NCBI RefSeq assembly: GCF_020054945.1 | Contig: NZ_JAIHAU010000007.1 | Span: 1 to 55,126 of the forward strand | Source: Mahella sp. | Lineage (GTDB): Bacteria; Bacillota; Clostridia; Mahellales; Mahellaceae | Length of the DNA stretch: 55,126 nt | Direction: 5' to 3' | Shown: piece by piece, positions 1 through 55,126 of the stretch | How positions within the stretch are numbered: the first letter of the stretch is position 1 | Layout: every line of letters begins with the position of its first letter | The notes under the pieces: model-generated | Database searches by the model: none | What the model was told of the DNA's origin: nothing | What the model saw: only the letters and a program-made list of their open reading frames with translations | Program-made: the position numbers and the translations under genes

Positions 1-134
1 TCCAATTGAATCTGCTTATCTTTTTCTACCTGTAATATGGCCGCTCTAGCCATGCTTATGGTGGTCTTGCGGAGGTTATCCCTGCTTTTCATAGCAGATT
101 GCATATCTTTAAGCAACTGTTCTTTAAGGGACAT
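1..134 (-). CDS. yqeY: YqeY/GatB-like protein, N-terminal part (runs off the window)
   Basis: The reading frame begins MSLKEQLLKDMQSAMKSRDN and continues to the left edge, so only about 44 residues are visible. This opening, followed by a TTISMARAAI-like helix, is typical of the small YqeY family, which resembles the C-terminal helical domain of the GatB amidotransferase subunit. The biochemical role of YqeY is not well established. It lies 17 bases downstream of rpsU on the same strand, and rpsU-yqeY is a common arrangement in Firmicutes, so the two are probably cotranscribed. A GGAAGGGG-like ribosome site precedes the ATG. The 3' part is outside the window. Confidence 0.85.
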   Translation of the reverse strand, partial: MSLKEQLLKDMQSAMKSRDNLRKTTISMARAAILQVEKDKQIQL

Positions 135-151
135 TCACATATCCCCTTCCA

Positions 152-328
152 TTAATATTTTCTCTTTCTAGCCGCTTCGGATTTTTTCTTTCTCTTTACG
201 CTCGGCTTATCATAATGTTCTCTTTTTCTTATCTCCGACAGTACACCGGCCTTGGCACACTCTTTCTTAAAACGCCTTAATGCGCTGTCCAAGCTCTCAT
301 TTTCGCCTACCACTATTTCTGAGGCCAT
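152..328 (-). CDS. rpsU: 30S ribosomal protein S21
   Basis: This is a 58-residue basic protein beginning [20 protein letters not shown] and ending in a Lys/Arg-rich tail ([11 protein letters not shown]). Length and sequence match bacterial ribosomal protein S21, a late-assembling small-subunit protein near the mRNA exit site that assists initiation. The start codon is well placed after a GGAGGGAGGG ribosome site. It is followed closely by yqeY. A consensus-like sigma-A promoter lies 46-75 bases upstream. Confidence 0.95.
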
Positions 329-373
329 TTGTTTCCCTCCCTCCGCTTTTGCAACTCTGTGTTTACGTTATCT

Positions 374-403
374 ATTATACTATCCGCAGCCATACGCTGT
401 CAA
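374..403 (-). promoter_or_regulatory. Sigma-A-type promoter of rpsU-yqeY
   Basis: Read on the minus strand, TTGACA and TATAAT are separated by 18 bases, directly upstream of rpsU. Both hexamers match consensus perfectly, as expected for a highly expressed ribosomal gene. Confidence 0.8.
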
Positions 404-432
404 CAGCAGAAAAATTACATGTCAAAAAAAGT

Positions 433-1257
433 TTATTTTTTAAAAATTTCGGTCAGCCATTCCTTGCACAACTTCATCCATGAAGCAACATGCGGATACA
501 CACCCATATTTTCGGCAGCGGTCTCTTCAATCGCCAATGATAATCCGTGAGGACCATCGGGAAAGATATGGAGTTCAAAAGGCACATTGCTCTTACGCAT
601 AGCCTGCGCAAATAATATACTGTTTTCCACAGGCACAGCCTCATCCGCGTAAGTATGCCATATAAACGCAGGCGGTGTTCTGTCATTTACCTGTAGCTCC
701 AAGGACACTTCTTCAAGTAAACTTTTATCGGCATTACTGCCAATGAGATTTTCTATAGAACCTTTATGTGCGAATTGTCCGGACGTTATAACCGGATAAT
801 TCAGTATCAGCGCATCCGGCCTGTTCATGCCCTCTTTTATGCCATCCACATTAGCCAAATACGGTTTAGACCAATGCACTCCGAGGCTGGCAGCCAAATG
901 CCCGCCGGCAGAAAAACCGCAAACCGCGATTTTATCGGCATCTATATTCCATTTTTCTGCGTTATCCCTTATAATGCACATGGCACGCGATAGGTCCAGC
1001 AGCGGTTGAGGGTGCCTTCTCGGGGCCACGCTGTAATACAATACAAAGGCGTGAAAGCCTGCGGCATTGAATTGCACAGCTATTGGTTCGGCTTCTCTGT
1101 CGGATGTAAAAGCATAACCACCGCCGGGACATATTAACACTGCCCCTCGCTTGCGCTGTCCCGCCAATATATATGTAGTCATTGTAGGGCGGAAGCCATC
1201 CGGCCCCTCGCCGGCATATTTATAAGATTCCCATATATCTATGGTTTTATTTAGCAT
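433..1257 (-). CDS. Alpha/beta hydrolase, acetyl-xylan-esterase-like
   Basis: This 274-residue protein has the alpha/beta hydrolase fold of the small intracellular esterases often annotated as endo-1,4-beta-xylanase-like or BD-FAE-like carbohydrate esterases. Visible landmarks are an oxyanion-hole segment LICPGGGY (about residue 40), the nucleophile elbow GFSAGGH (about 114-120), an Asp region near YADEAVPVEN and the catalytic His in FPDGPHGLS near the C-terminus. There is no signal peptide, so it should be cytosolic, probably removing acetyl or other acyl groups from imported oligosaccharides. It is a single gene with its own promoter, and AGGGGTG precedes the ATG. The substrate cannot be read from the sequence. 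Confidence 0.8.
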   Translation of the reverse strand: MLNKTIDIWESYKYAGEGPDGFRPTMTTYILAGQRKRGAVLICPGGGYAFTSDREAEPIAVQFNAAGFHAFVLYYSVAPRRHPQPLLDLSRAMCIIRDNAEKWNIDADKIAVCGFSAGGHLAASLGVHWSKPYLANVDGIKEGMNRPDALILNYPVITSGQFAHKGSIENLIGSNADKSLLEEVSLELQVNDRTPPAFIWHTYADEAVPVENSILFAQAMRKSNVPFELHIFPDGPHGLSLAIEETAAENMGVYPHVASWMKLCKEWLTEIFKK

Positions 1258-1293
1258 GCTATGACACCCCTTTTATTGAACTTTATGGGTTAT

Positions 1294-1322
1294 ATTATAC
1301 TATACAAGGCGGAAATTGGCAA
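1294..1322 (-). promoter_or_regulatory. Promoter of the alpha/beta hydrolase gene
   Basis: On the minus strand TTGCCA and TATAAT are separated by 17 bases, about 40 bases before the hydrolase start codon. Confidence 0.65.
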
Positions 1323-1340
1323 CTGGTTGCAACAGAACCG

Positions 1341-2135
1341 TTAACGTCTTTTTATGATATTGACGGCAAGCATGATTATAATCGAGATGGCTATAATAGT
1401 GCCGCCGGGCGATAAATCCAAATAATAAGATAAAAATATGCCCGAGAAAACCGATACGACGGAGAACATTACAGAATATGCCACAGTTTGCTTAAAGTTT
1501 TTAGCTATGCGCAACGCGGTAGCAGCCGGTATCACCATAAGAGCTGATACCAGCAATGCTCCCACAATACGCATGGACAATGCTATCGTTACGGCCACCA
1601 TGGCGGTAAACATGGTATTTATGGCATTGATGGGTATACCTGATATAGCTGCGGCATCTTCATCGAATGTTATAAATAAAAGCTCTTTGAATAGCAGGAA
1701 TATCAGAGCGACTACTATAATACCGAGCGCTGAGATTATGATTATATCGTTTAGTGTAACCGATACGAGGCTGCCAAAAAGAAATCCCATGATATTTATA
1801 GCGCTGCCCTGGGAAAGGCTGAACAGTATGGCGGCCAACGCCATACCGCCGAAGGTAGCAACAGCCATAGATATTTCAGAATAACGTGCATATGCTCGGC
1901 GCAAACGTTCTATGCCTAAAGATGATGCCAAAACAAAAACCACCGTGCCTATGGTAGGATCTATTCCTATCAAGGTGCTGCCTGCCACACCAGCTAATGC
2001 CAGATGAGATAAAGTATCGCCTATTTGAGACAATCTCCTTAATACGAGAAAGTTGCCGATCAGCGGGCTTATAATAGAAATAATGGCGCCGGCCACAAAT
2101 GCCCTTATCATAAAATCATATGTGAATATTTCCAT
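1341..2135 (-). CDS. znuB: Zinc ABC transporter permease, ZnuB-like
   Basis: This is a 264-residue polytopic membrane protein of the ABC-3 family (ZnuB/AdcB/MntB). It opens MEIFTYDFMIRAFVAGAI, carries the family segment RRLSQIGDTLSHLALAGVAG near residues 40-60, and has about eight hydrophobic spans. I start it at the ATG preceded by AGGAGC, four bases after the ATPase gene. An upstream in-frame start would overlap that gene and lacks a ribosome site. It would form the transmembrane channel for Zn2+ or Mn2+ with the ATPase and binding lipoprotein of the same operon. The adjacent Fur-family regulator makes zinc the likelier metal. Confidence 0.88.
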   Translation of the reverse strand: MEIFTYDFMIRAFVAGAIISIISPLIGNFLVLRRLSQIGDTLSHLALAGVAGSTLIGIDPTIGTVVFVLASSLGIERLRRAYARYSEISMAVATFGGMALAAILFSLSQGSAINIMGFLFGSLVSVTLNDIIIISALGIIVVALIFLLFKELLFITFDEDAAAISGIPINAINTMFTAMVAVTIALSMRIVGALLVSALMVIPAATALRIAKNFKQTVAYSVMFSVVSVFSGIFLSYYLDLSPGGTIIAISIIIMLAVNIIKRR

Positions 2136-2139
2136 TTTA

Positions 2140-2865
2140 TTAGCTCCTATGCACATGGGATTCAAGCTTTACGGGATATCCATAGAGCTCGCTCAGCATA
2201 CGGGTATCCATGTTATCCAAAGAACATTCCGGATATATATGCCCGTTACCCATGCATATAATGCGGCTCACCTTATCCGTAATAGCCCATACGTCGTGGG
2301 TAACCATCACTACCGTTATACCTCGTTCTTTATTAAGTTTCTCCAATAGATCCAACAGAGCTTGCTGAGATTTGGCATCCACCCCTACGGTAGGCTCATC
2401 CAAAAAAAGTATCTGCGGATCGGAAACCAATGCTTTGGCGATGAACACGCGCTGCTGCTGCCCTCCCGATAAGTGTCCTATCAGCTCGTCCTTGTAATCC
2501 AGCATATCCACCAGCTTCAATGTATCGTATACTTTTTCCCAATCCGATTTTTTTAAGCGTCGGAACAAACCCACCTTCGCATACAAGCCCATGGACACCA
2601 CTTCTTTGACATCAGCCGGAAATGCCTGATTAAACGCGAAGGAGCGTTGCGGCAAATAACCTATATTATTCCACGCTATGCGCACGCTGCCGCTATTCGG
2701 TTTTAAAATGCCTACCATTATGTTGATCAAGGTGCTCTTGCCCGAGCCGTTCGGGCCTATTATAGCTACGAATTCCCCTTGCCCTATCGTCAACGAGATA
2801 TTGTCCAATATCGTCTTTTCCCCATAGGCAAAGGTTACGCCGCTGACTTCAATTGCATTTTCCAT
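2140..2865 (-). CDS. znuC: Zinc ABC transporter ATPase, ZnuC-like
   Basis: This is a 241-residue ABC ATPase with Walker A GPNGSGKST (about residues 37-45), Q-loop YLPQR, signature LSGGQQQR (about 134-141), Walker B ILFLDEP and switch His in VMVTHD. The family is the ZnuC/AdcC metal-uptake type. It energises import by the neighbouring permease and lipoprotein. Spacing to both neighbours is four bases, indicating a tightly coupled operon. Confidence 0.9.
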   Translation of the reverse strand: MENAIEVSGVTFAYGEKTILDNISLTIGQGEFVAIIGPNGSGKSTLINIMVGILKPNSGSVRIAWNNIGYLPQRSFAFNQAFPADVKEVVSMGLYAKVGLFRRLKKSDWEKVYDTLKLVDMLDYKDELIGHLSGGQQQRVFIAKALVSDPQILFLDEPTVGVDAKSQQALLDLLEKLNKERGITVVMVTHDVWAITDKVSRIICMGNGHIYPECSLDNMDTRMLSELYGYPVKLESHVHRS

Positions 2866-2869
2866 ATAC

Positions 2870-3751
2870 TCATTCCAACGCTTTCTGTAAATTCTTTAAG
2901 TTCTCTTGCATTATGGAGATGTAATCCTCCCCGTTTTTTTCTTCCTCTTCAGTTAGTCCGCCCAGAGGATTTAACGTCAATATCTGCGCGCCGGTTTCGT
3001 CTGCTATGGTTTGCATCGGCTTAGGCGTAACCAACGGTTCGGTAAATATATACTTGATATCGTTGGCCTTACAGTAATCTATAACTCGGCTTATCTGCGC
3101 AAGGCTTGGCTCTTGCTCATCATTCAGGCCTATGACGCTTATCTCTTCCAGCCCATAATCCCGCGCTAGATAGCTGAAAGCCTTGTGATATACAACAAAT
3201 GATTTTTTAGAAACATTGCTCAGCGTTTCGCTGTATCGTTTATCTAATTCCGATAAACGCTGCGCTAACATTTTATAATTTTGCTCAAAATACTCACCAT
3301 TACTCTCATCCACACTAATCAGAGCTTCTTTTATATTGTCCGCCATTATCAAAGCATTTTTAGGCGATAACCATATATGCGGGTTAACGGTATTGCCCTC
3401 TTCTATAGGTTTTATATTTTTAGAAGCCTCATAATAGACAGCTTGCGAACTGCTGCTCTGGGTTTTAAGTATCCATGAATCCAAATCCATGCCTAAATAT
3501 ATTATCAAATCAGCCTTGGATAAGTTGGCTATATCGCGTGTACCGGGTTCCCATTCATGCACGCTTACGCCGGCCGGTATTATGTTGGTGACATCGATTC
3601 TATCCCCGCCTATTTCTTTAGCCATAAAATATAGAGGATATATAGTAGTATACACGATTGTTTTATCTGTATCCGCTGCCGGCTGACGCCCGCATCCCAT
3701 AGCTGAGAATGTCAATATTACAAGCAATATCAATATTATAAGACGTTTCAT
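2870..3751 (-). CDS. znuA: Zinc-binding lipoprotein of the ABC transporter, ZnuA-like
   Basis: This 293-residue protein starts with a lipoprotein signal (hydrophobic run ending FSAMGCGR, Cys about residue 20). It then shows the cluster A-1/TroA fold: VYTTIYPLYFMAKEIGGD, HEWEPGTRD (first metal His), NPHIWLSPKNA (second His), VYHKAFSYLARDYGLEEI (third His) and an acidic C-terminal ligand region. It lacks the long His-rich loop of some ZnuA proteins. It should capture Zn2+ (or Mn2+) at the outer membrane face and deliver it to ZnuB. Its start codon overlaps the end of the Fur-family gene by four bases, so the regulator and transporter are translated together. Confidence 0.88.
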   Translation of the reverse strand: MKRLIILILLVILTFSAMGCGRQPAADTDKTIVYTTIYPLYFMAKEIGGDRIDVTNIIPAGVSVHEWEPGTRDIANLSKADLIIYLGMDLDSWILKTQSSSSQAVYYEASKNIKPIEEGNTVNPHIWLSPKNALIMADNIKEALISVDESNGEYFEQNYKMLAQRLSELDKRYSETLSNVSKKSFVVYHKAFSYLARDYGLEEISVIGLNDEQEPSLAQISRVIDYCKANDIKYIFTEPLVTPKPMQTIADETGAQILTLNPLGGLTEEEEKNGEDYISIMQENLKNLQKALE

Positions 3752-4173
3752 TTACTATTTCCCTTTCTATTAGCGCATTTATCGCAGTACCCTAAAATTT
3801 CTATGTGATGCTCCACCACTTGAAAATTTTTTATGCGGTTTAAGCAATAATCCAAAGGACATATATCCAGACTTTCTATTTTACCGCACATTAAGCATTT
3901 CATAACATGAGTATGCGCATTTCTATGCATCTCATATACCCTACTGTGCCCCATACTAGTTTCATCTAAAATACCTATAGATGATAAAAGCTCAAGGTTC
4001 CTGTACACGGTATCGGGACTTATACAAGGCTGTTCTTCTTTTATATCACTGTATATGTCCTTCACTGTCGCATAACCATCTATAGACAGCAGTGTATCCA
4101 ATATAATATCGCGCTGAGGGGTAAGCTTAAAACCATGCTCATGCAATATATTTACAGCTTCCTCTTTAGTCAC
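3748..4173 (-). CDS. zur: Fur-family metal regulator, probably Zur
   Basis: This 141-residue protein has a winged-helix N-terminus (GFKLTPQRDIILDTLLSIDGYATVKDI and DTVYRNLELLSS) and a metal-binding C-terminal domain. That domain has a His-rich HRNAHTHVMKC segment and two CxxC motifs (CLMCG and CDKC) that usually hold the structural zinc. It heads an operon with znuA, znuC and znuB, so it probably acts as the Zn2+-responsive repressor Zur. A PerR- or Fur-type specificity cannot be excluded. The start is a GTG preceded by AAGGTG. A TAATTA inverted repeat lies between the promoter and this start. Confidence 0.85.
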   Translation of the reverse strand: MTKEEAVNILHEHGFKLTPQRDIILDTLLSIDGYATVKDIYSDIKEEQPCISPDTVYRNLELLSSIGILDETSMGHSRVYEMHRNAHTHVMKCLMCGKIESLDICPLDYCLNRIKNFQVVEHHIEILGYCDKCANRKGNSK

Positions 4174-4185
4174 AACATCACCTTC

Positions 4186-4202
4186 TAATTAAGAATTAAT
4201 TA
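4186..4202. promoter_or_regulatory. Candidate Zur operator (TAATTA inverted repeat)
   Basis: TAATTA-N5-TAATTA lies just downstream of the -10 box of the zur-znu promoter and before the zur start. AT-rich inverted repeats at this position are typical of Fur-family operators. The match to any named consensus is only partial, so this is an inference from position and symmetry. Confidence 0.4.
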
Positions 4203-4211
4203 CTATATAAG

Positions 4212-4240
4212 ATGATAGTACTAAATATCCAATTTGTCAA
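4212..4240 (-). promoter_or_regulatory. Promoter of the zur-znuACB operon
   Basis: Read on the minus strand, TTGACA and TATCAT are spaced by 17 bases, about 40 bases upstream of the zur GTG. Confidence 0.6.
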
Positions 4241-4343
4241 TGCTCAAAAATAGCAAGATTTTTGTATAAGTTTTGTTGCTCCGGCGCATAGTATAAAAGA
4301 GTGATATTTTATCCGAATCATTATCCATATAGTGGTAATAAAT

Positions 4344-4372
4344 TTGACAACTTGTATATTTGAGTGTAAAAT
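4344..4372 (+). promoter_or_regulatory. Promoter of the YabE-like gene
   Basis: TTGACA, a 17-base spacer and TAAAAT lie about 42 bases before the ATG of the G5/3D protein. This is close to the sigma-A consensus. Confidence 0.7.
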
Positions 4373-4413
4373 ATCCATAATCCGCGATTCATTAAGAAGG
4401 AGGATATAAATCG

Positions 4414-5580
4414 ATGGAATCAAATAGCAGTTTTCATCGACGGCCTTTGCGGCCGTGGATGATATATATACTGCTAATAGTGGCAGTAATCGCCGCATCC
4501 AGCTCCATACATGAGGTGCTGGCTAAAGATGTGACGGTTATGGTAGACGGTCGCAAAGCCTCAATTGCAACAAAGGAAGATACAGTAGAACAACTGCTGA
4601 AAGCATATGACATAACATTGGGGCCGGCTGATAAAGTAGTGCCTGCACCGGATACTACATTAAAAGACGGCATGGACATAAGCGTTATTCGTGCCACATT
4701 GGTAAAGGTCAACGATAACGGGCATATCAAAACGATCTATACCACAGCTTCTTCAGTAAACGATATGCTTAAAGAAGCCGGTATTTCGGTGAAACAAGAG
4801 GACAATATAGAACCTGCAGCAGATCAAAGCATATATCCTGGTTTATGTGTAAATATAACTAGAGCTGTGCCTGTTACCATATTGGCCGACGCTCAGGCTA
4901 AAAAAATATATACCACACGTACATCTGTAAGCCAGGTATTGGCCGATGCCGGCATAAAACTTGCGCAAAAAGATAAAGTAAGTCCCGGATTGGATACCGC
5001 AGTAAAAAGCGGTATCACGATAGAAATAGTCCGAGTAAACGAGACTTATGAAACCGTCGAAGAACCTATACCTTACCGGACTATAATTCGCGACAATCAT
5101 GACATGGCCAAAGGCGTACAAAAGGTGGTACAAGAAGGCCAAAACGGTCGCATACAACGAAAAATCCTAGTTGTATACGAGGATGGCAAGGAGGTTTCGC
5201 GCAAAGTAGCATCTGAAACTGTGGTAGCACAACCTAAAAATAAAATAGTAGAACGCGGTACTGTACAAAGCCTTGCGACCTCACGAGGCGCTATACGTTA
5301 CAGCAAAGTGCTGACCATGAACGCTTCGGCGTATACCGCCGGATATGATGGGGTAAACAACACAACAAGCACCGGACAAAGCGTACGGCGAGGAATAGCG
5401 GCAGTTGATCCTAGAGTAATACCTTTGGGTACCAAGCTGTATGTGGAGGGTTATGGTTTCGCAGTAGCAGCGGATGTAGGCGGAGCTATAAAAGGAAACA
5501 AAATTGATCTATATATGGAAACGTTATCCCAAGCCAGAGCTTTCGGCCGAAGAACGGTAAAAGTGTATATACTCAAATAA
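4414..5580 (+). CDS. yabE: YabE-like cell-wall protein (DUF348, G5 and 3D domains)
   Basis: This is a 388-residue protein with an N-terminal membrane segment (about residues 14-36) and then repeated ubiquitin-like DUF348 units (VTVMVDGRKASIATKEDTV, later VTILADAQAKKIYTTRTSV). A G5 domain follows (around residues 210-285, EEPIPYRTIIRDNHDMAKG). It ends in a 3D domain with MNASAYTAGYDG, IAAVDPRVIPLGTKLYVEGYG and a terminal DLYMETLSQARAFGRR. The 3D domain is the lytic-transglycosylase-like barrel found in MltA and Stationary-phase survival/Rpf-like proteins; its three conserved Asp residues appear in AAVDP, ADVGG and IDLYM. The protein probably remodels peptidoglycan at the surface. As in Bacillus it precedes ksgA, but the usual rnmV gene between them is absent. 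Confidence 0.88.
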   Translation: MESNSSFHRRPLRPWMIYILLIVAVIAASSSIHEVLAKDVTVMVDGRKASIATKEDTVEQLLKAYDITLGPADKVVPAPDTTLKDGMDISVIRATLVKVNDNGHIKTIYTTASSVNDMLKEAGISVKQEDNIEPAADQSIYPGLCVNITRAVPVTILADAQAKKIYTTRTSVSQVLADAGIKLAQKDKVSPGLDTAVKSGITIEIVRVNETYETVEEPIPYRTIIRDNHDMAKGVQKVVQEGQNGRIQRKILVVYEDGKEVSRKVASETVVAQPKNKIVERGTVQSLATSRGAIRYSKVLTMNASAYTAGYDGVNNTTSTGQSVRRGIAAVDPRVIPLGTKLYVEGYGFAVAADVGGAIKGNKIDLYMETLSQARAFGRRTVKVYILK

Positions 5581-5597
5581 GCCGTCGCATCTACACA

Positions 5598-5626
5598 GGG
5601 AGTACATGATGTACTCCCTTAATTTT
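5598..5626 (+). terminator. Terminator after the YabE-like gene
   Basis: A perfect 9-bp stem GGGAGTACA/TGTACTCCC with a 3-base loop is followed by TTAATTTT. Confidence 0.8.
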
Positions 5627-5676
5627 GTACCGACGCTTAATAATGCATAATAACATTAAAAGAGGGGAACCAGCCT

Positions 5677-6481
5677 GTGAATAAAACAAAGGATCTTTCG
5701 TCGCGGTCTGATGTGCAAAGATTTATAGACCAGCATAATTTCAAGCCTAACAGGACCTGGATTAGGGACTCTGACTATCAAACTCTCAGAGCAGGCGGCT
5801 CATGTTACTGCGGTGGAAGTGGACAAGCGTATCATACCATTACTAAAACAAACGCTACAGGATATAGACAATGTAAGCATAATAGAAGGTGATTTTTTAA
5901 ATCCGATGGTAGCTAAAAAAATAAAAGAATGTCTGGCAGGGAAATCCGCTGTAGCAGTGGCTAATCTGCCCTATTATATCACTACGCCGGCGCTTATGGG
6001 TATTATAGAAGACTATATCATGATCAAAAGGGCTGTGCTTATGATGCAGAAAGAGGTTGCATACAGGGTTGTAGCTCAGCCCGGCAGCCGATTAAGCGGA
6101 TCAGTAAAAGACTATGGGGTATTGTCGATATCGGTTCAATATTATATGGAGCCGCAAATATTGCTTGAGGTACCGCGGTCTGACTTCCTGCCATCTCCCG
6201 ACGTAGATTCCGCTGTGGTCAGGCTCGACAGGCGGGATAAGCCGGCTGTAGCTGTCCAAGATGAGCGCATGTTTTTTTCTCTTGTAAAGGCCGCCTTCGG
6301 TAAAAGGCGCAAGACCCTGTTTAACGCGCTGGTCGGAGGTCTTGGATATCCATTGGGTAAAGACGGGCTAAAGCGCGTTCTTGAACAGGTAGGCATAGAC
6401 GGTAATCGCCGAGCTGAAACTCTGTCGCTACAGGAATTCGCCGATATAGCAAACGAGCTATTCTATACCATAAACGGTTAA
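5677..6481 (+). pseudogene. ksgA: ksgA/rsmA 16S rRNA dimethyltransferase, broken by a deletion with frameshift
   Basis: Frame 1 starts at a GTG after AGAGGGGA and encodes 25 KsgA-like residues ending HNFKPN. From base 5750 onward the KsgA reading continues only in the next frame: GPGLGTLTIKLSEQAAHVTA, then EVDKR, the catalytic NLPYYITTPAL motif and an intact C-terminal domain to the stop. Compared with family members, about 30 residues between FKPN and GPGLG are missing. They include the conserved LGQNFL segment and the first half of SAM motif I. A loss of about 86-92 bases that is not a multiple of three explains both the gap and the frame change. The intact enzyme dimethylates two adenines near the 3' end of 16S rRNA; loss gives kasugamycin resistance. 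An assembly or sequencing error is an alternative to a real mutation. Confidence 0.85.
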
Positions 6482-6492
6482 TATTCTTTACA

Positions 6493-6783
6493 TCATCTCA
6501 TATTCCGCTTGTGAATGCGCACAGCTCGATCTACCGCCCAAAATATTATCACCAATACGGCGGCTCCTACAACGCCGGCTATAATGGTAGATGCCGCTCC
6601 ATTCCCCGCGATAGGTATTGTATAATCCGGCATAAGCGATATGCCTGCGTTCCTTTCAAGCGATGTAAAACCGAGATCCTCGGCCACCCTTTCCAGGCCA
6701 TCCGGAAACGATGAGGCAAACGGTGTTAAAGCTAACAGCATGGCTGCCAACAGCCATGGCCATAGTTTCTTTAATTTGTTCAT
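6493..6783 (-). CDS. PDGLE-domain protein (CbiN-like partner of CbiM)
   Basis: This 96-residue protein has two membrane segments (residues about 8-26 and 64-84) flanking an external loop that contains PDGLERVAEDLGF, the signature of the PDGLE family. Such proteins replace or follow CbiN in cobalt/nickel ECF transporters and assist the CbiM substrate-capture subunit. Its start overlaps the end of cbiM in an ATGA. The usual CbiQ and CbiO (ATPase) genes do not follow: the next gene is the convergent ksgA remnant 11 bases away. Confidence 0.8.
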   Translation of the reverse strand: MNKLKKLWPWLLAAMLLALTPFASSFPDGLERVAEDLGFTSLERNAGISLMPDYTIPIAGNGAASTIIAGVVGAAVLVIIFWAVDRAVRIHKRNMR

Positions 6784-7415
6784 GATTCCTCAATCTCCCG
6801 CTTTCCCCATGGTTTTAATACCGTTACTTTTGCTAGGAACGGCACGGTCACTGCCGTAATAACACCTTCTACCACGCCTATGATAGCATGCCACAACAGC
6901 ATAGGCCACACGACAACATTAAATGGCACTGTGGCCGATACGCCGAGTTCTACGGATGCCGCAAAGGCCGCCAACACAATTGATAACCAACCGCTGACAA
7001 ACAATAAGACAGGTCTGATTCTCCCGCCGAATGGAATACGCTGTACAGCATAAGCCCCCCAACATCCCAGAACGGCCATATTGAGCACGTTGGCCCCCAA
7101 TGCCATAACCCCGCCATCATGAAATAACAGTGCCTGCAACGCCACCACTGCAGTCATAATAGTCATCCCAGCGGCCGGACCAAACAATGCCGTAACCAAA
7201 GCCGAACCCAAAAGATGCCCCGATACTCCGGGAGCTATGGGAAAATTGAGCATTTGCGCAACAAATACGAACGCAGCCATCATGCCCATCGAAGCAATGG
7301 GCTGTTCATCAAATGCGCGTTTTATATTCTTGTTATTAAGGGCTATAACCGCCACACTAACCGTCGCAGAAACGATCATCGTTTTGGTATCCAAAAAGCC
7401 ATCAGGTATATGCAT
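6780..7415 (-). CDS. cbiM: Cobalt/nickel ECF transporter substrate-capture protein CbiM/NikM
   Basis: This is a 211-residue membrane protein starting MHIPDGFLD. The N-terminal Met-His is the conserved metal-binding end of CbiM/NikM, in which the second-residue His is a ligand. Further family features are NFPIAPGVSGHLLGSALVTA (about 75-95, with a conserved His) and LLFHDGGVMALGANVLNMA (about 118-136). I prefer this start over an upstream in-frame one because the mature N-terminus must be MHIPDG and a GAGGGGAG ribosome site precedes it. It forms the S component for Co2+ or Ni2+ uptake. No B12-box or obvious NiCo riboswitch was seen upstream. Confidence 0.88.
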   Translation of the reverse strand: MHIPDGFLDTKTMIVSATVSVAVIALNNKNIKRAFDEQPIASMGMMAAFVFVAQMLNFPIAPGVSGHLLGSALVTALFGPAAGMTIMTAVVALQALLFHDGGVMALGANVLNMAVLGCWGAYAVQRIPFGGRIRPVLLFVSGWLSIVLAAFAASVELGVSATVPFNVVVWPMLLWHAIIGVVEGVITAVTVPFLAKVTVLKPWGKREIEES

Positions 7416-7445
7416 ATATGTGTCTCCCCTCCTCAAATGATAACG

Positions 7446-7479
7446 AAAAGGCAGCTTGGAAAGTCACATCCAAACTGCC
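7446..7479 (-). terminator. Terminator between the GH4 gene and cbiM
   Basis: On the minus strand a 10-bp stem (GGCAGTTTGG with CCAAGCTGCC, one wobble pair) and a 10-base loop are followed by TTTT. It lies about 60 bases after the GH4 stop and 30 bases before the cbiM start. It probably ends the GH4 transcript, but a promoter-like TTGCAA-N18-TATGAT just before it means it could also act as an attenuator in the cbiM leader. Confidence 0.65.
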
Positions 7480-7541
7480 TCCATGACCTCAATTCGCACA
7501 TATCATAACATATGAGCTAGGCTTATTGCAAGTAGGAATTT

Positions 7542-8837
7542 CTATTTATACTTCGGCAGCCAATCTCCATGCGCTTCTATCAGATCATCGCACATAGCCT
7601 TTATTTCGTCTATAGTAAGTTCCGCGGCAGTATGCGGATCCAACATGGCGGCCATATAGATATAATCGCGTTTTTGGGTAAGAGCTGCTTCTATGGTCAC
7701 AAGCTGCGCATTGATATTGGTGCGATTTATAGCGGCCAGTTGCTGCGGCAATTCTCCCACATAGCACGGATTAACGCCATTTCTGTCCACTAAGCACGGC
7801 ACCTCCACCACGGCATCCTGCGGCAGATTGGTTATAAGGCCGGTATTCATGACATTGCCGTGAATACGGAACGGTTTATCGGTTTCTATAGCTTCCATAA
7901 TATAAGAAGCATACTCGCGCGTACGGCTGTGTTCTATATTTTTATTTTCCACAAGATCCTCGCGCATGCTCTCCCAGCGTTTTATCTGTTCCACGCACCG
8001 GCGCGGATATTCATCCAGCGGTATGTTGAAACGCTCTATGAGCTCAGGATTCCGGTTTTTTATAAAATAAGGCAGATACTCGGCGTTATGTTCACTGGAT
8101 TCGGTTACATAATAGCCAAATTGCTTCATTATCTCATAGCGTACCATATCATTATGAGGCGTCGGGCGCGCGAAGGCTTTTTCCTTGATTTCCGGATATA
8201 GATCCTTGCCATCTTTTGTTATCTCTAACAACCATGCCTGATGATTTATGCCGGCTATTCTCCATTGCACGCCTTCAGGATCCATGCCCAAAGGTTTCAA
8301 TAGGCCGGGTACACACCCCTGCACGCTATGACATAATCCCACCGTCTTTACACCGGTAGCCTTGAGCATAGCCCCCGTCAACATAGCCATCGGATTGGTA
8401 TAATTCAAAAACCATGCATCCGGACACACCTCTTCCATATCTCTGGCAAAGTCCAACATAACCGGTATGGTCCTGAGCGCTCGGAAAATACCCCCTATAC
8501 CTAACGTATCGCCTATGGTCTGACGCAAACCGTATTTTTTCGGTATTTCAAAGTCGGTTACCGTACACGGTTCATACCCGCCGACCTGTATAGCGTTGAC
8601 CACATAATTCGCGCCTTTCAGCGCCGCTTTGCGATCGGTGTAAGCCACGATCCTGGCGTGTCCGCCATTGTTTTGGTTGATATTATTGAGCATCTTTTCG
8701 GAATCGCCGAGCCGCTGAAGATCGATGTCATATAAAGCCAGCTCGGAATCCTGTAATGCCGGAGTTAGTATACAGTCGCCCAGTACATTTTTGGCGAATA
8801 CAGTACTGCCGGCACCCATAAATGTTATTTTGGCCAT
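7542..8837 (-). CDS. melA: GH4 family glycosidase, alpha-galactosidase (MelA)-like
   Basis: This 431-residue protein starts MAKITFMGAGSTVFAKNVLG, a Rossmann NAD-binding loop typical of GH4, the NAD+/Mn2+-dependent glycosidases. Other GH4 markers are TIGDTLGIGGIFRALRTIP, LNYTNPMAM (about residue 150) and the metal-ligand segment GLCHSVQG (Cys/His about 172-173), then AGINHQAWL. The segments fit the MelA alpha-galactosidase branch rather than phospho-glucosidases, but the exact sugar is inferred. The start is chosen after GAGGGGAG; an in-frame ATG 33 bases upstream lacks a ribosome site. It diverges from an AraC-type regulator, which probably controls it. Confidence 0.85.
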   Translation of the reverse strand: MAKITFMGAGSTVFAKNVLGDCILTPALQDSELALYDIDLQRLGDSEKMLNNINQNNGGHARIVAYTDRKAALKGANYVVNAIQVGGYEPCTVTDFEIPKKYGLRQTIGDTLGIGGIFRALRTIPVMLDFARDMEEVCPDAWFLNYTNPMAMLTGAMLKATGVKTVGLCHSVQGCVPGLLKPLGMDPEGVQWRIAGINHQAWLLEITKDGKDLYPEIKEKAFARPTPHNDMVRYEIMKQFGYYVTESSEHNAEYLPYFIKNRNPELIERFNIPLDEYPRRCVEQIKRWESMREDLVENKNIEHSRTREYASYIMEAIETDKPFRIHGNVMNTGLITNLPQDAVVEVPCLVDRNGVNPCYVGELPQQLAAINRTNINAQLVTIEAALTQKRDYIYMAAMLDPHTAAELTIDEIKAMCDDLIEAHGDWLPKYK

Positions 8838-8921
8838 ATCAAGCTCCCCTCTCTGATTTTCATAATTCAATTATAACTTGTATATGCATAAATGAAATGA
8901 TACAATGCTATGAAAATATGG

Positions 8922-8927
8922 TATAAT
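8922..8927 (+). promoter_or_regulatory. -10 box of the AraC-type regulator gene
   Basis: TATAAT overlaps the first possible ATG of the frame, which argues that translation starts at the next ATG 30 bases downstream. A clear -35 box is not visible (TGATAC at an 18-base spacing is the best candidate), as expected for an activated promoter. Confidence 0.5.
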
Positions 8928-8955
8928 GTTAGATATAAAAGGAGTGAAATTTAAT

Positions 8956-9783
8956 ATGAATGATTCGTATTTTCCGGATACCAAAGAAGGCATAGATCTG
9001 AGCGTATACCACTGTGGTATAGAGCAATGTCAACCGGGGCACTCATATGGTCCGGCTGTAAGGGACCATTTCTTGATACATTATATACTGGATGGCTGCG
9101 GAAGTTTCTCGGTCGATGGCAAAGAATACCGCTTGCAGAAAAATCAGGGGTTCCTTATATGCCCCAACATAGTGACGTATTACGAGGCCGACAGCCAAAA
9201 CCCATGGACTTATACATGGGTGGGGTTCAACGGCGTAAAAGCCGAACAATATCTGAAATATGCCGGTCTGGATCGCTTTGATCCGATATTTACCTATGAT
9301 AAAGGCGATTATATCGCCAAATGTTTCTCTCAAATGATGGATGCGCGCCGGTTAAAGCGCGGTGATGCCATACGCCTTCAAGGGCTGCTTTATATATTTC
9401 TATCGGAATTAATAGAATACGGCGAGCCTAAAGTGGCAAACAGCAAAAGCCATACGGATTTGTACATAAGTAAGGCCATGCACTATATACAGACAAATTA
9501 TTCGCAGCATATGAGCATAAATGAACTGGCTGCCCATATAGGGCTTAACAGGAGTTATTTCAGCGCTCTATTTAAGCAATACGTCCATATGCCGCCCCAA
9601 GAGTTTATCGTGCGCTTTCGCATGGATAAGGCTTGCGAACTTATGCGCAACGCGGATCTGTCTATAAGCGATATAGCCAGGTCGGTGGGTTACGATGACC
9701 CCTTGAACTTCTCAAAGATATTTAAAAAGATAAAAGGAACATCGCCATATCAATATAAAAAAGGGGTTATAGCAAAATTATAA
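8956..9783 (+). CDS. AraC-family transcriptional regulator
   Basis: This 275-residue protein has an N-terminal AraC-ligand-binding cupin (residues about 20-150, with HYILDGCGSFSVDGKEYRL). It ends in a double helix-turn-helix (about 175-270) with HMSINELAAHIGLNRSYFSALFK and ISDIARSVGYDDPLNFSKIFKK. This is the usual layout of sugar-responsive AraC activators. It is divergent from the GH4 glycosidase gene, which is its likely target. The start is set by GGAGTG about ten bases before the ATG. Its stop codon lies inside a terminator hairpin shared with the convergent ATPase gene. Confidence 0.88.
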   Translation: MNDSYFPDTKEGIDLSVYHCGIEQCQPGHSYGPAVRDHFLIHYILDGCGSFSVDGKEYRLQKNQGFLICPNIVTYYEADSQNPWTYTWVGFNGVKAEQYLKYAGLDRFDPIFTYDKGDYIAKCFSQMMDARRLKRGDAIRLQGLLYIFLSELIEYGEPKVANSKSHTDLYISKAMHYIQTNYSQHMSINELAAHIGLNRSYFSALFKQYVHMPPQEFIVRFRMDKACELMRNADLSISDIARSVGYDDPLNFSKIFKKIKGTSPYQYKKGVIAKL

Positions 9784-9787
9784 CCCC
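9757..9787 (-). terminator. Terminator of the P-type ATPase gene overlapping both gene ends
   Basis: GGGGTTATA pairs with TATAACCCC across a 7-base loop. On the minus strand it is followed by CTTTTTTAT, so it terminates the ATPase transcript. The stem contains the stop codon of the AraC gene and touches that of the ATPase gene. Confidence 0.75.
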
Positions 9788-11889
9788 TATCTTGCTGCCC
9801 GCATGGAATTGAGCACCGCTATAACAGCTACGCCCACATCGGCAAACACCGCGGCCCACATCGAAGCCATGCCCGCAGCGGCCAATACCAGTACTACTGC
9901 TTTTATGCCTAAAGCCAATACTATATTTTGCTGTACTATGTGTTGGGTATGACGAGCTATATCGATAGCCTCCGGTATACGCGATACCTCATCATTCATC
10001 AATACCACATCGGCCGCCTCTATAGCGGCGTCAGAGCCAAGATCCCCCATAGCAACGCCTATATCGGCTCTGGCCAGTACCGGGGCATCGTTTATGCCGT
10101 CGCCCACAAATGCGAGTTTCTGTCCGGCAGTAACATCTTTATCTTTTTGCAGCTGTTCTAATTTTTCTACCTTTTGATCCGGCAGCAATTCGGCAAAGTA
10201 TCCGTCCAGTCCCAATCGTTGCGCGACCGCTCTGGCGATAGGCTCTCGGTCGCCGGTCAACATCACAGTTCTTATTCCCATATTCTGAAGTTGCCTTACG
10301 GTCTTGGCAGCATCCTCCTTTATCTCGTCAGCTATTACCAAATAGCCGGCATATGTGCCATTTACGGCAACATACACTATGGTGCCCATTTCATTTATAT
10401 CAGGATATTTTATATCGTATTTATCCATAAGCCCAGCATTACCGGTCAATATTTCGCGATCACCTAATACAGCCCTGACGCCTTGACCGGCTATTTCTTC
10501 ATAGACCTTTATATCCAGGCCTTCCGGCGATTGGCCATATGCTTCTATTATGGATTTGGCTATGGGATGATTGGAACGGCTCTCAGCTGCCGCCGCTATC
10601 ATCAGCAGCTCATCCCTGTCCATACCATCAGCCGGTTCGATCTTCGTCACCTTGAAGGTGCCTTTGGTCAGCGTCCCCGTTTTGTCGAATACGACGGCGC
10701 CCACCTGATTCAATGCCTCGAGGTAGTTGCCGCCTTTGATCAATATGCCATGCCGCGAGGCAGCGCCTATTCCGGCAAAGAAACCCAGCGGTATGGACAA
10801 AACCAGCGCGCATGGGCAGGATACAACCAAAAACACCAGTGCCCTATATACCCAATCGGCAAATATAGCCTGCGGGATAACCAGCGGCGGGATGACGGCT
10901 ATGGCCAATGCCGCAAACACCACTATCGGCGTATAATAGCGCGCAAAACGCGTGATGAATTTTTCGGTGGGAGCCTTTCGGCTGCCGGCCTCTTCCACCA
11001 TCTTCAGCACCCTTGACAATGTCGACTGGTCAAAAGGCTTATTTGTTTCTACCTCTATCAGTCCATATGTGTTTATAAAACCGGCCAGCACATCGTCGCC
11101 GGTATTGACCGTCCTAGGCACCGATTCGCCTGTCAGTGCGGAGGTATCCACCATGGACTGACCTTGGCTTACCTTACCATCCAACGGTATCCTCTCTCCC
11201 ACTTTCACCACTATGGTATCGCCTATATTGACGCTACGGGCATCTACCCTTTCTATAACACCGTTATGCTTTAAGTTGGCATAATCCGGCCTTACATCTA
11301 CAAGCTGTTTTATAGAGCGCCTTGAACGGTCCACAGCCTTATTCTCAAAATACATGCCTATTTGATAAAACAGCATGACCGCTACGCCTTCGGCAAATTG
11401 TCCTATGGCAAAAGCGCCCAATGTGGCTATAGACATGAGCAGGCTCTCATCGAAAACCATACCCTTTAAGATATTTGTCGCAGCTCTGAACAAAACATCG
11501 CCGCCTGATATTATATAAGCGGCTCCGAACAATACAAACTTCAGCCATGCGATATCAGGGATTAAAAATGCCGCTGCATATACAATTCCGGCTATAATAA
11601 GACGGCGCGGAGAGATATCTTCTTCGTCCTCTTCATCGCTGTCCTCTTCGATATCGTTCAAATAACGCATATTAACCTGGGGCTCTATATCGTTCACAAC
11701 ATTCTGCACCCTCTTTATAATATGCTCTTTGTCATGCTCTTCCTCCATTTCGATGGAAAGACGCTGCGTGGCCAAATTTATCGACGCATCGCATACGCCG
11801 TCTATCCGCTTTATCCCGTTCTCCATTTTAGCAGCACAACTAGCACAGTTCAAGCCGTCCAGTACAAATTCCTCTCGCTGCTCTGGCAT
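9787..11889 (-). CDS. cadA: Heavy-metal P1B-type ATPase (Zn/Cd/Pb-type, CadA/ZntA-like)
   Basis: This 700-residue protein has an N-terminal HMA domain with LNCASCAAKME (about 13-23), a short acidic linker (EEDSDEEDEED), and about eight membrane segments. The translocation motif SCPCALVLSIP falls near residue 357 and the phosphorylated Asp in FDKTGTLT near residue 400. HPIAKSI (nucleotide-binding domain), MLTGD and VGDGINDAP follow. SCPC in membrane helix 6 plus CASC fits the P1B-2 group exporting Zn2+, Cd2+ or Pb2+. It would pump metal out of the cytosol. The start follows GGAG by eight bases; two upstream in-frame starts are too close to it. A palindromic sequence near the promoter may bind a metal sensor. 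Confidence 0.88.
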   Translation of the reverse strand: MPEQREEFVLDGLNCASCAAKMENGIKRIDGVCDASINLATQRLSIEMEEEHDKEHIIKRVQNVVNDIEPQVNMRYLNDIEEDSDEEDEEDISPRRLIIAGIVYAAAFLIPDIAWLKFVLFGAAYIISGGDVLFRAATNILKGMVFDESLLMSIATLGAFAIGQFAEGVAVMLFYQIGMYFENKAVDRSRRSIKQLVDVRPDYANLKHNGVIERVDARSVNIGDTIVVKVGERIPLDGKVSQGQSMVDTSALTGESVPRTVNTGDDVLAGFINTYGLIEVETNKPFDQSTLSRVLKMVEEAGSRKAPTEKFITRFARYYTPIVVFAALAIAVIPPLVIPQAIFADWVYRALVFLVVSCPCALVLSIPLGFFAGIGAASRHGILIKGGNYLEALNQVGAVVFDKTGTLTKGTFKVTKIEPADGMDRDELLMIAAAAESRSNHPIAKSIIEAYGQSPEGLDIKVYEEIAGQGVRAVLGDREILTGNAGLMDKYDIKYPDINEMGTIVYVAVNGTYAGYLVIADEIKEDAAKTVRQLQNMGIRTVMLTGDREPIARAVAQRLGLDGYFAELLPDQKVEKLEQLQKDKDVTAGQKLAFVGDGINDAPVLARADIGVAMGDLGSDAAIEAADVVLMNDEVSRIPEAIDIARHTQHIVQQNIVLALGIKAVVLVLAAAGMASMWAAVFADVGVAVIAVLNSMRAAR

Positions 11890-11913
11890 AAACATCACTC
11901 CAGTCGTATAAAT

Positions 11914-11933
11914 ATATGCTCAATTGCTCATAT
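11914..11933. promoter_or_regulatory. Candidate metal-sensor operator upstream of the P-type ATPase
   Basis: The 20-base ATATGCTCAATTGCTCATAT is an imperfect palindrome (8 of 10 positions per arm) containing a direct repeat of TGCTCA. It lies just downstream of the promoter -10, where ArsR/CadC-type sensors bind imperfect 12-2-12 repeats. No sensor gene is adjacent. Inference from position and symmetry only. Confidence 0.4.
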
Positions 11934-11942
11934 GTTAATTAT

Positions 11943-11970
11943 ATTATACACCTCTCTGCAATGAAGTCAA
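11943..11970 (-). promoter_or_regulatory. Promoter of the P-type ATPase gene
   Basis: On the minus strand TTGACT, a 16-base spacer and TATAAT lie about 55 bases upstream of the start codon. Confidence 0.65.
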
Positions 11971-11982
11971 TACCAGTGAAAA

Positions 11983-12031
11983 TAAAGCCGCGCCCAGACC
12001 CATGTTTGAAAACACGGGAATGTGGCGCGGC
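11983..12031 (-). terminator. Terminator of trpB2
   Basis: On the minus strand GCCGCGCC and GGCGCGGC form an outer stem. It encloses an internal loop and a second stem (CCCGTGTTT with AAACATGGG, one wobble pair) and is followed by TTTATTTT. It lies about 45 bases after the trpB2 stop. Confidence 0.75.
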
Positions 12032-12075
12032 GATTCCTTTAGTCGTCGGGTCTATAACTATCCTATACTATACTT

Positions 12076-13431
12076 CTATACTTGAGGCAATGCCTCCAAT
12101 GCCCGTATCAATTCGTCCTCCAGCAAAGACGAATCCTGCAGCTGACCGGATAGATAGGCATCATAAGCGCCCATATCGAAATAGCCATGGCCGCTCAGAT
12201 TAAACAATATAGTTCTTGCCTCCCCTGCTTCTTTTGCTGCCAAAGCCTCATCTATGGCCGCTTTTATGGCATGCGATGATTCAGGCGCCGGTACTATAGC
12301 CTCATTCTGTGCAAAGAGTTTGGCGGCGTCAAATATCTCGCGCTGATCATAGGCTTTAGCCTCTATTAAGCCATCGTGCAGCAGTTGGCTCTCTAAAGGT
12401 GAGGCGCCATGATAACGCAACCCGCCCGCATGTATGCCCGGCGGCATAAAATCATGACCTACCGTATACATCATCATCATAGGAGTCAACTTAGCAACAT
12501 CACCGTAATCATAGGCAAACCTGCCCTTTGTCAGGCTTGGGCAAGCCGTGGGCTCCACAGCCATTATACGGGTCTTTTTACCCTCTTTTATCTTATCGTA
12601 AACAAAAGGCATGGCTATCCCGCCGAAATTGCTGCCGCCACCCGAGCACGCTATTATCACATCAGGATAACAGCCGGCCTTTTCCATCTGCTTTTTGGCT
12701 TCCAAGCCTATAACTGTTTGATGTAATACTACGTGATTGAGCACGCTGCCCAGGGCATAATTGGTGTCGCTATGGTTAATGGCATCCTCAACAGCCTCGC
12801 TTATAGCTACACCCAGGCTACCCATAGAATTTGGGTCTTTAGCCAATACATCCCTGCCGGCCTGAGTCTTATCGCTTGGGCTCGGTATGACAGAAGCTCC
12901 AAACAGCTGCATCATTGAACGCCTATATGGTTTCTGCTGGTAGCTTACCTTCACCATATAAACCGTACATTCCATCCCGAAGAAATTACACGCCATAGCC
13001 AGAGCGCTGCCCCATTGACCCGCTCCGGTTTCGGTGGCCAATCTCTTTATGCCGGCCTTCTTATTATAATAAGCCTGCGGTATGGCGGTATTGAGTTTAT
13101 GGCTGCCGGCCGGACTAGCGCCCTCGTGTTTATAGTATATTCTGGCCGGTGTATCCAAAGCCTTTTCTAATCGACGCGCCCTATACAACGGCGACGGTCT
13201 CCACAACCGATACAGCTCACGCACTTCCTCAGGGATCTCTATCCAACGCTCGACGCTCATCTCCTGCTTTAAAAGCTCCATAGGAAAGATCACCGAGAGA
13301 TCCTCCGGTCCGGCCGGTTGGCCGGTTTTTGGATTAAGCGGCGGTTTTACCGCATTTAGCAAGTCGGCCTGGATATTGTACCAATGGGTGGGTATCTCGT
13401 TTTCATCAAGCAATATCTTAGTATCGCTCAT
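12076..13431 (-). CDS. trpB2: Tryptophan synthase beta chain, TrpB2 type
   Basis: This 451-residue PLP enzyme opens with the TrpB2-specific N-terminal extension ([28 protein letters not shown]). The PLP lysine lies in [14 protein letters not shown] (about residues 115-128), the TGAGQWGSA loop follows, and a phosphate-binding [10 protein letters not shown] is near 263. TrpB2 catalyses the condensation of indole and serine to tryptophan and in many organisms works without TrpA. It stands alone here: no trpA or other trp gene flanks it, fitting an indole-salvage role. It has its own promoter and terminator. Annotation as the large TrpB-like form is firm from length and N-terminus. Confidence 0.92.
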
Positions 13432-13469
13432 CTCAACTCAACTCCTCTGTTCAAAATTATAACGGGTAT

Positions 13470-13499
13470 ATTATACCATATTCCCTCATAGGCTTACAA
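13470..13499 (-). promoter_or_regulatory. Promoter of trpB2
   Basis: On the minus strand TTGTAA, an 18-base spacer and TATAAT lie about 40 bases upstream of the start. No T-box or leader peptide is seen between it and the start codon. Confidence 0.55.
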
Positions 13500-13518
13500 C
13501 AATAAAACTCCTGCTATA

Positions 13519-13625
13519 GGTTTGACAATATATACCTCGCTACGGCTGTGAAGCTGGACCACTACGCAATCAAAGATTGCTGTGGTCCCACGCTTCAAAA
13601 GCCCGCTCAGCATATATGTCAAGCC
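13519..13625. repeat. 107-bp imperfect palindrome (MITE/REP-like)
   Basis: The arms fold on a centre at about 13573: GCAATC-AAA-GATTGC, then GGACCAC/GTGGTCC, then GAAGC/GCTTC. The outer ends are GGTTTGACA and, read inverted, GGCTTGACA. Arms of about 52 bases interrupted by small bulges with related termini suggest a miniature inverted-repeat element rather than a simple terminator. No T-run follows on either strand. Only one copy is present in the window. Confidence 0.55.
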
Positions 13626-13639
13626 TTATATCACGTAAT

Positions 13640-13757
13640 TATTGCGTACTTACAATTCGTTTCGCTTGAGCAAGCTAACGCCGGCAATATTTCATGAGTG
13701 GGCATAGGATTTATATCTTTGCATGCGCTGAGTTCGCCATATTACGAATCGCAGGTG
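13640..13757. repeat. Intergenic repeat, copy A
   Basis: A 45-base core (13644-13688, starting GCGTACTTACAATTCG) is identical to bases 51103-51147. The roughly 75 bases to its right match, as reverse complement, the roughly 75 bases left of the core in copy B at high identity (about 85-90% by eye, for example CTCATGAAATATTG in both). The core therefore has the same orientation in the two copies while the flank is inverted. It contains GCTTGAGCAAGC, a small hairpin. It lies just downstream of the UPF0182 gene and is bounded by inverted TATATCACG/CGTGATATA. Not coding. Confidence 0.7.
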
Positions 13758-13767
13758 CCGTGATATA

Positions 13768-16491
13768 TCATTTCTGGCCTGTCGCCTGCTTGAGCACATC
13801 CTCGAGCTGTTTCAAATATTCACCGTAGGCGGCCCAGTCTCCGCGTTGCGATGCATCCTTAGCCTGCTGCAGCAGATCATTAGCCTGCCTTATGAGATCC
13901 TGCTGCTGTGGTGTACCGGGAGCCGCAGGCGCCGCAGGCTGCGCTTGTTGTTCTTCTTCTATACCAAATATGCGGTTTAAAGCGGCTTCAAGGTTATCCT
14001 CCATAACCAGCTTATTTTCATAGAACATTATAACCTTCTTGACCTCGGGCAGACTGTTCTCGGTGGCCGAGCGTATATAAAGCGGCTCCACATAAAGCAG
14101 CGAATTCTCTATCGGTATGACCAGCGTATTGCCTCGCACCACTGATGAGCCCTGCTGATTCCACAGCGTTAACTCCTTCGATATGTTGGTATCCTGATCA
14201 ATGGTATATTCGACCTGCATAGGCCCATATACCAGCTTGTCTTTTGGGAATCTGTATACGATAAGCTTACCGTAATCGTCGCCGTCCATGCGCGCAGCCA
14301 TCCACGCCGTCATGTTATCCTTCTTTACCGGCGTAAACGGCACCATTAGCACAAATTCCGCTTTATCCTCTCCCGGCAATTTCATTATTATATATTGCGA
14401 TTCAATCTCCTGTATTTCATTGCCATATTTTTCATTAGCTATATCCCATGCATCTTCGCCGCTGTAAAACACCTGTGGATCAGTCATATGATAACGCCTA
14501 TATATTTCAGCCTGTACATCGAATAGAAGTTGCGGATAACGCAGATTATCCTTAAGACCGGCCGGCATATCATCGGCATCTTTAAACAACTTCGGGAATA
14601 TTCCTTTATACACATCGGCTATGGGATCGGTCTCATCCACGATATAGAAATCGGTTTTGCCATTATATGCGTTTATAATTACTTTAACCGAATTGCGCAT
14701 ATAATTCACGCCCAAATTCATATTATCCGGCTCTGCATACGGATATCTGTCGCTTGTAGTATAAGCATCTATTATCCAATATAGCCTGCCATCGTCGCCT
14801 ATAATGATATACGGGTCATCGTCGTAGCGCAAAAACGGCGCTATCATCCTCACTCTATCAGCTATATCGCGATTTATCAGTATCCTGCTCTCAGCGTTTA
14901 TATCCGATGACAAAAGCAATCTGAAATCCCCTGTATACAGCGTAAACAGCAGCCGATTTGCAAATGACATAGCTATGCCGCTTTCTTCCTGATAGATTGT
15001 TTCCTTATTTTGTTCTCCCATGGGATAATCGAATTCCTTTTGCTTCGTCTTTACTATAACATATTGATCGGTAGATTCGCCGAAGTATATTTCCGGCCTC
15101 TTTATGTCGACGCCATCAGCGTTCTTAGGCGGTATATCCTTTATAACCAACTGCGGTTGTCCACTAGGCGTTACGGCATTCACAGGCGACATAACAACGC
15201 CATAACCGTGTGTATATCTAAGATGCTGATTTATCCACGTCTTAGCATTATCCGGAAGCTTATCGATATTTAGCTCCCTAGGTGATAAAAATACCTCGGT
15301 ATAACGGTTATCCAGCATATAACGATCTATATCTATATCGTTGAATTGATAATACAGCCTTATACCCTGCAATTGATTATATACCTCCAATGCCGGTCTA
15401 TAATCGTTAATCCGTATATTATCTATAGTATCCCTGTTTTCGTTTAGATCCTGAACCGTCAGAGTCTGATCCGCACTAAAATCCTTTTCTTCTATTTTAT
15501 CCAAACCATAAGCCATCTTTGTATACTTTATGTTGTTCTCTATATAAGGCTGTTCTTTCTTAAATTCATTGGCCGATACAATCAGACCTTGAACCACGCC
15601 TCCGACAACAGCCGAAGTTACAAGAAGCGCCAATATAGCCAGAGGAGCCGATGCAGCCCACCATATCTTTTGCCTTATAGCTCCTATAATAAAAACAAAC
15701 GCTCCCGCAACCGATACAATCATAAGTATTCTGTAAAACAGCAGGGTAACGTGAATATCGGTATATCCCGCTCCTACAACCTTGCCGCGCGTAGAATACA
15801 GAAGGTCAAAGGTTTTTAAGTAATAACCGAAAGCCAGCGTAAGAAAGAATATGAAACCGAGCCATGCTATACGCTCTATAGCCGCACGTACTATATCCTT
15901 GTTTGAAACAACCCTAATAACGTTATCCTTCTCGAACAAACGATAAAAGCGCATTTTATCCGACATATACATAAGAGCGTATGCCAGTATTGTAACTATC
16001 GCCAATATAACAGTAAAATTCAATATAAAGCTATAAAGGCTATGTAAAAAAGGTAAACGGAACATATAAAGGCTTAGGTCATGCCCAAAAATCGGATCTT
16101 TTATGCCAAAATCGGATGAATTGATAAACGTGAGCCATTGGGACCATATACCCGAGGATTCGGATAAAGCCACTGTAATAGATATGAACAATAAAGCTAT
16201 GATTATAACAGTATTCAACAAATGAGATTGCCGTTTGGTTAAATCGGCCGCCATATAACGTGCGTAATCGCGCTTAATCATATTGCTATATGCATACAAT
16301 ACAGCAAATACTGCTATAAAAACGGGAATAGCTATTTGTGCCTGCGTTATAAAGCGGGTCATGAATACCGAAAGGTAACCTATGCTGTCGAGCCATTGGT
16401 AGTCCACAAAAAATCCCGTCAAAGCCAGCAATACTATAATAACGGCTATTATTATCGTTATAAGCCATCCTATCCATCGTTTCAGCGTCAT
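13768..16491 (-). CDS. UPF0182 (COG1615) large membrane protein
   Basis: This is a 907-residue protein of the UPF0182 family. The N-terminal third holds about seven transmembrane helices (first at about residues 8-30). A long extracytoplasmic domain begins around residue 270 (NNIKYTKMAYGLDKI, TEVFLSPREL, YTHGYGVVMSPVNAV). The protein ends in a Gln/Ala/Pro-rich tail with EYLKQLEDVLKQ. The family is widespread in Actinobacteria, Cyanobacteria and Clostridia and has no established function. The first plausible start is the ATG of MTLKRWIGW. An upstream extension of the frame would translate a structured repeat and is not credible. This ATG directly follows the hairpin end of a mobile element and has no clear ribosome site, so expression may have been altered by the insertion. 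Confidence 0.85.
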   Translation of the reverse strand: MTLKRWIGWLITIIIAVIIVLLALTGFFVDYQWLDSIGYLSVFMTRFITQAQIAIPVFIAVFAVLYAYSNMIKRDYARYMAADLTKRQSHLLNTVIIIALLFISITVALSESSGIWSQWLTFINSSDFGIKDPIFGHDLSLYMFRLPFLHSLYSFILNFTVILAIVTILAYALMYMSDKMRFYRLFEKDNVIRVVSNKDIVRAAIERIAWLGFIFFLTLAFGYYLKTFDLLYSTRGKVVGAGYTDIHVTLLFYRILMIVSVAGAFVFIIGAIRQKIWWAASAPLAILALLVTSAVVGGVVQGLIVSANEFKKEQPYIENNIKYTKMAYGLDKIEEKDFSADQTLTVQDLNENRDTIDNIRINDYRPALEVYNQLQGIRLYYQFNDIDIDRYMLDNRYTEVFLSPRELNIDKLPDNAKTWINQHLRYTHGYGVVMSPVNAVTPSGQPQLVIKDIPPKNADGVDIKRPEIYFGESTDQYVIVKTKQKEFDYPMGEQNKETIYQEESGIAMSFANRLLFTLYTGDFRLLLSSDINAESRILINRDIADRVRMIAPFLRYDDDPYIIIGDDGRLYWIIDAYTTSDRYPYAEPDNMNLGVNYMRNSVKVIINAYNGKTDFYIVDETDPIADVYKGIFPKLFKDADDMPAGLKDNLRYPQLLFDVQAEIYRRYHMTDPQVFYSGEDAWDIANEKYGNEIQEIESQYIIMKLPGEDKAEFVLMVPFTPVKKDNMTAWMAARMDGDDYGKLIVYRFPKDKLVYGPMQVEYTIDQDTNISKELTLWNQQGSSVVRGNTLVIPIENSLLYVEPLYIRSATENSLPEVKKVIMFYENKLVMEDNLEAALNRIFGIEEEQQAQPAAPAAPGTPQQQDLIRQANDLLQQAKDASQRGDWAAYGEYLKQLEDVLKQATGQK

Positions 16492-16499
16492 CAAAAATT

Positions 16500-16543
16500 G
16501 GCGCAGGAGACTCCATCCTCCGCATGGTGGAGAGGAATGCGCC
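16500..16543 (-). repeat. Right-end hairpin of the omega-RNA element
   Basis: On the minus strand GGCGCA...TGCGCC encloses a second pairing between CTCCA and TGGAG, followed by AATTTTTGATG. The hairpin sits immediately before the UPF0182 start codon. Its form matches the subterminal hairpins that TnpA recognises in IS200/IS605 elements, and the T-run could also make it a weak terminator. Confidence 0.55.
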
Positions 16544-16566
16544 TTTGCCTCCTTTCGTATTTTTAG

Positions 16567-16850
16567 GGGCGCTGTTGCGCCCCTTTCGCCCCGTAAGGGG
16601 CTTGTGACGCCCGGCATGCCGGGTCTCTCCTCGCCAATGTTGGCAGTCAGTACACCCGCATGGCACCGCCCTTACCCATCGGGCTTTTAACCATGCGGTT
16701 GTAGTGGTTAGGACTGGAGAAGCATCCTAACGTACGTTCTTTAACTCTCCTACCAACGTAGTGCTCGCGGCACTTAGGCTGGTCAATCAGGGCTCTTTCA
16801 AGCCCCCGCCTCCATAGGCGGTGGGTTATTGACCCCTTCATCATACCACA
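16567..16850 (-). ncRNA. Multi-hairpin structured RNA, HEARO/omega-RNA-like
   Basis: On the minus strand the order is as follows. GGTCAAT...ATTGACC closes a stem around CCGCC/GGCGG and GGGCT/AGCCC hairpins. Next come GTGC-CGCGA-GCAC, then GTTAGGA...TCCTAAC, then CCGCATGG...CCATGCGG. The palindrome CCCGGCATGCCGGG, GCCCC-TTAC-GGGGC and GGGGCGC/GCGCCCC follow. The closing GGTCA/TTGACC stem followed by a GTTAGGAT hairpin resembles HEARO (IscB omega) RNAs, whose guide lies at the 5' end. The guide would then be the genomic sequence just upstream (about 16850-16870). Family assignment is from memory of the fold. Confidence 0.5.
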
Positions 16851-16888
16851 CTGACTATATTTTACCCCTTACGGCTAATTTATGCAAG

Positions 16889-17857
16889 TTAATATCTACG
16901 CTCCACCGATTCATCCAGTATAGCCAACATTATGCGCTTGTACTCATTATCCGGTAGCGGTCTTAAATCTTCTGCCGCTTTATCGGCAAAATTTTGAGCG
17001 GTCGCACGAGCCCTCTCTATCCCTCCTGATGCTTTGACCATAGCCTTAACCGTTTCCACATCGTGAGTATCATACCCGCCTTTGCTCAGCACGTTCAGCA
17101 AAGGCATACGATAATCGGTATCCAGCGCATATATCAACGGCAGGGTATATACGCCATCTTCGAAATCAGCGCCTGCAGGCTTGCCCAATTCCTCCTGCCG
17201 GCCTTCAAAATCCAATATATCATCTATGATTTGAAACACCATGCCGAAATCCGTACCGAAATTTTTCAAGGCATTATATACGGTTTTTGAGCAATTTGCC
17301 CTTTTTGCGCCTATGACACAGCTCAGAGCAAACAGATCGGCGGTTTTATGCCTTATGCGCCTTAGGTAGGAGCGTACCGATACCGTCGTATTGTAGCGCT
17401 GTTGGTATTGATCGACTTCTCCTTCGCAGATCCGCTTTACAACCCTTGATACCTCATAAAGGTCGTCAAATGACACCTCTTTGCTGAGCAATGAAAAGAC
17501 TGTGCTGAATAAAAAGTCACCGGTAAAAACGGCCACATTCTTGCCCCAACGCGATTGCACCGTCGGCTCGCCGCGCCGTATAGACGCATCATCTATTATG
17601 TCGTCATGTACCAGCGTGGCCATGTGAAGGATTTCTATCGCTGCGGCCAGATTAATTATCTCATCGCGTTTATAATCGCCAAAGCGCGACGATAATATCA
17701 CCATAAGTGGCCTTAATCGTTTGCCTCCCGATCCGGCCAATTGATTGATAACATCAGAGAGCAAACGTTGATGCGTCTTAAGCGCTCGCTTTATATAATT
17801 ATCGACAGCACCCATATCTTGCTTAATATCATCGGTATAAAATTCAAACGCAGACAT
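16889..17857 (-). CDS. Polyprenyl synthetase (DmkB/HepT-like) of the electron-transfer locus
   Basis: This 322-residue trans-isoprenyl diphosphate synthase has the first Asp-rich motif in LVHDDIIDDA (about 82-91) and the second in QIIDDILDFEG (about 210-220), plus GGKRLRP near residue 44. It would elongate farnesyl diphosphate to the side chain of a quinone. Position at the end of an ApbE, NusG-II, Gx-transporter gene string is the same as dmkB in the Listeria flavin-based extracellular electron transfer locus, where it makes demethylmenaquinone side chains. It could equally serve general menaquinone or undecaprenyl synthesis. The start follows GGAGATAT. No UbiA prenyltransferase is in the window. 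Confidence 0.85.
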   Translation of the reverse strand: MSAFEFYTDDIKQDMGAVDNYIKRALKTHQRLLSDVINQLAGSGGKRLRPLMVILSSRFGDYKRDEIINLAAAIEILHMATLVHDDIIDDASIRRGEPTVQSRWGKNVAVFTGDFLFSTVFSLLSKEVSFDDLYEVSRVVKRICEGEVDQYQQRYNTTVSVRSYLRRIRHKTADLFALSCVIGAKRANCSKTVYNALKNFGTDFGMVFQIIDDILDFEGRQEELGKPAGADFEDGVYTLPLIYALDTDYRMPLLNVLSKGGYDTHDVETVKAMVKASGGIERARATAQNFADKAAEDLRPLPDNEYKRIMLAILDESVERRY

Positions 17858-17869
17858 AGCTATATCTCC

Positions 17870-18388
17870 TTATTTTATAAGCCACCTCATATGGCTTTTT
17901 ATATATCGTTCCAAAAATGATGCCACTAACCCTATAAAATAGCCGGCGATCACTCCGGTTATCAATAACGCCGGCAAATAAGCGAATATTCCGGCCGTGT
18001 TGGCAACTATACTAAATACCAGAAGCTGACCTATATTATGAAACACACCCCCCGCAATGCTTATACCGGCCAGACTAAAATATTTATAAAACCTTTTGTA
18101 CATAATGCTCATCACTACGGTGCTGAGCAGACCTCCGGCCAAGCTGTAGAAAAACACCACAAACCCGCCGCCGAATAGCGAGCCCAAAAACGTTCGCAGT
18201 ATGACCACTATAATAGCCTCTTTAAAGCCAAAAACCATTATAACTATTAAAGTAACGATATTGGCTAATCCCAGTTTTGCTCCGGGCGGCATAATACCCG
18301 AAAGCGGTATAAAGCTCTCAAATATATGCAACATAAGGGCTATGGACACCATTACACCCAGCAATACCATCTTATTAGTTATACGCAT
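17870..18388 (-). CDS. eetB: Gx transporter family protein (EetB-like)
   Basis: This 172-residue protein has five or six hydrophobic segments and the family pattern LSGIMPPGAKLGLANIVTL (about residues 29-47) and LGSLFGGGFVVFFYSLAGG (about 69-87). It belongs to the family once called heptaprenyl diphosphate synthase component I, an ECF S-component-like fold. In Listeria the homologue EetB, with EetA, is needed for flavin-based extracellular electron transfer. The gene lies 14 bases after eetA and 12 bases before the polyprenyl synthetase gene. The start after GGAG is preferred to an in-frame ATG 18 bases upstream, which would overlap eetA. Confidence 0.8.
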   Translation of the reverse strand: MRITNKMVLLGVMVSIALMLHIFESFIPLSGIMPPGAKLGLANIVTLIVIMVFGFKEAIIVVILRTFLGSLFGGGFVVFFYSLAGGLLSTVVMSIMYKRFYKYFSLAGISIAGGVFHNIGQLLVFSIVANTAGIFAYLPALLITGVIAGYFIGLVASFLERYIKSHMRWLIK

Positions 18389-18402
18389 AGAATCTCCAGT
18401 CA

Positions 18403-18786
18403 TCAATAAGCCACGCTATCCACACCGGCGGGCTGGCCCATAATCTGCACAGTCAGCTTATGCGGCAGGCATACTATAATCTCGCCAGGCTTATCTATCC
18501 ATCCCGTATTGACGCATATCCTATCAGTACAATCCGCATCTTTTACTCTGATACGACCGGCGCTCACTTCTATCGTATTATATCCTCCGCCGGCTATCTC
18601 TACAGTAAAAATATCATCCTCCTGCATACGCGACGCCGGTATTTCTCTGTAGATCTCATCACCTATTTTTATGACGGCCCCTGCAGCCTTTACGTCAGAT
18701 ATATTATCTCGATAGTACAATACCCCATAGCCGACCATTACGGCGACAGCTATAACGAGCAGCAGTATTCTATCGCCCTTCTTCAT
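18403..18786 (-). CDS. eetA: NusG domain II protein (EetA-like)
   Basis: This 127-residue protein has one N-terminal membrane anchor (about residues 7-25) followed by an extracytoplasmic NusG-domain-II fold. The pattern FTVEIAGGGYNTIEVSAGRIRVKDADCTDRICV, then LPHKLTVQI, is characteristic of the stand-alone family. A CxxxxC pair (DCTDRIC) is present. In Listeria the homologue EetA is required for extracellular electron transfer. Here it sits between the flavin transferase (17-base overlap with its 3' end) and EetB, the same company as in known FLEET loci. Its molecular role is unknown. Confidence 0.8.
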   Translation of the reverse strand: MKKGDRILLLVIAVAVMVGYGVLYYRDNISDVKAAGAVIKIGDEIYREIPASRMQEDDIFTVEIAGGGYNTIEVSAGRIRVKDADCTDRICVNTGWIDKPGEIIVCLPHKLTVQIMGQPAGVDSVAY

Positions 18787-19804
18787 ATATAAACTCCTCG
18801 TCGGTTATATTGATGTTATCCTTGAGGCCGCTGGACACAGTAATTTTTTTGTCGTTTGTTATCATGATACATTCCACATCAGACAGCTCCTCGACAAGTT
18901 CCATACCTTTTTCGGGGCCTAATAAAAATACGGTAGTTGAAAGGGCATCGGCATCTATGGATTTATCCGATATAATGCTGACGCTGGCCAACCCGTTATC
19001 CGCCGGATAACCGGTGGACGGATCCAAAATATGATGGTACCGCTTGCCATCTTTTATAAAGTAGCGTTCATATGTTCCCGACGTCACGACGGTCTTATCT
19101 GTTTCTTCGACCACCGCTACATAATTGCCGGTGGGCTTAAAAGGGTTCTGTATACCAACGCGCCATGGATTGCCGTCCGGCCTGGCACCCACCACTACAA
19201 CATTGCCTCCCAAGCTTATTATGCCGCTTTTGACACCATATTCCTTAAATATCCTTGCCGCCTCATCGCCTGCATATCCCTTTGCTATAGCCCCGAGGTC
19301 TATGGACATGTTTCTTTCCGGCAATCCTATAGTGCCCGACGACACGTCTATCTGTAGCTTTCTGTAATCTATAAGGGCTTTCGCGCCATCTATAGCTGTC
19401 TGAGACGGTACCTCCTCTTTCTTGCCTATGCCCCATAGATTTACCAATGGCCCTACCGTTATATCAAAGGCCCCATCCGACAATTGGCTGTAATGTTGAG
19501 CGGTCTGCACAACATACATGGTTTCATCGCTGACCTTTACAGGATTTTGTCCCGCGGATTTGTTTACTTTATACACATCTCCTGTTTCGGAGCTTACGCT
19601 CATCAGATCATCTATCTTTTTTATACGCCCCATAGCGGCGTCTATGGCTTTTTCGCCATTCGGGCCGTAAGCGGTGAGTTCCATCAATGTATCCATAAGG
19701 AATTCGGTTTCTACTGTTTTTTCGGGCTCCTTGCCGCATGCTGATATTATAGGCAGCAGGCTTATCATAATCAAACATAATAATACAAGCCTTTTATACT
19801 TCAA
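18770..19804 (-). CDS. fmnB: FAD:protein FMN transferase lipoprotein (ApbE/FmnB-like)
   Basis: This 344-residue protein begins with a lipoprotein signal (LLPIISACGKEPEK, Cys about residue 23). The ApbE fold follows: ETEFLMDTLMELTAYG, the metal/FAD-binding GAIAKGYAGDEA (about 173), ISLGGNVVVVG (about 196) and SSGTYERYFI-like TSGTYERYF (about 242) with HHILDPSTGYPA. ApbE enzymes attach FMN covalently to Thr/Ser of target proteins outside the membrane. As in Listeria (FmnB), it is next to eetA, eetB and near ndh2, so it probably flavinylates an extracellular electron-transfer protein. No PplA-like target is in the window. A TTG start is chosen because GAGGAG lies eight or nine bases before it and the longer frame has no ribosome site. 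Confidence 0.85.
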   Translation of the reverse strand: MKYKRLVLLCLIMISLLPIISACGKEPEKTVETEFLMDTLMELTAYGPNGEKAIDAAMGRIKKIDDLMSVSSETGDVYKVNKSAGQNPVKVSDETMYVVQTAQHYSQLSDGAFDITVGPLVNLWGIGKKEEVPSQTAIDGAKALIDYRKLQIDVSSGTIGLPERNMSIDLGAIAKGYAGDEAARIFKEYGVKSGIISLGGNVVVVGARPDGNPWRVGIQNPFKPTGNYVAVVEETDKTVVTSGTYERYFIKDGKRYHHILDPSTGYPADNGLASVSIISDKSIDADALSTTVFLLGPEKGMELVEELSDVECIMITNDKKITVSSGLKDNINITDEEFIYEEGR

Positions 19805-20112
19805 TCCTTTTGCTCCTCTAACAATTAAACTAATCAATAGTATAGCATAGTATTGTACAAAAATCGACAATAGCTTATTGGTTAATATTATATCAAATAT
19901 TCATCGATATTTCATCTGTTATATTGTGGGATATAATGATTCCATTGTTTGTTGCATTAAGCCAATATAATAACATTCTTCAGCAAAATATTGCTTGAAA
20001 AAAATATTATATATGATACAATATTAAAAGTATAGTATAATTATTGGATTAGTTATTGGATTGATTATTTAACAATCATGGTTAATATTTTAACGCAAAG
20101 GGGAGATGTTAT
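19805..20112. promoter_or_regulatory. Divergent control region of the electron-transfer locus
   Basis: This AT-rich gap of about 300 bases separates the fmnB operon from ndh2. On the plus strand TTGAAA (19995-20000) and TACAAT (20017-20022) are 16 bases apart, and another TATAAT lies at 20036. On the minus strand a TATACT box lies about 35-40 bases before the fmnB start but its -35 is unclear. No palindromic operator stood out. Nothing coding. Confidence 0.5.
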
Positions 20113-21915
20113 TTGGCACAGAAACGCATAGTGATACTCGGCGCCGGTTTTGGCGGTCTTACCGCAGCCAAAGCCATACACAAATATCTCAAAAACGATC
20201 AAGACGTCGATATTTTAATGGTAAACCAAAGCCCTTATCACGTATATCTTACCGAGCTGCATGAGGTAGCCGGAAGCAGGGTGTCGGAAGAAGGCATACT
20301 GGTACCGATAGAACACGTGCTCGAGCATACCAAGGTACGGTTCGCACAGGATACTATAAAAAAGGTAGATGTGGATAACCATAAGCTCATATCGGACCAA
20401 GCGGAATATCCCTTCGATTATCTCATAGTAGCTTGCGGCAGCCAACCTACGTATTTCGGCATCCCGGGCATGAAAGAAAATGCCTTAACGCTGTGGTCGC
20501 TCGATGATGCTAAAAAAATACATCAACATGTGCTGGATGTATTTGAACAGGCCGCTAAAGAAAAAGACCCTGCCAAGCGCAAGGAATTGCTAACCTTCGT
20601 GGTGGGTGGCGGCGGATTTACAGGCGTGGAAATGATGGGAGAGTTGCGTCAATGGACCGAAACGTTGTGCAAACAATACGGTATACCAAAGGAAGAGCGC
20701 ACCCTCATTATCGTTGAGGCATTGCCTAAGATACTGCCCAATCTGCCTGATTCACTGATCGAAAAGGCCAAAAATTACATGACTAAAAAAGGCATAAAGA
20801 TCATGACCGATTCGCCTATAACCGAGGTGGAACCCGGCGTAATACATCTGAAATCCGGAGAAGCTATAAAAGCGGGCACATTCATATGGACCGGCGGCGT
20901 GGAGGCTAAGGATTTTGTAAAAAACATCGGCCTTAAGACCGGTAAACGCGGCAGGATAGAAGTAAATAAATATATGCAATCGGTAGATGATCCTAATATA
21001 TATGTCATAGGCGATGACGCATACTTCGTTACCGAACACGGTGAGATGCCAGCTTTAGTGGAATCAGCCATGGAAAGCGCCGAGTGCGCGTGCTATAATA
21101 TAGCCGCCGATATACACGGCCAACCCAAGAAAGAATTTAAGCTGGAGCTGCGCGGCGTCATGGTATCCATAGGAAGTACTTATGCCGTAGCCAATGTCAT
21201 GAACATGAAAATGTCGGGCGTATTTGCTCTCCTGATGAAGCATCTTGTAAACCTGAATTTCTTATTCGGGGTAGGCGGCATAGAATCGATAGTAAAATAT
21301 ATAAAATACCATTTCTTCCAGAGCAACAGAGGCCGTCCTATGATCATAAAACATATGACGGTAAAATCCCAAACCTTCTGGTTATCGCTCATACGTTTCT
21401 TCCTAGGCCTTTTGTGGATAACCGAGGGCATAACCAAGGTACAGGACGGCTGGCTTTCAGGTTACGCCAAGATAGGCGACGTCGGCTCCGGTGCCAGTCT
21501 GCAGCTTGTCGGTCCGTCTACGCCAGGTTGGTACGCATGGATAGCTGAACATATAATATACCCTAATGCGATATTCTTCCAGTCGCTCATAGTGCTTACC
21601 GAGTTGGCATTGGGCCTTATGTTCATATTCGGTTTCCTAACATTCATAGGAGGCGTTATATCAGCCTTCATGAGCATAAACTTCATGTTATCGGCAAGCG
21701 CCAGCGCAGGGGCTGCTGTAACACCGTCATTGCTGAATCCGGGTAATCTCTGGATTTTGGTATTGTCCATTGCCATGCTGGGCGGTGCAGGACGAGCATT
21801 CGGACTGGATTATTACTTCATACCGTACTTGAAGGAATTGATACGTTATTACCAGCGCAATCACAGATTGACGCTGATCCCTTTGATAAAGCATGTATTG
21901 AAAGAAGACAAATAA
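20113..21915 (+). CDS. ndh2: Type II NADH dehydrogenase with membrane C-terminus (Ndh2 of FLEET type)
   Basis: This 600-residue flavoprotein has a dinucleotide-binding motif VILGAGFGGLTAAKAI at residues 6-21, a second one in FVVGGGGFTGVEMMGEL (about 160-176) and the FAD-site YVIGDDAYF (about 297). These are typical of NDH-2 enzymes, which oxidise NADH and reduce quinone at the inner face of the membrane without pumping protons. Unlike ordinary NDH-2 (about 400 residues) it continues with about 170 residues holding four hydrophobic helices in a DoxX-like pattern (FFLGLLWITEGITKV; LALGLMFIFGFLTFI). A membrane extension of this kind marks the Ndh2 of flavin-based extracellular electron transfer. 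It diverges from fmnB-eetA-eetB-dmkB. It has a TTG start with GGGGAG upstream. Confidence 0.88.
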   Translation: MAQKRIVILGAGFGGLTAAKAIHKYLKNDQDVDILMVNQSPYHVYLTELHEVAGSRVSEEGILVPIEHVLEHTKVRFAQDTIKKVDVDNHKLISDQAEYPFDYLIVACGSQPTYFGIPGMKENALTLWSLDDAKKIHQHVLDVFEQAAKEKDPAKRKELLTFVVGGGGFTGVEMMGELRQWTETLCKQYGIPKEERTLIIVEALPKILPNLPDSLIEKAKNYMTKKGIKIMTDSPITEVEPGVIHLKSGEAIKAGTFIWTGGVEAKDFVKNIGLKTGKRGRIEVNKYMQSVDDPNIYVIGDDAYFVTEHGEMPALVESAMESAECACYNIAADIHGQPKKEFKLELRGVMVSIGSTYAVANVMNMKMSGVFALLMKHLVNLNFLFGVGGIESIVKYIKYHFFQSNRGRPMIIKHMTVKSQTFWLSLIRFFLGLLWITEGITKVQDGWLSGYAKIGDVGSGASLQLVGPSTPGWYAWIAEHIIYPNAIFFQSLIVLTELALGLMFIFGFLTFIGGVISAFMSINFMLSASASAGAAVTPSLLNPGNLWILVLSIAMLGGAGRAFGLDYYFIPYLKELIRYYQRNHRLTLIPLIKHVLKEDK

Positions 21916-21920
21916 GTGAT

Positions 21921-21957
21921 ATAATTAAGGCAGAATCAAAGATTCTGCCTTAATTAT
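21921..21957 (+). terminator. Terminator after ndh2
   Basis: A perfect 17-bp stem with a 3-base AAA loop (GGCAGAATC-AAA-GATTCTGCC at its core, extended by ATAATTAA/TTAATTAT) lies just after the stop codon. The flanking AT-rich bases could make it work in both directions. Confidence 0.85.
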
Positions 21958-21981
21958 TTGAGTTACAGGAGGTTATATAAA

Positions 21982-22833
21982 ATGGAGAAACGTGTGCTCG
22001 GAAAAACAGGAGAAAAGCTCTCCATAGTTGGTTTCGGCGGAATAGTGGTATCAGGTATGGAACAGTCCAACGCCAATAACGTGGTAGCTGACGCCATAGA
22101 TAAAGGCGTCAATTATTTTGACGTGGCACCTACATATGGCGATGCGGAGGTAAAACTCGGATATGCTCTGGAAGGTAAACGCAATAACGTGTTTCTGGCT
22201 TGCAAGGCCGAAGAACGTACTAAAGATGGCGTGATGAAACAGCTCGAGCAATCATTGAAAAATCTGCGTACCGACCATTTTGATCTGTATCAGATGCATT
22301 CCATGACCACACAGGAGGATTTTGATACGGCCATAGGGCCTAATGGAGCTGTGGAAGCCCTTGTGGAAGCCAAACGTAAAGGTCTGACGCGTTATATAGG
22401 ATTTTCGGCTCATTCGGTGGAGATAGCCTTAAAGCTCATAGACGCTTTCGACTTCGATACCATATTGTTCCCTACCAATTGGGTCAATTTCTTCAATGCC
22501 AATTTCGGCCCGCAAGTGGTAGAGAAAGCCGCTCAAAAGGGTATGGGGTATCTGGCTATAAAGGCCATGGCCATGACCCCATTGGCTGAAAATGAGGCGC
22601 GTGCTTATCCAAATTGCTGGTATAAGCCGGTGGATGATCCTGAGCTGGCGGCACTGGCCTTGCGCTTTACATTATCCCAACCCGGTGTAACGGCGGCTAT
22701 ACCACCCGGAGATCCAAATTTATTTAAGCTCGCTTTAAGCATAGGCGAAAAACCTTTTGAGAAAATAACCGATGAAGAGATAGAGCTCTTAAAGCAACGG
22801 GCAAAGGGATTAAAATCCGTATTCCCGCAATAA
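21982..22833 (+). CDS. Aldo/keto reductase
   Basis: This 283-residue protein opens MEKRVLGKTGEKLSIVGFGG and has the family catalytic Asp and Tyr in YFDVAPTYGDAE (about residues 46-57). The catalytic Lys is in FLACKAEER and the His in LYQMHSMT. It should be an NAD(P)H-dependent reductase in the cytosol, substrate unknown; no C-terminal ferredoxin-type cysteines are present. The start is the ATG after AGGAGG; the in-frame GTG/ATG upstream would fall in the ndh2 terminator. It is a single gene between two terminators. Confidence 0.85.
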   Translation: MEKRVLGKTGEKLSIVGFGGIVVSGMEQSNANNVVADAIDKGVNYFDVAPTYGDAEVKLGYALEGKRNNVFLACKAEERTKDGVMKQLEQSLKNLRTDHFDLYQMHSMTTQEDFDTAIGPNGAVEALVEAKRKGLTRYIGFSAHSVEIALKLIDAFDFDTILFPTNWVNFFNANFGPQVVEKAAQKGMGYLAIKAMAMTPLAENEARAYPNCWYKPVDDPELAALALRFTLSQPGVTAAIPPGDPNLFKLALSIGEKPFEKITDEEIELLKQRAKGLKSVFPQ

Positions 22834-22860
22834 TACCGTGCAAAAATGATAGAGACAACA

Positions 22861-22880
22861 GGGGCGCATAATAGCGCCCC
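22861..22880 (+). terminator. Hairpin after the aldo/keto reductase gene
   Basis: GGGGCGC-ATAATA-GCGCCCC is followed by only two T residues. It lies between convergent genes and may serve as a weak terminator on both strands. Confidence 0.55.
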
Positions 22881-22936
22881 TTCAAATCCTTCATAAAGAC
22901 AATTCGTGCTGCAGCATAGTTATATAAATAAACAAC

Positions 22937-25312
22937 CTATCCCATGATAACTTCGGCTTTATGGCGCTTGCCATCCCGCAAATCCGGCAGTTTATGGCCG
23001 TCAATCTTTTTGCCGTCCAGCCTTATCTCTTTAATCCCGCTATTGACATGCGCATTATTATTTACTGATATATCATAGATCGTTCCGCGGAACAAGCGCG
23101 TATATTCAAATCCATCCCATGCCGATGGTATAGCCGGCGCTATAAGCAAACCGTCTTTCTCCGGCCGTATGCCGAGTATCCATTGAACCGCTACCCTGTG
23201 CAACCATTGGGCCGAACCACTGTACCACGTCCAACCACCTCTCCCGAAATTCGGCGACTGTGGGCCATCGGTATTGCCAGGCGTAACATAAGGTTCTACC
23301 TTGTATGAATCAATATCATGCGAGCGGTTAGGAGGACATATCCTTTGGTACAGCTCATACGCTTTATCGGGCTGGCCTACCATAATATATGCCACTACCG
23401 CCCATGCAGCCGCATGAGTATATACGCCGCCGTTTTCTCTCAAGCCCGGTGCATACCGCGATATATATCCAAGGGTTTCCGACGGCTCGCCATATGCCGG
23501 ATATAAAAGCAATGTACCGTAATCTTTGAACAGGTAGTCGGTCACCGCGTCCATGCACTGCTTTTGCCGTTCCTCATCCGCTATACCGCTTATTACAGCC
23601 CAAGTTTGCGGATTCAAGTAAATACTGCCTTCTTTATTATCCTTGGAACCTATCTTGTCGCCTTGATCAGTGGTGGCTTGAAGATACCATTGCCCATCCC
23701 AACCAAATTTATTTGTATTCTCTTTTAATACAGCCTGTACATCGGCGCACTTATCAGCAAGGGTATCATCGCCTTTCAAGCGCATAATAGGTATAAAATC
23801 GGTCAATATCGCATATAAAAACTCGCCGACCCAGAAACTCTCACCTTTCATATCAAGGCCTATGCCATTCAATCCGTCGTTCCAGTCGTTCTCACCAATG
23901 AGCGGGATACCTCGCGGGCTGAAACGCATAAAGCTTCTTTCAATGGCTTTAACGCAATGATGATACAATGTATCTTCCCCACCATCATAATATGGTATAA
24001 CCTCATCCAATATGGAATAATCATCGGTTTCTCTGATATAATTTTCGGTTATATAAGGCAACCAAAGCAGATCGTCGGAGCAAGTGGTTGTAATACCCCA
24101 ATTGCTCAGCGGCATCCACCAGTGCAGCACGGTACCATCGCTGCGCTGTTTGCCCGCATGTATAAGTATCCTCTCTTTGGTATACTCAGGTGCGCTTTCC
24201 AGGAATATAAGCGAATCCTGCAGTTGATCCCTATATCCATAACCCCCGCTGACCTGATAATAACCGGCTCTTCCCCATATACGGCAGGAAATAGCCTGAT
24301 ATTTAAGCCATGTATTTGTCATAAAATCCATGGCTTTGTCCGGCGTTCGGATAATTTCATTCTGCAATAAAGGCTTCCAGAACTCCTTCACGCTCTCGAA
24401 AGCCTTCTCGCATTCGCGCGTATCGTTATACCTTTTAGCCAATGTCATGGCTTGGTCATCATTATCAGCACAACCGACAGTAAAGCAAAGGCTCTCATGC
24501 TGATACGGATCAAGGCTTATGCTGACCTGAAGGGAGGCTATCGCGTCACCAAACCGGCCTACATTGCGGGCGAGGATTTTGTCATGCAATGCTTTTGGAT
24601 CATTCTCATCACGATACATACCAACAAACGACTCTTTGTCGCCATCATATGACATGGGTTTCAAGCTCGATGTGTGAAAAGCCACATAGTCCCAGTTTCG
24701 GTTGTTATGTTGTCCCTTACCGTTGGCCAGATCGGACATGTATTTTTTTACTAGAAAACCATTTATATCATCACTATACCGCGTATCTATGAACAGCTTA
24801 TGAAATTCCCTATGCTCATCCGGTGCGGCACCGAGAGCCCATTCCATATATGTGAATAAATCCAGCGACCGCTTCTGGTTGCTTTTATTGATTAGTTCCA
24901 CTTGCCATATTTCCAGCGGTTGTCCTGGCACGACAAAAAGCGTCCATCGGCTTTCTACGCCACGATATTCCTGTATAAAAGTAGTATAACCTATGCCGTG
25001 ATGGACTTCGTAGCGTTCAGCTTCGCAACGCATCGGTTTATAACTGAGCGACCAACATTGGCCCGTATCGTTATCCCTAATATAAATGTACTTTCCCCAT
25101 CTATCCTCTATTATATCCTGAAAACTTCTGGTAAGTCTATTTTCACCTGCACTGAAGCGCCACGAATAACCCCCTCCTGTTTGAGAAACGATGAATGAAT
25201 ACTCACCGTTGCTTACAGCATTCACCCAAGGCCTTGGTGTGAACGGCGTTTTTATTATATATTCGCTGCCATCATCAGAAAAATATCCATATTTATTCTC
25301 AAATAGTCCCAT
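22937..25312 (-). CDS. GH94 glycoside phosphorylase (cellobiose-phosphorylase-like)
   Basis: This 791-residue protein has the GH94 plan. An N-terminal beta-sandwich starts GLFENKYGYFSDDGSEYIIKT-like, with FSAGENRLTRS near residue 60. The (alpha/alpha)6 barrel carries GGYGYRDQLQD and the general-acid Asp in GENDWNDGLNGIG (about residue 480). GH94 enzymes split beta-glucosides such as cellobiose with phosphate, giving sugar 1-phosphate and saving ATP. It has no signal peptide, so it would act on imported disaccharides. It is the last gene of the ABC/LacI operon, 20 bases after lacI, so its substrate is probably what the transporters bring in. The second in-frame ATG fits the AGAAGG site better than the first. 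Cellobiose is not proven. Confidence 0.88.
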   Translation of the reverse strand: MGLFENKYGYFSDDGSEYIIKTPFTPRPWVNAVSNGEYSFIVSQTGGGYSWRFSAGENRLTRSFQDIIEDRWGKYIYIRDNDTGQCWSLSYKPMRCEAERYEVHHGIGYTTFIQEYRGVESRWTLFVVPGQPLEIWQVELINKSNQKRSLDLFTYMEWALGAAPDEHREFHKLFIDTRYSDDINGFLVKKYMSDLANGKGQHNNRNWDYVAFHTSSLKPMSYDGDKESFVGMYRDENDPKALHDKILARNVGRFGDAIASLQVSISLDPYQHESLCFTVGCADNDDQAMTLAKRYNDTRECEKAFESVKEFWKPLLQNEIIRTPDKAMDFMTNTWLKYQAISCRIWGRAGYYQVSGGYGYRDQLQDSLIFLESAPEYTKERILIHAGKQRSDGTVLHWWMPLSNWGITTTCSDDLLWLPYITENYIRETDDYSILDEVIPYYDGGEDTLYHHCVKAIERSFMRFSPRGIPLIGENDWNDGLNGIGLDMKGESFWVGEFLYAILTDFIPIMRLKGDDTLADKCADVQAVLKENTNKFGWDGQWYLQATTDQGDKIGSKDNKEGSIYLNPQTWAVISGIADEERQKQCMDAVTDYLFKDYGTLLLYPAYGEPSETLGYISRYAPGLRENGGVYTHAAAWAVVAYIMVGQPDKAYELYQRICPPNRSHDIDSYKVEPYVTPGNTDGPQSPNFGRGGWTWYSGSAQWLHRVAVQWILGIRPEKDGLLIAPAIPSAWDGFEYTRLFRGTIYDISVNNNAHVNSGIKEIRLDGKKIDGHKLPDLRDGKRHKAEVIMG

Positions 25313-25332
25313 AATTTTCATTCCTTCTAATT

Positions 25333-26322
25333 TTATGCTTCACCGCATGATTTGCGGATTATGAGTTCGGCAGGGAGTATAATCTCTTCATTCGGGAAAT
25401 CGCCCTGCAAAGCCTGCATCAAAAGGCGTACTGCCAGACAGCCCATTTCATACACCGGTTGCTTTATCGTCGTCAATGGGGGGTTGACATATTGAGCCAG
25501 TCTTATATCGTCAAACCCTATGATGGCTATATCCCTGCCCACTTTTAAACCGGCTTCATCAAATGCTTCCATTGCACCTATAGCCATCTCGTCGTTAGCG
25601 GCAAAAATCGCCTGAGGCAAATCGTTCTGAAATAGCATCAGCTTAGCGGCTTGATAACCGCCTGATTCCACGAAGTTCCCATTATAGTATAATTTAGGAG
25701 TATACTCTATCCCATAAGCCTTCAAAGCCGCTTTATAACCGTCAAAGCGTTTTATATTATCGTATGAATCGTCGCTGCCGCTTATATATGCTATCTTGCT
25801 GTATCCCAAAGATATAAGGTACTCAACGGCCTTATAAGCACCATTGAAGTTATCCACCTCGATATTTATAATATATTTGCCGCTTGATCGGCGATCCAGC
25901 AAAGCTATGGGCATATCTTGCCGTGCGGCCGATTTTATAAGACTATCATCCAGATTATGGGCAAATATGACCATAGCATCGGTTCGTTTTTCTTTCAGGA
26001 ATTTAGCTGCGGTGCTGTCAAACCCCCCTATAGCGCTAAGCGCCATAAGGTCGTATCCACCGGCCAGCGTCGCCTCCTGTACGCCCCTTATAAGCTCTGA
26101 AAAGAAAGGACCTGCAAGGTCAGAAACTATAAGTCCTATTGTGTTGGTTTTACTCGATTTTAAATCCCTTGCATTACCGTTCGGGCGGTATTTAAGCTCT
26201 TCCGCCGCTCTAATGACCCTCTCTTTTGTCTCGGCGCTTACCGGACCGCTGTTATTCAATGCATATGATGCCGTCGATATAGAAACACCCGCTTTTTTTG
26301 CCACATCTTTTATAGTAACCAT
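25333..26322 (-). CDS. LacI-family repressor of the carbohydrate island
   Basis: This 329-residue protein has the LacI helix-turn-helix VTIKDVAKKAGVSISTASYALN (residues 2-22), a hinge region (KYRPNGNARDLKS) and a periplasmic-binding-protein-like sensor domain from about residue 60 (GLIVSDLAGPFFSELIRGV), ending IIRKSCG. It is embedded in the transporter operon, between permease genes and the GH94 phosphorylase. Three palindromes with GAAACGTTTC occur at the two promoters of the island and nowhere else noted in the window; these are its most likely operators. The inducer would be an oligosaccharide from the same pathway. GGGGGTG precedes the ATG. Confidence 0.88.
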   Translation of the reverse strand: MVTIKDVAKKAGVSISTASYALNNSGPVSAETKERVIRAAEELKYRPNGNARDLKSSKTNTIGLIVSDLAGPFFSELIRGVQEATLAGGYDLMALSAIGGFDSTAAKFLKEKRTDAMVIFAHNLDDSLIKSAARQDMPIALLDRRSSGKYIINIEVDNFNGAYKAVEYLISLGYSKIAYISGSDDSYDNIKRFDGYKAALKAYGIEYTPKLYYNGNFVESGGYQAAKLMLFQNDLPQAIFAANDEMAIGAMEAFDEAGLKVGRDIAIIGFDDIRLAQYVNPPLTTIKQPVYEMGCLAVRLLMQALQGDFPNEEIILPAELIIRKSCGEA

Positions 26323-26351
26323 ATTATCACCCCCTTAACTATTTGCTATAC

Positions 26352-27278
26352 TTATTCGCCGGTTATCCCTGTACGGTCTACCGATTGTATAAACCATCTT
26401 TGGAGTATAAGATACATTATAAGCAACGGCAGTATAGTGAGCACTGTCCCAGCCATTTTTATCGCTTCATTTATATAATTAGCTGAATTATCAGCCAATG
26501 GATATATTTTTGTATATGTTGCCTCGAACCTTTGTAATTGCAACGGGAGCATTTCTACTGCATTACCAAAATACATAGAGGCTGAGTTAGTATCATTCCA
26601 ATACCATACAAAAGAGAATATAATTGATACTAAAAAAGCAGGACCAGCGCTAGGCACTGCCACTCTCATAAATATATTCCAATCATCTGCTCCATCTATG
26701 GCAGCGGCCTCCTCCAATGATTTAGGCATCATATTGAAAAATTGATAAAATATCAATATAAACAACGATGCAAATAACCCTTGCCCCAATGAAGCTGGTA
26801 TGACAAAAGCCAATGCACTACCTAGTAGGTTTAATCTCTGATACATTATAAATCTCGGTATAGTCAAAACTTGCGATGGTATAAGGAATATCAACAGCAT
26901 AACAGCAAACAATATTTTTTTACCAGGAAACTCGTACCTGGAAAATCCATATCCAATAAGCGCTGAAGATACAGTTTGCATAACAGCCGAAACAGTTACT
27001 ACATATATGCTATCTAATAACGCGCGACCGTAATCTAATACTTTAACGGCTTTAATAAAATTATCTATATATAACTTTGTAGGTATCCAATTCACCAAAG
27101 GATTAAGTAAATCGCTTAGATCCTTAAAACTTGTAGAAATCATATATAAAATCGGATACAAGTAAATAAACCCTATCCCTATAAGAAGGGAATATACAAT
27201 AATTTTAAATATCAAACCCTGATCTTCATTAGAGCCTATAAATATCTTTTTAAGCCCTTGTATTGTATAATTATTCAT
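26352..27278 (-). CDS. CUT1 sugar ABC permease, MalG-type (pair 2)
   Basis: This 308-residue permease has six membrane segments, a MalG-type N-terminus and the EAA loop SLEEAAAIDGADDWNIFMRVAVP (about residues 195-217), which contacts the ATPase. It forms the second permease pair of the operon with the adjoining MalF-type gene. I choose the ATG preceded by GAGGT. An in-frame ATG 18 bases upstream overlaps the previous stop codon and may be used by translational coupling. The family imports oligosaccharides; the sugar is unknown. Confidence 0.87.
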   Translation of the reverse strand: MNNYTIQGLKKIFIGSNEDQGLIFKIIVYSLLIGIGFIYLYPILYMISTSFKDLSDLLNPLVNWIPTKLYIDNFIKAVKVLDYGRALLDSIYVVTVSAVMQTVSSALIGYGFSRYEFPGKKILFAVMLLIFLIPSQVLTIPRFIMYQRLNLLGSALAFVIPASLGQGLFASLFILIFYQFFNMMPKSLEEAAAIDGADDWNIFMRVAVPSAGPAFLVSIIFSFVWYWNDTNSASMYFGNAVEMLPLQLQRFEATYTKIYPLADNSANYINEAIKMAGTVLTILPLLIMYLILQRWFIQSVDRTGITGE

Positions 27279-27288
27279 GGTCTCAACC

Positions 27289-28161
27289 TCACTCATACTT
27301 TTTTTCTCTAGGCATAAGTATCAAAACATAGAGGCCTAGTACTAATGCTATAACTATCAAATATATCCATGCCAAAGCCGAAGTATAACCGAAACCCATA
27401 TTCGCCTTAAACATATACTCGGCCATAAGAGCAGCAACTTCATTTACCGAAAAAGTAGACATAGCCACTATAGTATATATCGCATTTATAACGATCATAG
27501 GTCTAAGTTCCGGCAACATGATTTTCCAGAATATTTCCCACATAGTGGCGCCTTCCACTTTAGCTGCTTCATACACACTTGGATCTATTTTTTGCAAGGC
27601 CGCTAAAAAGATTAATATTTGTATTCCCGAAAACCAAAGGATCATAATTATATTCGTTATGACATAATTAAGCGGATTAGCAATAAATAATGGTAAATTA
27701 TTGAGCATTGCCTCTATAGACGTCGAAAACATATCATTAAATCCAGGCATAGTAGTAGCACCTTGGTTCATAAGTTCATTTAATACTGGACCGCTAGTTA
27801 TTATAACCGGCAAGAAGAATAACCCTCTAAACAATCCTTTGAATTTTATATTAGAATTAAGTAGTATACTTATTATTAAAGCAAACACAAGGATTATCGG
27901 CACCGATATCGTTATCTCCAAAGCATATGATAATAACGTATCAACAAACTGGACATCGGTAAAAAATGCATCTTTATAATTAGCAAACTTTATATAATCT
28001 GCTACAATACCTGCATCAGCCGTGATCTTTACCTTGTGAAAGCTTAAATATAGCGAATAAAAAAGGGGATAAGCTGTAAGCAAAACAAAACCCACTAGCC
28101 ATGGCATTATGAATAAATATCCATTTATTTTCCTCTTAGTAGAATATTTAAGCTTTCCCAT
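27289..28161 (-). CDS. CUT1 sugar ABC permease, MalF-type (pair 2)
   Basis: This 290-residue permease opens with GYLFIMPWLVGFVLLTAYPLFYSLYLSF, the classic first membrane segment of MalF/UgpA-type subunits. It carries the EAA loop PSVYEAAKVEGATMWEIFWKIMLPE (about residues 195-219). GGAGGTGG precedes the ATG. It lies three bases after the DUF5696 gene. With the MalG-type gene it would make a heterodimeric channel distinct from that of pair 1 in the same operon. Confidence 0.87.
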   Translation of the reverse strand: MGKLKYSTKRKINGYLFIMPWLVGFVLLTAYPLFYSLYLSFHKVKITADAGIVADYIKFANYKDAFFTDVQFVDTLLSYALEITISVPIILVFALIISILLNSNIKFKGLFRGLFFLPVIITSGPVLNELMNQGATTMPGFNDMFSTSIEAMLNNLPLFIANPLNYVITNIIMILWFSGIQILIFLAALQKIDPSVYEAAKVEGATMWEIFWKIMLPELRPMIVINAIYTIVAMSTFSVNEVAALMAEYMFKANMGFGYTSALAWIYLIVIALVLGLYVLILMPREKKYE

Positions 28162-28164
28162 CTG

Positions 28165-30390
28165 TTATTCCACCTCCCTTATCAAATATCCTTTAGCTGG
28201 AACACTTTGGTCGCCATAAGTATATGCTGTATCACTATAATTCACAATAATAGCTACGCCATTAGAATATGTCACTTTCACAATCTGATTTTCTAATACC
28301 TCTCTATCTTCAATAGTCTCTCCCTTTACATATTTTAGAGCGCCGTTTATTTCATCATATATTTCTTTTATAGTATCACTCCAATTGCCATATTCTGAGG
28401 TAAATATATCCTCAGATGCCGTATCCATCAATTTATAAGACGGTTGATACGTTAATATAAAAGACGGATAACTGCCATATTCTATATTTCTCAGCACGTC
28501 CTCTTCTAAATTAGAAGAGAAATTTAGAAACGGTGAAAAATAGTTTACATATCCTTTAAGTACTATTTGCATAAATGGCACTGTATCGGTTTCATATACA
28601 TATTCAGATGAATAAAGCGGTATATCTAAATAATTATCCACATACTTCAATAAATAACTATTGGGAGTATACAATGATATATTATCCATTTCACCACTCA
28701 TTTTATTAAGCATATCGGCATATACTTGAGCAGAGGCAATTCTGGAAATTTTCTCTTCCCCGTAAGCGGATGACAAAATATAGCCTATACCATCTACTGC
28801 CAATCCTTTGATATTATACTCCTTTAATTCTGTTAAATCCTCTTCTGATCTATTCAATGTCACAGATGGTAAAAGATAATAAAACTCCTTATTCTCTTTT
28901 TTATCATCGAACTTCAAAAGTTCACCAGTTATCCTGGTTATAGTATCTGTCCTAGGAGTATAACCATCAGCTCCTTTATAAGCTTTAAGGTAATCAGCAT
29001 ATATACTTACGTTCAAATTTGCATTACTATATTTTTCAAAAAACTGAATAAATTCATTTTTCGCACCTAGGCTTTTATTAAAAGGAAAGATCATAGGTTG
29101 CGTACCAGTATAACCTCCAGCCGTTATCCCTTTATAAATTATCAACATATTATCCAAGCCATTCCTCAGCATATCATTTATAATAGCTGACGCTTCACTT
29201 ACAGTAGTCATATTAACTGTGCTCCTCCAAAAGAGCACTCTTTTGCTCTCTGCTCCTAAGAGTTCTATCCTCAACGGAATATTCGATTTACCGTCGTCCT
29301 TCTTTCCTAAAATTCCGTTGCTCTCTAGATAAGATCTATATGCTTTAGCCATCCCCACATAATCAGCATCTTGTCCGCCTAATATCGATATATCCATCTT
29401 TATATCGAATTTGTTTCTTTCTTTCGGATAGGTCATGACTACATCGCCCTCTTTACTAGTAGGTTGAAAATAATTCTCTCTGTAGTCGAACTCAGCGCCA
29501 ACCCAATAATAATTTGTAGTTAAACCTGCTGGATAAGCAAAAATCGTAGCATACTCTGCCCCATTTTGTATGTTGACAAAATATGCGTTTTGTTTAGTCC
29601 CATGCACCATCCCATACACAGGCAAATATATAGATTTCGGCGGATTATAGTATTCGGTGTCTACAGATACATAATTAATAGCTGGATCATTGCCATATAC
29701 TTTTGCTAAATATGGCTGTTGTGCTTGGAAATCACTCCCACCAAATCGTATCAAAGCGCCAGGACCATCAGGAATAAAAATATAACCGAGGATCTCATTT
29801 TGTCTAACAGCACCCATAAACGGGAACATCTGTATAGAAGCTAAAATATTCTTCCTATCTACTATAGTACTATCTGGTATTTCTACATTCACACCGCTTT
29901 GTGTTAACCGCACATATATAGAAAAAGCAACTTCCTCATCCTTAAACTCGATATTTGCTTTGACCCCATTATTTATGTTAGAAATAGCCATTTTAACATC
30001 ATCATCCAATAATGTATGGATCTTTGTTTTGCCAGTTTCATCAAACATATAAACCCCCACAGGCGATAGAACTCTCTTTAACCATTCTTCATTAAAATCA
30101 CTATTCTGAGCATTATCCAATACAGTGCTCCATACATAACCCGTCTTATTGTTCTGTATCTTCAGCGCCAATGTTTTGAAATCAACATATAAAGTTACAT
30201 TAGTATTTTCAGCTACCTTTGTATAGCTTGCCGGTATGTTGGCATTAAATGGATAATTCGTATGACCATTATCTTCTTTCTGTGTATACCTATTCAAACT
30301 AAAGCTTATATAAGGGTCAGCTGATGCTGAGGTAGCTATTATAGCCAAAAATACAAATACAAGTACTAACATCGTAATCTTTCTAAACAC
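28165..30390 (-). CDS. DUF5696 exported protein
   Basis: This 741-residue protein has a signal peptide (about residues 1-24, ending ASA). A beta-rich N-terminal region follows (YTKVAENTNVTLYVDFKTLALKIQN, typical of DUF5696). A central part has features of a TIM-barrel hydrolase-like domain (NMLIIYKGITAGGYTG; KFDDKKENKEFYYLLPS; NIKGLAVDGIGYILSS). A short C-terminal beta domain (VTYSNGVAIIVNYSD) resembles the terminal domain of glycosidases. DUF5696 proteins accompany sugar ABC operons in Paenibacillus-like and clostridial genomes; their function is not established. An extracellular or cell-surface glycan-handling role is plausible. The GTG start overlaps the previous gene by eight bases and follows AGGAGG. 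The transporter context is strong. Confidence 0.75.
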   Translation of the reverse strand: MFRKITMLVLVFVFLAIIATSASADPYISFSLNRYTQKEDNGHTNYPFNANIPASYTKVAENTNVTLYVDFKTLALKIQNNKTGYVWSTVLDNAQNSDFNEEWLKRVLSPVGVYMFDETGKTKIHTLLDDDVKMAISNINNGVKANIEFKDEEVAFSIYVRLTQSGVNVEIPDSTIVDRKNILASIQMFPFMGAVRQNEILGYIFIPDGPGALIRFGGSDFQAQQPYLAKVYGNDPAINYVSVDTEYYNPPKSIYLPVYGMVHGTKQNAYFVNIQNGAEYATIFAYPAGLTTNYYWVGAEFDYRENYFQPTSKEGDVVMTYPKERNKFDIKMDISILGGQDADYVGMAKAYRSYLESNGILGKKDDGKSNIPLRIELLGAESKRVLFWRSTVNMTTVSEASAIINDMLRNGLDNMLIIYKGITAGGYTGTQPMIFPFNKSLGAKNEFIQFFEKYSNANLNVSIYADYLKAYKGADGYTPRTDTITRITGELLKFDDKKENKEFYYLLPSVTLNRSEEDLTELKEYNIKGLAVDGIGYILSSAYGEEKISRIASAQVYADMLNKMSGEMDNISLYTPNSYLLKYVDNYLDIPLYSSEYVYETDTVPFMQIVLKGYVNYFSPFLNFSSNLEEDVLRNIEYGSYPSFILTYQPSYKLMDTASEDIFTSEYGNWSDTIKEIYDEINGALKYVKGETIEDREVLENQIVKVTYSNGVAIIVNYSDTAYTYGDQSVPAKGYLIREVE

Positions 30391-32434
30391 GGACCATCAC
30401 CTCCTGAATAATTGAATATATAAATTGATAAAGCTGATTAAATATAAGGTATAATACGAATACAATAAATATAATAATCAGCATAGCAAATATAGTAAGT
30501 AATATATTGCCTATAGTTTGACCAAACGAATAGTCATGCACTACGCTTACCATAATAAAGAAGAGTATAGCGCACCATAATATCATTAAATAAAAACATA
30601 AATCATATACAAAGGCCTCATTATATGTCAAAACATTAGACAACAATATAAGCGGTATTGTAAATATTATATAAGGCGCTAAAGCATATGCCGTACCTAT
30701 ATAGATATCCCTGTACCTTCCTTCTCCCTCATTTATGGCACTAACCAAATAATTAGAATTAAACCATAGTATTATTGGCACAAAAACCGTCACTAACACC
30801 GATGTCAACGAGATATTTAGCAAATCATTATTATTAAACAAGTACCCTGTTAGAAATATGCTCAATACATACTCGACAAAAAATACTATATACAATATAG
30901 CGCCTGATAAAATCGAACCCTTATTTTCCCATCTAAGAGAGTAGTAAGCATCTATTGGATGACTAACAAAATTAAAAGCAAATAATAGGTCGCTTAAAAG
31001 TTTGCTTTTATTTATTCGTTCCATAACGCGTTTTGAAAAAGATCGAGCAGCATCGTTAACCATATTTATTCTCTTCAAAATAGCGATAAGCACGGTCACC
31101 GACAATAATACTCCCAATATAAGCGAAAGCCAATTGCTCAAGAAATCTTGTCTTACCTCCCAAAATGCTTCTGAATAACCGCTTTTATTATTAGCCAAAC
31201 GAAATTCAGCCATGGCTTCCTTATACTTCTGCTCCTTATAATAAGCTTTGGCTATAGAGTCATGAGCTATTGTAAAATTGCTATTCCATTTAAGCACATT
31301 GTGCCATAATTGTTGGCTTTCTACATATAATCCCTGCCTATACATATAGAGCGCTTGATGAACATTTTGCGCAAATTCGGTAGGACGATACAGTAATACA
31401 ATATTATTCGTGCCATCCAAAAGATATAACATATCGTTGTTATCAATCTCTATGGCCTTCGGATCAGACAAAAAGCCAAAGCGTTGGGCGCTATCTTCAT
31501 TATTACTTTTACCGCCAAATACAAACATTAAATTACCATAACTATCATACTCCATAATATAGCCATCTTCATTAACTACATATATATTCCCATATTTGCT
31601 AACAGTCACATCCACAGCATTGGATGCAAGGCTCATATCTGAGTCTATTTCGACAGTTTTTAGCATGTTTTGCCCAGCTATATTTAATTTTTTTAAATTA
31701 TCTTTATCCGCTCCTCTAGTAACCGTATATATTATAGCATCGTCATCTATATCTATATTATTGGGAGATGGCGGCAAGATTTTAAAAAGCTGATTAAGTT
31801 GGGCTTCCGTATACAACAGCCCTTGTAATATTCGTTTGAGACTTGCCTCGCTTTCATTGACACCATAAAAACCGACAAACTCCCCTGCAACATTTAACTG
31901 CACTAACCCCTCGGTGGAGCCTTCACTCACAATATATATATTATACCTTTTATCAACAACTAACTTACGTGGCTTAAATTGCGATCGTTTCCCGTATAGC
32001 GGCGAATTAGGTCTGCCAAACGCATTGATAAGCCTGCCAACATCATCGAAAATATATACTTTTTCATTGCCATAATCAGCCACATATACAAATTTATTAT
32101 CATCTACAAATACTCCCGTAGGCCTATTAAGCACTCCTTCCCCTATTTCCTTTATTAAATTACCATCTTTATCAAAAGCAACGATTCTTGCATTACCGCT
32201 ATCAGCTATATAAATATCTCCGTTTTGTGCTATATATAGATCCTCAGGGCTCTGAAATCCTCCTTCAATTACCCCTACAGGTTCATAAGGCACAACTGTT
32301 GGAACCAATTTATTTTTATAATTTGGCGTCCATGCCTTATACGGAGTATCCGCAAAAACTACTTGGGGTATAGCAAAAAATGTTATAAGCAACATTATAA
32401 CAAGATATAGTACACATCGTCTTATCATTCTCAT
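30383..32434 (-). CDS. NHL-repeat / TPR / Yip1-like membrane protein
   Basis: This 683-residue protein has a signal segment (about residues 8-28). A beta-propeller of NHL repeats follows (residues about 50-360: FQSPEDLYIAQNGDIYIADSG; LNRPTGVFVDDNKFVYVADYG; KAIEIDNNDMLYLLD). A single TPR-like pair comes next (HQALYMYRQGLYVESQQLW; AKAYYKEQKYKEAMAEFRLA), then a membrane helix near 435 and a C-terminal Yip1-type domain with about five more helices. It therefore presents a propeller outside and a polytopic domain in the membrane. Similar proteins sit in sugar ABC operons with DUF5696. The role is unknown; propellers bind proteins or glycans, so it may be a scaffold or sensor for the transporter. 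Confidence 0.75.
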   Translation of the reverse strand: MRMIRRCVLYLVIMLLITFFAIPQVVFADTPYKAWTPNYKNKLVPTVVPYEPVGVIEGGFQSPEDLYIAQNGDIYIADSGNARIVAFDKDGNLIKEIGEGVLNRPTGVFVDDNKFVYVADYGNEKVYIFDDVGRLINAFGRPNSPLYGKRSQFKPRKLVVDKRYNIYIVSEGSTEGLVQLNVAGEFVGFYGVNESEASLKRILQGLLYTEAQLNQLFKILPPSPNNIDIDDDAIIYTVTRGADKDNLKKLNIAGQNMLKTVEIDSDMSLASNAVDVTVSKYGNIYVVNEDGYIMEYDSYGNLMFVFGGKSNNEDSAQRFGFLSDPKAIEIDNNDMLYLLDGTNNIVLLYRPTEFAQNVHQALYMYRQGLYVESQQLWHNVLKWNSNFTIAHDSIAKAYYKEQKYKEAMAEFRLANNKSGYSEAFWEVRQDFLSNWLSLILGVLLSVTVLIAILKRINMVNDAARSFSKRVMERINKSKLLSDLLFAFNFVSHPIDAYYSLRWENKGSILSGAILYIVFFVEYVLSIFLTGYLFNNNDLLNISLTSVLVTVFVPIILWFNSNYLVSAINEGEGRYRDIYIGTAYALAPYIIFTIPLILLSNVLTYNEAFVYDLCFYLMILWCAILFFIMVSVVHDYSFGQTIGNILLTIFAMLIIIFIVFVLYLIFNQLYQFIYSIIQEVMVRV

Positions 32435-32448
32435 ACAATTCCCGCCTT

Positions 32449-33321
32449 CTATTTAATACCTGAATGGGCCATTGTGTTCATAACCTGACTTTGAAGAAAT
32501 ATAAATATTATTAAATTAGGTATAAACATTATTAACGTAGCTGCAGCGGCCATACCTTGTCCTGCAACAATGTTGCTTGAAGTAGATGAAAGAGTGCTCA
32601 TATAAAAAGCGAATGTTTTTAATCTTTCATCGTTTATATAAAGCGAAGATGTTTCTATATTATTCCAGGCCAGCTGGAATGCTAATATAGCCACTGTGGC
32701 TATAGCCGGCTTTATTAACGGTAATACTACTCGCCTAAATATATAGAGATCCGATGCCCCATCTATCTGAGCAGCCTCTATCAGTTCATCTGGTATCTGA
32801 TCTAAGAACTGTTTTATTAGAAACAATCCTATCGGCATAGCTACAAGCGGTAATATATGAGCAAATATAGTATCTATCACTCGCAGTTGTTCCATCACAA
32901 GATACCGTGGTATCGTAACTGCAACGCTTACAAACATTAAGGCCAGGGTATTTATCTGAAATATTACATTTTTCAATTTAAAATCCATTTTAGACAACGC
33001 AAAGGCAGCCAAAGCGCTTAGAAGAACGCTTAAAGCGACTACTGTTGCTGTTACAATAATACTATTAAAAAGATACCGCGATACCGGTATGCCAGCTTGC
33101 CCTGTAACGCTAAAAAGATCTCTAAAGTTCTCCCATGTCGGTTTTTGTACGAAAAATCTCGGTGGAAATGCAAATAATTCGTCAAATGGCTTAAATGCAT
33201 TAGAAAATATAAAAACAATAGGTAAAGCCATAAATATCGCCAACGGTATCAATATTGCAAAAAATTTTATTTGACTTTTATCAAAAACATACGGATTTAT
33301 CTTAGTACCTCTATATGACAT
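32449..33321 (-). CDS. CUT1 sugar ABC permease, MalG-type (pair 1)
   Basis: This 290-residue permease has six hydrophobic helices and the EAA loop [26 protein letters not shown] (about residues 180-205). The motif [20 protein letters not shown] near the N-terminus is typical of MalG-type subunits. It lies 15 bases after its MalF-type partner. Pair 1 directly follows the large binding protein, so the two probably work together. Confidence 0.87.
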
Positions 33322-33335
33322 CCCTGTATCCCTCC

Positions 33336-34214
33336 CTAGTCATTTTCTCCAAATAATACCCATGCTAACCGCGATAACAAATATACTGTAAGCAATAACA
33401 CTACCGAAACTGCCGCAGCATAACCCATGTCATATCGTAAAAAACCATAATCCTCTATATGGTTCACAATCAGTTGACCTGCATATTGGGGAGTTGGATT
33501 GGCTCCGCTCAATTGTACACCGATTGCGCCTGATTGAAATGTATTTACTACCGCCATAACTGCTCCGAATAACATTTGCGGTTTCATGGATGGTATAGTT
33601 ATATACATTATTTCTTGAAGCCTATTACCAATACCATCAATATAGGCAGCTTCATATAGCGATGGATCTATATTCAATATACCTGCTAACATGGCTAAAA
33701 AACCCACTCCCATACTACCCCATAAAGTAACTATGATCATAACTGGCATCAAGAAATCAGGAGATTGCAGCCATTGTATAGGATAATTTATAATCCCCAA
33801 ATTCATAAGCAAACTATTTAAATAGCCTGTTTGATCACCGCTAAATATAATACTCCAAACTACAGCCATAGCTACACCCGATGTCATTGATGGCGAATAT
33901 ATTATTAATGCCAATACCGTTCTGGGCACTTTCGGGATCTGCGCTAACATCCAAGCAAGTAAAAATGAAAGCATGTATCCGAGCGGCCCAACAAATATCG
34001 CATATTTTATGGTATTAGGTATCACATATTGCATAAATACTTCATCGTCGGTCAGTAAATCTACATAATTTTTGAACCCTACAAAGCGCGGTGGTCGTAC
34101 AGCATCGAAATAAGTAAATGAAAGTACTGTAGCAGCCACTACAGGTATCACGATAAATATACCAAAGAGCATAAAATAAGGGGATAAAAATAAATACGGA
34201 TTCCTATGTTTCAT
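33336..34214 (-). CDS. CUT1 sugar ABC permease, MalF-type (pair 1)
   Basis: This 292-residue permease starts [20 protein letters not shown] and has the EAA loop [25 protein letters not shown] (about residues 195-219). The ATG overlaps the stop of the upstream gene as ATGA and follows GGAGGAGGG, which sets the start and shows translational coupling with the large binding protein. Confidence 0.87.
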
Positions 34215-37207
34215 TTTCCCTCCTCCATCCAACTTTTTACCAAATCTATAGAAGGTATCTTATACTCTTTAACTATCTGCCCATTCCTTAGATAGCCTAA
34301 ATTCTCCATTTGCTTTCTTATTTCCCTATTTATATCTATAACTGAATCATCAACCGCATTGCGGAAATTTTCGCCTTCAAAAACTATCCTATTCCATATA
34401 TTACCCAATTCCCTCTCCATCATATAAAATCCGGGAATTCTTGGAGCTTCTTTGAGCCATTGCCACTGCTCTAATATAACATTTTTATGATCCGGATTCC
34501 AAGGCAACTCACTAAAAGCTTTTAAGTTAGCCGTATTCCACATATACTCTTTACCATACGTGGCCTGCAAATTAACAGCATATTCTACTTGCACGTCTGC
34601 AGATGACCACCATTTAATAAAGCGCCACGCATCCGCGCTTTCATCGGTTCGAGCGAATATCATGCTAGCTCTATCTAAACCAGGCGCCCATCGCTCAACT
34701 GTGCCATTATCACTCTTAATGCCAGGATAAGGTGCTATATCCCACAAACCGCGCAATTCTGGGGCTGCTGTAAGCAATTGTATATATGTGCCAAAATTTG
34801 ATATTCCGATTGGCAATATACCATATCTAAAACTATTGTAAAAATTAGGTACTTGCATAGGCATACTATAAACAGTAAATATATCTGACATAAATTTTAT
34901 TCCTTTTAATGCATTTTCTTGATCTATAGCCGCACTCATTCCATCAGAAGCATATAATTCACCTCCGAATTGATATATAAATGGTACAGTAACCGGAAAT
35001 GGCTTAAGCCCTCCTTGACCTGCCAACGGTACATAAAAATTCATGCCATATCTCTGCAACTCTGGCAACAACTTTAAGACATCATCCATTGTATCAGGTA
35101 TCTCGAGAGTTAGTTTACTCATTATGTCCTTTCTGTAAAATAATACCCAAAAATCTTGTGTTTCCGGTAATCCATATGCCTTATCATCAATAATCAATGG
35201 CAGCATGGCGCCAGGGGCATAATCTTTTATAATGTCATTAAAATCTGTGAATTGGTTGAGATCTAATGCTGCTCCTCTTACTGCTAAATCATAAATTCGC
35301 CAATAATTTATACCTAATGCTATATCTGGCTGCTCTCCAGCAGCGCTAGCTAGTACCAACTTCTGTTCATCAGGCATAACCGAAAACTTTACCTTAATAC
35401 CTGAGTCAGGGGTAAACTCACTATCTGTCATCTTTTGAAGTAATTCTACATATGTTACTGGACGGTTAACCCATACTTCTAATTCGTCAGGAGCAGTTTC
35501 AGTACTATAATAAGCTACATCTCCAAATGAAGATAAAAACCTCTTAGCCCAATTATCAACTTGTTTGCCCAAACCCACATTGGCAGATGGAAGCAATTCG
35601 TTGCCTTGAAATAAATAAAATCTATCTACGTCAAGAGGTTGCTCTTGAAGCAATGTAAATAAATTGCCCAAATACTGCGCTACAGAGGCAGAACCATCAG
35701 ATAAGGCTTCTAATCTGTTAGGTAATTCATCCGGCTCCGCCTTCAATCTCTCTAACTGGTCGATAGCTAGTTTTATAGTTGTACCTGCCTCAGAAGATCT
35801 TCCTTCTAATTCAAATTGCTGAATGTATTTATAATTGGCATCTAGTTCAGATTGCCACTTGTCCATGCGCGCCACCAGATCAGGTATATAGTCCGTTATA
35901 GACCAATCTCTATTGGGGTCATACTTATTACCGGTTAACTTTTTTATTTCCAATGCCAGATCGTTTATTTCATTCATTATTCGGTTTATATTTTCCATGG
36001 TATTAGAATATAGAGAAGCATCAACTTCAAGGCTTATAATATGTTTGCCTTCGGTCAGGAAAAACTCATAAGGTTGACCCTCTTGAGCCGAGAGGATCTC
36101 GTTATACCAATTTTCGTCATACTTAAATTTATAATGTCTTACTTCGGCAAAAGGTATTTCTCCATCTATATATAGATTCCTAAATACTGCCACATTTGCT
36201 TTATAATTTTGTCTTACTTTAAATGCCAGTTTATAATAGCCATACTCTTCAACATCTACTGTCCAATTAATGGTATCACCATGAGTTAGCCATGATTGAC
36301 CATCTATTATATTTATCATATCTTTTTGCAAGTTATAAGGTACAACATTTACATCCCTAAGTGCTAAGGCTCTTACTGATGGACTGCTTTTAGAAGCTAT
36401 CTTTTCAGCTTCATAGGAAACAATATTTTGCTCTTTAATCAATAGTTCTGTAACATTATGCATGCTTCTATATTCTCTATAAGTCGGTATTACATCTGAA
36501 GGCCGAATATAGAGTTTGCCCAGTAGAAATTGGCCATTAGTATTAACCAAAGTTATAGTATTATAGCCCTCTTTTAAATAAAATTTTAATGGTTCATCGC
36601 GTAAACCCGATAGATCCTTCGCTTTTGTATAATACCATTTTTTAATTTTAATTTGCCTGGGCAGTATCTGATTACCATGTCTATCTAATTCAAATGATTC
36701 TTTTATATATTTCCATTCTACTGGAAAAACGATCTTTCTGCACTCCTGATATTGGTATTGCCCGTTCACCATTATTTCATTTTCTATATCCAATATGGAA
36801 TCATCCATCGGATAATATTCGAAACCCAATTCATACAAACCGTCTTTATCCACAAGTATCTCGAAAGTAGCACTATTACCATCGTCAAAGTATAGTGTTT
36901 TTCCATCATGCCCTTGGCTTTCTTGTTCGGATTTAAGCGCAGCGTTTCCAGATATAAAAGAATATGCCTGAACAGTTGTCTCAAAGCTTCCATTATATAA
37001 AATGCCTTCTTTAACCCAATCGCTCAAAGCTTCTGAATAACTTTTTTCAGTTATACTCTGTTTTTGTACATCGCTTATCGCGCTTTGACCACTGTTATCT
37101 TTTACAAGTGGATCGGCTAAAGCATCACTATTATTAAATGTCATAATTATAAACATTAATATTATAACAAGAGAAAAAATATTTTTTAAAGCTGACCTTG
37201 CCAACAT
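34211..37207 (-). CDS. Large solute-binding protein with N-terminal extension (about 1000 residues)
   Basis: This 998-residue protein has an N-terminal membrane/signal segment (about residues 8-28). Two beta-sandwich regions resembling carbohydrate-binding modules follow (about 80-230, [20 protein letters not shown]; about 260-415, [21 protein letters not shown]). A helical, coiled-coil-prone stretch (about 415-500) comes next, and a C-terminal extracellular solute-binding domain (about 560-980, [26 protein letters not shown]). It has no lipobox, so it is probably anchored by the N-terminal helix. The extra half doubles the usual 420-550 residue size and would give the transporter a glycan-gripping arm. 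AGGAGGG lies inside the longest frame, so I use the ATG that follows it. Nine more residues are possible. Confidence 0.78.
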
Positions 37208-37238
37208 AATCAGGCTATCCCTCCTCTGCATCATTTCT

Positions 37239-37275
37239 CGGGACTACTTTTCCCTACAAGGAAAGAGTAGCCCCG
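37239..37275 (-). promoter_or_regulatory. Intercistronic hairpin after the first solute-binding gene
   Basis: On the minus strand CGGGGCTACTCTTTCC pairs with GGAAAAGTAGTCCCG (a few wobbles) across a short loop. It lies between the small binding lipoprotein and the rest of the operon, without a T-run. In many ABC operons such hairpins protect the upstream mRNA and raise binding-protein levels above permease levels. Confidence 0.6.
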
Positions 37276-37290
37276 ACCTCCATTAAGTAA

Positions 37291-38706
37291 TTATTTTAAT
37301 GCTGAAGCTGCTTCTTGATATTTTTGATTGGCTAAATCATTTAGCTGTTGAGCATAATCCTCTATTTTAACTTTACCTTGTATCGCAGCGCTTATGACAT
37401 CACCTATAGTCGCATTATCTTTGTCGGCAATTTCTATACCAGTAACAGCATTCCAACGAGAATCAACATAACCAGGGATTACCTTAAAGCCTTCTACTAT
37501 ACCTTTGCTTACATTATCATAAGCTTCCTTCACGCCGTCCATACTAACAATAGAAAAATACTTATCCACTAACTCAGGATCATCTTGTATTGGTAAACCA
37601 GTTAACGCTTGACCTGAAGCCTGAGCCAATTCAACACGTTTAAGATAACCCTCTTTAGAAAAAGACATCCATTTAGCAAATTCATATGCTTCTTTTGCAT
37701 GAGCACTAGATTTGGCAATACCCAAAAAATCCAAAACTATTGGTATTCTACCCCCAGGTACACCAATAAAGCTAACCTTAAAATTCATATCATTGGTAAA
37801 ACCAGGAACAGCCCATGTTCCATCCCATTTTATAGCCGTATGACCAAGTGTCCATGCATCGAAATCATCTTTACCAATCTTAGCCTTAACATCATCTTTG
37901 AGAGCGCCAAATACATAACCGTTGGTCCATAACGAGTTAGCAAAATTAATACCATCTATAAATTCTTTTGAATTGAGGTTATATTTATTACCGTCCCATG
38001 TATAGTAACCATAGTTTTCAGATACTGATGAAGGGTACCAATCTGGTATTGCATCCACAGACGATAAACCAACAATATTTTTGTTTATTTGGGTTAGCTT
38101 TTGTGCAGCATTTCTAAAATCTTCTAAGCTACAGCCATACTCCAACGGCGTAACATTTTCCTGATTAAATAGATCTACATTTATGAAATAGCCTAGAAAC
38201 AACATTTGAAGTGGCACAGCAGCCGTTTTACCATTATATACTATACTATCACTTATCGTCTTGGGTATATTAGCCCACTTGCTATCACTTTCAGTAAACT
38301 CCGTAATATCATATAACCATTCGTTGGCTAAATATGACGGAACATTGTTTATCATAAATACATCTGGCAACGTACCAGCAGCAGCGGCTGATGCTAACGA
38401 TTCATCCCATTTTGAGGGGTCTATCGAACTGTCTATCTCTATCTTTATATTCGGATTTTTATCCATAAAAGCTTTTATCATTTGGCGTTCTATATTGTTC
38501 TCTTCCTCAGTACCTAAATTCCAATTAGCATATTTGAGCGTTATGCTTTGGGAGACTGTGCCATCATTGTTAGTATCTTCATTTGTAACAGCTCCACCTT
38601 CCTCAGTACCCTGACCCATCTCAGTCTGCTCAGTCGTACATGCAACAACTGAAATGACCATAACAACTACCAGCAACAAGACTAATAACCTTTTAAATCG
38701 CATCAT
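37291..38706 (-). CDS. Sugar ABC transporter solute-binding lipoprotein
   Basis: This 471-residue family-1 extracellular solute-binding protein has a lipobox at about residues 19-23 (VISVVACTTE). A low-complexity acidic linker follows (about 25-50), then the binding fold: TLKYANWNLGTEEENNIERQ, DVFMINNVPSYLANEWLYDI and AYEFAKWMSFSKEGY near the C-terminus. It is the first gene of the operon and should catch an oligosaccharide at the membrane surface for one of the two permease pairs. GGAGGAG precedes the ATG by eight bases. Confidence 0.88.
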   Translation of the reverse strand: MMRFKRLLVLLLVVVMVISVVACTTEQTEMGQGTEEGGAVTNEDTNNDGTVSQSITLKYANWNLGTEEENNIERQMIKAFMDKNPNIKIEIDSSIDPSKWDESLASAAAAGTLPDVFMINNVPSYLANEWLYDITEFTESDSKWANIPKTISDSIVYNGKTAAVPLQMLFLGYFINVDLFNQENVTPLEYGCSLEDFRNAAQKLTQINKNIVGLSSVDAIPDWYPSSVSENYGYYTWDGNKYNLNSKEFIDGINFANSLWTNGYVFGALKDDVKAKIGKDDFDAWTLGHTAIKWDGTWAVPGFTNDMNFKVSFIGVPGGRIPIVLDFLGIAKSSAHAKEAYEFAKWMSFSKEGYLKRVELAQASGQALTGLPIQDDPELVDKYFSIVSMDGVKEAYDNVSKGIVEGFKVIPGYVDSRWNAVTGIEIADKDNATIGDVISAAIQGKVKIEDYAQQLNDLANQKYQEAASALK

Positions 38707-38739
38707 TTTAAACTCCTCCTTACAAAAAATTTATTATTT

Positions 38740-38772
38740 ATAACAGCCGATTTCTTTAATTAAGGCTGTTAT
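38740..38772 (-). promoter_or_regulatory. Hairpin in the leader of the ABC operon
   Basis: ATAACAGCC and GGCTGTTAT form a perfect 9-bp stem with a 15-base loop in the 5' untranslated region, about 35 bases before the start codon. It may stabilise the message; no riboswitch fold was recognised. Confidence 0.5.
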
Positions 38773-38782
38773 ATACGTAATA

Positions 38783-38813
38783 ATTATATTGTCCATAGAA
38801 TCTACACTATCAA
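38783..38813 (-). promoter_or_regulatory. Candidate promoter of the ABC operon
   Basis: On the minus strand TTGATA and TATAAT are separated by 19 bases, slightly long. The two operator palindromes lie 18 and 84 bases further upstream. Confidence 0.5.
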
Positions 38814-38830
38814 ACATTCAGGGTTTATAC

Positions 38831-38840
38831 GAAACGTTTC
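38831..38840. promoter_or_regulatory. LacI-type operator O1 of the ABC operon
   Basis: GAAACGTTTC, a perfect palindrome with the central CG of LacI/CcpA-type operators. It is upstream of the candidate promoter and shares its core with the two other palindromes of the island. Confidence 0.65.
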
Positions 38841-38895
38841 TATATATTCTCGCATTGGCATCATGCTAAAAATTTTTAACTAATAAGCAAGCTGT

Positions 38896-38909
38896 TCGAA
38901 ACGTTTCGA
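38896..38909. promoter_or_regulatory. LacI-type operator O2 of the ABC operon
   Basis: TCGAAACGTTTCGA is a perfect 14-bp palindrome, 66 bases from O1 centre to centre. This distance would allow the repressor to loop DNA between the two sites (about six helical turns). Confidence 0.7.
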
Positions 38910-39042
38910 TGATCATGCCAAAACCCCCTTATTATTTATATTATATATCACCTCTCATCCTTAGTCAAGATGTATATTACTGTTTTATTATGATTTTATG
39001 ATAATGTCATATTGAAATTTCTGTAGGCTTTGTATAAAAGTC

Positions 39043-41457
39043 CTATTGCTTTAAATATATTCTTAAACGCTTGCCATATATATTGAAATTAGAAGGCGTT
39101 ACAAAGGCCATTTCATCGTTAAAATCTATTTTATAGCTGTCGTGTGGAATAATATAGCGATCGGTACGCAATGCTATAATAGCTTTATCATTGGTTAATC
39201 TAAAATCCATAAAACCTTCGCCAATACCTTCAATCTCAGCAGTAGAATATACCACCTCCGTATCTTTCACAATAACACCAATAGGCAATATTAAACCATC
39301 TTTTGATGCAATACTCACTTTAGAACCTCCAAACAGAGGTAAGCCATTCTCATATATACAAAATTCCTTATCAAATTCATCTAGGTTGATTATGTGCAAA
39401 AAACGCTCGTTGTCAGGAGTAATAGTAGTTGTCATAAAAATGCCACCATATGGGTAATCATGTGTCAATGCTGGTGCAATTCCCAATCTTTTTAATGCTG
39501 TTTTAAAGAAAGATATATCGCAAACATAATCGGTGGCTATGACAATAGCTTTACCACGCCCCACCGTTGCTTCAAAGCCACATATATCATCAGTACCATA
39601 CACACGTAATATTGGTTTTACTGCTTTCGATTTGAATATTTGCGCAAATGATACCCTTACTTCCGGACGAGAGCGAGCCCATCCATCTGCATAAACCGAC
39701 AAATAATAATGTCCATGAGCTGACCGTATTTCTTCTGAAATTATACCAAGTGCATCGGCAAGTCGTGTGCAGTTTTGCCCCTCCATATCAAATAATGGTA
39801 CTTGACCATAAAGCAAAATGTTCCCTCCATTTCTCATATATTCAACTAATTTATATTGAACAGCAGCATCCATATAAAGAGCCGACGGTAACGCCAAAGC
39901 AGGTGTTGTCCGTGGATCTATAAACTTATTTTGTATATCAATGGCGCCAAATCGATAACCGCTAAGCAACATAGCACGAGCCATAACTTCCCATGCTTTA
40001 CCCGCACGATGCGCCTCTAGATTCTCAACCATCTTCCGAGCTTTGGTACTAGACGGATAATGATATTCCGTCATATAATAATCTGGAATAAAAGCAAATG
40101 AAATCCTATCATGCTCTTCAATCATACTAGAAAATTTATATGACATGGCGGTCATCATCTTTACAATATTAGCTAAACGCGAATATGTATAATCAATTTG
40201 CCCCTCTGGACCAACAGGTGCAGCAAAACCATGGCGTTCACCTGTAAAGGCTATCCGACCATTACCATCATCGGGTTCCGGCTCTAAACGGTAATTTGTT
40301 CCTCCCGCAAAAAGATAATAATTAAGCATCCTATTGCCCTGAGCTATACATATGCGCGTTTTTAAATCAGCCGCCGCCGGACTATATCTTCCATTATATG
40401 TGCAATCATAATCACCATTGCCGCACTCAAATTCCATGGACGTGAGCGGTTGTTCTTCCCTGTTCATGGCATCCATAAACGCATTCATAAGATACAGATC
40501 CTGAAAGTTTTTCATGGTTAGTTCACCCAAATAGTGATCTGATGCAGCCAAATATCCAGCGCTTTGCGTATAGGTTTTATAAAGTTGGCTTATGCCTATG
40601 GGGAATGTTAAACCTCGTCCCCTGCCGGTACCATGAATGTTAATTATAAATGGTATATCTTTAACTCCAAATTCTTCAGCATAAGAACGCAATATAGCTA
40701 TATAACGTGCAAAGCGATCTCTCATATAGTATCCCATATCATGCATAAGCTCTAAAACATATCGTTCAGAAGGCGAGCGAATAGATTTAATAAATAGATT
40801 TATGTCACCAATATCAAAAGGATAACGCTGCCTTATAATTGACCTATCGTAACGTCTTTCCAACCACGCTCTAAAATTTACGATGACATTATCGGTCAAA
40901 TCCGGTGAATTGCTGACCCATGACAGCATCCCTACCTCATTATCTAACTGGACAGCTATTATATTCCCACCTTTTGTGTATAAACGCGGCGCTACTATGC
41001 TCATTACAGCAGAATACCATTTCTTTACCTCCCGTAAAAACGATGGTGCCATATAATCTACCGTTTTTGTGGGCACGGTTTTACCGTCCCATGATATCGG
41101 TAAGATTTCCGGATGCTTATCATATATCCAATAAGGCAACCCTTCGTTCTTCATTTCGGCCATAATGAACGGTCCCGGCCTTACGATAAAATAAAGCCCA
41201 TTCGCCTTACATAGATCTATAAATCCTCCTAAATCCAGCTGCGTGTAAATGCGGCCTTCTAGATCTATGCGGCCTTCTAAGGTTTCATGACAAAGCCAAG
41301 GGACATAAGAAGCTACAGCATTGCATCCGGCTGCTTTAAGTTTATCTATACGATCTTGCCAATCATCTCTTTTAAGCCTAAAATAGTGTATTTCTCCAGA
41401 CATAATCAACATAGGTTGACCATTTAATAAAATTTGCTTACGTTTAATCTCTACCAT
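39043..41457 (-). CDS. GH35-type beta-galactosidase family enzyme
   Basis: This 804-residue cytosolic protein begins with the GH35/GH42 clan signature ILLNGQPMLIMSGEIHYFRL, then AAGCNAVASYVPWLCHE and FIVRPGPFIMAEMKNEGLP (residues about 10-115). The acid/base Glu is in AVQLDNEVGM (about 172) and the nucleophile Glu in LTSMEFECGNG (about 338). A C-terminal region of about 400 residues resembles a glutamine-amidotransferase-like/beta-galactosidase trimerisation fold (NGGNILLYGQVPLFD; GRGKAIVIATDYV). The order is like eukaryote-type GH35 at the N-terminus with an unusual C-terminus. It may act on a beta-galactoside or another beta-glycoside. It is cotranscribed with the PF10091-like gene; the ATG after AAGGGG is preferred. 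Confidence 0.8.
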   Translation of the reverse strand: MVEIKRKQILLNGQPMLIMSGEIHYFRLKRDDWQDRIDKLKAAGCNAVASYVPWLCHETLEGRIDLEGRIYTQLDLGGFIDLCKANGLYFIVRPGPFIMAEMKNEGLPYWIYDKHPEILPISWDGKTVPTKTVDYMAPSFLREVKKWYSAVMSIVAPRLYTKGGNIIAVQLDNEVGMLSWVSNSPDLTDNVIVNFRAWLERRYDRSIIRQRYPFDIGDINLFIKSIRSPSERYVLELMHDMGYYMRDRFARYIAILRSYAEEFGVKDIPFIINIHGTGRGRGLTFPIGISQLYKTYTQSAGYLAASDHYLGELTMKNFQDLYLMNAFMDAMNREEQPLTSMEFECGNGDYDCTYNGRYSPAAADLKTRICIAQGNRMLNYYLFAGGTNYRLEPEPDDGNGRIAFTGERHGFAAPVGPEGQIDYTYSRLANIVKMMTAMSYKFSSMIEEHDRISFAFIPDYYMTEYHYPSSTKARKMVENLEAHRAGKAWEVMARAMLLSGYRFGAIDIQNKFIDPRTTPALALPSALYMDAAVQYKLVEYMRNGGNILLYGQVPLFDMEGQNCTRLADALGIISEEIRSAHGHYYLSVYADGWARSRPEVRVSFAQIFKSKAVKPILRVYGTDDICGFEATVGRGKAIVIATDYVCDISFFKTALKRLGIAPALTHDYPYGGIFMTTTITPDNERFLHIINLDEFDKEFCIYENGLPLFGGSKVSIASKDGLILPIGVIVKDTEVVYSTAEIEGIGEGFMDFRLTNDKAIIALRTDRYIIPHDSYKIDFNDEMAFVTPSNFNIYGKRLRIYLKQ

Positions 41458-41482
41458 GAAGTACACCCCTTAAATTTAAGTT

Positions 41483-42763
41483 TTATAGGCGGCCATCATT
41501 GCGCTCGGTAAAGAAAGCCATACCGCGTTTTAACGCACATAAACCGTATAGCATGGAACTCCAATCGATAACTGTTACTTTTTGAGGATACCAACGATGA
41601 GGTAAATTCAAATATTGCCAAGAATAGCGGTGCAATCCATAACGATAAGCAGCGCGGAACTCGCACTGCTCCTTCTTATCACTAATATTTTTATAATCGT
41701 TATATGGAATATGAAGGCAATACAGCGCATATAGATCATAAATACCTGCTGGATAAACCGGTAGAAATCCAGCTACTATATATGCAGAAGCAATATTCTT
41801 AGGATTATCATTGATCGCATCCGCATGATAGCCCTCAAATAAACCATCGTTAGAACCAGCACCATATCCCCATACATAAGAAGGTACGTAATTTATCATT
41901 TCCCAACTTAAGCGATCGACTAAACATGCATTTTTATAAAAATGCCGATAAACTTCACTTGTGGAATAGTCATAAACAAGATAAAAAGGAAACTGGTGAA
42001 CAAATGAAGAGAGAAACTCACCCTTATTATGTAATGCATTCTTAAGCACTGCAAATCCATGAAAGTCATTTCGTGGTAAGCACTCAATCTTTTCTTTTGC
42101 AAACGCATGCTCCCATAAATATTTTATATCATTATCATTAGGCTGTGCTAGCCTGGCAAGATATGCAACTAGTACATATTCGCTATAAGGTAATATAGGC
42201 TTTTCCCCTTTGCCTTTATCAATAACCATATTGATGGCACCTTTTTCTTTATCAGCAACAACCACGCGCCAATCAATAGATTTTAATAATTCCAATGCTA
42301 GATCAACAAGCTCAGGAACTCGTTCTCTAAAGTGTTTAGCCGTAAAAAGCGCACCGATAACTAATAAAGCTGTATCAATTGTCGAAACTTCAGAATGAAG
42401 ATTAATACCTGTAATAGCATCTATAAAATGGTAGAAAAACCCTGTTTGTTTGTCTCTCTCAGGCTGACATTCCGCTGTGCGCCCTGTTACTGTATGTAAC
42501 GTAAGCATTGCTTTATCTACAGCTTCATCGTCCCACCCCTCTATATCGGCAATGCATAAAGCAATGAGACCAACGCCGGTAGCTGCAATAGAGCATCGTC
42601 GATCTAGCTTATCAGCCAGTGTCATATAAGCATCTGAATATAAACCTGTATGAGGATTGCGTACAGCATCGATTAACGCATAAGCATCATAATATTGATG
42701 ATCAAAAAACATTTTGATATCCTCAGGTAAATCAGAATAATAAGCCGTTATTTCATTTTTCAA
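41483..42763 (-). CDS. PF10091-like glycosidase (GH144/glycoamylase-like)
   Basis: This 426-residue protein has an (alpha/alpha) barrel-type pattern. Segments recall the PF10091 glycoamylase family that includes GH144 beta-1,2-glucanases: CSIAATGVGLIALCIADIEGW (about 53-73), TGFFYHFIDAITG (about 106-118), SEVSTIDTALLVIGALFTA (about 124-142), and near the end VWGYGAGSNDGLFEGYHAD with GFLPVYPAG. It has no signal peptide, unlike most GH144 enzymes, so it would act on imported material. It is the first gene of the GH transcript, with a TTG start after TAGGAGG, downstream of a promoter and a LacI-type operator. The exact activity is not certain. Confidence 0.65.
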   Translation of the reverse strand: MKNEITAYYSDLPEDIKMFFDHQYYDAYALIDAVRNPHTGLYSDAYMTLADKLDRRCSIAATGVGLIALCIADIEGWDDEAVDKAMLTLHTVTGRTAECQPERDKQTGFFYHFIDAITGINLHSEVSTIDTALLVIGALFTAKHFRERVPELVDLALELLKSIDWRVVVADKEKGAINMVIDKGKGEKPILPYSEYVLVAYLARLAQPNDNDIKYLWEHAFAKEKIECLPRNDFHGFAVLKNALHNKGEFLSSFVHQFPFYLVYDYSTSEVYRHFYKNACLVDRLSWEMINYVPSYVWGYGAGSNDGLFEGYHADAINDNPKNIASAYIVAGFLPVYPAGIYDLYALYCLHIPYNDYKNISDKKEQCEFRAAYRYGLHRYSWQYLNLPHRWYPQKVTVIDWSSMLYGLCALKRGMAFFTERNDGRL

Positions 42764-42811
42764 ACCAATATTCCTCCTATAAGCGAAGATATTGTGAAAT
42801 CTTATTTATAT

Positions 42812-42829
42812 AGTCGAAACGTTTCGACT
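42812..42829. promoter_or_regulatory. LacI-type operator of the glycosidase transcript
   Basis: AGTCGAAACGTTTCGACT is an 18-bp perfect palindrome, just downstream of the -10 box, an arrangement expected for repression. Confidence 0.75.
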
Positions 42830-42840
42830 GGTGTATTTTT

Positions 42841-42869
42841 ATTATATATCAAATTATTTCTTTAGTCAA
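42841..42869 (-). promoter_or_regulatory. Promoter of the glycosidase transcript
   Basis: On the minus strand TTGACT, a 17-base spacer and TATAAT precede the operator and lie about 78 bases before the TTG start of the PF10091-like gene. Confidence 0.75.
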
Positions 42870-42880
42870 TATATCCACAA

Positions 42881-43351
42881 TCAGTTTGAACCAAATTTTT
42901 TCTCATATTCTTTTACCTTATCCACAAGCTCCACGAACCGGGTATATGTACGCATGATACCCATTATGCTGAGCGGTCGGCCCAGCTTTACCCATCTTAA
43001 GCGCCGCGATACATATCCGCCTATGGACGTCAACGGGTGAAGCGTTATCAGTGCATCGACCATTATTATGCGGTCAACGGCCATACCCGATATGTTAAGA
43101 TAGCTGTATACAGCATTTATGGCCAAATCCTTATTGCCTTTTACACCGCATATGTATATATCATTATTGAATTCATCTGTCCCCATAAATACCCATCTGC
43201 CCAATTGATCCTCGTCCATTTCATCGTAAAACGGAACGGCGCGAAATTGCTCGTATGCCGGCAACCCTCTCCGCGGCAAATAGCCTAGATGTATGGCAGC
43301 GGCGGTAACGGAGGAATGAGAGCCGCCATAACATGTATAAATAAGTTTCAT
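42881..43351 (-). CDS. DUF3189 family protein (paralogue 1)
   Basis: This 156-residue protein begins MKLIYTCYGGSHSSVTAAAIHLG, an arsenate-reductase/phosphatase-like loop (CYGGSHSS) typical of DUF3189. VFMGTDEFNNDIYICGVKGNK follows in the middle. The family has no known function and occurs in spore-forming clostridia. It is paralogous to the next gene upstream and follows the spoIIP gene string, so a sporulation link is likely. The 3' end is 12 bases from the LacI-regulated promoter region but on the same strand. Confidence 0.75.
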   Translation of the reverse strand: MKLIYTCYGGSHSSVTAAAIHLGYLPRRGLPAYEQFRAVPFYDEMDEDQLGRWVFMGTDEFNNDIYICGVKGNKDLAINAVYSYLNISGMAVDRIIMVDALITLHPLTSIGGYVSRRLRWVKLGRPLSIMGIMRTYTRFVELVDKVKEYEKKFGSN

Positions 43352-43359
43352 AAAAATCC

Positions 43360-43773
43360 TTATACTGAGATTTGATTCTTTATATGGCGTACTGCTTTAA
43401 CAAGCGCGTTATATCGCTTTTTTAACAGCATATAATGAAATTGCGCGGGAAGGGATATACATGTATCAAAAGCGCTTACATTCACACAATATACCCCTTC
43501 GTTCATATGCAATATATCATCGACGGAAGCCAGTTCGTTCGTTATAACAGAAACATTATTCTTTGTACCTAATATATATACCTCATTATAGATTTCATCT
43601 ATGCCCATATATATAAACAAACCAAAATATGATGCGTATTTTGCCCCGAAATACGGTACACTCAACATCCGCCTCTTATTCGGTATATATTCTCCGGGCA
43701 ATATTCCGACATGCATAGCGGCGGCCACCGCGGCGGCATACGATGGGGAATAACTATGATATACTATCTTCAT
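43360..43773 (-). CDS. DUF3189 family protein (paralogue 2)
   Basis: This 137-residue protein starts MKIVYHSYSPSYAAAVAAAMHVG and contains IYMGIDEIYNEVYILGTKNN, aligned with the neighbouring DUF3189 protein. Its first loop reads YHSYSPSYAA and lacks the Cys of the paralogue (CYGGSHSS), so the putative Cys-based chemistry is absent. This is consistent with a divergent partner, perhaps in a heteromer. The ribosome site (GTAGGT) is close to the ATG. It is two bases downstream of spoIIP. Confidence 0.7.
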   Translation of the reverse strand: MKIVYHSYSPSYAAAVAAAMHVGILPGEYIPNKRRMLSVPYFGAKYASYFGLFIYMGIDEIYNEVYILGTKNNVSVITNELASVDDILHMNEGVYCVNVSAFDTCISLPAQFHYMLLKKRYNALVKAVRHIKNQISV

Positions 43774-43775
43774 AC

Positions 43776-44888
43776 CTACTTTTTATTGCGCCCAAGAAAG
43801 CTGGTCCAATTATTCTTTATTTTACTGAACATCTCTTTGCCGCCCGAGCTGACGAACAGGAATATGCCGCCCACGACAGCTATACCTACGATCCACCATA
43901 TAATACCGCTCCCCGTACCTTCATCGCTTTTTTGAGCCGGTTCAGTCTTGGCGGTCTCGCCGGTCGACGGCGATTTCACATTGCCGCCGAATACCGCGGC
44001 CGATACTACGTTAGCAAAAATTTCTGCCGAATTTTGCGCCCTTTCTTTGGTATGATCATATGTGCCGAATTCCAAAAGCAGCGACCGCGGCGAAAGATCC
44101 TGATTGTAATCGCCTTTGCCGTAGTATATGTCCTTGATCATGCCGGGATAAACCTTATCGGCCAATGCCTTTATCTTGTAGGCCAACGCCTCGTTGGCAT
44201 CCTTATTGGGATTGCCCCGCCCTATAACGATGCGGATCTTCGAGGCGTTCTCGCCGGCTATAGTTGCGACGTACTGTGTTTGTGGTACGGCATCCCGGTG
44301 TATGTCAAACGTAGCGGCCGGTTGGGTTTCGCGCATAAGCCGAAGCGCCGTACGCCGCGAACGCCTGTAGGCTCCCGCATCATGCGGCACATGTGACGTT
44401 TCATCCAAATCCACTTGAATACCGCGTTTTTCCAATCCGGCCTTAAAAGCCTCGGCCACATCATATATGCCGCCTTTTTCCGGCTTGCTCGAAGTCCCGT
44501 CACTTGGTATATAGGACTCGTCGCTATGCGTGCAGTACATGGCTATTCTCTTATCCCCATCCTGTTGTGCCATAACAGCCTCCGCATCCTCTATCATGGA
44601 TACATCCACATCCGGCAACGTCACATCTTCTATATATTCCGCCTTAGCACTATGATTTTGTTGATCTACCGATACTATGCGATATTTCTTGTTATCACCG
44701 CTCAGATATTCGTCATCTTTGGATACTTCCCATGCGATCATAAAAAGTTCTTTGCCATCTTGATCATATACCGTAAAGTATTTTTCCTCTTCGCCATACC
44801 AATCGTCCGCTTTTACAGGCATTCGTGCACTACCGATTACCAGCAGCAAACATATCAGAACCGATGCAAGCAACTTATTTATTTTCAT
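43776..44888 (-). CDS. spoIIP: Stage II sporulation protein P
   Basis: This 370-residue protein has an N-terminal membrane anchor (about residues 5-22) and a SpoIIP amidase domain: the zinc-ligand region IAMYCTHSDESYIPSD (about 166-181), AATFDIHRDAVP (about 243) and SLLLEFGTYDHT (about 308). A C-terminal membrane helix (about 332-350) is followed by a short basic tail. SpoIIP cleaves peptidoglycan during engulfment, with SpoIID and SpoIIM. The start is set by AGGAGG nine bases before the second ATG of ATGAAGATG; it overlaps the end of the DUF1614 gene by 14 bases. Confidence 0.88.
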   Translation of the reverse strand: MKINKLLASVLICLLLVIGSARMPVKADDWYGEEEKYFTVYDQDGKELFMIAWEVSKDDEYLSGDNKKYRIVSVDQQNHSAKAEYIEDVTLPDVDVSMIEDAEAVMAQQDGDKRIAMYCTHSDESYIPSDGTSSKPEKGGIYDVAEAFKAGLEKRGIQVDLDETSHVPHDAGAYRRSRRTALRLMRETQPAATFDIHRDAVPQTQYVATIAGENASKIRIVIGRGNPNKDANEALAYKIKALADKVYPGMIKDIYYGKGDYNQDLSPRSLLLEFGTYDHTKERAQNSAEIFANVVSAAVFGGNVKSPSTGETAKTEPAQKSDEGTGSGIIWWIVGIAVVGGIFLFVSSGGKEMFSKIKNNWTSFLGRNKK

Positions 44889-45669
44889 CTTCATTTTCCT
44901 CCTGAACAGGCGTAATGATGACATTATCGTCGTCGGAATAGACCTCTACCACACTGCACGAACTATCAGGTCCTATATCCGGTGCGGATAATTCATCGCT
45001 GTTTTCCTGATCTTGTCCCAGCATACTGGTGAAGTGGCCTTTATCGTAGCCCATATCCTTTTTTGCCGTACCTCCCTGTAACTTCTCGCGGCTCTCACCG
45101 ACCAATTCCGCTAACAAAACGGCCAATAAGCCCGATATGACCGTGGCATCAAACATACCGGCACCGCCTATGCTGACCGGCGCCGTAATACCCGAAGCCA
45201 TATTAGTTAATGCCTGTGCTCCATCTGCTATAATCATTCCCATAATACCGGCTATAAAGGCCGAACGGCGCGAACGGCCGAAGAGATATGCTATAAGACC
45301 GGCCATTATACCGTAAATATACATAGGATCTATGGGCATAGTCTCCGGCTCGGAAGGAAATAAGCGCCCCACGAGAAATACGGCCGCACCTGCTATAAAT
45401 GACGCTATTATAGCTCTATTGCGCTCGGTTGACGTTTCAGCTTTTACCAGTAGATATACTGCCAATATTACAGGTACTATACCACCACCTATGTTTATCG
45501 ACATACCGAAGCCCAACGGTATGTCGGGCAAAAACGTGCCCACTATCATAGCCCCTACAAATAGCAAAGCCGCCGTATCGCTCAACCGCAGTTTATCCAA
45601 TACCCTCTGCGTCACGCCGAACACTATTAAAATGGCTACCACTATCAACGCTACTAATCCAAAAGTCAT
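44875..45669 (-). CDS. DUF1614 membrane protein
   Basis: This 264-residue protein has eight or so hydrophobic segments (residues about 2-22, 34-60, 65-82, 88-105, 116-130, 138-160, 168-190) and an acidic cytoplasmic tail. The family DUF1614 is found in sporulating Firmicutes, commonly by spoIIP, with no defined function; a role in sporulation is an inference from this pairing. The ATG after AGAGGTG is preferred to an upstream ATG of the same frame. It is the first gene of the cluster. Confidence 0.75.
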   Translation of the reverse strand: MTFGLVALIVVAILIVFGVTQRVLDKLRLSDTAALLFVGAMIVGTFLPDIPLGFGMSINIGGGIVPVILAVYLLVKAETSTERNRAIIASFIAGAAVFLVGRLFPSEPETMPIDPMYIYGIMAGLIAYLFGRSRRSAFIAGIMGMIIADGAQALTNMASGITAPVSIGGAGMFDATVISGLLAVLLAELVGESREKLQGGTAKKDMGYDKGHFTSMLGQDQENSDELSAPDIGPDSSCSVVEVYSDDDNVIITPVQEENEDENK

Positions 45670-45859
45670 AAAAAAATCACCTCTTTTCAATATTAAGCAA
45701 TATTTATATTGCCCTCAAAGGTGATTTTTTATCAAAAGCAAATTTCCTTGGTTGCATAATGCTTGACACGTGGCCTCAATAAATAGCCTAAAAATAAGAA
45801 AAGTAGATATCAGTCATGTAAATACAATTTTTTATGTTTAAATATTGGTGATTATAGTG

Positions 45860-45865
45860 TATAAT
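45860..45865 (+). promoter_or_regulatory. -10 box of the SNF2 helicase gene
   Basis: TATAAT overlaps the first ATG of the long frame, so that ATG is unlikely to be the start. The -35 is weak (TTAAAA at 17 bases). The 190 bases before it hold no gene. Confidence 0.55.
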
Positions 45866-45905
45866 GAAAAGTAATACTTATAATAGGAGTGAAAATACAA
45901 AAATC

Positions 45906-48900
45906 ATGTTTACAAGACAGGCTTTAAAAGATGCTTCTACCTCAGTTTCTTATTCAAGAGGTATAGCATACTATAGAGGTAAAGCCGTTCATGATATAGA
46001 AGTGCATAAGATAAAGCCTTATGTCTACACTGTCAAGAGCATTGTGGAAGGCAGCGAACCTTATCATGTCACAATGAATATAGATATAAAGAACGATGCC
46101 ATAACAAGCGCCGGATGCACTTGCCCTTATAACTACGGAGGGATATGCAAACATATAGTGGCCACCGGTTTGGCTTTTATGGATCATATGGCTAAAGCAG
46201 ATGAAACAACCGCCGAACAGGATTCGAGCATAAGCTTCAATAAACTGATAAAGGATTTTAAACAATCATCTGATAATCCGCAACCTTCGGATACTCAATC
46301 ATATGCTATAAAATTGCGCATAGTAAATAGCGCAAAAAGCCATTTATTGCTTTATATACCTAAAGAATTGGAGCAAATCGATTCGGCCTTACTGCCATGG
46401 CGCTATGCTACGCTGATCTCATACTTGGCTAAAGCCTATAGGTATTCCGATGGCAGTTTCGGTTTGAGCGGCACCATCCTCGATAAAGTATTGGATCTTC
46501 TATCATCCTTTGACAATGTATTTGCCTTTGATGGACAGACCGCTATAAAATTTTCCAATGATTATTTTAAGCCTATGCTGGACATAAAGCAGGCGCAAAA
46601 TGAAAATATGACAATAACCGTGCGTTCCGATAATCCAGTATTTTTCGGCAGAAAGAGCGCCTATACCATACAGGATGATACTATAATGCGCCTATGGCCG
46701 CATATACCTCTGTCATTTTACAAAGCGTTGTATGAAAACAAAGGGTATATAAACATATCGCAGCGCGACGTCCCTTCGTTTGTCGAGGACATATTTCCTC
46801 GCTTGAAGCATCAACTGCCGGTCACCGCCCCCGCTTTACCGGAAATAGAACAACGTCCCATACAGCCCGAGGTGCATATATATTTGCGCCGTGGGGATGC
46901 AGTGTCCAGCATAATATTAGAAGCCTTTCTGGAGTATGAAAGCTATGTATCGCAAAGGCTTTTGAATTATAGCTACTATAGTGCAAGTACGGCCCAGGAG
47001 CCATATAGAGTAAAAGAGGGAGAAAAAGTACTGGTGATACCCAGACAATATGAGCTTGAGATCACAGTAAACGAAAGGCTTATGCGCTATTTATGGTATG
47101 GCATCGATCCTGAACACGGTCACCTGGAATTCAGCGATCAAGAACGCATTTACCGTTTTATAAAAGATTTTGACAGTGCGATACTCCCGGAATGGAAGAT
47201 ACATTATGAGGATGGACTGCAAAATCTTAAATTGGAAAAGGCTAAAGTCGCTGTGGATTTCGACTTTTCCATGGATGACGATTATGATCTTATGGAATTC
47301 GATGTCGATTTCCATTGCAAAAACCTTAATATAACCCGCGACCAGTTGGAACAATATATAAAGGAAGACCAGCGTTTTATAGAAGTAAATGGGAAATTCG
47401 TCGAGATATCCAATAAAAATGAACTAAAAGAGCTTTTCGACACGCTTTCGCGTTTCACTGCTCAGGACGAACAGCGTTTTCGCAGTAAATTGTTCAATTT
47501 TCCGGAACTCGATAGGTTGATAGAAAAAAACAGGGCATGGAACGCAAAGGGCGATAACAAGTTTTTGCAATTTAAGGATGAGATTAAAAACGCAAAGCCC
47601 ATAGAAGATATCCCTTTGTCTCAACCCTTTGACAATATCTTAAGACAATACCAAAAAGACGGTATAAGTTGGATGTATTTCTTAAAGAAATACGGCTTTG
47701 GCGGCATATTGGCCGATGATATGGGCCTTGGAAAGACGCTTCAGGCGTTGGTGCTCATATCTGCAAACCACAGCGACAGACCTTCGCTTGTGATATGCCC
47801 CAAAACCCTTGTATATAATTGGTATAATGAGGTTCAAAAATTTACGCCGCAATTAAAAACGCTGATAATAGAAGGTCAGAGCACAGAACGCATTCAGTTA
47901 ATCAATGATATAAAGCATTATGACCTTATTATAACCTCATACCCTGTCATACAAAAGGATATCGAGTATCTTGCTGATAAAACGTTCGAATACTGCATTA
48001 TCGACGAGGCGCAATATATAAAAAACCACAAGACCAAAACAGCCAAAAGCATAAAGGCTATACGCGCCAATCATCGCCTGGCACTTACCGGTACACCTAT
48101 AGAAAACAATCTTATGGAACTATGGTCCATATTTGATTTCCTTATGCCGGGGTTTCTCGGCAGTGACAGCGAGTTCAAAGCGCGCTACGATACGCCCATA
48201 ATGAAAAACAACGATATATCGGCGTTGAATTCGCTGTTAGCTCGTATACGCCCATTCGTATTGCGCCGGACCAAGAAGGAGATGCTAAAAGAACTGCCGC
48301 CAAAGATGGAGCAGGTAAGCTATGCACACCTCACACCCGATCAGTTGGCGCTGTATACTTCTGTGTTGGAACAAGTCAAAAGCAACGTCTTCGCTATTGT
48401 TGAGCAAAAGGGGTTTGAACATTCGCAGATAGAGATACTTGCGGCCCTAACGCGTTTAAGGCAGATATGCAACCATCCGGCCTTGTTGACAATAAATACA
48501 CCGGCCATAACCAAAAAGCTGTCATCTGGTAAGCTCGATCAATTCGATGAGTTATTGGACGAAGCATTGGAAGGCGACCATAAAGTATTGGTATTCAGCC
48601 AATTCGTACAAATGCTGGGGATACTGTCCAATCATCTGGACAAAAAAGGCATACCATATTGCTATCTGGATGGCCAGACACGCAACCGTCAGGCCGTGAT
48701 AGACCGTTTCAACAACGACGAAAATATAAAGGTATTCCTTATAAGCATAAAGGCCGGCGGTTTTGGTTTAAACCTTACGGCTGCCGATACGGTCATCATA
48801 TTCGACCCATGGTGGAATCCCATGGTAGAAATGCAAGCCACGGATAGGGCTTACCGTATGGGACAGACTCATCCGGTCAACGTTTACCGCTTGATAACGC

Positions 48901-49031
48901 GGGGTACCATAGAAGAAAAAATACTGAAACTGCAGGAAAAGAAAAAGGCGCTTTTCGATAACGTCGTCGATGAAAATAACGATCTTATCAAAAAGCTGAC
49001 CTGGGATGATATACGCGAGGTGTTCGCCTAG
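45906..49031 (+). CDS. SNF2-family helicase with N-terminal SWIM zinc finger
   Basis: This 1041-residue protein has a SWIM zinc-binding motif CTCPYNYGGICKH (about residues 75-87), a long family-specific middle region, and a complete SNF2 ATPase (about 590-1035). The ATPase motifs are motif I in ADDMGLGKTLQAL, motif II IDEAQYIKN, motif III LTGTPIENN, motif IV-V LDGQTRNRQAVIDRF and GGFGLNLTAAD, and motif VI DRAYRMGQTHPV. Such SWIM-SNF2 enzymes are double-stranded DNA translocases of uncertain cellular role. The start is the ATG after the promoter; AGGAGTG lies about 16 bases upstream, a long spacing. The convergent ychF gene overlaps its last bases. Confidence 0.85.
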   Translation: MFTRQALKDASTSVSYSRGIAYYRGKAVHDIEVHKIKPYVYTVKSIVEGSEPYHVTMNIDIKNDAITSAGCTCPYNYGGICKHIVATGLAFMDHMAKADETTAEQDSSISFNKLIKDFKQSSDNPQPSDTQSYAIKLRIVNSAKSHLLLYIPKELEQIDSALLPWRYATLISYLAKAYRYSDGSFGLSGTILDKVLDLLSSFDNVFAFDGQTAIKFSNDYFKPMLDIKQAQNENMTITVRSDNPVFFGRKSAYTIQDDTIMRLWPHIPLSFYKALYENKGYINISQRDVPSFVEDIFPRLKHQLPVTAPALPEIEQRPIQPEVHIYLRRGDAVSSIILEAFLEYESYVSQRLLNYSYYSASTAQEPYRVKEGEKVLVIPRQYELEITVNERLMRYLWYGIDPEHGHLEFSDQERIYRFIKDFDSAILPEWKIHYEDGLQNLKLEKAKVAVDFDFSMDDDYDLMEFDVDFHCKNLNITRDQLEQYIKEDQRFIEVNGKFVEISNKNELKELFDTLSRFTAQDEQRFRSKLFNFPELDRLIEKNRAWNAKGDNKFLQFKDEIKNAKPIEDIPLSQPFDNILRQYQKDGISWMYFLKKYGFGGILADDMGLGKTLQALVLISANHSDRPSLVICPKTLVYNWYNEVQKFTPQLKTLIIEGQSTERIQLINDIKHYDLIITSYPVIQKDIEYLADKTFEYCIIDEAQYIKNHKTKTAKSIKAIRANHRLALTGTPIENNLMELWSIFDFLMPGFLGSDSEFKARYDTPIMKNNDISALNSLLARIRPFVLRRTKKEMLKELPPKMEQVSYAHLTPDQLALYTSVLEQVKSNVFAIVEQKGFEHSQIEILAALTRLRQICNHPALLTINTPAITKKLSSGKLDQFDELLDEALEGDHKVLVFSQFVQMLGILSNHLDKKGIPYCYLDGQTRNRQAVIDRFNNDENIKVFLISIKAGGFGLNLTAADTVIIFDPWWNPMVEMQATDRAYRMGQTHPVNVYRLITRGTIEEKILKLQEKKKALFDNVVDENNDLIKKLTWDDIREVFA

Positions 49032-50122
49032 ACGTTGAACCTGAACAATACCACATCGCCATCCTGCATTACATAATCCTTGCCCTCAGAGCGCATAAGC
49101 CCCTTTTCTCTGGCTGCTGCCAGCGAACCGCACGCCAGCATATCTTCGTACGAAACTATCTCGGCCCTTATAAATCCTCTTTCAAAATCCGAATGTATAA
49201 CGCCTGCCGCCTGTGGAGCCTTGGTACCGCGCTTTATAGTCCACGCGCGCACCTCTTTAGGTCCCGCCGTAAGAAAGCTCATGAGCCCGAGTAATTCATA
49301 ACCGGCCTTTATCAGTCGCTCTAATCCGGATTGCTCCAAACCCATCTCTTCCATGAAAAGTTTCTTTTCTTCATTATCTAACTGTACGATTTCCTCCTCA
49401 AGCTTGGCGCATAACGGTATAACCTCCGAGCCTTCATCCTTAGCATAATCCATAACTTTTTTCACGTAAGGGTTGGCCTCCGGCCGGATTATACTATCCT
49501 CATCTATATTAGCCACATATAATACCGGCTTATATGTCAATAGCTGGAGCTGGCGCACAAATTCCTGTTGGCCGCTGTCCAATTGGCACATCTTGGCCGG
49601 CTGGCCCTCATCCAGCACGTATTTTATACTCTCCAGAATATCCAGTTCCCACCGCGCTTGTTTATCGCCACCGCGCGCTGATTTCTGAGTCCGTTCCATA
49701 CGCCTTTCCAGCACTTCTATATCGGCCAGTATCAGCTCTATATTTATAGTTTCTATATCGCGTATGGGGTCTACCGTGCCTTCGACATGCACAACGTCGG
49801 GGTCCTCAAAGCAGCGCACCACATGTACTATGGCATCCACTTCCCGTATATGGGATAGAAATTTATTGCCCAATCCTTCGCCTTTGCTGGCCCCTTTTAC
49901 CAAGCCGGCTATATCGAAAAACTCCACTACCGCCGGCGTAACTTTTTCCGGATGAAATATTTCGGCCAGTTTATCCAAGCGTTCATCCGGCACCGGCACA
50001 ACACCCATATTTGGCTCAATAGTACAAAAAGGATAGTTTGCGACTTCAGCTCCCGCTTTAGTTATGGCGTTAAAAAGCGTGCTCTTACCAACGTTTGGTA
50101 AGCCCACTATACCTAATTTCAA
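49028..50122 (-). CDS. ychF: Redox-regulated GTPase/ATPase YchF (Obg-like)
   Basis: This 364-residue protein has P-loop [15 protein letters not shown] near the N-terminus, the G2 region [10 protein letters not shown]3 [17 protein letters not shown], a G4-like motif (VANIDED) that favours ATP over GTP, and a C-terminal TGS domain (about residues 278-360, [20 protein letters not shown]). YchF is a ribosome-associated ATPase conserved in all life. A TTG start is chosen because GGAGG lies eight bases before it; the earlier frame overlaps that site. The stop TAG and the SNF2 stop TAG share the tetranucleotide CTAG. Confidence 0.93.
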
Positions 50123-50148
50123 CAGCAATACCTCCATTTTTATAAAAT

Positions 50149-50184
50149 AAGCGACCTTAGATGCCTTATGCTCTAAGATCGCTT
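50149..50184 (-). terminator. Terminator of the GH130 gene
   Basis: AAGCGACCTTAGA and TCTAAGATCGCTT form a 13-bp stem with one G-T pair on RNA. On the minus strand it is followed by ATTTTAT, 12 bases after the GH130 stop. Confidence 0.7.
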
Positions 50185-50195
50185 TGTTATAGACA

Positions 50196-50912
50196 TCAAG
50201 CGAATTTAAGCTTTTGTTTACTTGTTTTGGTAACGCCTATTACAGTATCGGCGCCTCCATAATACAACCATATATCATCGCCTACTTCGGCCTGTCCACA
50301 GCTAAAAACCGGCGGACCCGCTATGCCTACTCTGGCGCTTTCCCATGTGCCCGGACGTATCTTTATGACCTCATGATGGTCTGTCCAATGTATAAGGTCG
50401 TCGGAGAAAGCCACCCATATATTCGGATACCTTCTATGAAACATCACATAACGGCCACCGATTTTTTCAGGAAATAACGCGGCATCTTTGTTGGGCTCGT
50501 CCATAACGACGCCCATACGCTCCCACTGTACCAGGTTTTTGGAATAAGCCATCATTATCCTGTAATCGCCTTCAAATCTGCCACCAAAACCGGTATATGT
50601 CATATAAAATATATCGTCTATCTTGACCACGCGAGGATCTTCTACACCTCTTTGTTCCTGCACATGTTCTCCTTCAAATATAGGCCTCTCCCCTCTGTAA
50701 AAGTTTATGCCATCGGAAGAAACGGCATAGCCTATACGTGAAATATATGTGCCATACTTGGCATGCGGCGGATTATCGGTAGTGCGGTAAAGCAAGTGGA
50801 ACAGACCTTCATGGTATATAACAGCAGCGTTAAATACCGCGGATCTTTCCCATTCATACTCTTGCCTCGGCCTAAGTATGGGCTGGTCAGTAAGTCTTTC
50901 AAGCTTTATCAT
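50196..50912 (-). CDS. GH130 beta-mannoside phosphorylase-like protein with internal deletion
   Basis: This 238-residue protein has the GH130 five-bladed propeller start (PILRPRQEYEWERSAVFNAAVIY) and the catalytic Asp region GVEDPRVVKIDDIFYMTYTG (about 90-109). WESARVGIAGPP follows, then VFSCGQAEVGDDIWLYYGGAD to the end. GH130 proteins are usually 300-350 residues. Here about 60 residues that normally lie between GPP and VF (including the conserved LLIYHG strand and the EP-containing loop) are missing, in frame, at about base 50309. The enzyme family phosphorolyses beta-mannosides. The deletion removes about one propeller blade, so activity is doubtful. GH130 membership is clear. Confidence 0.8.
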   Translation of the reverse strand: MIKLERLTDQPILRPRQEYEWERSAVFNAAVIYHEGLFHLLYRTTDNPPHAKYGTYISRIGYAVSSDGINFYRGERPIFEGEHVQEQRGVEDPRVVKIDDIFYMTYTGFGGRFEGDYRIMMAYSKNLVQWERMGVVMDEPNKDAALFPEKIGGRYVMFHRRYPNIWVAFSDDLIHWTDHHEVIKIRPGTWESARVGIAGPPVFSCGQAEVGDDIWLYYGGADTVIGVTKTSKQKLKFA

Positions 50913-51029
50913 ATATCTCTTCTCCCACCCGTTGCCCGGTCATTGCATCATAACCCGGGCAATATATTTGTTTCTAGATATGAATTTTACTCATACTCCG
51001 TGCATTTGTCAAGCATCAAATAAAAATAA

Positions 51030-51150
51030 CTGCGAGTCGTACTATGGCAAACTCAGCGCCTGCAATGATATAAAGCCTACGCCCGCTCATGAAATATTGC
51101 TGGCGTACTTACAATTCGTTTCGCTTGAGCAAGCTAACGCCGGCAATTCG
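51030..51150. repeat. Intergenic repeat, copy B
   Basis: Second copy of the repeat at 13640-13757. The core 51103-51147 is identical in the same orientation, while its left flank matches the right flank of copy A in reverse complement. Here the core is enclosed by ATTGCTGGCGT and AACGCCGGCAAT, a near-perfect inverted repeat. The direct repeat TAAAAATAACT occurs on both sides (51021-51031 and 51160-51170), resembling a target-site duplication. Confidence 0.7.
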
Positions 51151-51215
51151 CGTCCATGCTAAAAATAACTTGCACTTTCCAAACAATTGTACTAAAATTA
51201 CATTATAATTAATGA

Positions 51216-51233
51216 GCACAATTTTGTGCACAA
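51216..51233. promoter_or_regulatory. Candidate operator upstream of the alpha-oxoamine synthase gene
   Basis: GCACAATTTTGTGCACAA contains an inverted repeat GCACAA/TTGTGC and the perfect palindrome TTGTGCACAA. It lies about seven bases after a TATAAT box (51204-51209) and before the ribosome site. The binding protein is unknown. Confidence 0.4.
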
Positions 51234-51257
51234 TGAATGAATAGAGGAGTTTGTGAT

Positions 51258-52547
51258 ATGGATTCAACAAAATATAGTTTAGCGGATTTTGCTTACATAC
51301 CTGATCAGGATTTGATGCAGCGCGCTCATACCATAAGCGAATATTTAAGCGATGCTCGAGCAAAACACCACATGCAATACAGACGCGTTTCAGTCAGCGG
51401 ATCGGGTCCTATTATGACGGTCATCGATCCTTATACAGGCGAATTGCGCGAAATGATATACATGGCCTCAAACGATTATCTCAACCTTACCAGGCATCCG
51501 AGGACCATACAGGCCGGTATGGAGGCCTTGCAAAAATACGGAACCGGCGCCGGTTCTGTCCCGCTTTTGGGCGGCACCTTTGATATACATGTGGCTTTAG
51601 AAAAAGAAGTAGCAGCTTTTAAGGGATGCGAGGACGCTATACTTTATACCTCCGGTTTCGGCTCTAATGCTGGAACGCTTCTGGCGCTGTTGCAAAAAGA
51701 CGACATAGCCGTACTGGACCAATATGTGCATGCCAGCATCGTAGACGGCTGTAAGAACACCAACGTCCGTTACTTCCGTCACAACAACATGGAGCACCTT
51801 GAAAAGGTGCTGAGCACTGTCAAGGACAAATATCGCACTAAACTCATAATAGTGGACGGCGTTTATTCCATGGACGGCGATATAGCCCCGCTGCCCGATA
51901 TAGTAAACCTGGCCAAGCAATACGGGGCATACGTGATGATAGATGAGGCCCATGCCACCGGAGTAATAGGCGACAACGGCCGCGGCACACCCGAATATTA
52001 CCATATGGAAGGGCAAATAGATATAGTAGCCGGCACCTTCAGCAAGGCGCTTGGCTGCGTAGGCGGTTTCATAGCATCCAACAGTGAATTGGTGGATATG
52101 TTGCATTTTTATTCAAGAGCCTATATGTTCTCCACGGCTCCTACGCCGCAGGTGACCGGTTCGTTGCGCGAAGCCCTTAAGGTTATAGTAGATGAGCCCC
52201 AGTTGCGCGAAAAACTGTGGGACAATATAAGGTATTTTAGAAGGAACCTTCTGGATCTGGGCTTTAATATAGGCAACTCGCAAACCGCTATTTTCCCGAT
52301 CATAATAGGCGATGATCTGAAAGTAAGGGAAATATCCAGAAGGCTTCACGAATACGGCGTCTATGTAAATCCGGTGGAGTACCCCGCCGTATCGCGCAAT
52401 CTTTCGCGCGTGCGCATAAGCCTGACGGCTGCTCATACGAGGGAGCAGTTGGATACAGTATTAAATATATTGGAAAAATTAGGACGCGAATATGATATAA
52501 TGCCATTTAAAGGTGCCAAAGAACAAGAAACCGAATCAGCATCATAA
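51258..52547 (+). CDS. PLP-dependent alpha-oxoamine synthase (KBL/AONS/CqsA-like)
   Basis: This 429-residue fold-type-I PLP enzyme has YMASNDYLNLTRHPRTIQAG, GTGAGSVPLLGGTFDIHVALE, ILYTSGFGSNAG and the Asp/His cofactor contacts in VMIDEAHATGVIGDNGRG. The Schiff-base Lys is in GTFSKALGCVGGF (about residue 256). The family condenses an amino acid with an acyl-CoA (glycine C-acetyltransferase, biotin KAPA synthase, serine palmitoyltransferase, CqsA). No bio genes or threonine dehydrogenase lie nearby, so the acyl chain is unknown. An N-terminal extension of about 45 residues before the core is longer than in KBL. Translation starts at ATG after GAGGAG. A nitroreductase gene follows 15 bases downstream. 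Confidence 0.85.
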   Translation: MDSTKYSLADFAYIPDQDLMQRAHTISEYLSDARAKHHMQYRRVSVSGSGPIMTVIDPYTGELREMIYMASNDYLNLTRHPRTIQAGMEALQKYGTGAGSVPLLGGTFDIHVALEKEVAAFKGCEDAILYTSGFGSNAGTLLALLQKDDIAVLDQYVHASIVDGCKNTNVRYFRHNNMEHLEKVLSTVKDKYRTKLIIVDGVYSMDGDIAPLPDIVNLAKQYGAYVMIDEAHATGVIGDNGRGTPEYYHMEGQIDIVAGTFSKALGCVGGFIASNSELVDMLHFYSRAYMFSTAPTPQVTGSLREALKVIVDEPQLREKLWDNIRYFRRNLLDLGFNIGNSQTAIFPIIIGDDLKVREISRRLHEYGVYVNPVEYPAVSRNLSRVRISLTAAHTREQLDTVLNILEKLGREYDIMPFKGAKEQETESAS

Positions 52548-52562
52548 TAGGAGATAGTATTT

Positions 52563-53081
52563 ATGGACTTCTATGATGTTATAAGTAACAGGCGTGCCGT
52601 AAGGCGCTATAAGGAAGGCATTATAAACGATGAGGCCTTAAAGCGCATTATGGAAGCCACCAGGCGGGCCCCATCCTGGGCCAACCGCCAATGCTGGCGT
52701 TTTATCCTTATAAAGGATCGGGAAACCATGATGAAACTGGGCCAAATACGCAGTTATCGCCCGGACATAAGCTGCTATGAAAAAGCGGGCGCTATAGCAG
52801 TGCTATGCGCTGATCCATCGGCTTCGGGAGAAATGAACGGCAAACAATATTATATGCTGGATGCCGGCATAGCCATGGAGCACCTGATACTGGCAGCTAC
52901 AGCCCAAGGGCTTGGTACATGCTGGATAGGGGCTATAGACGAACAACCTATAAAGCAGCTTCTTCATATACCGCATCAATACCGCGTTATAGCATTCACT
53001 CCTATAGGCTATGCTGACGAGCAGCCGCCATTGCGCAGCAGATTGCCGCTTGATGAAGTATTCCACATAAACAAATGGTAG
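52563..53081 (+). CDS. Nitroreductase family flavoprotein
   Basis: This 172-residue FMN-dependent protein starts MDFYDVISNRRAVRRYKEG, with the FMN phosphate-binding Arg-Arg region. It continues with ATRRAPSWANRQCWRFILIKD (about 33-53), AGIAMEHLILAATAQGLGTCWIGA (about 100-123) and a short C-terminus. These are typical of the small one-domain nitroreductases that use NAD(P)H. It is probably cotranscribed with the upstream alpha-oxoamine synthase gene. The natural substrate is unknown. Confidence 0.87.
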   Translation: MDFYDVISNRRAVRRYKEGIINDEALKRIMEATRRAPSWANRQCWRFILIKDRETMMKLGQIRSYRPDISCYEKAGAIAVLCADPSASGEMNGKQYYMLDAGIAMEHLILAATAQGLGTCWIGAIDEQPIKQLLHIPHQYRVIAFTPIGYADEQPPLRSRLPLDEVFHINKW

Positions 53082-53109
53082 ATATGATTCCATAAAAGCG
53101 CATATTATG

Positions 53110-53144
53110 ACAAAAGCCTGTGATGTTTAATCACAGGCTTTTGT
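53110..53144. terminator. Bidirectional terminator between nitroreductase and groEL
   Basis: ACAAAAGCCTGTGAT and ATCACAGGCTTTTGT form a perfect 15-bp stem with a 5-base loop, with T-rich 3' arms on both strands. It lies between convergent genes. Confidence 0.9.
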
Positions 53145-53154
53145 GTATCATCTA

Positions 53155-54798
<1,644 letters not shown>

Positions 54799-54804
54799 TC
54801 ATTA

Positions 54805-55107
<303 letters not shown>

Positions 55108-55126
55108 CTAAATTTATTATGTAATA

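Follow-up and report, generated by a model that had tools for sequence, protein, structure and literature searches.

The window, a 55,126-nucleotide stretch of a contig from a Mahella sp. draft genome, carries a 342-bp element on its minus strand (16492..16833) that is very probably an ISC element deleted for iscB with its omega-RNA intact. It is best read as a MITE-like, non-autonomous form derived from an ISC (IscB) element, a member of the IS200/IS605 superfamily: an internal deletion took out almost all of iscB and kept both ends and the complete omega-RNA, and the product sits immediately 5' of the ATGA that forms the start of a UPF0182 gene. A sequence-only reading had already described a compact omega-RNA element lacking a nuclease ORF, an origin in an IscB element from which iscB was lost and a position at the 5' end of UPF0182; the full-length HEARO match, the last ~24 iscB codons with the terminal hairpin at the right end, and the insertion directly before the native start codon bear these points out. 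Its extent (16492-16888, about 360 bases) was right in strand and in starting at 16492, and its outer limit is corrected to 16833.

The omega-RNA scaffold and the ends of the element

The HEARO covariance-model search that the sequence-only reading had proposed gave a match of RF02033 to 16619..16833 (minus strand) over model positions 1-211 of 211 (129.6 bits, E 1.3e-26), the only Rfam match within the window. Membership in the family is clear, as the gathering score of 83 bits is exceeded across the whole model. The predicted fold reaches -83.2 kcal/mol, against -67.6 +/- 4.5 for shuffled sequences (z -3.5), with an equally good fold in 1 of 200 shuffles, and two-sided compensatory changes at 25 of the 46 predicted pairs among 16 homologues support a conserved fold. 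The stems named beforehand (GTCAAT/ATTGAC, GTTAGGA/TCCTAAC, CCGCATGG/CCATGCGG and the CCCGGCATGCCGGG palindrome) are each present on the minus strand. On contig C15 of the same genome, an IscB gene is accompanied by an omega-RNA that shares 97% identity with the scaffold. A HEARO match, copies in relatives and a fold more stable than that of shuffles were thus all found, and the absence of these three was what had been named as counting against the earlier reading.

The left end of the element (GTCAATAACC, 16833) coincides with HEARO model position 1, and the right end (...GCGCCAATTTTTG, 16492) is the same as that of a full iscB element on contig C61 and of a further copy on C12; the scarless empty site of the C12 copy in two congeners fixes the ends to the base. 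The scaffold is followed by a spacer of ~50 nt (16566..16618, minus strand) with GC-rich hairpins (the CCCGGCATGCCGGG palindrome at its start, GCCCCTTACGGGGC and GGGGCGCAACAGCGCCCC), part of which corresponds to the iscB 5' leader, and a similar GC-rich CCCGTAAGGGGC stretch lies at the equivalent place in the C15 and C61 elements.

The rest of the element (16492..16565, minus strand) is the 3' coding end of iscB together with the right end, and it closes in a TGA composed of the element's TG and a host A. Positions 16488-16565 are 95% identical to C61:1481-1558, the end of the full element, where the IscB C-terminus reads ...YERRQRRISLHPAEDGVSCANF*. An adjacent iscB gene is absent, the remnant comprising only the last ~24 codons; because the right end retains these codons and the terminal hairpin, the element derives from an IscB element that lost iscB. 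The AGGAGG at 16548-16553 had been taken for a perfect ribosome site with no gene behind it. We rejected a ribosome site with a missing gene because the equivalent bases encode the IscB C-terminus in the C61 element, and AGGAGG is therefore two Arg codons left from iscB. A deletion through the CGAAAGGAG repeat, which occurs in both the iscB leader and the C-terminus, was likewise rejected, as the window bases just before the repeat derive from the coding side. The IS200/IS605-like terminal hairpin stood up: folded as single-stranded DNA, the right end forms a two-part hairpin (16498..16543, minus strand; outer stem GGCGCA/TGCGCC, inner stem CTCCA/TGGAG) of -10.6 kcal/mol (z -2.7), a form common to the window element and the full C61 element and of the subterminal kind found in the IS200-IS605 type.

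Insertion before the UPF0182 start codon

The host gene (13768..16491, minus strand) encodes a UPF0182 protein (PF03699, Pfam E 6e-290) whose native start ATG (16491-16489) lies inside the ATGA target motif. For comparison we used two congeners, G001 (contig = record JASGMM010000001) and G002 (one contig of 3.136 Mb). Their UPF0182 genes are 94-95% identical to that of the window and share the native start MTLKRWIGW..., and the site is empty in both. The congener leader reads AACGAAGGGATGGATGTAATGACGCTG (G002 has GCA for GTA) and the window site reads GATGAAGGG, element, ATGACGCTG; the 9 bp before the ATG in the congeners (ATGGATGTA or ATGGATGCA) are missing, so that the window site falls short of being perfectly scarless. 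A second, truncated copy, on C12, sits at lgt between a GGAG ribosome site and the lgt ATG, and the empty site there in both congeners, GGAGTGATAAG joined directly to ATGATAGATCC, is exactly scarless. Precise insertion without target duplication is therefore exact at lgt, and the window site differs from the congeners by 9 bp.

Comparison of the leaders shows that the insertion parts the native leader and its presumed ribosome site from the UPF0182 ATG. The element itself holds an in-frame ATG at 16617 with GGAGAG upstream, and the ORF 13768-16617 spans 949 aa. UPF0182 may now be translated either from its old ATG in an altered leader or from the ATG at 16617.

Candidate guide and promoter

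The guide of an IscB RNA lies 5' of the omega-RNA scaffold. By this rule the guide is probably the leader stretch directly adjoining the scaffold, TGTGGTATGATGAAGGG (16834 to ~16850, minus strand; ~16 nt), which belongs to the UPF0182 5' leader, and the proposal that it is taken from 16850-16870 was not upheld. Upstream in the same leader lies a promoter-like TTGCAT and TAAAAT pair with 17-nt spacing (16859..16887, minus strand), and both hexamers and the spacing are the same in the leaders of both congeners. A strong consensus promoter was rejected: the consensus scan passes over this pair because the -35 hexamer TTGCAT has only 3 of 6 matches, below the scan's threshold. No terminator was found at the element. 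The omega-RNA is probably transcribed from the host promoter, and an RNA from the leader promoter would start ~18-20 nt before the scaffold, giving a 5' extension the size of a guide.

Within its own genome the guide matches its own locus only, where the next bases are GTCA and not the NTGR motif, and the suggested search for the flanking guide as a target elsewhere, which allowed up to 3 mismatches, returned no target next to an NTGR motif in the assembled genome. In G002 there is one 3-mismatch match, at chance level. The own locus would be spared because GTCA rather than NTGA follows the guide, and since the assembled genome holds no motif-bearing target, guide activity would need a chromosome with the empty site.

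IscB genes and further copies in the same genome

The genome is a 2.16-Mb draft, 86% complete, and the search for iscB, tnpA and further copies that had been suggested found all of them. Besides the window copy there are six further HEARO matches (seven in total). IscB genes lie on C15, C44 and C61 (two), with one more cut by the contig end on C45; the four tested against NCBIfam guided_IscB all score above the cut-off (three at E ~1e-126, the second C61 gene at E 1e-100). The single Y1 TnpA gene lies beside a tnpB-like ORF in a TnpA-TnpB element. The C15 IscB could be aligned with IscB proteins of solved structure, and in our reading of the alignment its RuvC and HNH catalytic residues are kept. 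Because the two omega-RNAs are 97% identical, the C15 IscB should recognise both its own and that of the window. With intact IscB genes elsewhere in the genome, the window omega-RNA could possibly work in trans with a resident IscB.

The C15 element itself (L020 around 6888, G000:C15) interrupts an OmpR-like response-regulator gene directly after GTATGGGGAT, and its right end is lost. Decayed copies are also present: the C12 copy has lost part of its omega-RNA, and a degenerate HEARO copy on C24 (L025, G000:C24 near 18995) is separated by a few hundred bases from a CRISPR array whose repeat is GTTTTTAGCCTACCTATGAGGAATTGAAAC.

Landing at ATGA and at start codons

HEARO is rare in Clostridia (11 of 391 genomes). 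The bases after the right end are ATGA in 21/21 Clostridia elements with a readable right end, a count that is not fully blind: right ends were found first by the common end sequence, with ATGA then following, and for a few weaker ends (G050, G005:C10, C7) ATGA was used as an aid in fixing the final one or two bases. The original HEARO description is said to agree with ATGA at right ends, and ISC transposons, in the account that Kapitonov and colleagues reportedly gave in 2016, insert beside a 4-bp target. IsrB has an NTGA motif and cuts ATGA targets (PMC9581776), with which the ATGA at the right ends would agree as an NTGA-type target motif.

For 11-13 of the 21 elements, the ATG is the start of a host ORF of at least 170 aa without a long upstream open frame, and a ribosome site often directly precedes the element's left end. 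The 21 come from a small number of related families, and not every one is an independent case. The full C61 element, for example, adjoins ATGAATATAAATTGG, the start of another gene. The remaining landings are inside genes or after stops. Of the window's 656 ATGA sites, 13-24 coincide with gene starts, and 56 fall outside ORFs. The excess of start-codon landings is strong against all ATGA sites (p ~4e-11 or smaller) and only modest against the non-coding ones (p ~1e-4 to 0.03, depending on the definition of a start); much of the excess can thus be put down to avoidance of coding sequence. It is suggested that such insertions are tolerated because the target motif contains the start codon, which lets the element enter the leader and leave the gene itself intact.

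Other stand-alone copies that arose by internal deletion occur in G050 (three), G002, G005, G118, G075 and G386. The three omega-RNA-only elements of G050 (C17, C181 and C114; L081, L082 and L093) measure ~327 bp (one 208 bp), two of them with identical omega-RNA, and each lies between a ribosome-site-like leader and ATGAAA; they are a typical MITE-like family. Two species of another Clostridia genus carry an orthologous stand-alone HEARO at the same site (L085 around 3669, G005:C42:29669; L114, G118:C1:319206) in a region where they share 95% identity across 1.8 kb. The guide-sized stretch ahead of the scaffold is the same in both, and a small ORF resembling a membrane protein takes the place of iscB. 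This is possibly a retained or domesticated copy.

In four elements (G000:C61, G005:C1, G118:C3 and G118:C1:944430; L019, L083, L111 and L110) iscB has no stop codon of its own. Its TGA consists of the element's last TG and the A of ATGA and overlaps the host ATG as TGATG, from which translational coupling of iscB to the host gene may reasonably be inferred. In the G001/G002 family the iscB stop lies earlier, so the overlap is not universal, and with iscB gone the coupling is lost in the window copy. We found no description of the start-codon landing or of the split stop codon in the literature searched, which did not include the founding HEARO, ISC and OMEGA papers.

Proposed mechanism and alternatives

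A Y1 transposase acting in trans would have moved the window element. The UPF0182 leader promoter would then transcribe it into an omega-RNA that carries the 3' part of the leader as its guide, and a resident IscB encoded elsewhere would load this RNA. The complex would cut chromosomes with the empty site, where ATGA follows the guide, and leave its own locus uncut; such cutting would favour retention of the element, as proposed for TnpB/IscB elements. Cutting at guide-ATGA and sparing of guide-GTCA would fit selfish maintenance through the resident IscB. We give even odds that the window omega-RNA actually works as a guide.

The main rival, to which we assign a probability a little short of that, is an inert relic, neither expressed as a guide nor mobile, whose fold survives only because the insertion and the iscB deletion are recent. 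The 97% identity to the C15 omega-RNA leaves little time for decay, other copies in the same genome are visibly decayed (C12, C24) and the genome holds no motif-bearing guide target, all of which favour a relic; however, every helix is kept in a full-length HEARO match of 129.6 bits, there is promoter-like sequence close upstream, and the genome supplies IscB. It is unlikely that the element was instead co-opted, without guide function, as a structured 5' leader altering UPF0182 expression through the new start at 16617 and a 949-aa product. The frame open from 16617 and the separation of the native leader from the ATG would suit such a role, but ~42 stop-free codons are not improbable by chance, the congeners have a UPF0182 94-95% identical without the extension, and the leader is not known from any other species. 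That the hairpins arose by chance and are unrelated to HEARO has a negligible probability and was rejected on the Rfam match (E 1e-26), the homologous copies beside iscB and the matching right end.

We offer a broader scheme as tentative and rather doubtful. Start codons would serve as landing sites for ISC/IscB elements and for the stand-alone omega-RNA elements that descend from them; because the ATGA target is then the host start codon, the host promoter and leader would supply transcription and guide. In some full elements, where the target completes the iscB stop, the TGATG overlap might let the interrupted gene be translated by reinitiation, and the window element would be a pared-down form kept in place by an IscB acting in trans. 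Start-codon landing and the split stop codon may deserve wider counting.

Comparison with known systems

The window element is a clear natural case of an RNA-guided transposon that lacks its nuclease and has kept a potentially usable guide RNA, and it can be set against intact nuclease genes and decayed copies as well as the empty sites of sister species. It resembles the HEARO RNA (RF02033), the omega-RNA of IscB (OMEGA) systems, in all 211 model positions, a putative guide 5' of the scaffold and an intact IscB in the genome, and differs in lacking an iscB gene beyond the last ~24 codons. ISC transposons, according to what Kapitonov and colleagues are said to have described in 2016, have an IS605-like terminal hairpin and make no target duplication; the window element shares both, along with the 4-bp target ATGA, but is non-autonomous, without iscB or tnpA, and so comparable to a MITE.

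Stand-alone omega-RNAs able to work with IscB in trans have been reported (Altae-Tran et al. 2021, as cited in PMC9581776). They resemble the window element in having no adjacent nuclease gene and an IscB-encoding genome, whereas for the window element the sequences directly show that it arose by internal deletion, that its site is empty in relatives and that it sits at a start codon. Stand-alone omega-RNAs are thus already known, and the precise landing at a start codon is the instructive part.

Follow-up and report, generated by a model that had tools for sequence, protein, structure and literature searches.

The locus raises the question of whether five clustered genes of a Mahella sp., a congener of Mahella australiensis, encode a flavin-based extracellular electron transfer (FLEET) system, when several parts of such a system are absent from their neighbourhood in the window (the whole 55,126-nucleotide stretch of DNA analysed). 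The best explanation of the available evidence, which we consider likely to be correct, is that the locus belongs to a clostridial FLEET system with scattered parts.

Gene content and arrangement

The features of the locus and its flank are as follows.

16889..17857, minus strand: long-chain polyprenyl diphosphate synthetase, DmkB-like (PF00348, 232 bits); same position in the FLEET loci of relatives
17870..18406, minus strand: EetB, ECF-S-like membrane subunit, proposed FAD exporter (PF07456, 161 bits)
18403..18786, minus strand: EetA, NusG domain II protein, a single membrane helix at the N terminus (PF07009, 106 bits)
18770..19804, minus strand: ApbE/FmnB, FAD:protein FMN transferase lipoprotein (PF02424, 331 bits)
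19805..20112, no strand: divergent apbE–ndh2 intergenic region, where both promoters are expected; conserved in two congeners
20113..21915, plus strand: Ndh2, type II NADH dehydrogenase with a C-terminal DoxD/DoxX-like membrane domain (PF07992, 150 bits)
21958..22833, plus strand: aldo/keto reductase, downstream of ndh2 (PF00248, 104 bits)

The five-gene locus at 16889-21915, with an operon divergent from ndh2, is thus as given in a preliminary description, the genes scoring far above Pfam cut-offs and the four on the minus strand overlapping or nearly touching; the reported absence of the prenyltransferase, FmnA and PplA from the window near the locus is also correct. The top NCBIfam model for the polyprenyl synthetase, heptaprenyl synthase component II, scores below its cut-off. 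The EetA membrane helix comprises residues 4-26, as judged by hydropathy. The apbE open frame reaches 19870, the likely start being the TTG at 19804, which is preceded by AGGAG; from this start ApbE is a lipoprotein with the lipobox ISAC, and its best solved relative is the Listeria FmnB of PMC8906456 (7esa, 290 bits; next 182).

Ndh2 is the only close NDH-2 in the genome. Its AlphaFold2 model (pLDDT 87) has the NDH-2 fold, with a Z of 54 to 4nwz, every listed match covering essentially residues 1-407, such that the structure search is uninformative on the C-terminal membrane part. In the latter (about residues 423-583), the DoxD-like stretch scores 21.5 bits, slightly short of the 22.7 cut-off, whereas the Caldicoprobacter orthologue, at 36 bits, is over it.

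The aldo/keto reductase gene is retained in M. australiensis, but was not seen adjoining ndh2 in other families, and is probably a passenger beside the FLEET locus. A heavy-metal P-type ATPase was rejected as a constant neighbour, being present in only 4 of 49 loci with full flanks, from two lineages only. Rex-type redox control was likewise not adopted; the Rex-like palindrome 5' of ndh2 does not reach significance in the window (p 0.17), although across loci it is slightly over-represented (13 of 97 at p<=0.05 versus about 5 expected).

Relationship to FLEET loci

The FLEET assignment is backed by gene content, full-length Ndh2 homology, the ApbE–FmnB match and synteny in relatives. With L. 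floridensis and L. aquatica as stand-ins for the L. monocytogenes locus, Ndh2 is 37% identical to that of L. floridensis over 629 columns, membrane part included; an Ndh2 of 560-680 aa occurs in 79 of 80 named homologous loci. Scattered variants of the gene set are found among these 80, including in Listeria, Fervidicola ferrireducens and Orenia metallireducens. The operational definition of an extracellular electron transfer system in PMC8238504, a membrane-spanning NADH dehydrogenase whose gene adjoins flavinylation genes, applies to this locus, in which an Ndh2 with membrane helices is divergent from apbE.

In a tree of EetB the window protein falls in a set of 8 (five FLEET rows, two other, no Rnf), and in that of ApbE it groups with FLEET rows only. 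These trees were rejected as proof of FLEET, in that FLEET rows are intermingled with Rnf and other rows; since FLEET is not one clade in either, those two genes alone prove nothing. Compared with ApbE and EetB, only Ndh2 is diagnostic.

The L. monocytogenes and Mahella systems have in common an Ndh2 with a membrane C terminus, EetA, EetB, polyprenyl synthetase, ApbE/FmnB and a divergent arrangement. The arms differ, being ndh2-eetA-eetB-dmkB and pplA-fmnB-dmkA-fmnA in Listeria, but apbE-eetA-eetB-polyprenyl synthetase and ndh2 in Mahella, in which pplA and the prenyltransferase gene lie away from the locus, PplA contains a single FMN domain (two in Listeria) and fmnA was not found. The FLEET loci of Caldicoprobacter (L053, L112, L113) are more similar, with the same genes, order and divergence from ndh2, and an Ndh2 about 53% identical; they have pplA, with a normal TGAT site, between ndh2 and apbE, a slot that is empty in Mahella.

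M. australiensis has already been named as FLEET-bearing (PMC9556394, a review citing Light et al.). The arrangement in its genome (3,135,972 bp) is gene-for-gene identical to that in the window, the only difference being sequence divergence. Because gene order is kept in two congeners, with proteins 85-97% identical, and dN/dS is 0.03-0.17 across the parts, with purifying selection on all, the locus is not a chance assembly.

Parts encoded elsewhere

The preliminary description considered the locus either reduced or completed elsewhere in the genome. Completion elsewhere holds for a PplA-like lipoprotein and the prenyltransferase; a dedicated FmnA was not found. The suggested search for an FMN-acceptor protein gave a PplA-like one-domain lipoprotein on another contig (C49, 9306-9731 of locus L015), scoring 28 bits with PF04205 and 46.7 bits with NF041941, below the latter's cut-off of 325. 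Its predicted flavinylation site is off consensus, i.e. SKAT, SKAT and SNAT in three genomes of the genus, not SGAT, whereas PplA domains from other FLEET loci have GAT wherever this site is readable. Substitution of Gly by Ala at the matching position of another protein cut flavinylation to about 50% (PMC12052999).

A search for an ECF-type FmnA gave none beside eetB and, genome-wide, one canonical EcfT (contig C2) and one weak second copy (C41). FAD export has been demonstrated for Listeria EetB–FmnA (PMC9973259). Of 4,214 genomes in the same study, 291 have eetB and an ECF-T gene co-localised; absence of the latter is therefore common, and the gene is not a defining feature for clostridial members.

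Quinone supply

A ubiA-type prenyltransferase, the other part proposed for checking, is present as a MenA-like UbiA (C1:626-1555), orthologues of which, 51-61% identical, adjoin ndh2 in F. ferrireducens and two further genomes (G024, G050); it is predicted to fill the DmkA role. Among 31 genomes, UbiA is over the cut-off in 11 of the 12 that bear ndh2 (P about 1e-5; 5e-5 with the genus counted once).

Absence of any quinone pathway had been proposed as grounds for rejecting FLEET, and the outcome is divided: MenB (TIGR01929) and MqnA/MqnD (PF02621) of de novo naphthoquinone synthesis were undetected in the window genome (86% complete), a second Mahella genome (G001) and the complete genome of M. 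australiensis, but genes for the late steps, prenylation and decarboxylation, were found. The corresponding check of the named genomes covered PF02621 only. A futalosine pathway, hinted at by a UbiD over the TIGR03701 cut-off, was rejected for the window genome, in which PF02621 is absent. Since the de novo genes were undetected, the cell probably acquires its quinone head group from the environment.

It may be that a six-gene operon on contig C53 (L049 3464-8764, minus strand), comprising ubiD-ubiA-ubiX and an SsuABC-like ABC transporter, is involved. In at least four other lineages, represented by F. ferrireducens, Vallitalea, a Clostridiales MAG and one further genome (G081), homologues of the operon are located within or next to FLEET loci, and UbiD accompanies FLEET in 6 of 6 genomes (P 1e-4; these counts overstate independence, as only four families are represented). 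We tentatively propose, as a possibility somewhat short of an even chance, that the operon is a module for uptake and finishing of a soluble, imported quinone precursor in FLEET clostridia that do not synthesise the naphthoquinone ring; riboflavin, a thiamine precursor or a sulfonate are rival substrates for the transporter.

Proposed electron path and alternative readings

From the gene content, order, homology, selection and locations of the missing parts, we infer the electron-transfer steps, FAD export, flavinylation and terminal acceptor. Ndh2 would oxidise cytosolic NADH and pass electrons to a prenylated quinone in the membrane, its tail supplied by the polyprenyl synthetase; from there they would pass via the Ndh2 membrane part, and possibly EetA, to flavinylated PplA outside the cell, and thence to an acceptor such as ferric iron or free flavins. 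FAD would be exported by EetB together with shared ECF subunits, and the targets on which ApbE/FmnB would place FMN, all on the outside, are PplA and the Rnf subunits RnfG and RnfD. As an rnf operon is present too, the single ApbE and EetB are probably shared by FLEET and Rnf. Metal or flavin reduction by Mahella is a prediction; no report of extracellular ferric or electrode reduction by Mahella was found in the literature.

The operon might instead serve mainly to flavinylate Rnf, the ndh2 neighbourhood being historical and Ndh2 merely recycling NADH. A complete rnfCDGEAB operon, with the sites SGAT (RnfG) and TTAT (RnfD), is present, the genome has a single ApbE and a single EetB, eetB is co-localised with Rnf in 572 clostridial genomes (PMC9973259), and the PplA site is off consensus. 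Clostridial Rnf-associated ApbE–EetAB sets (PMC9973259; L235, L237, L238) likewise use ApbE, EetA and EetB for FAD export and flavinylation, but adjoin rnf and lack ndh2, whereas in Mahella rnf is on contig C53 and the FLEET locus on C36. The divergence of the operon from ndh2 in many families, with rnf elsewhere, the positions of EetB and ApbE among FLEET but not Rnf rows, and the polyprenyl synthetase, which has no known Rnf role, make this reading unlikely. The two roles are, moreover, mutually compatible.

It is about equally improbable that Ndh2 electrons pass via quinone to a soluble small molecule or unrecognised reductase, not metals, so recycling NAD+ in a fermenter by means of a free quinone or flavin shuttle. 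Such a shuttle has a precedent in L. plantarum, which, needing exogenous DHNA, uses Ndh2 and a DHNA shuttle and can do without dmkA and dmkB (PMC9888254); it would accord with the undetected de novo quinone genes, and M. australiensis does not use sulfur, sulfate, sulfite, nitrate or nitrite (PMC3156404). The PplA-like lipoprotein, however, is under purifying selection (dN/dS 0.07), and prenyltransferases are retained too. Decay of FLEET in Mahella, as might be read from the unlinked pplA and the loss of the flavinylation glycine in all three genomes, is very unlikely, given the low dN/dS of genes of the window genome against those of M. australiensis (ndh2 0.035, pplA 0.068, eetB 0.065) and the intact frames; RnfD of the window genome likewise lacks the glycine.

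Implications

The Mahella locus adds one more genome to those with a known electron-export system. Because FLEET parts can be scattered over the genome, searches for contiguous operons undercount FLEET. The C53 operon offers a concrete and testable answer as to the quinone source, and the precursor transporter, in bacteria that have FLEET and quinone-tail genes but lack ring synthesis. Exchange of quinone precursors has been postulated (PMC4746308), and, if the proposal is correct, the operon would be the first candidate importer for it.

Locus content and conservation

The five genes assigned in the preliminary description to a FLEET-like (flavin-based extracellular electron transfer) locus are all present at 16889-21915, with profile search scores far above the family cut-offs. 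The genes for ApbE, EetA, EetB and a polyprenyl synthetase lie on the minus strand and, because they overlap or are 12 bases apart, are read as one operon, from which ndh2 diverges across ~300 bases. The probable ApbE start is a TTG at 19804, with AGGAG ahead of the codon; the protein predicted from this start is likely a lipoprotein. The window genome (2.16 Mb, 86% complete; the window is its contig C36) has two congeners as its closest relatives in the comparison set, one of which, M. australiensis, is a single complete chromosome. The five-gene order is kept in both (protein identity 85-97%), and dN/dS values against M. australiensis are low (ndh2 0.035, eetB 0.065, synthetase 0.09, eetA 0.14, apbE 0.17), which argues against a chance arrangement.

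The locus combines an NADH dehydrogenase containing a transmembrane helix with adjacent flavinylation genes, the operational definition of a Gram-positive extracellular electron transfer (EET) system (PMC8238504). Its Ndh2 is 37% identical to Listeria Ndh2 over 629 aligned columns, including the C-terminal membrane domain. In an AlphaFold2 model (mean pLDDT 87), residues 1-407 are predicted to adopt the NDH-2 fold (against 4nwz, Z 53.6, rmsd 1.7, 390 aligned), followed by predicted helices at 423-444, 472-506, 510-531, 546-557 and 566-583; against the DoxD model this C-terminal region scores weakly in the window Ndh2 and above cut-off in its Caldicoprobacter counterpart. The closest solved relative of the window ApbE is 7esa (290 bits; second-best 182), the Listeria FmnB structure (PMC8906456).

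Among 80 named loci gathered with the Ndh2 profile, counts of neighbouring genes gave EetA in 41/80, EetB in 41/80, ApbE in 43/80, the synthetase in 64/80 and a PplA-like protein in 25/80. Caldicoprobacter has exactly the window's arrangement, except that pplA sits between ndh2 and apbE. Carriers of ndh2 include Fervidicola ferrireducens and Orenia metallireducens (L140), metal reduction being read here from the species names. In a review that cites Light et al. (PMC9556394), M. australiensis appears in a list of Firmicutes carrying homologues of flavin-based EET genes, so such genes were already known for the genus.

It is likely that the locus is a working FLEET system, in the broad sense that electrons would pass from NADH via Ndh2 to a quinone, a flavoprotein and an acceptor; its parts, order, homology, selection and linkage are supported at the sequence level. 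FAD would be exported by EetB, flavinylation would be carried out by ApbE, and a quinone precursor may be imported.

Several further features of these neighbourhoods were observed. A large UPF0182 membrane protein (13768-16617) adjoins the operon, as in both congeners, and a heavy-metal P-type ATPase (9787-11898) lies ~5 kb from the locus. Caldicoprobacter has a 57% identical ATPase beside ndh2, and the Thermosediminibacter/Fervidicola group has more distant ones there; few other loci have one. Spirochaetota MAGs (L154, L166, L171, L172, L175, L187) likewise carry a FLEET-type ndh2 that includes the membrane domain, together with a polyprenyl synthetase and, in some, apbE or pplA. Two FLEET loci, L057 (G057, 4416-6775) and L116, have two adjacent apbE-like genes, the second in L057 being only ~29% identical to the window ApbE.

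Components encoded elsewhere

The preliminary description had found the window to lack a prenyltransferase, FmnA and PplA, implying a reduced system or one completed elsewhere. A genome search located a MenA-like prenyltransferase and a PplA-like protein on other contigs; FmnA is absent from the locus.

C49 (L015), 9306-9731, minus strand: PplA-like lipoprotein, lipobox LAAC, weak match to PplA model NF041941
C1 (L050), 626-1555: MenA-like UbiA prenyltransferase, conserved in both congeners
C53 (L014): full rnfCDGEAB operon

Orthologues of this UbiA adjoin ndh2 in F. ferrireducens (61% identity), G024 (57%) and G050 (51%), and among 31 genomes UbiA scores above cut-off in 11/12 ndh2 carriers vs 2/19 others. 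The window genome has one canonical EcfT and a weak second copy. An ECF-T gene is co-localised with eetB in only 291 of 4,214 eetB genomes (PMC9973259); EetB therefore probably works with the genome's general-purpose EcfT and EcfA.

The C49 lipoprotein (141 residues), also kept in both congeners, and RnfG are the two FMN_bind proteins of the window genome. The predicted flavinylation site in all three PplAs of the genus is D-x-x-S-K-A-T or D-x-x-S-N-A-T, i.e. SKAT or SNAT, not SGAT:

L015, 9306-9731
L016, 8488-8913
L018, 9319-9756

PplA domains of other FLEET loci with a readable motif have Gly at that position. In a Klebsiella protein, Gly-to-Ala substitution lowered flavinylation to about 50% (PMC12052999). 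The RnfD site of the window genome, TTAT, suggests that its ApbE may be somewhat tolerant of off-consensus sites. Since the genome has a single ApbE and a single EetB, the window operon most likely also serves flavinylation of RnfG and RnfD; the EetB and ApbE trees, in which FLEET, Rnf and other rows are interleaved, agree with shared machinery.

Quinone supply

Absence of any quinone pathway, named in the preliminary description as an argument against FLEET, holds in part: MenB and MqnA/MqnD were not detected, but UbiD and UbiA genes are present. TIGR01929 (MenB) and PF02621 (MqnA/MqnD) have no match in the window genome or either congener, including the complete M. australiensis chromosome. 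Among 99 relatives, MenB is above cut-off in none and PF02621 gives weak matches only (best 48.5 bits). In F. ferrireducens, PF02621 gave no match.

C53 (L049), 3464-8764, minus strand: ubiD-ubiA-ubiX, then substrate-binding lipoprotein, ATPase and permease, most genes overlapping or nearly so

The UbiD passes the menaquinone-biosynthesis decarboxylase model TIGR03701 (664 bits, cut-off 496); the UbiA is below the MqnP cut-off (309 bits, cut-off 430). M. australiensis carries the operon (L069), and no UbiD of this family was found in the third genome of the genus. In F. ferrireducens (L121) the entire six-gene operon is directly upstream of ndh2 (59-77% identity), and in G081 (L239) the six genes come after apbE. 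Two MAGs, one of Vallitalea (L142) and one of Clostridiales (L190), have ubiD-ubiA-ubiX and transporter genes after eetB or the synthetase; ubiD-ubiA follows the synthetase in G056 and G082, and transporter genes are kept beside ndh2 or apbE in L115 and L114. TIGR03701 is above cut-off in 6/99 genomes, all six with FLEET-type ndh2 (P about 1e-4, with only four families represented).

The operon is a candidate module for uptake and finishing of a quinone precursor. Because the binding protein belongs to the NMT1/SsuA-like group, whose ligands are diverse, the transported substrate cannot be read from the sequence, and precursor import by this operon is put forward as possible rather than probable. 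There is precedent in L. plantarum for FLEET on exogenous DHNA (PMC9888254), and a 2016 analysis argued that there must be importers for soluble menaquinone precursors, still to be annotated (PMC4746308); the C53 operon is a candidate for the importer postulated there.
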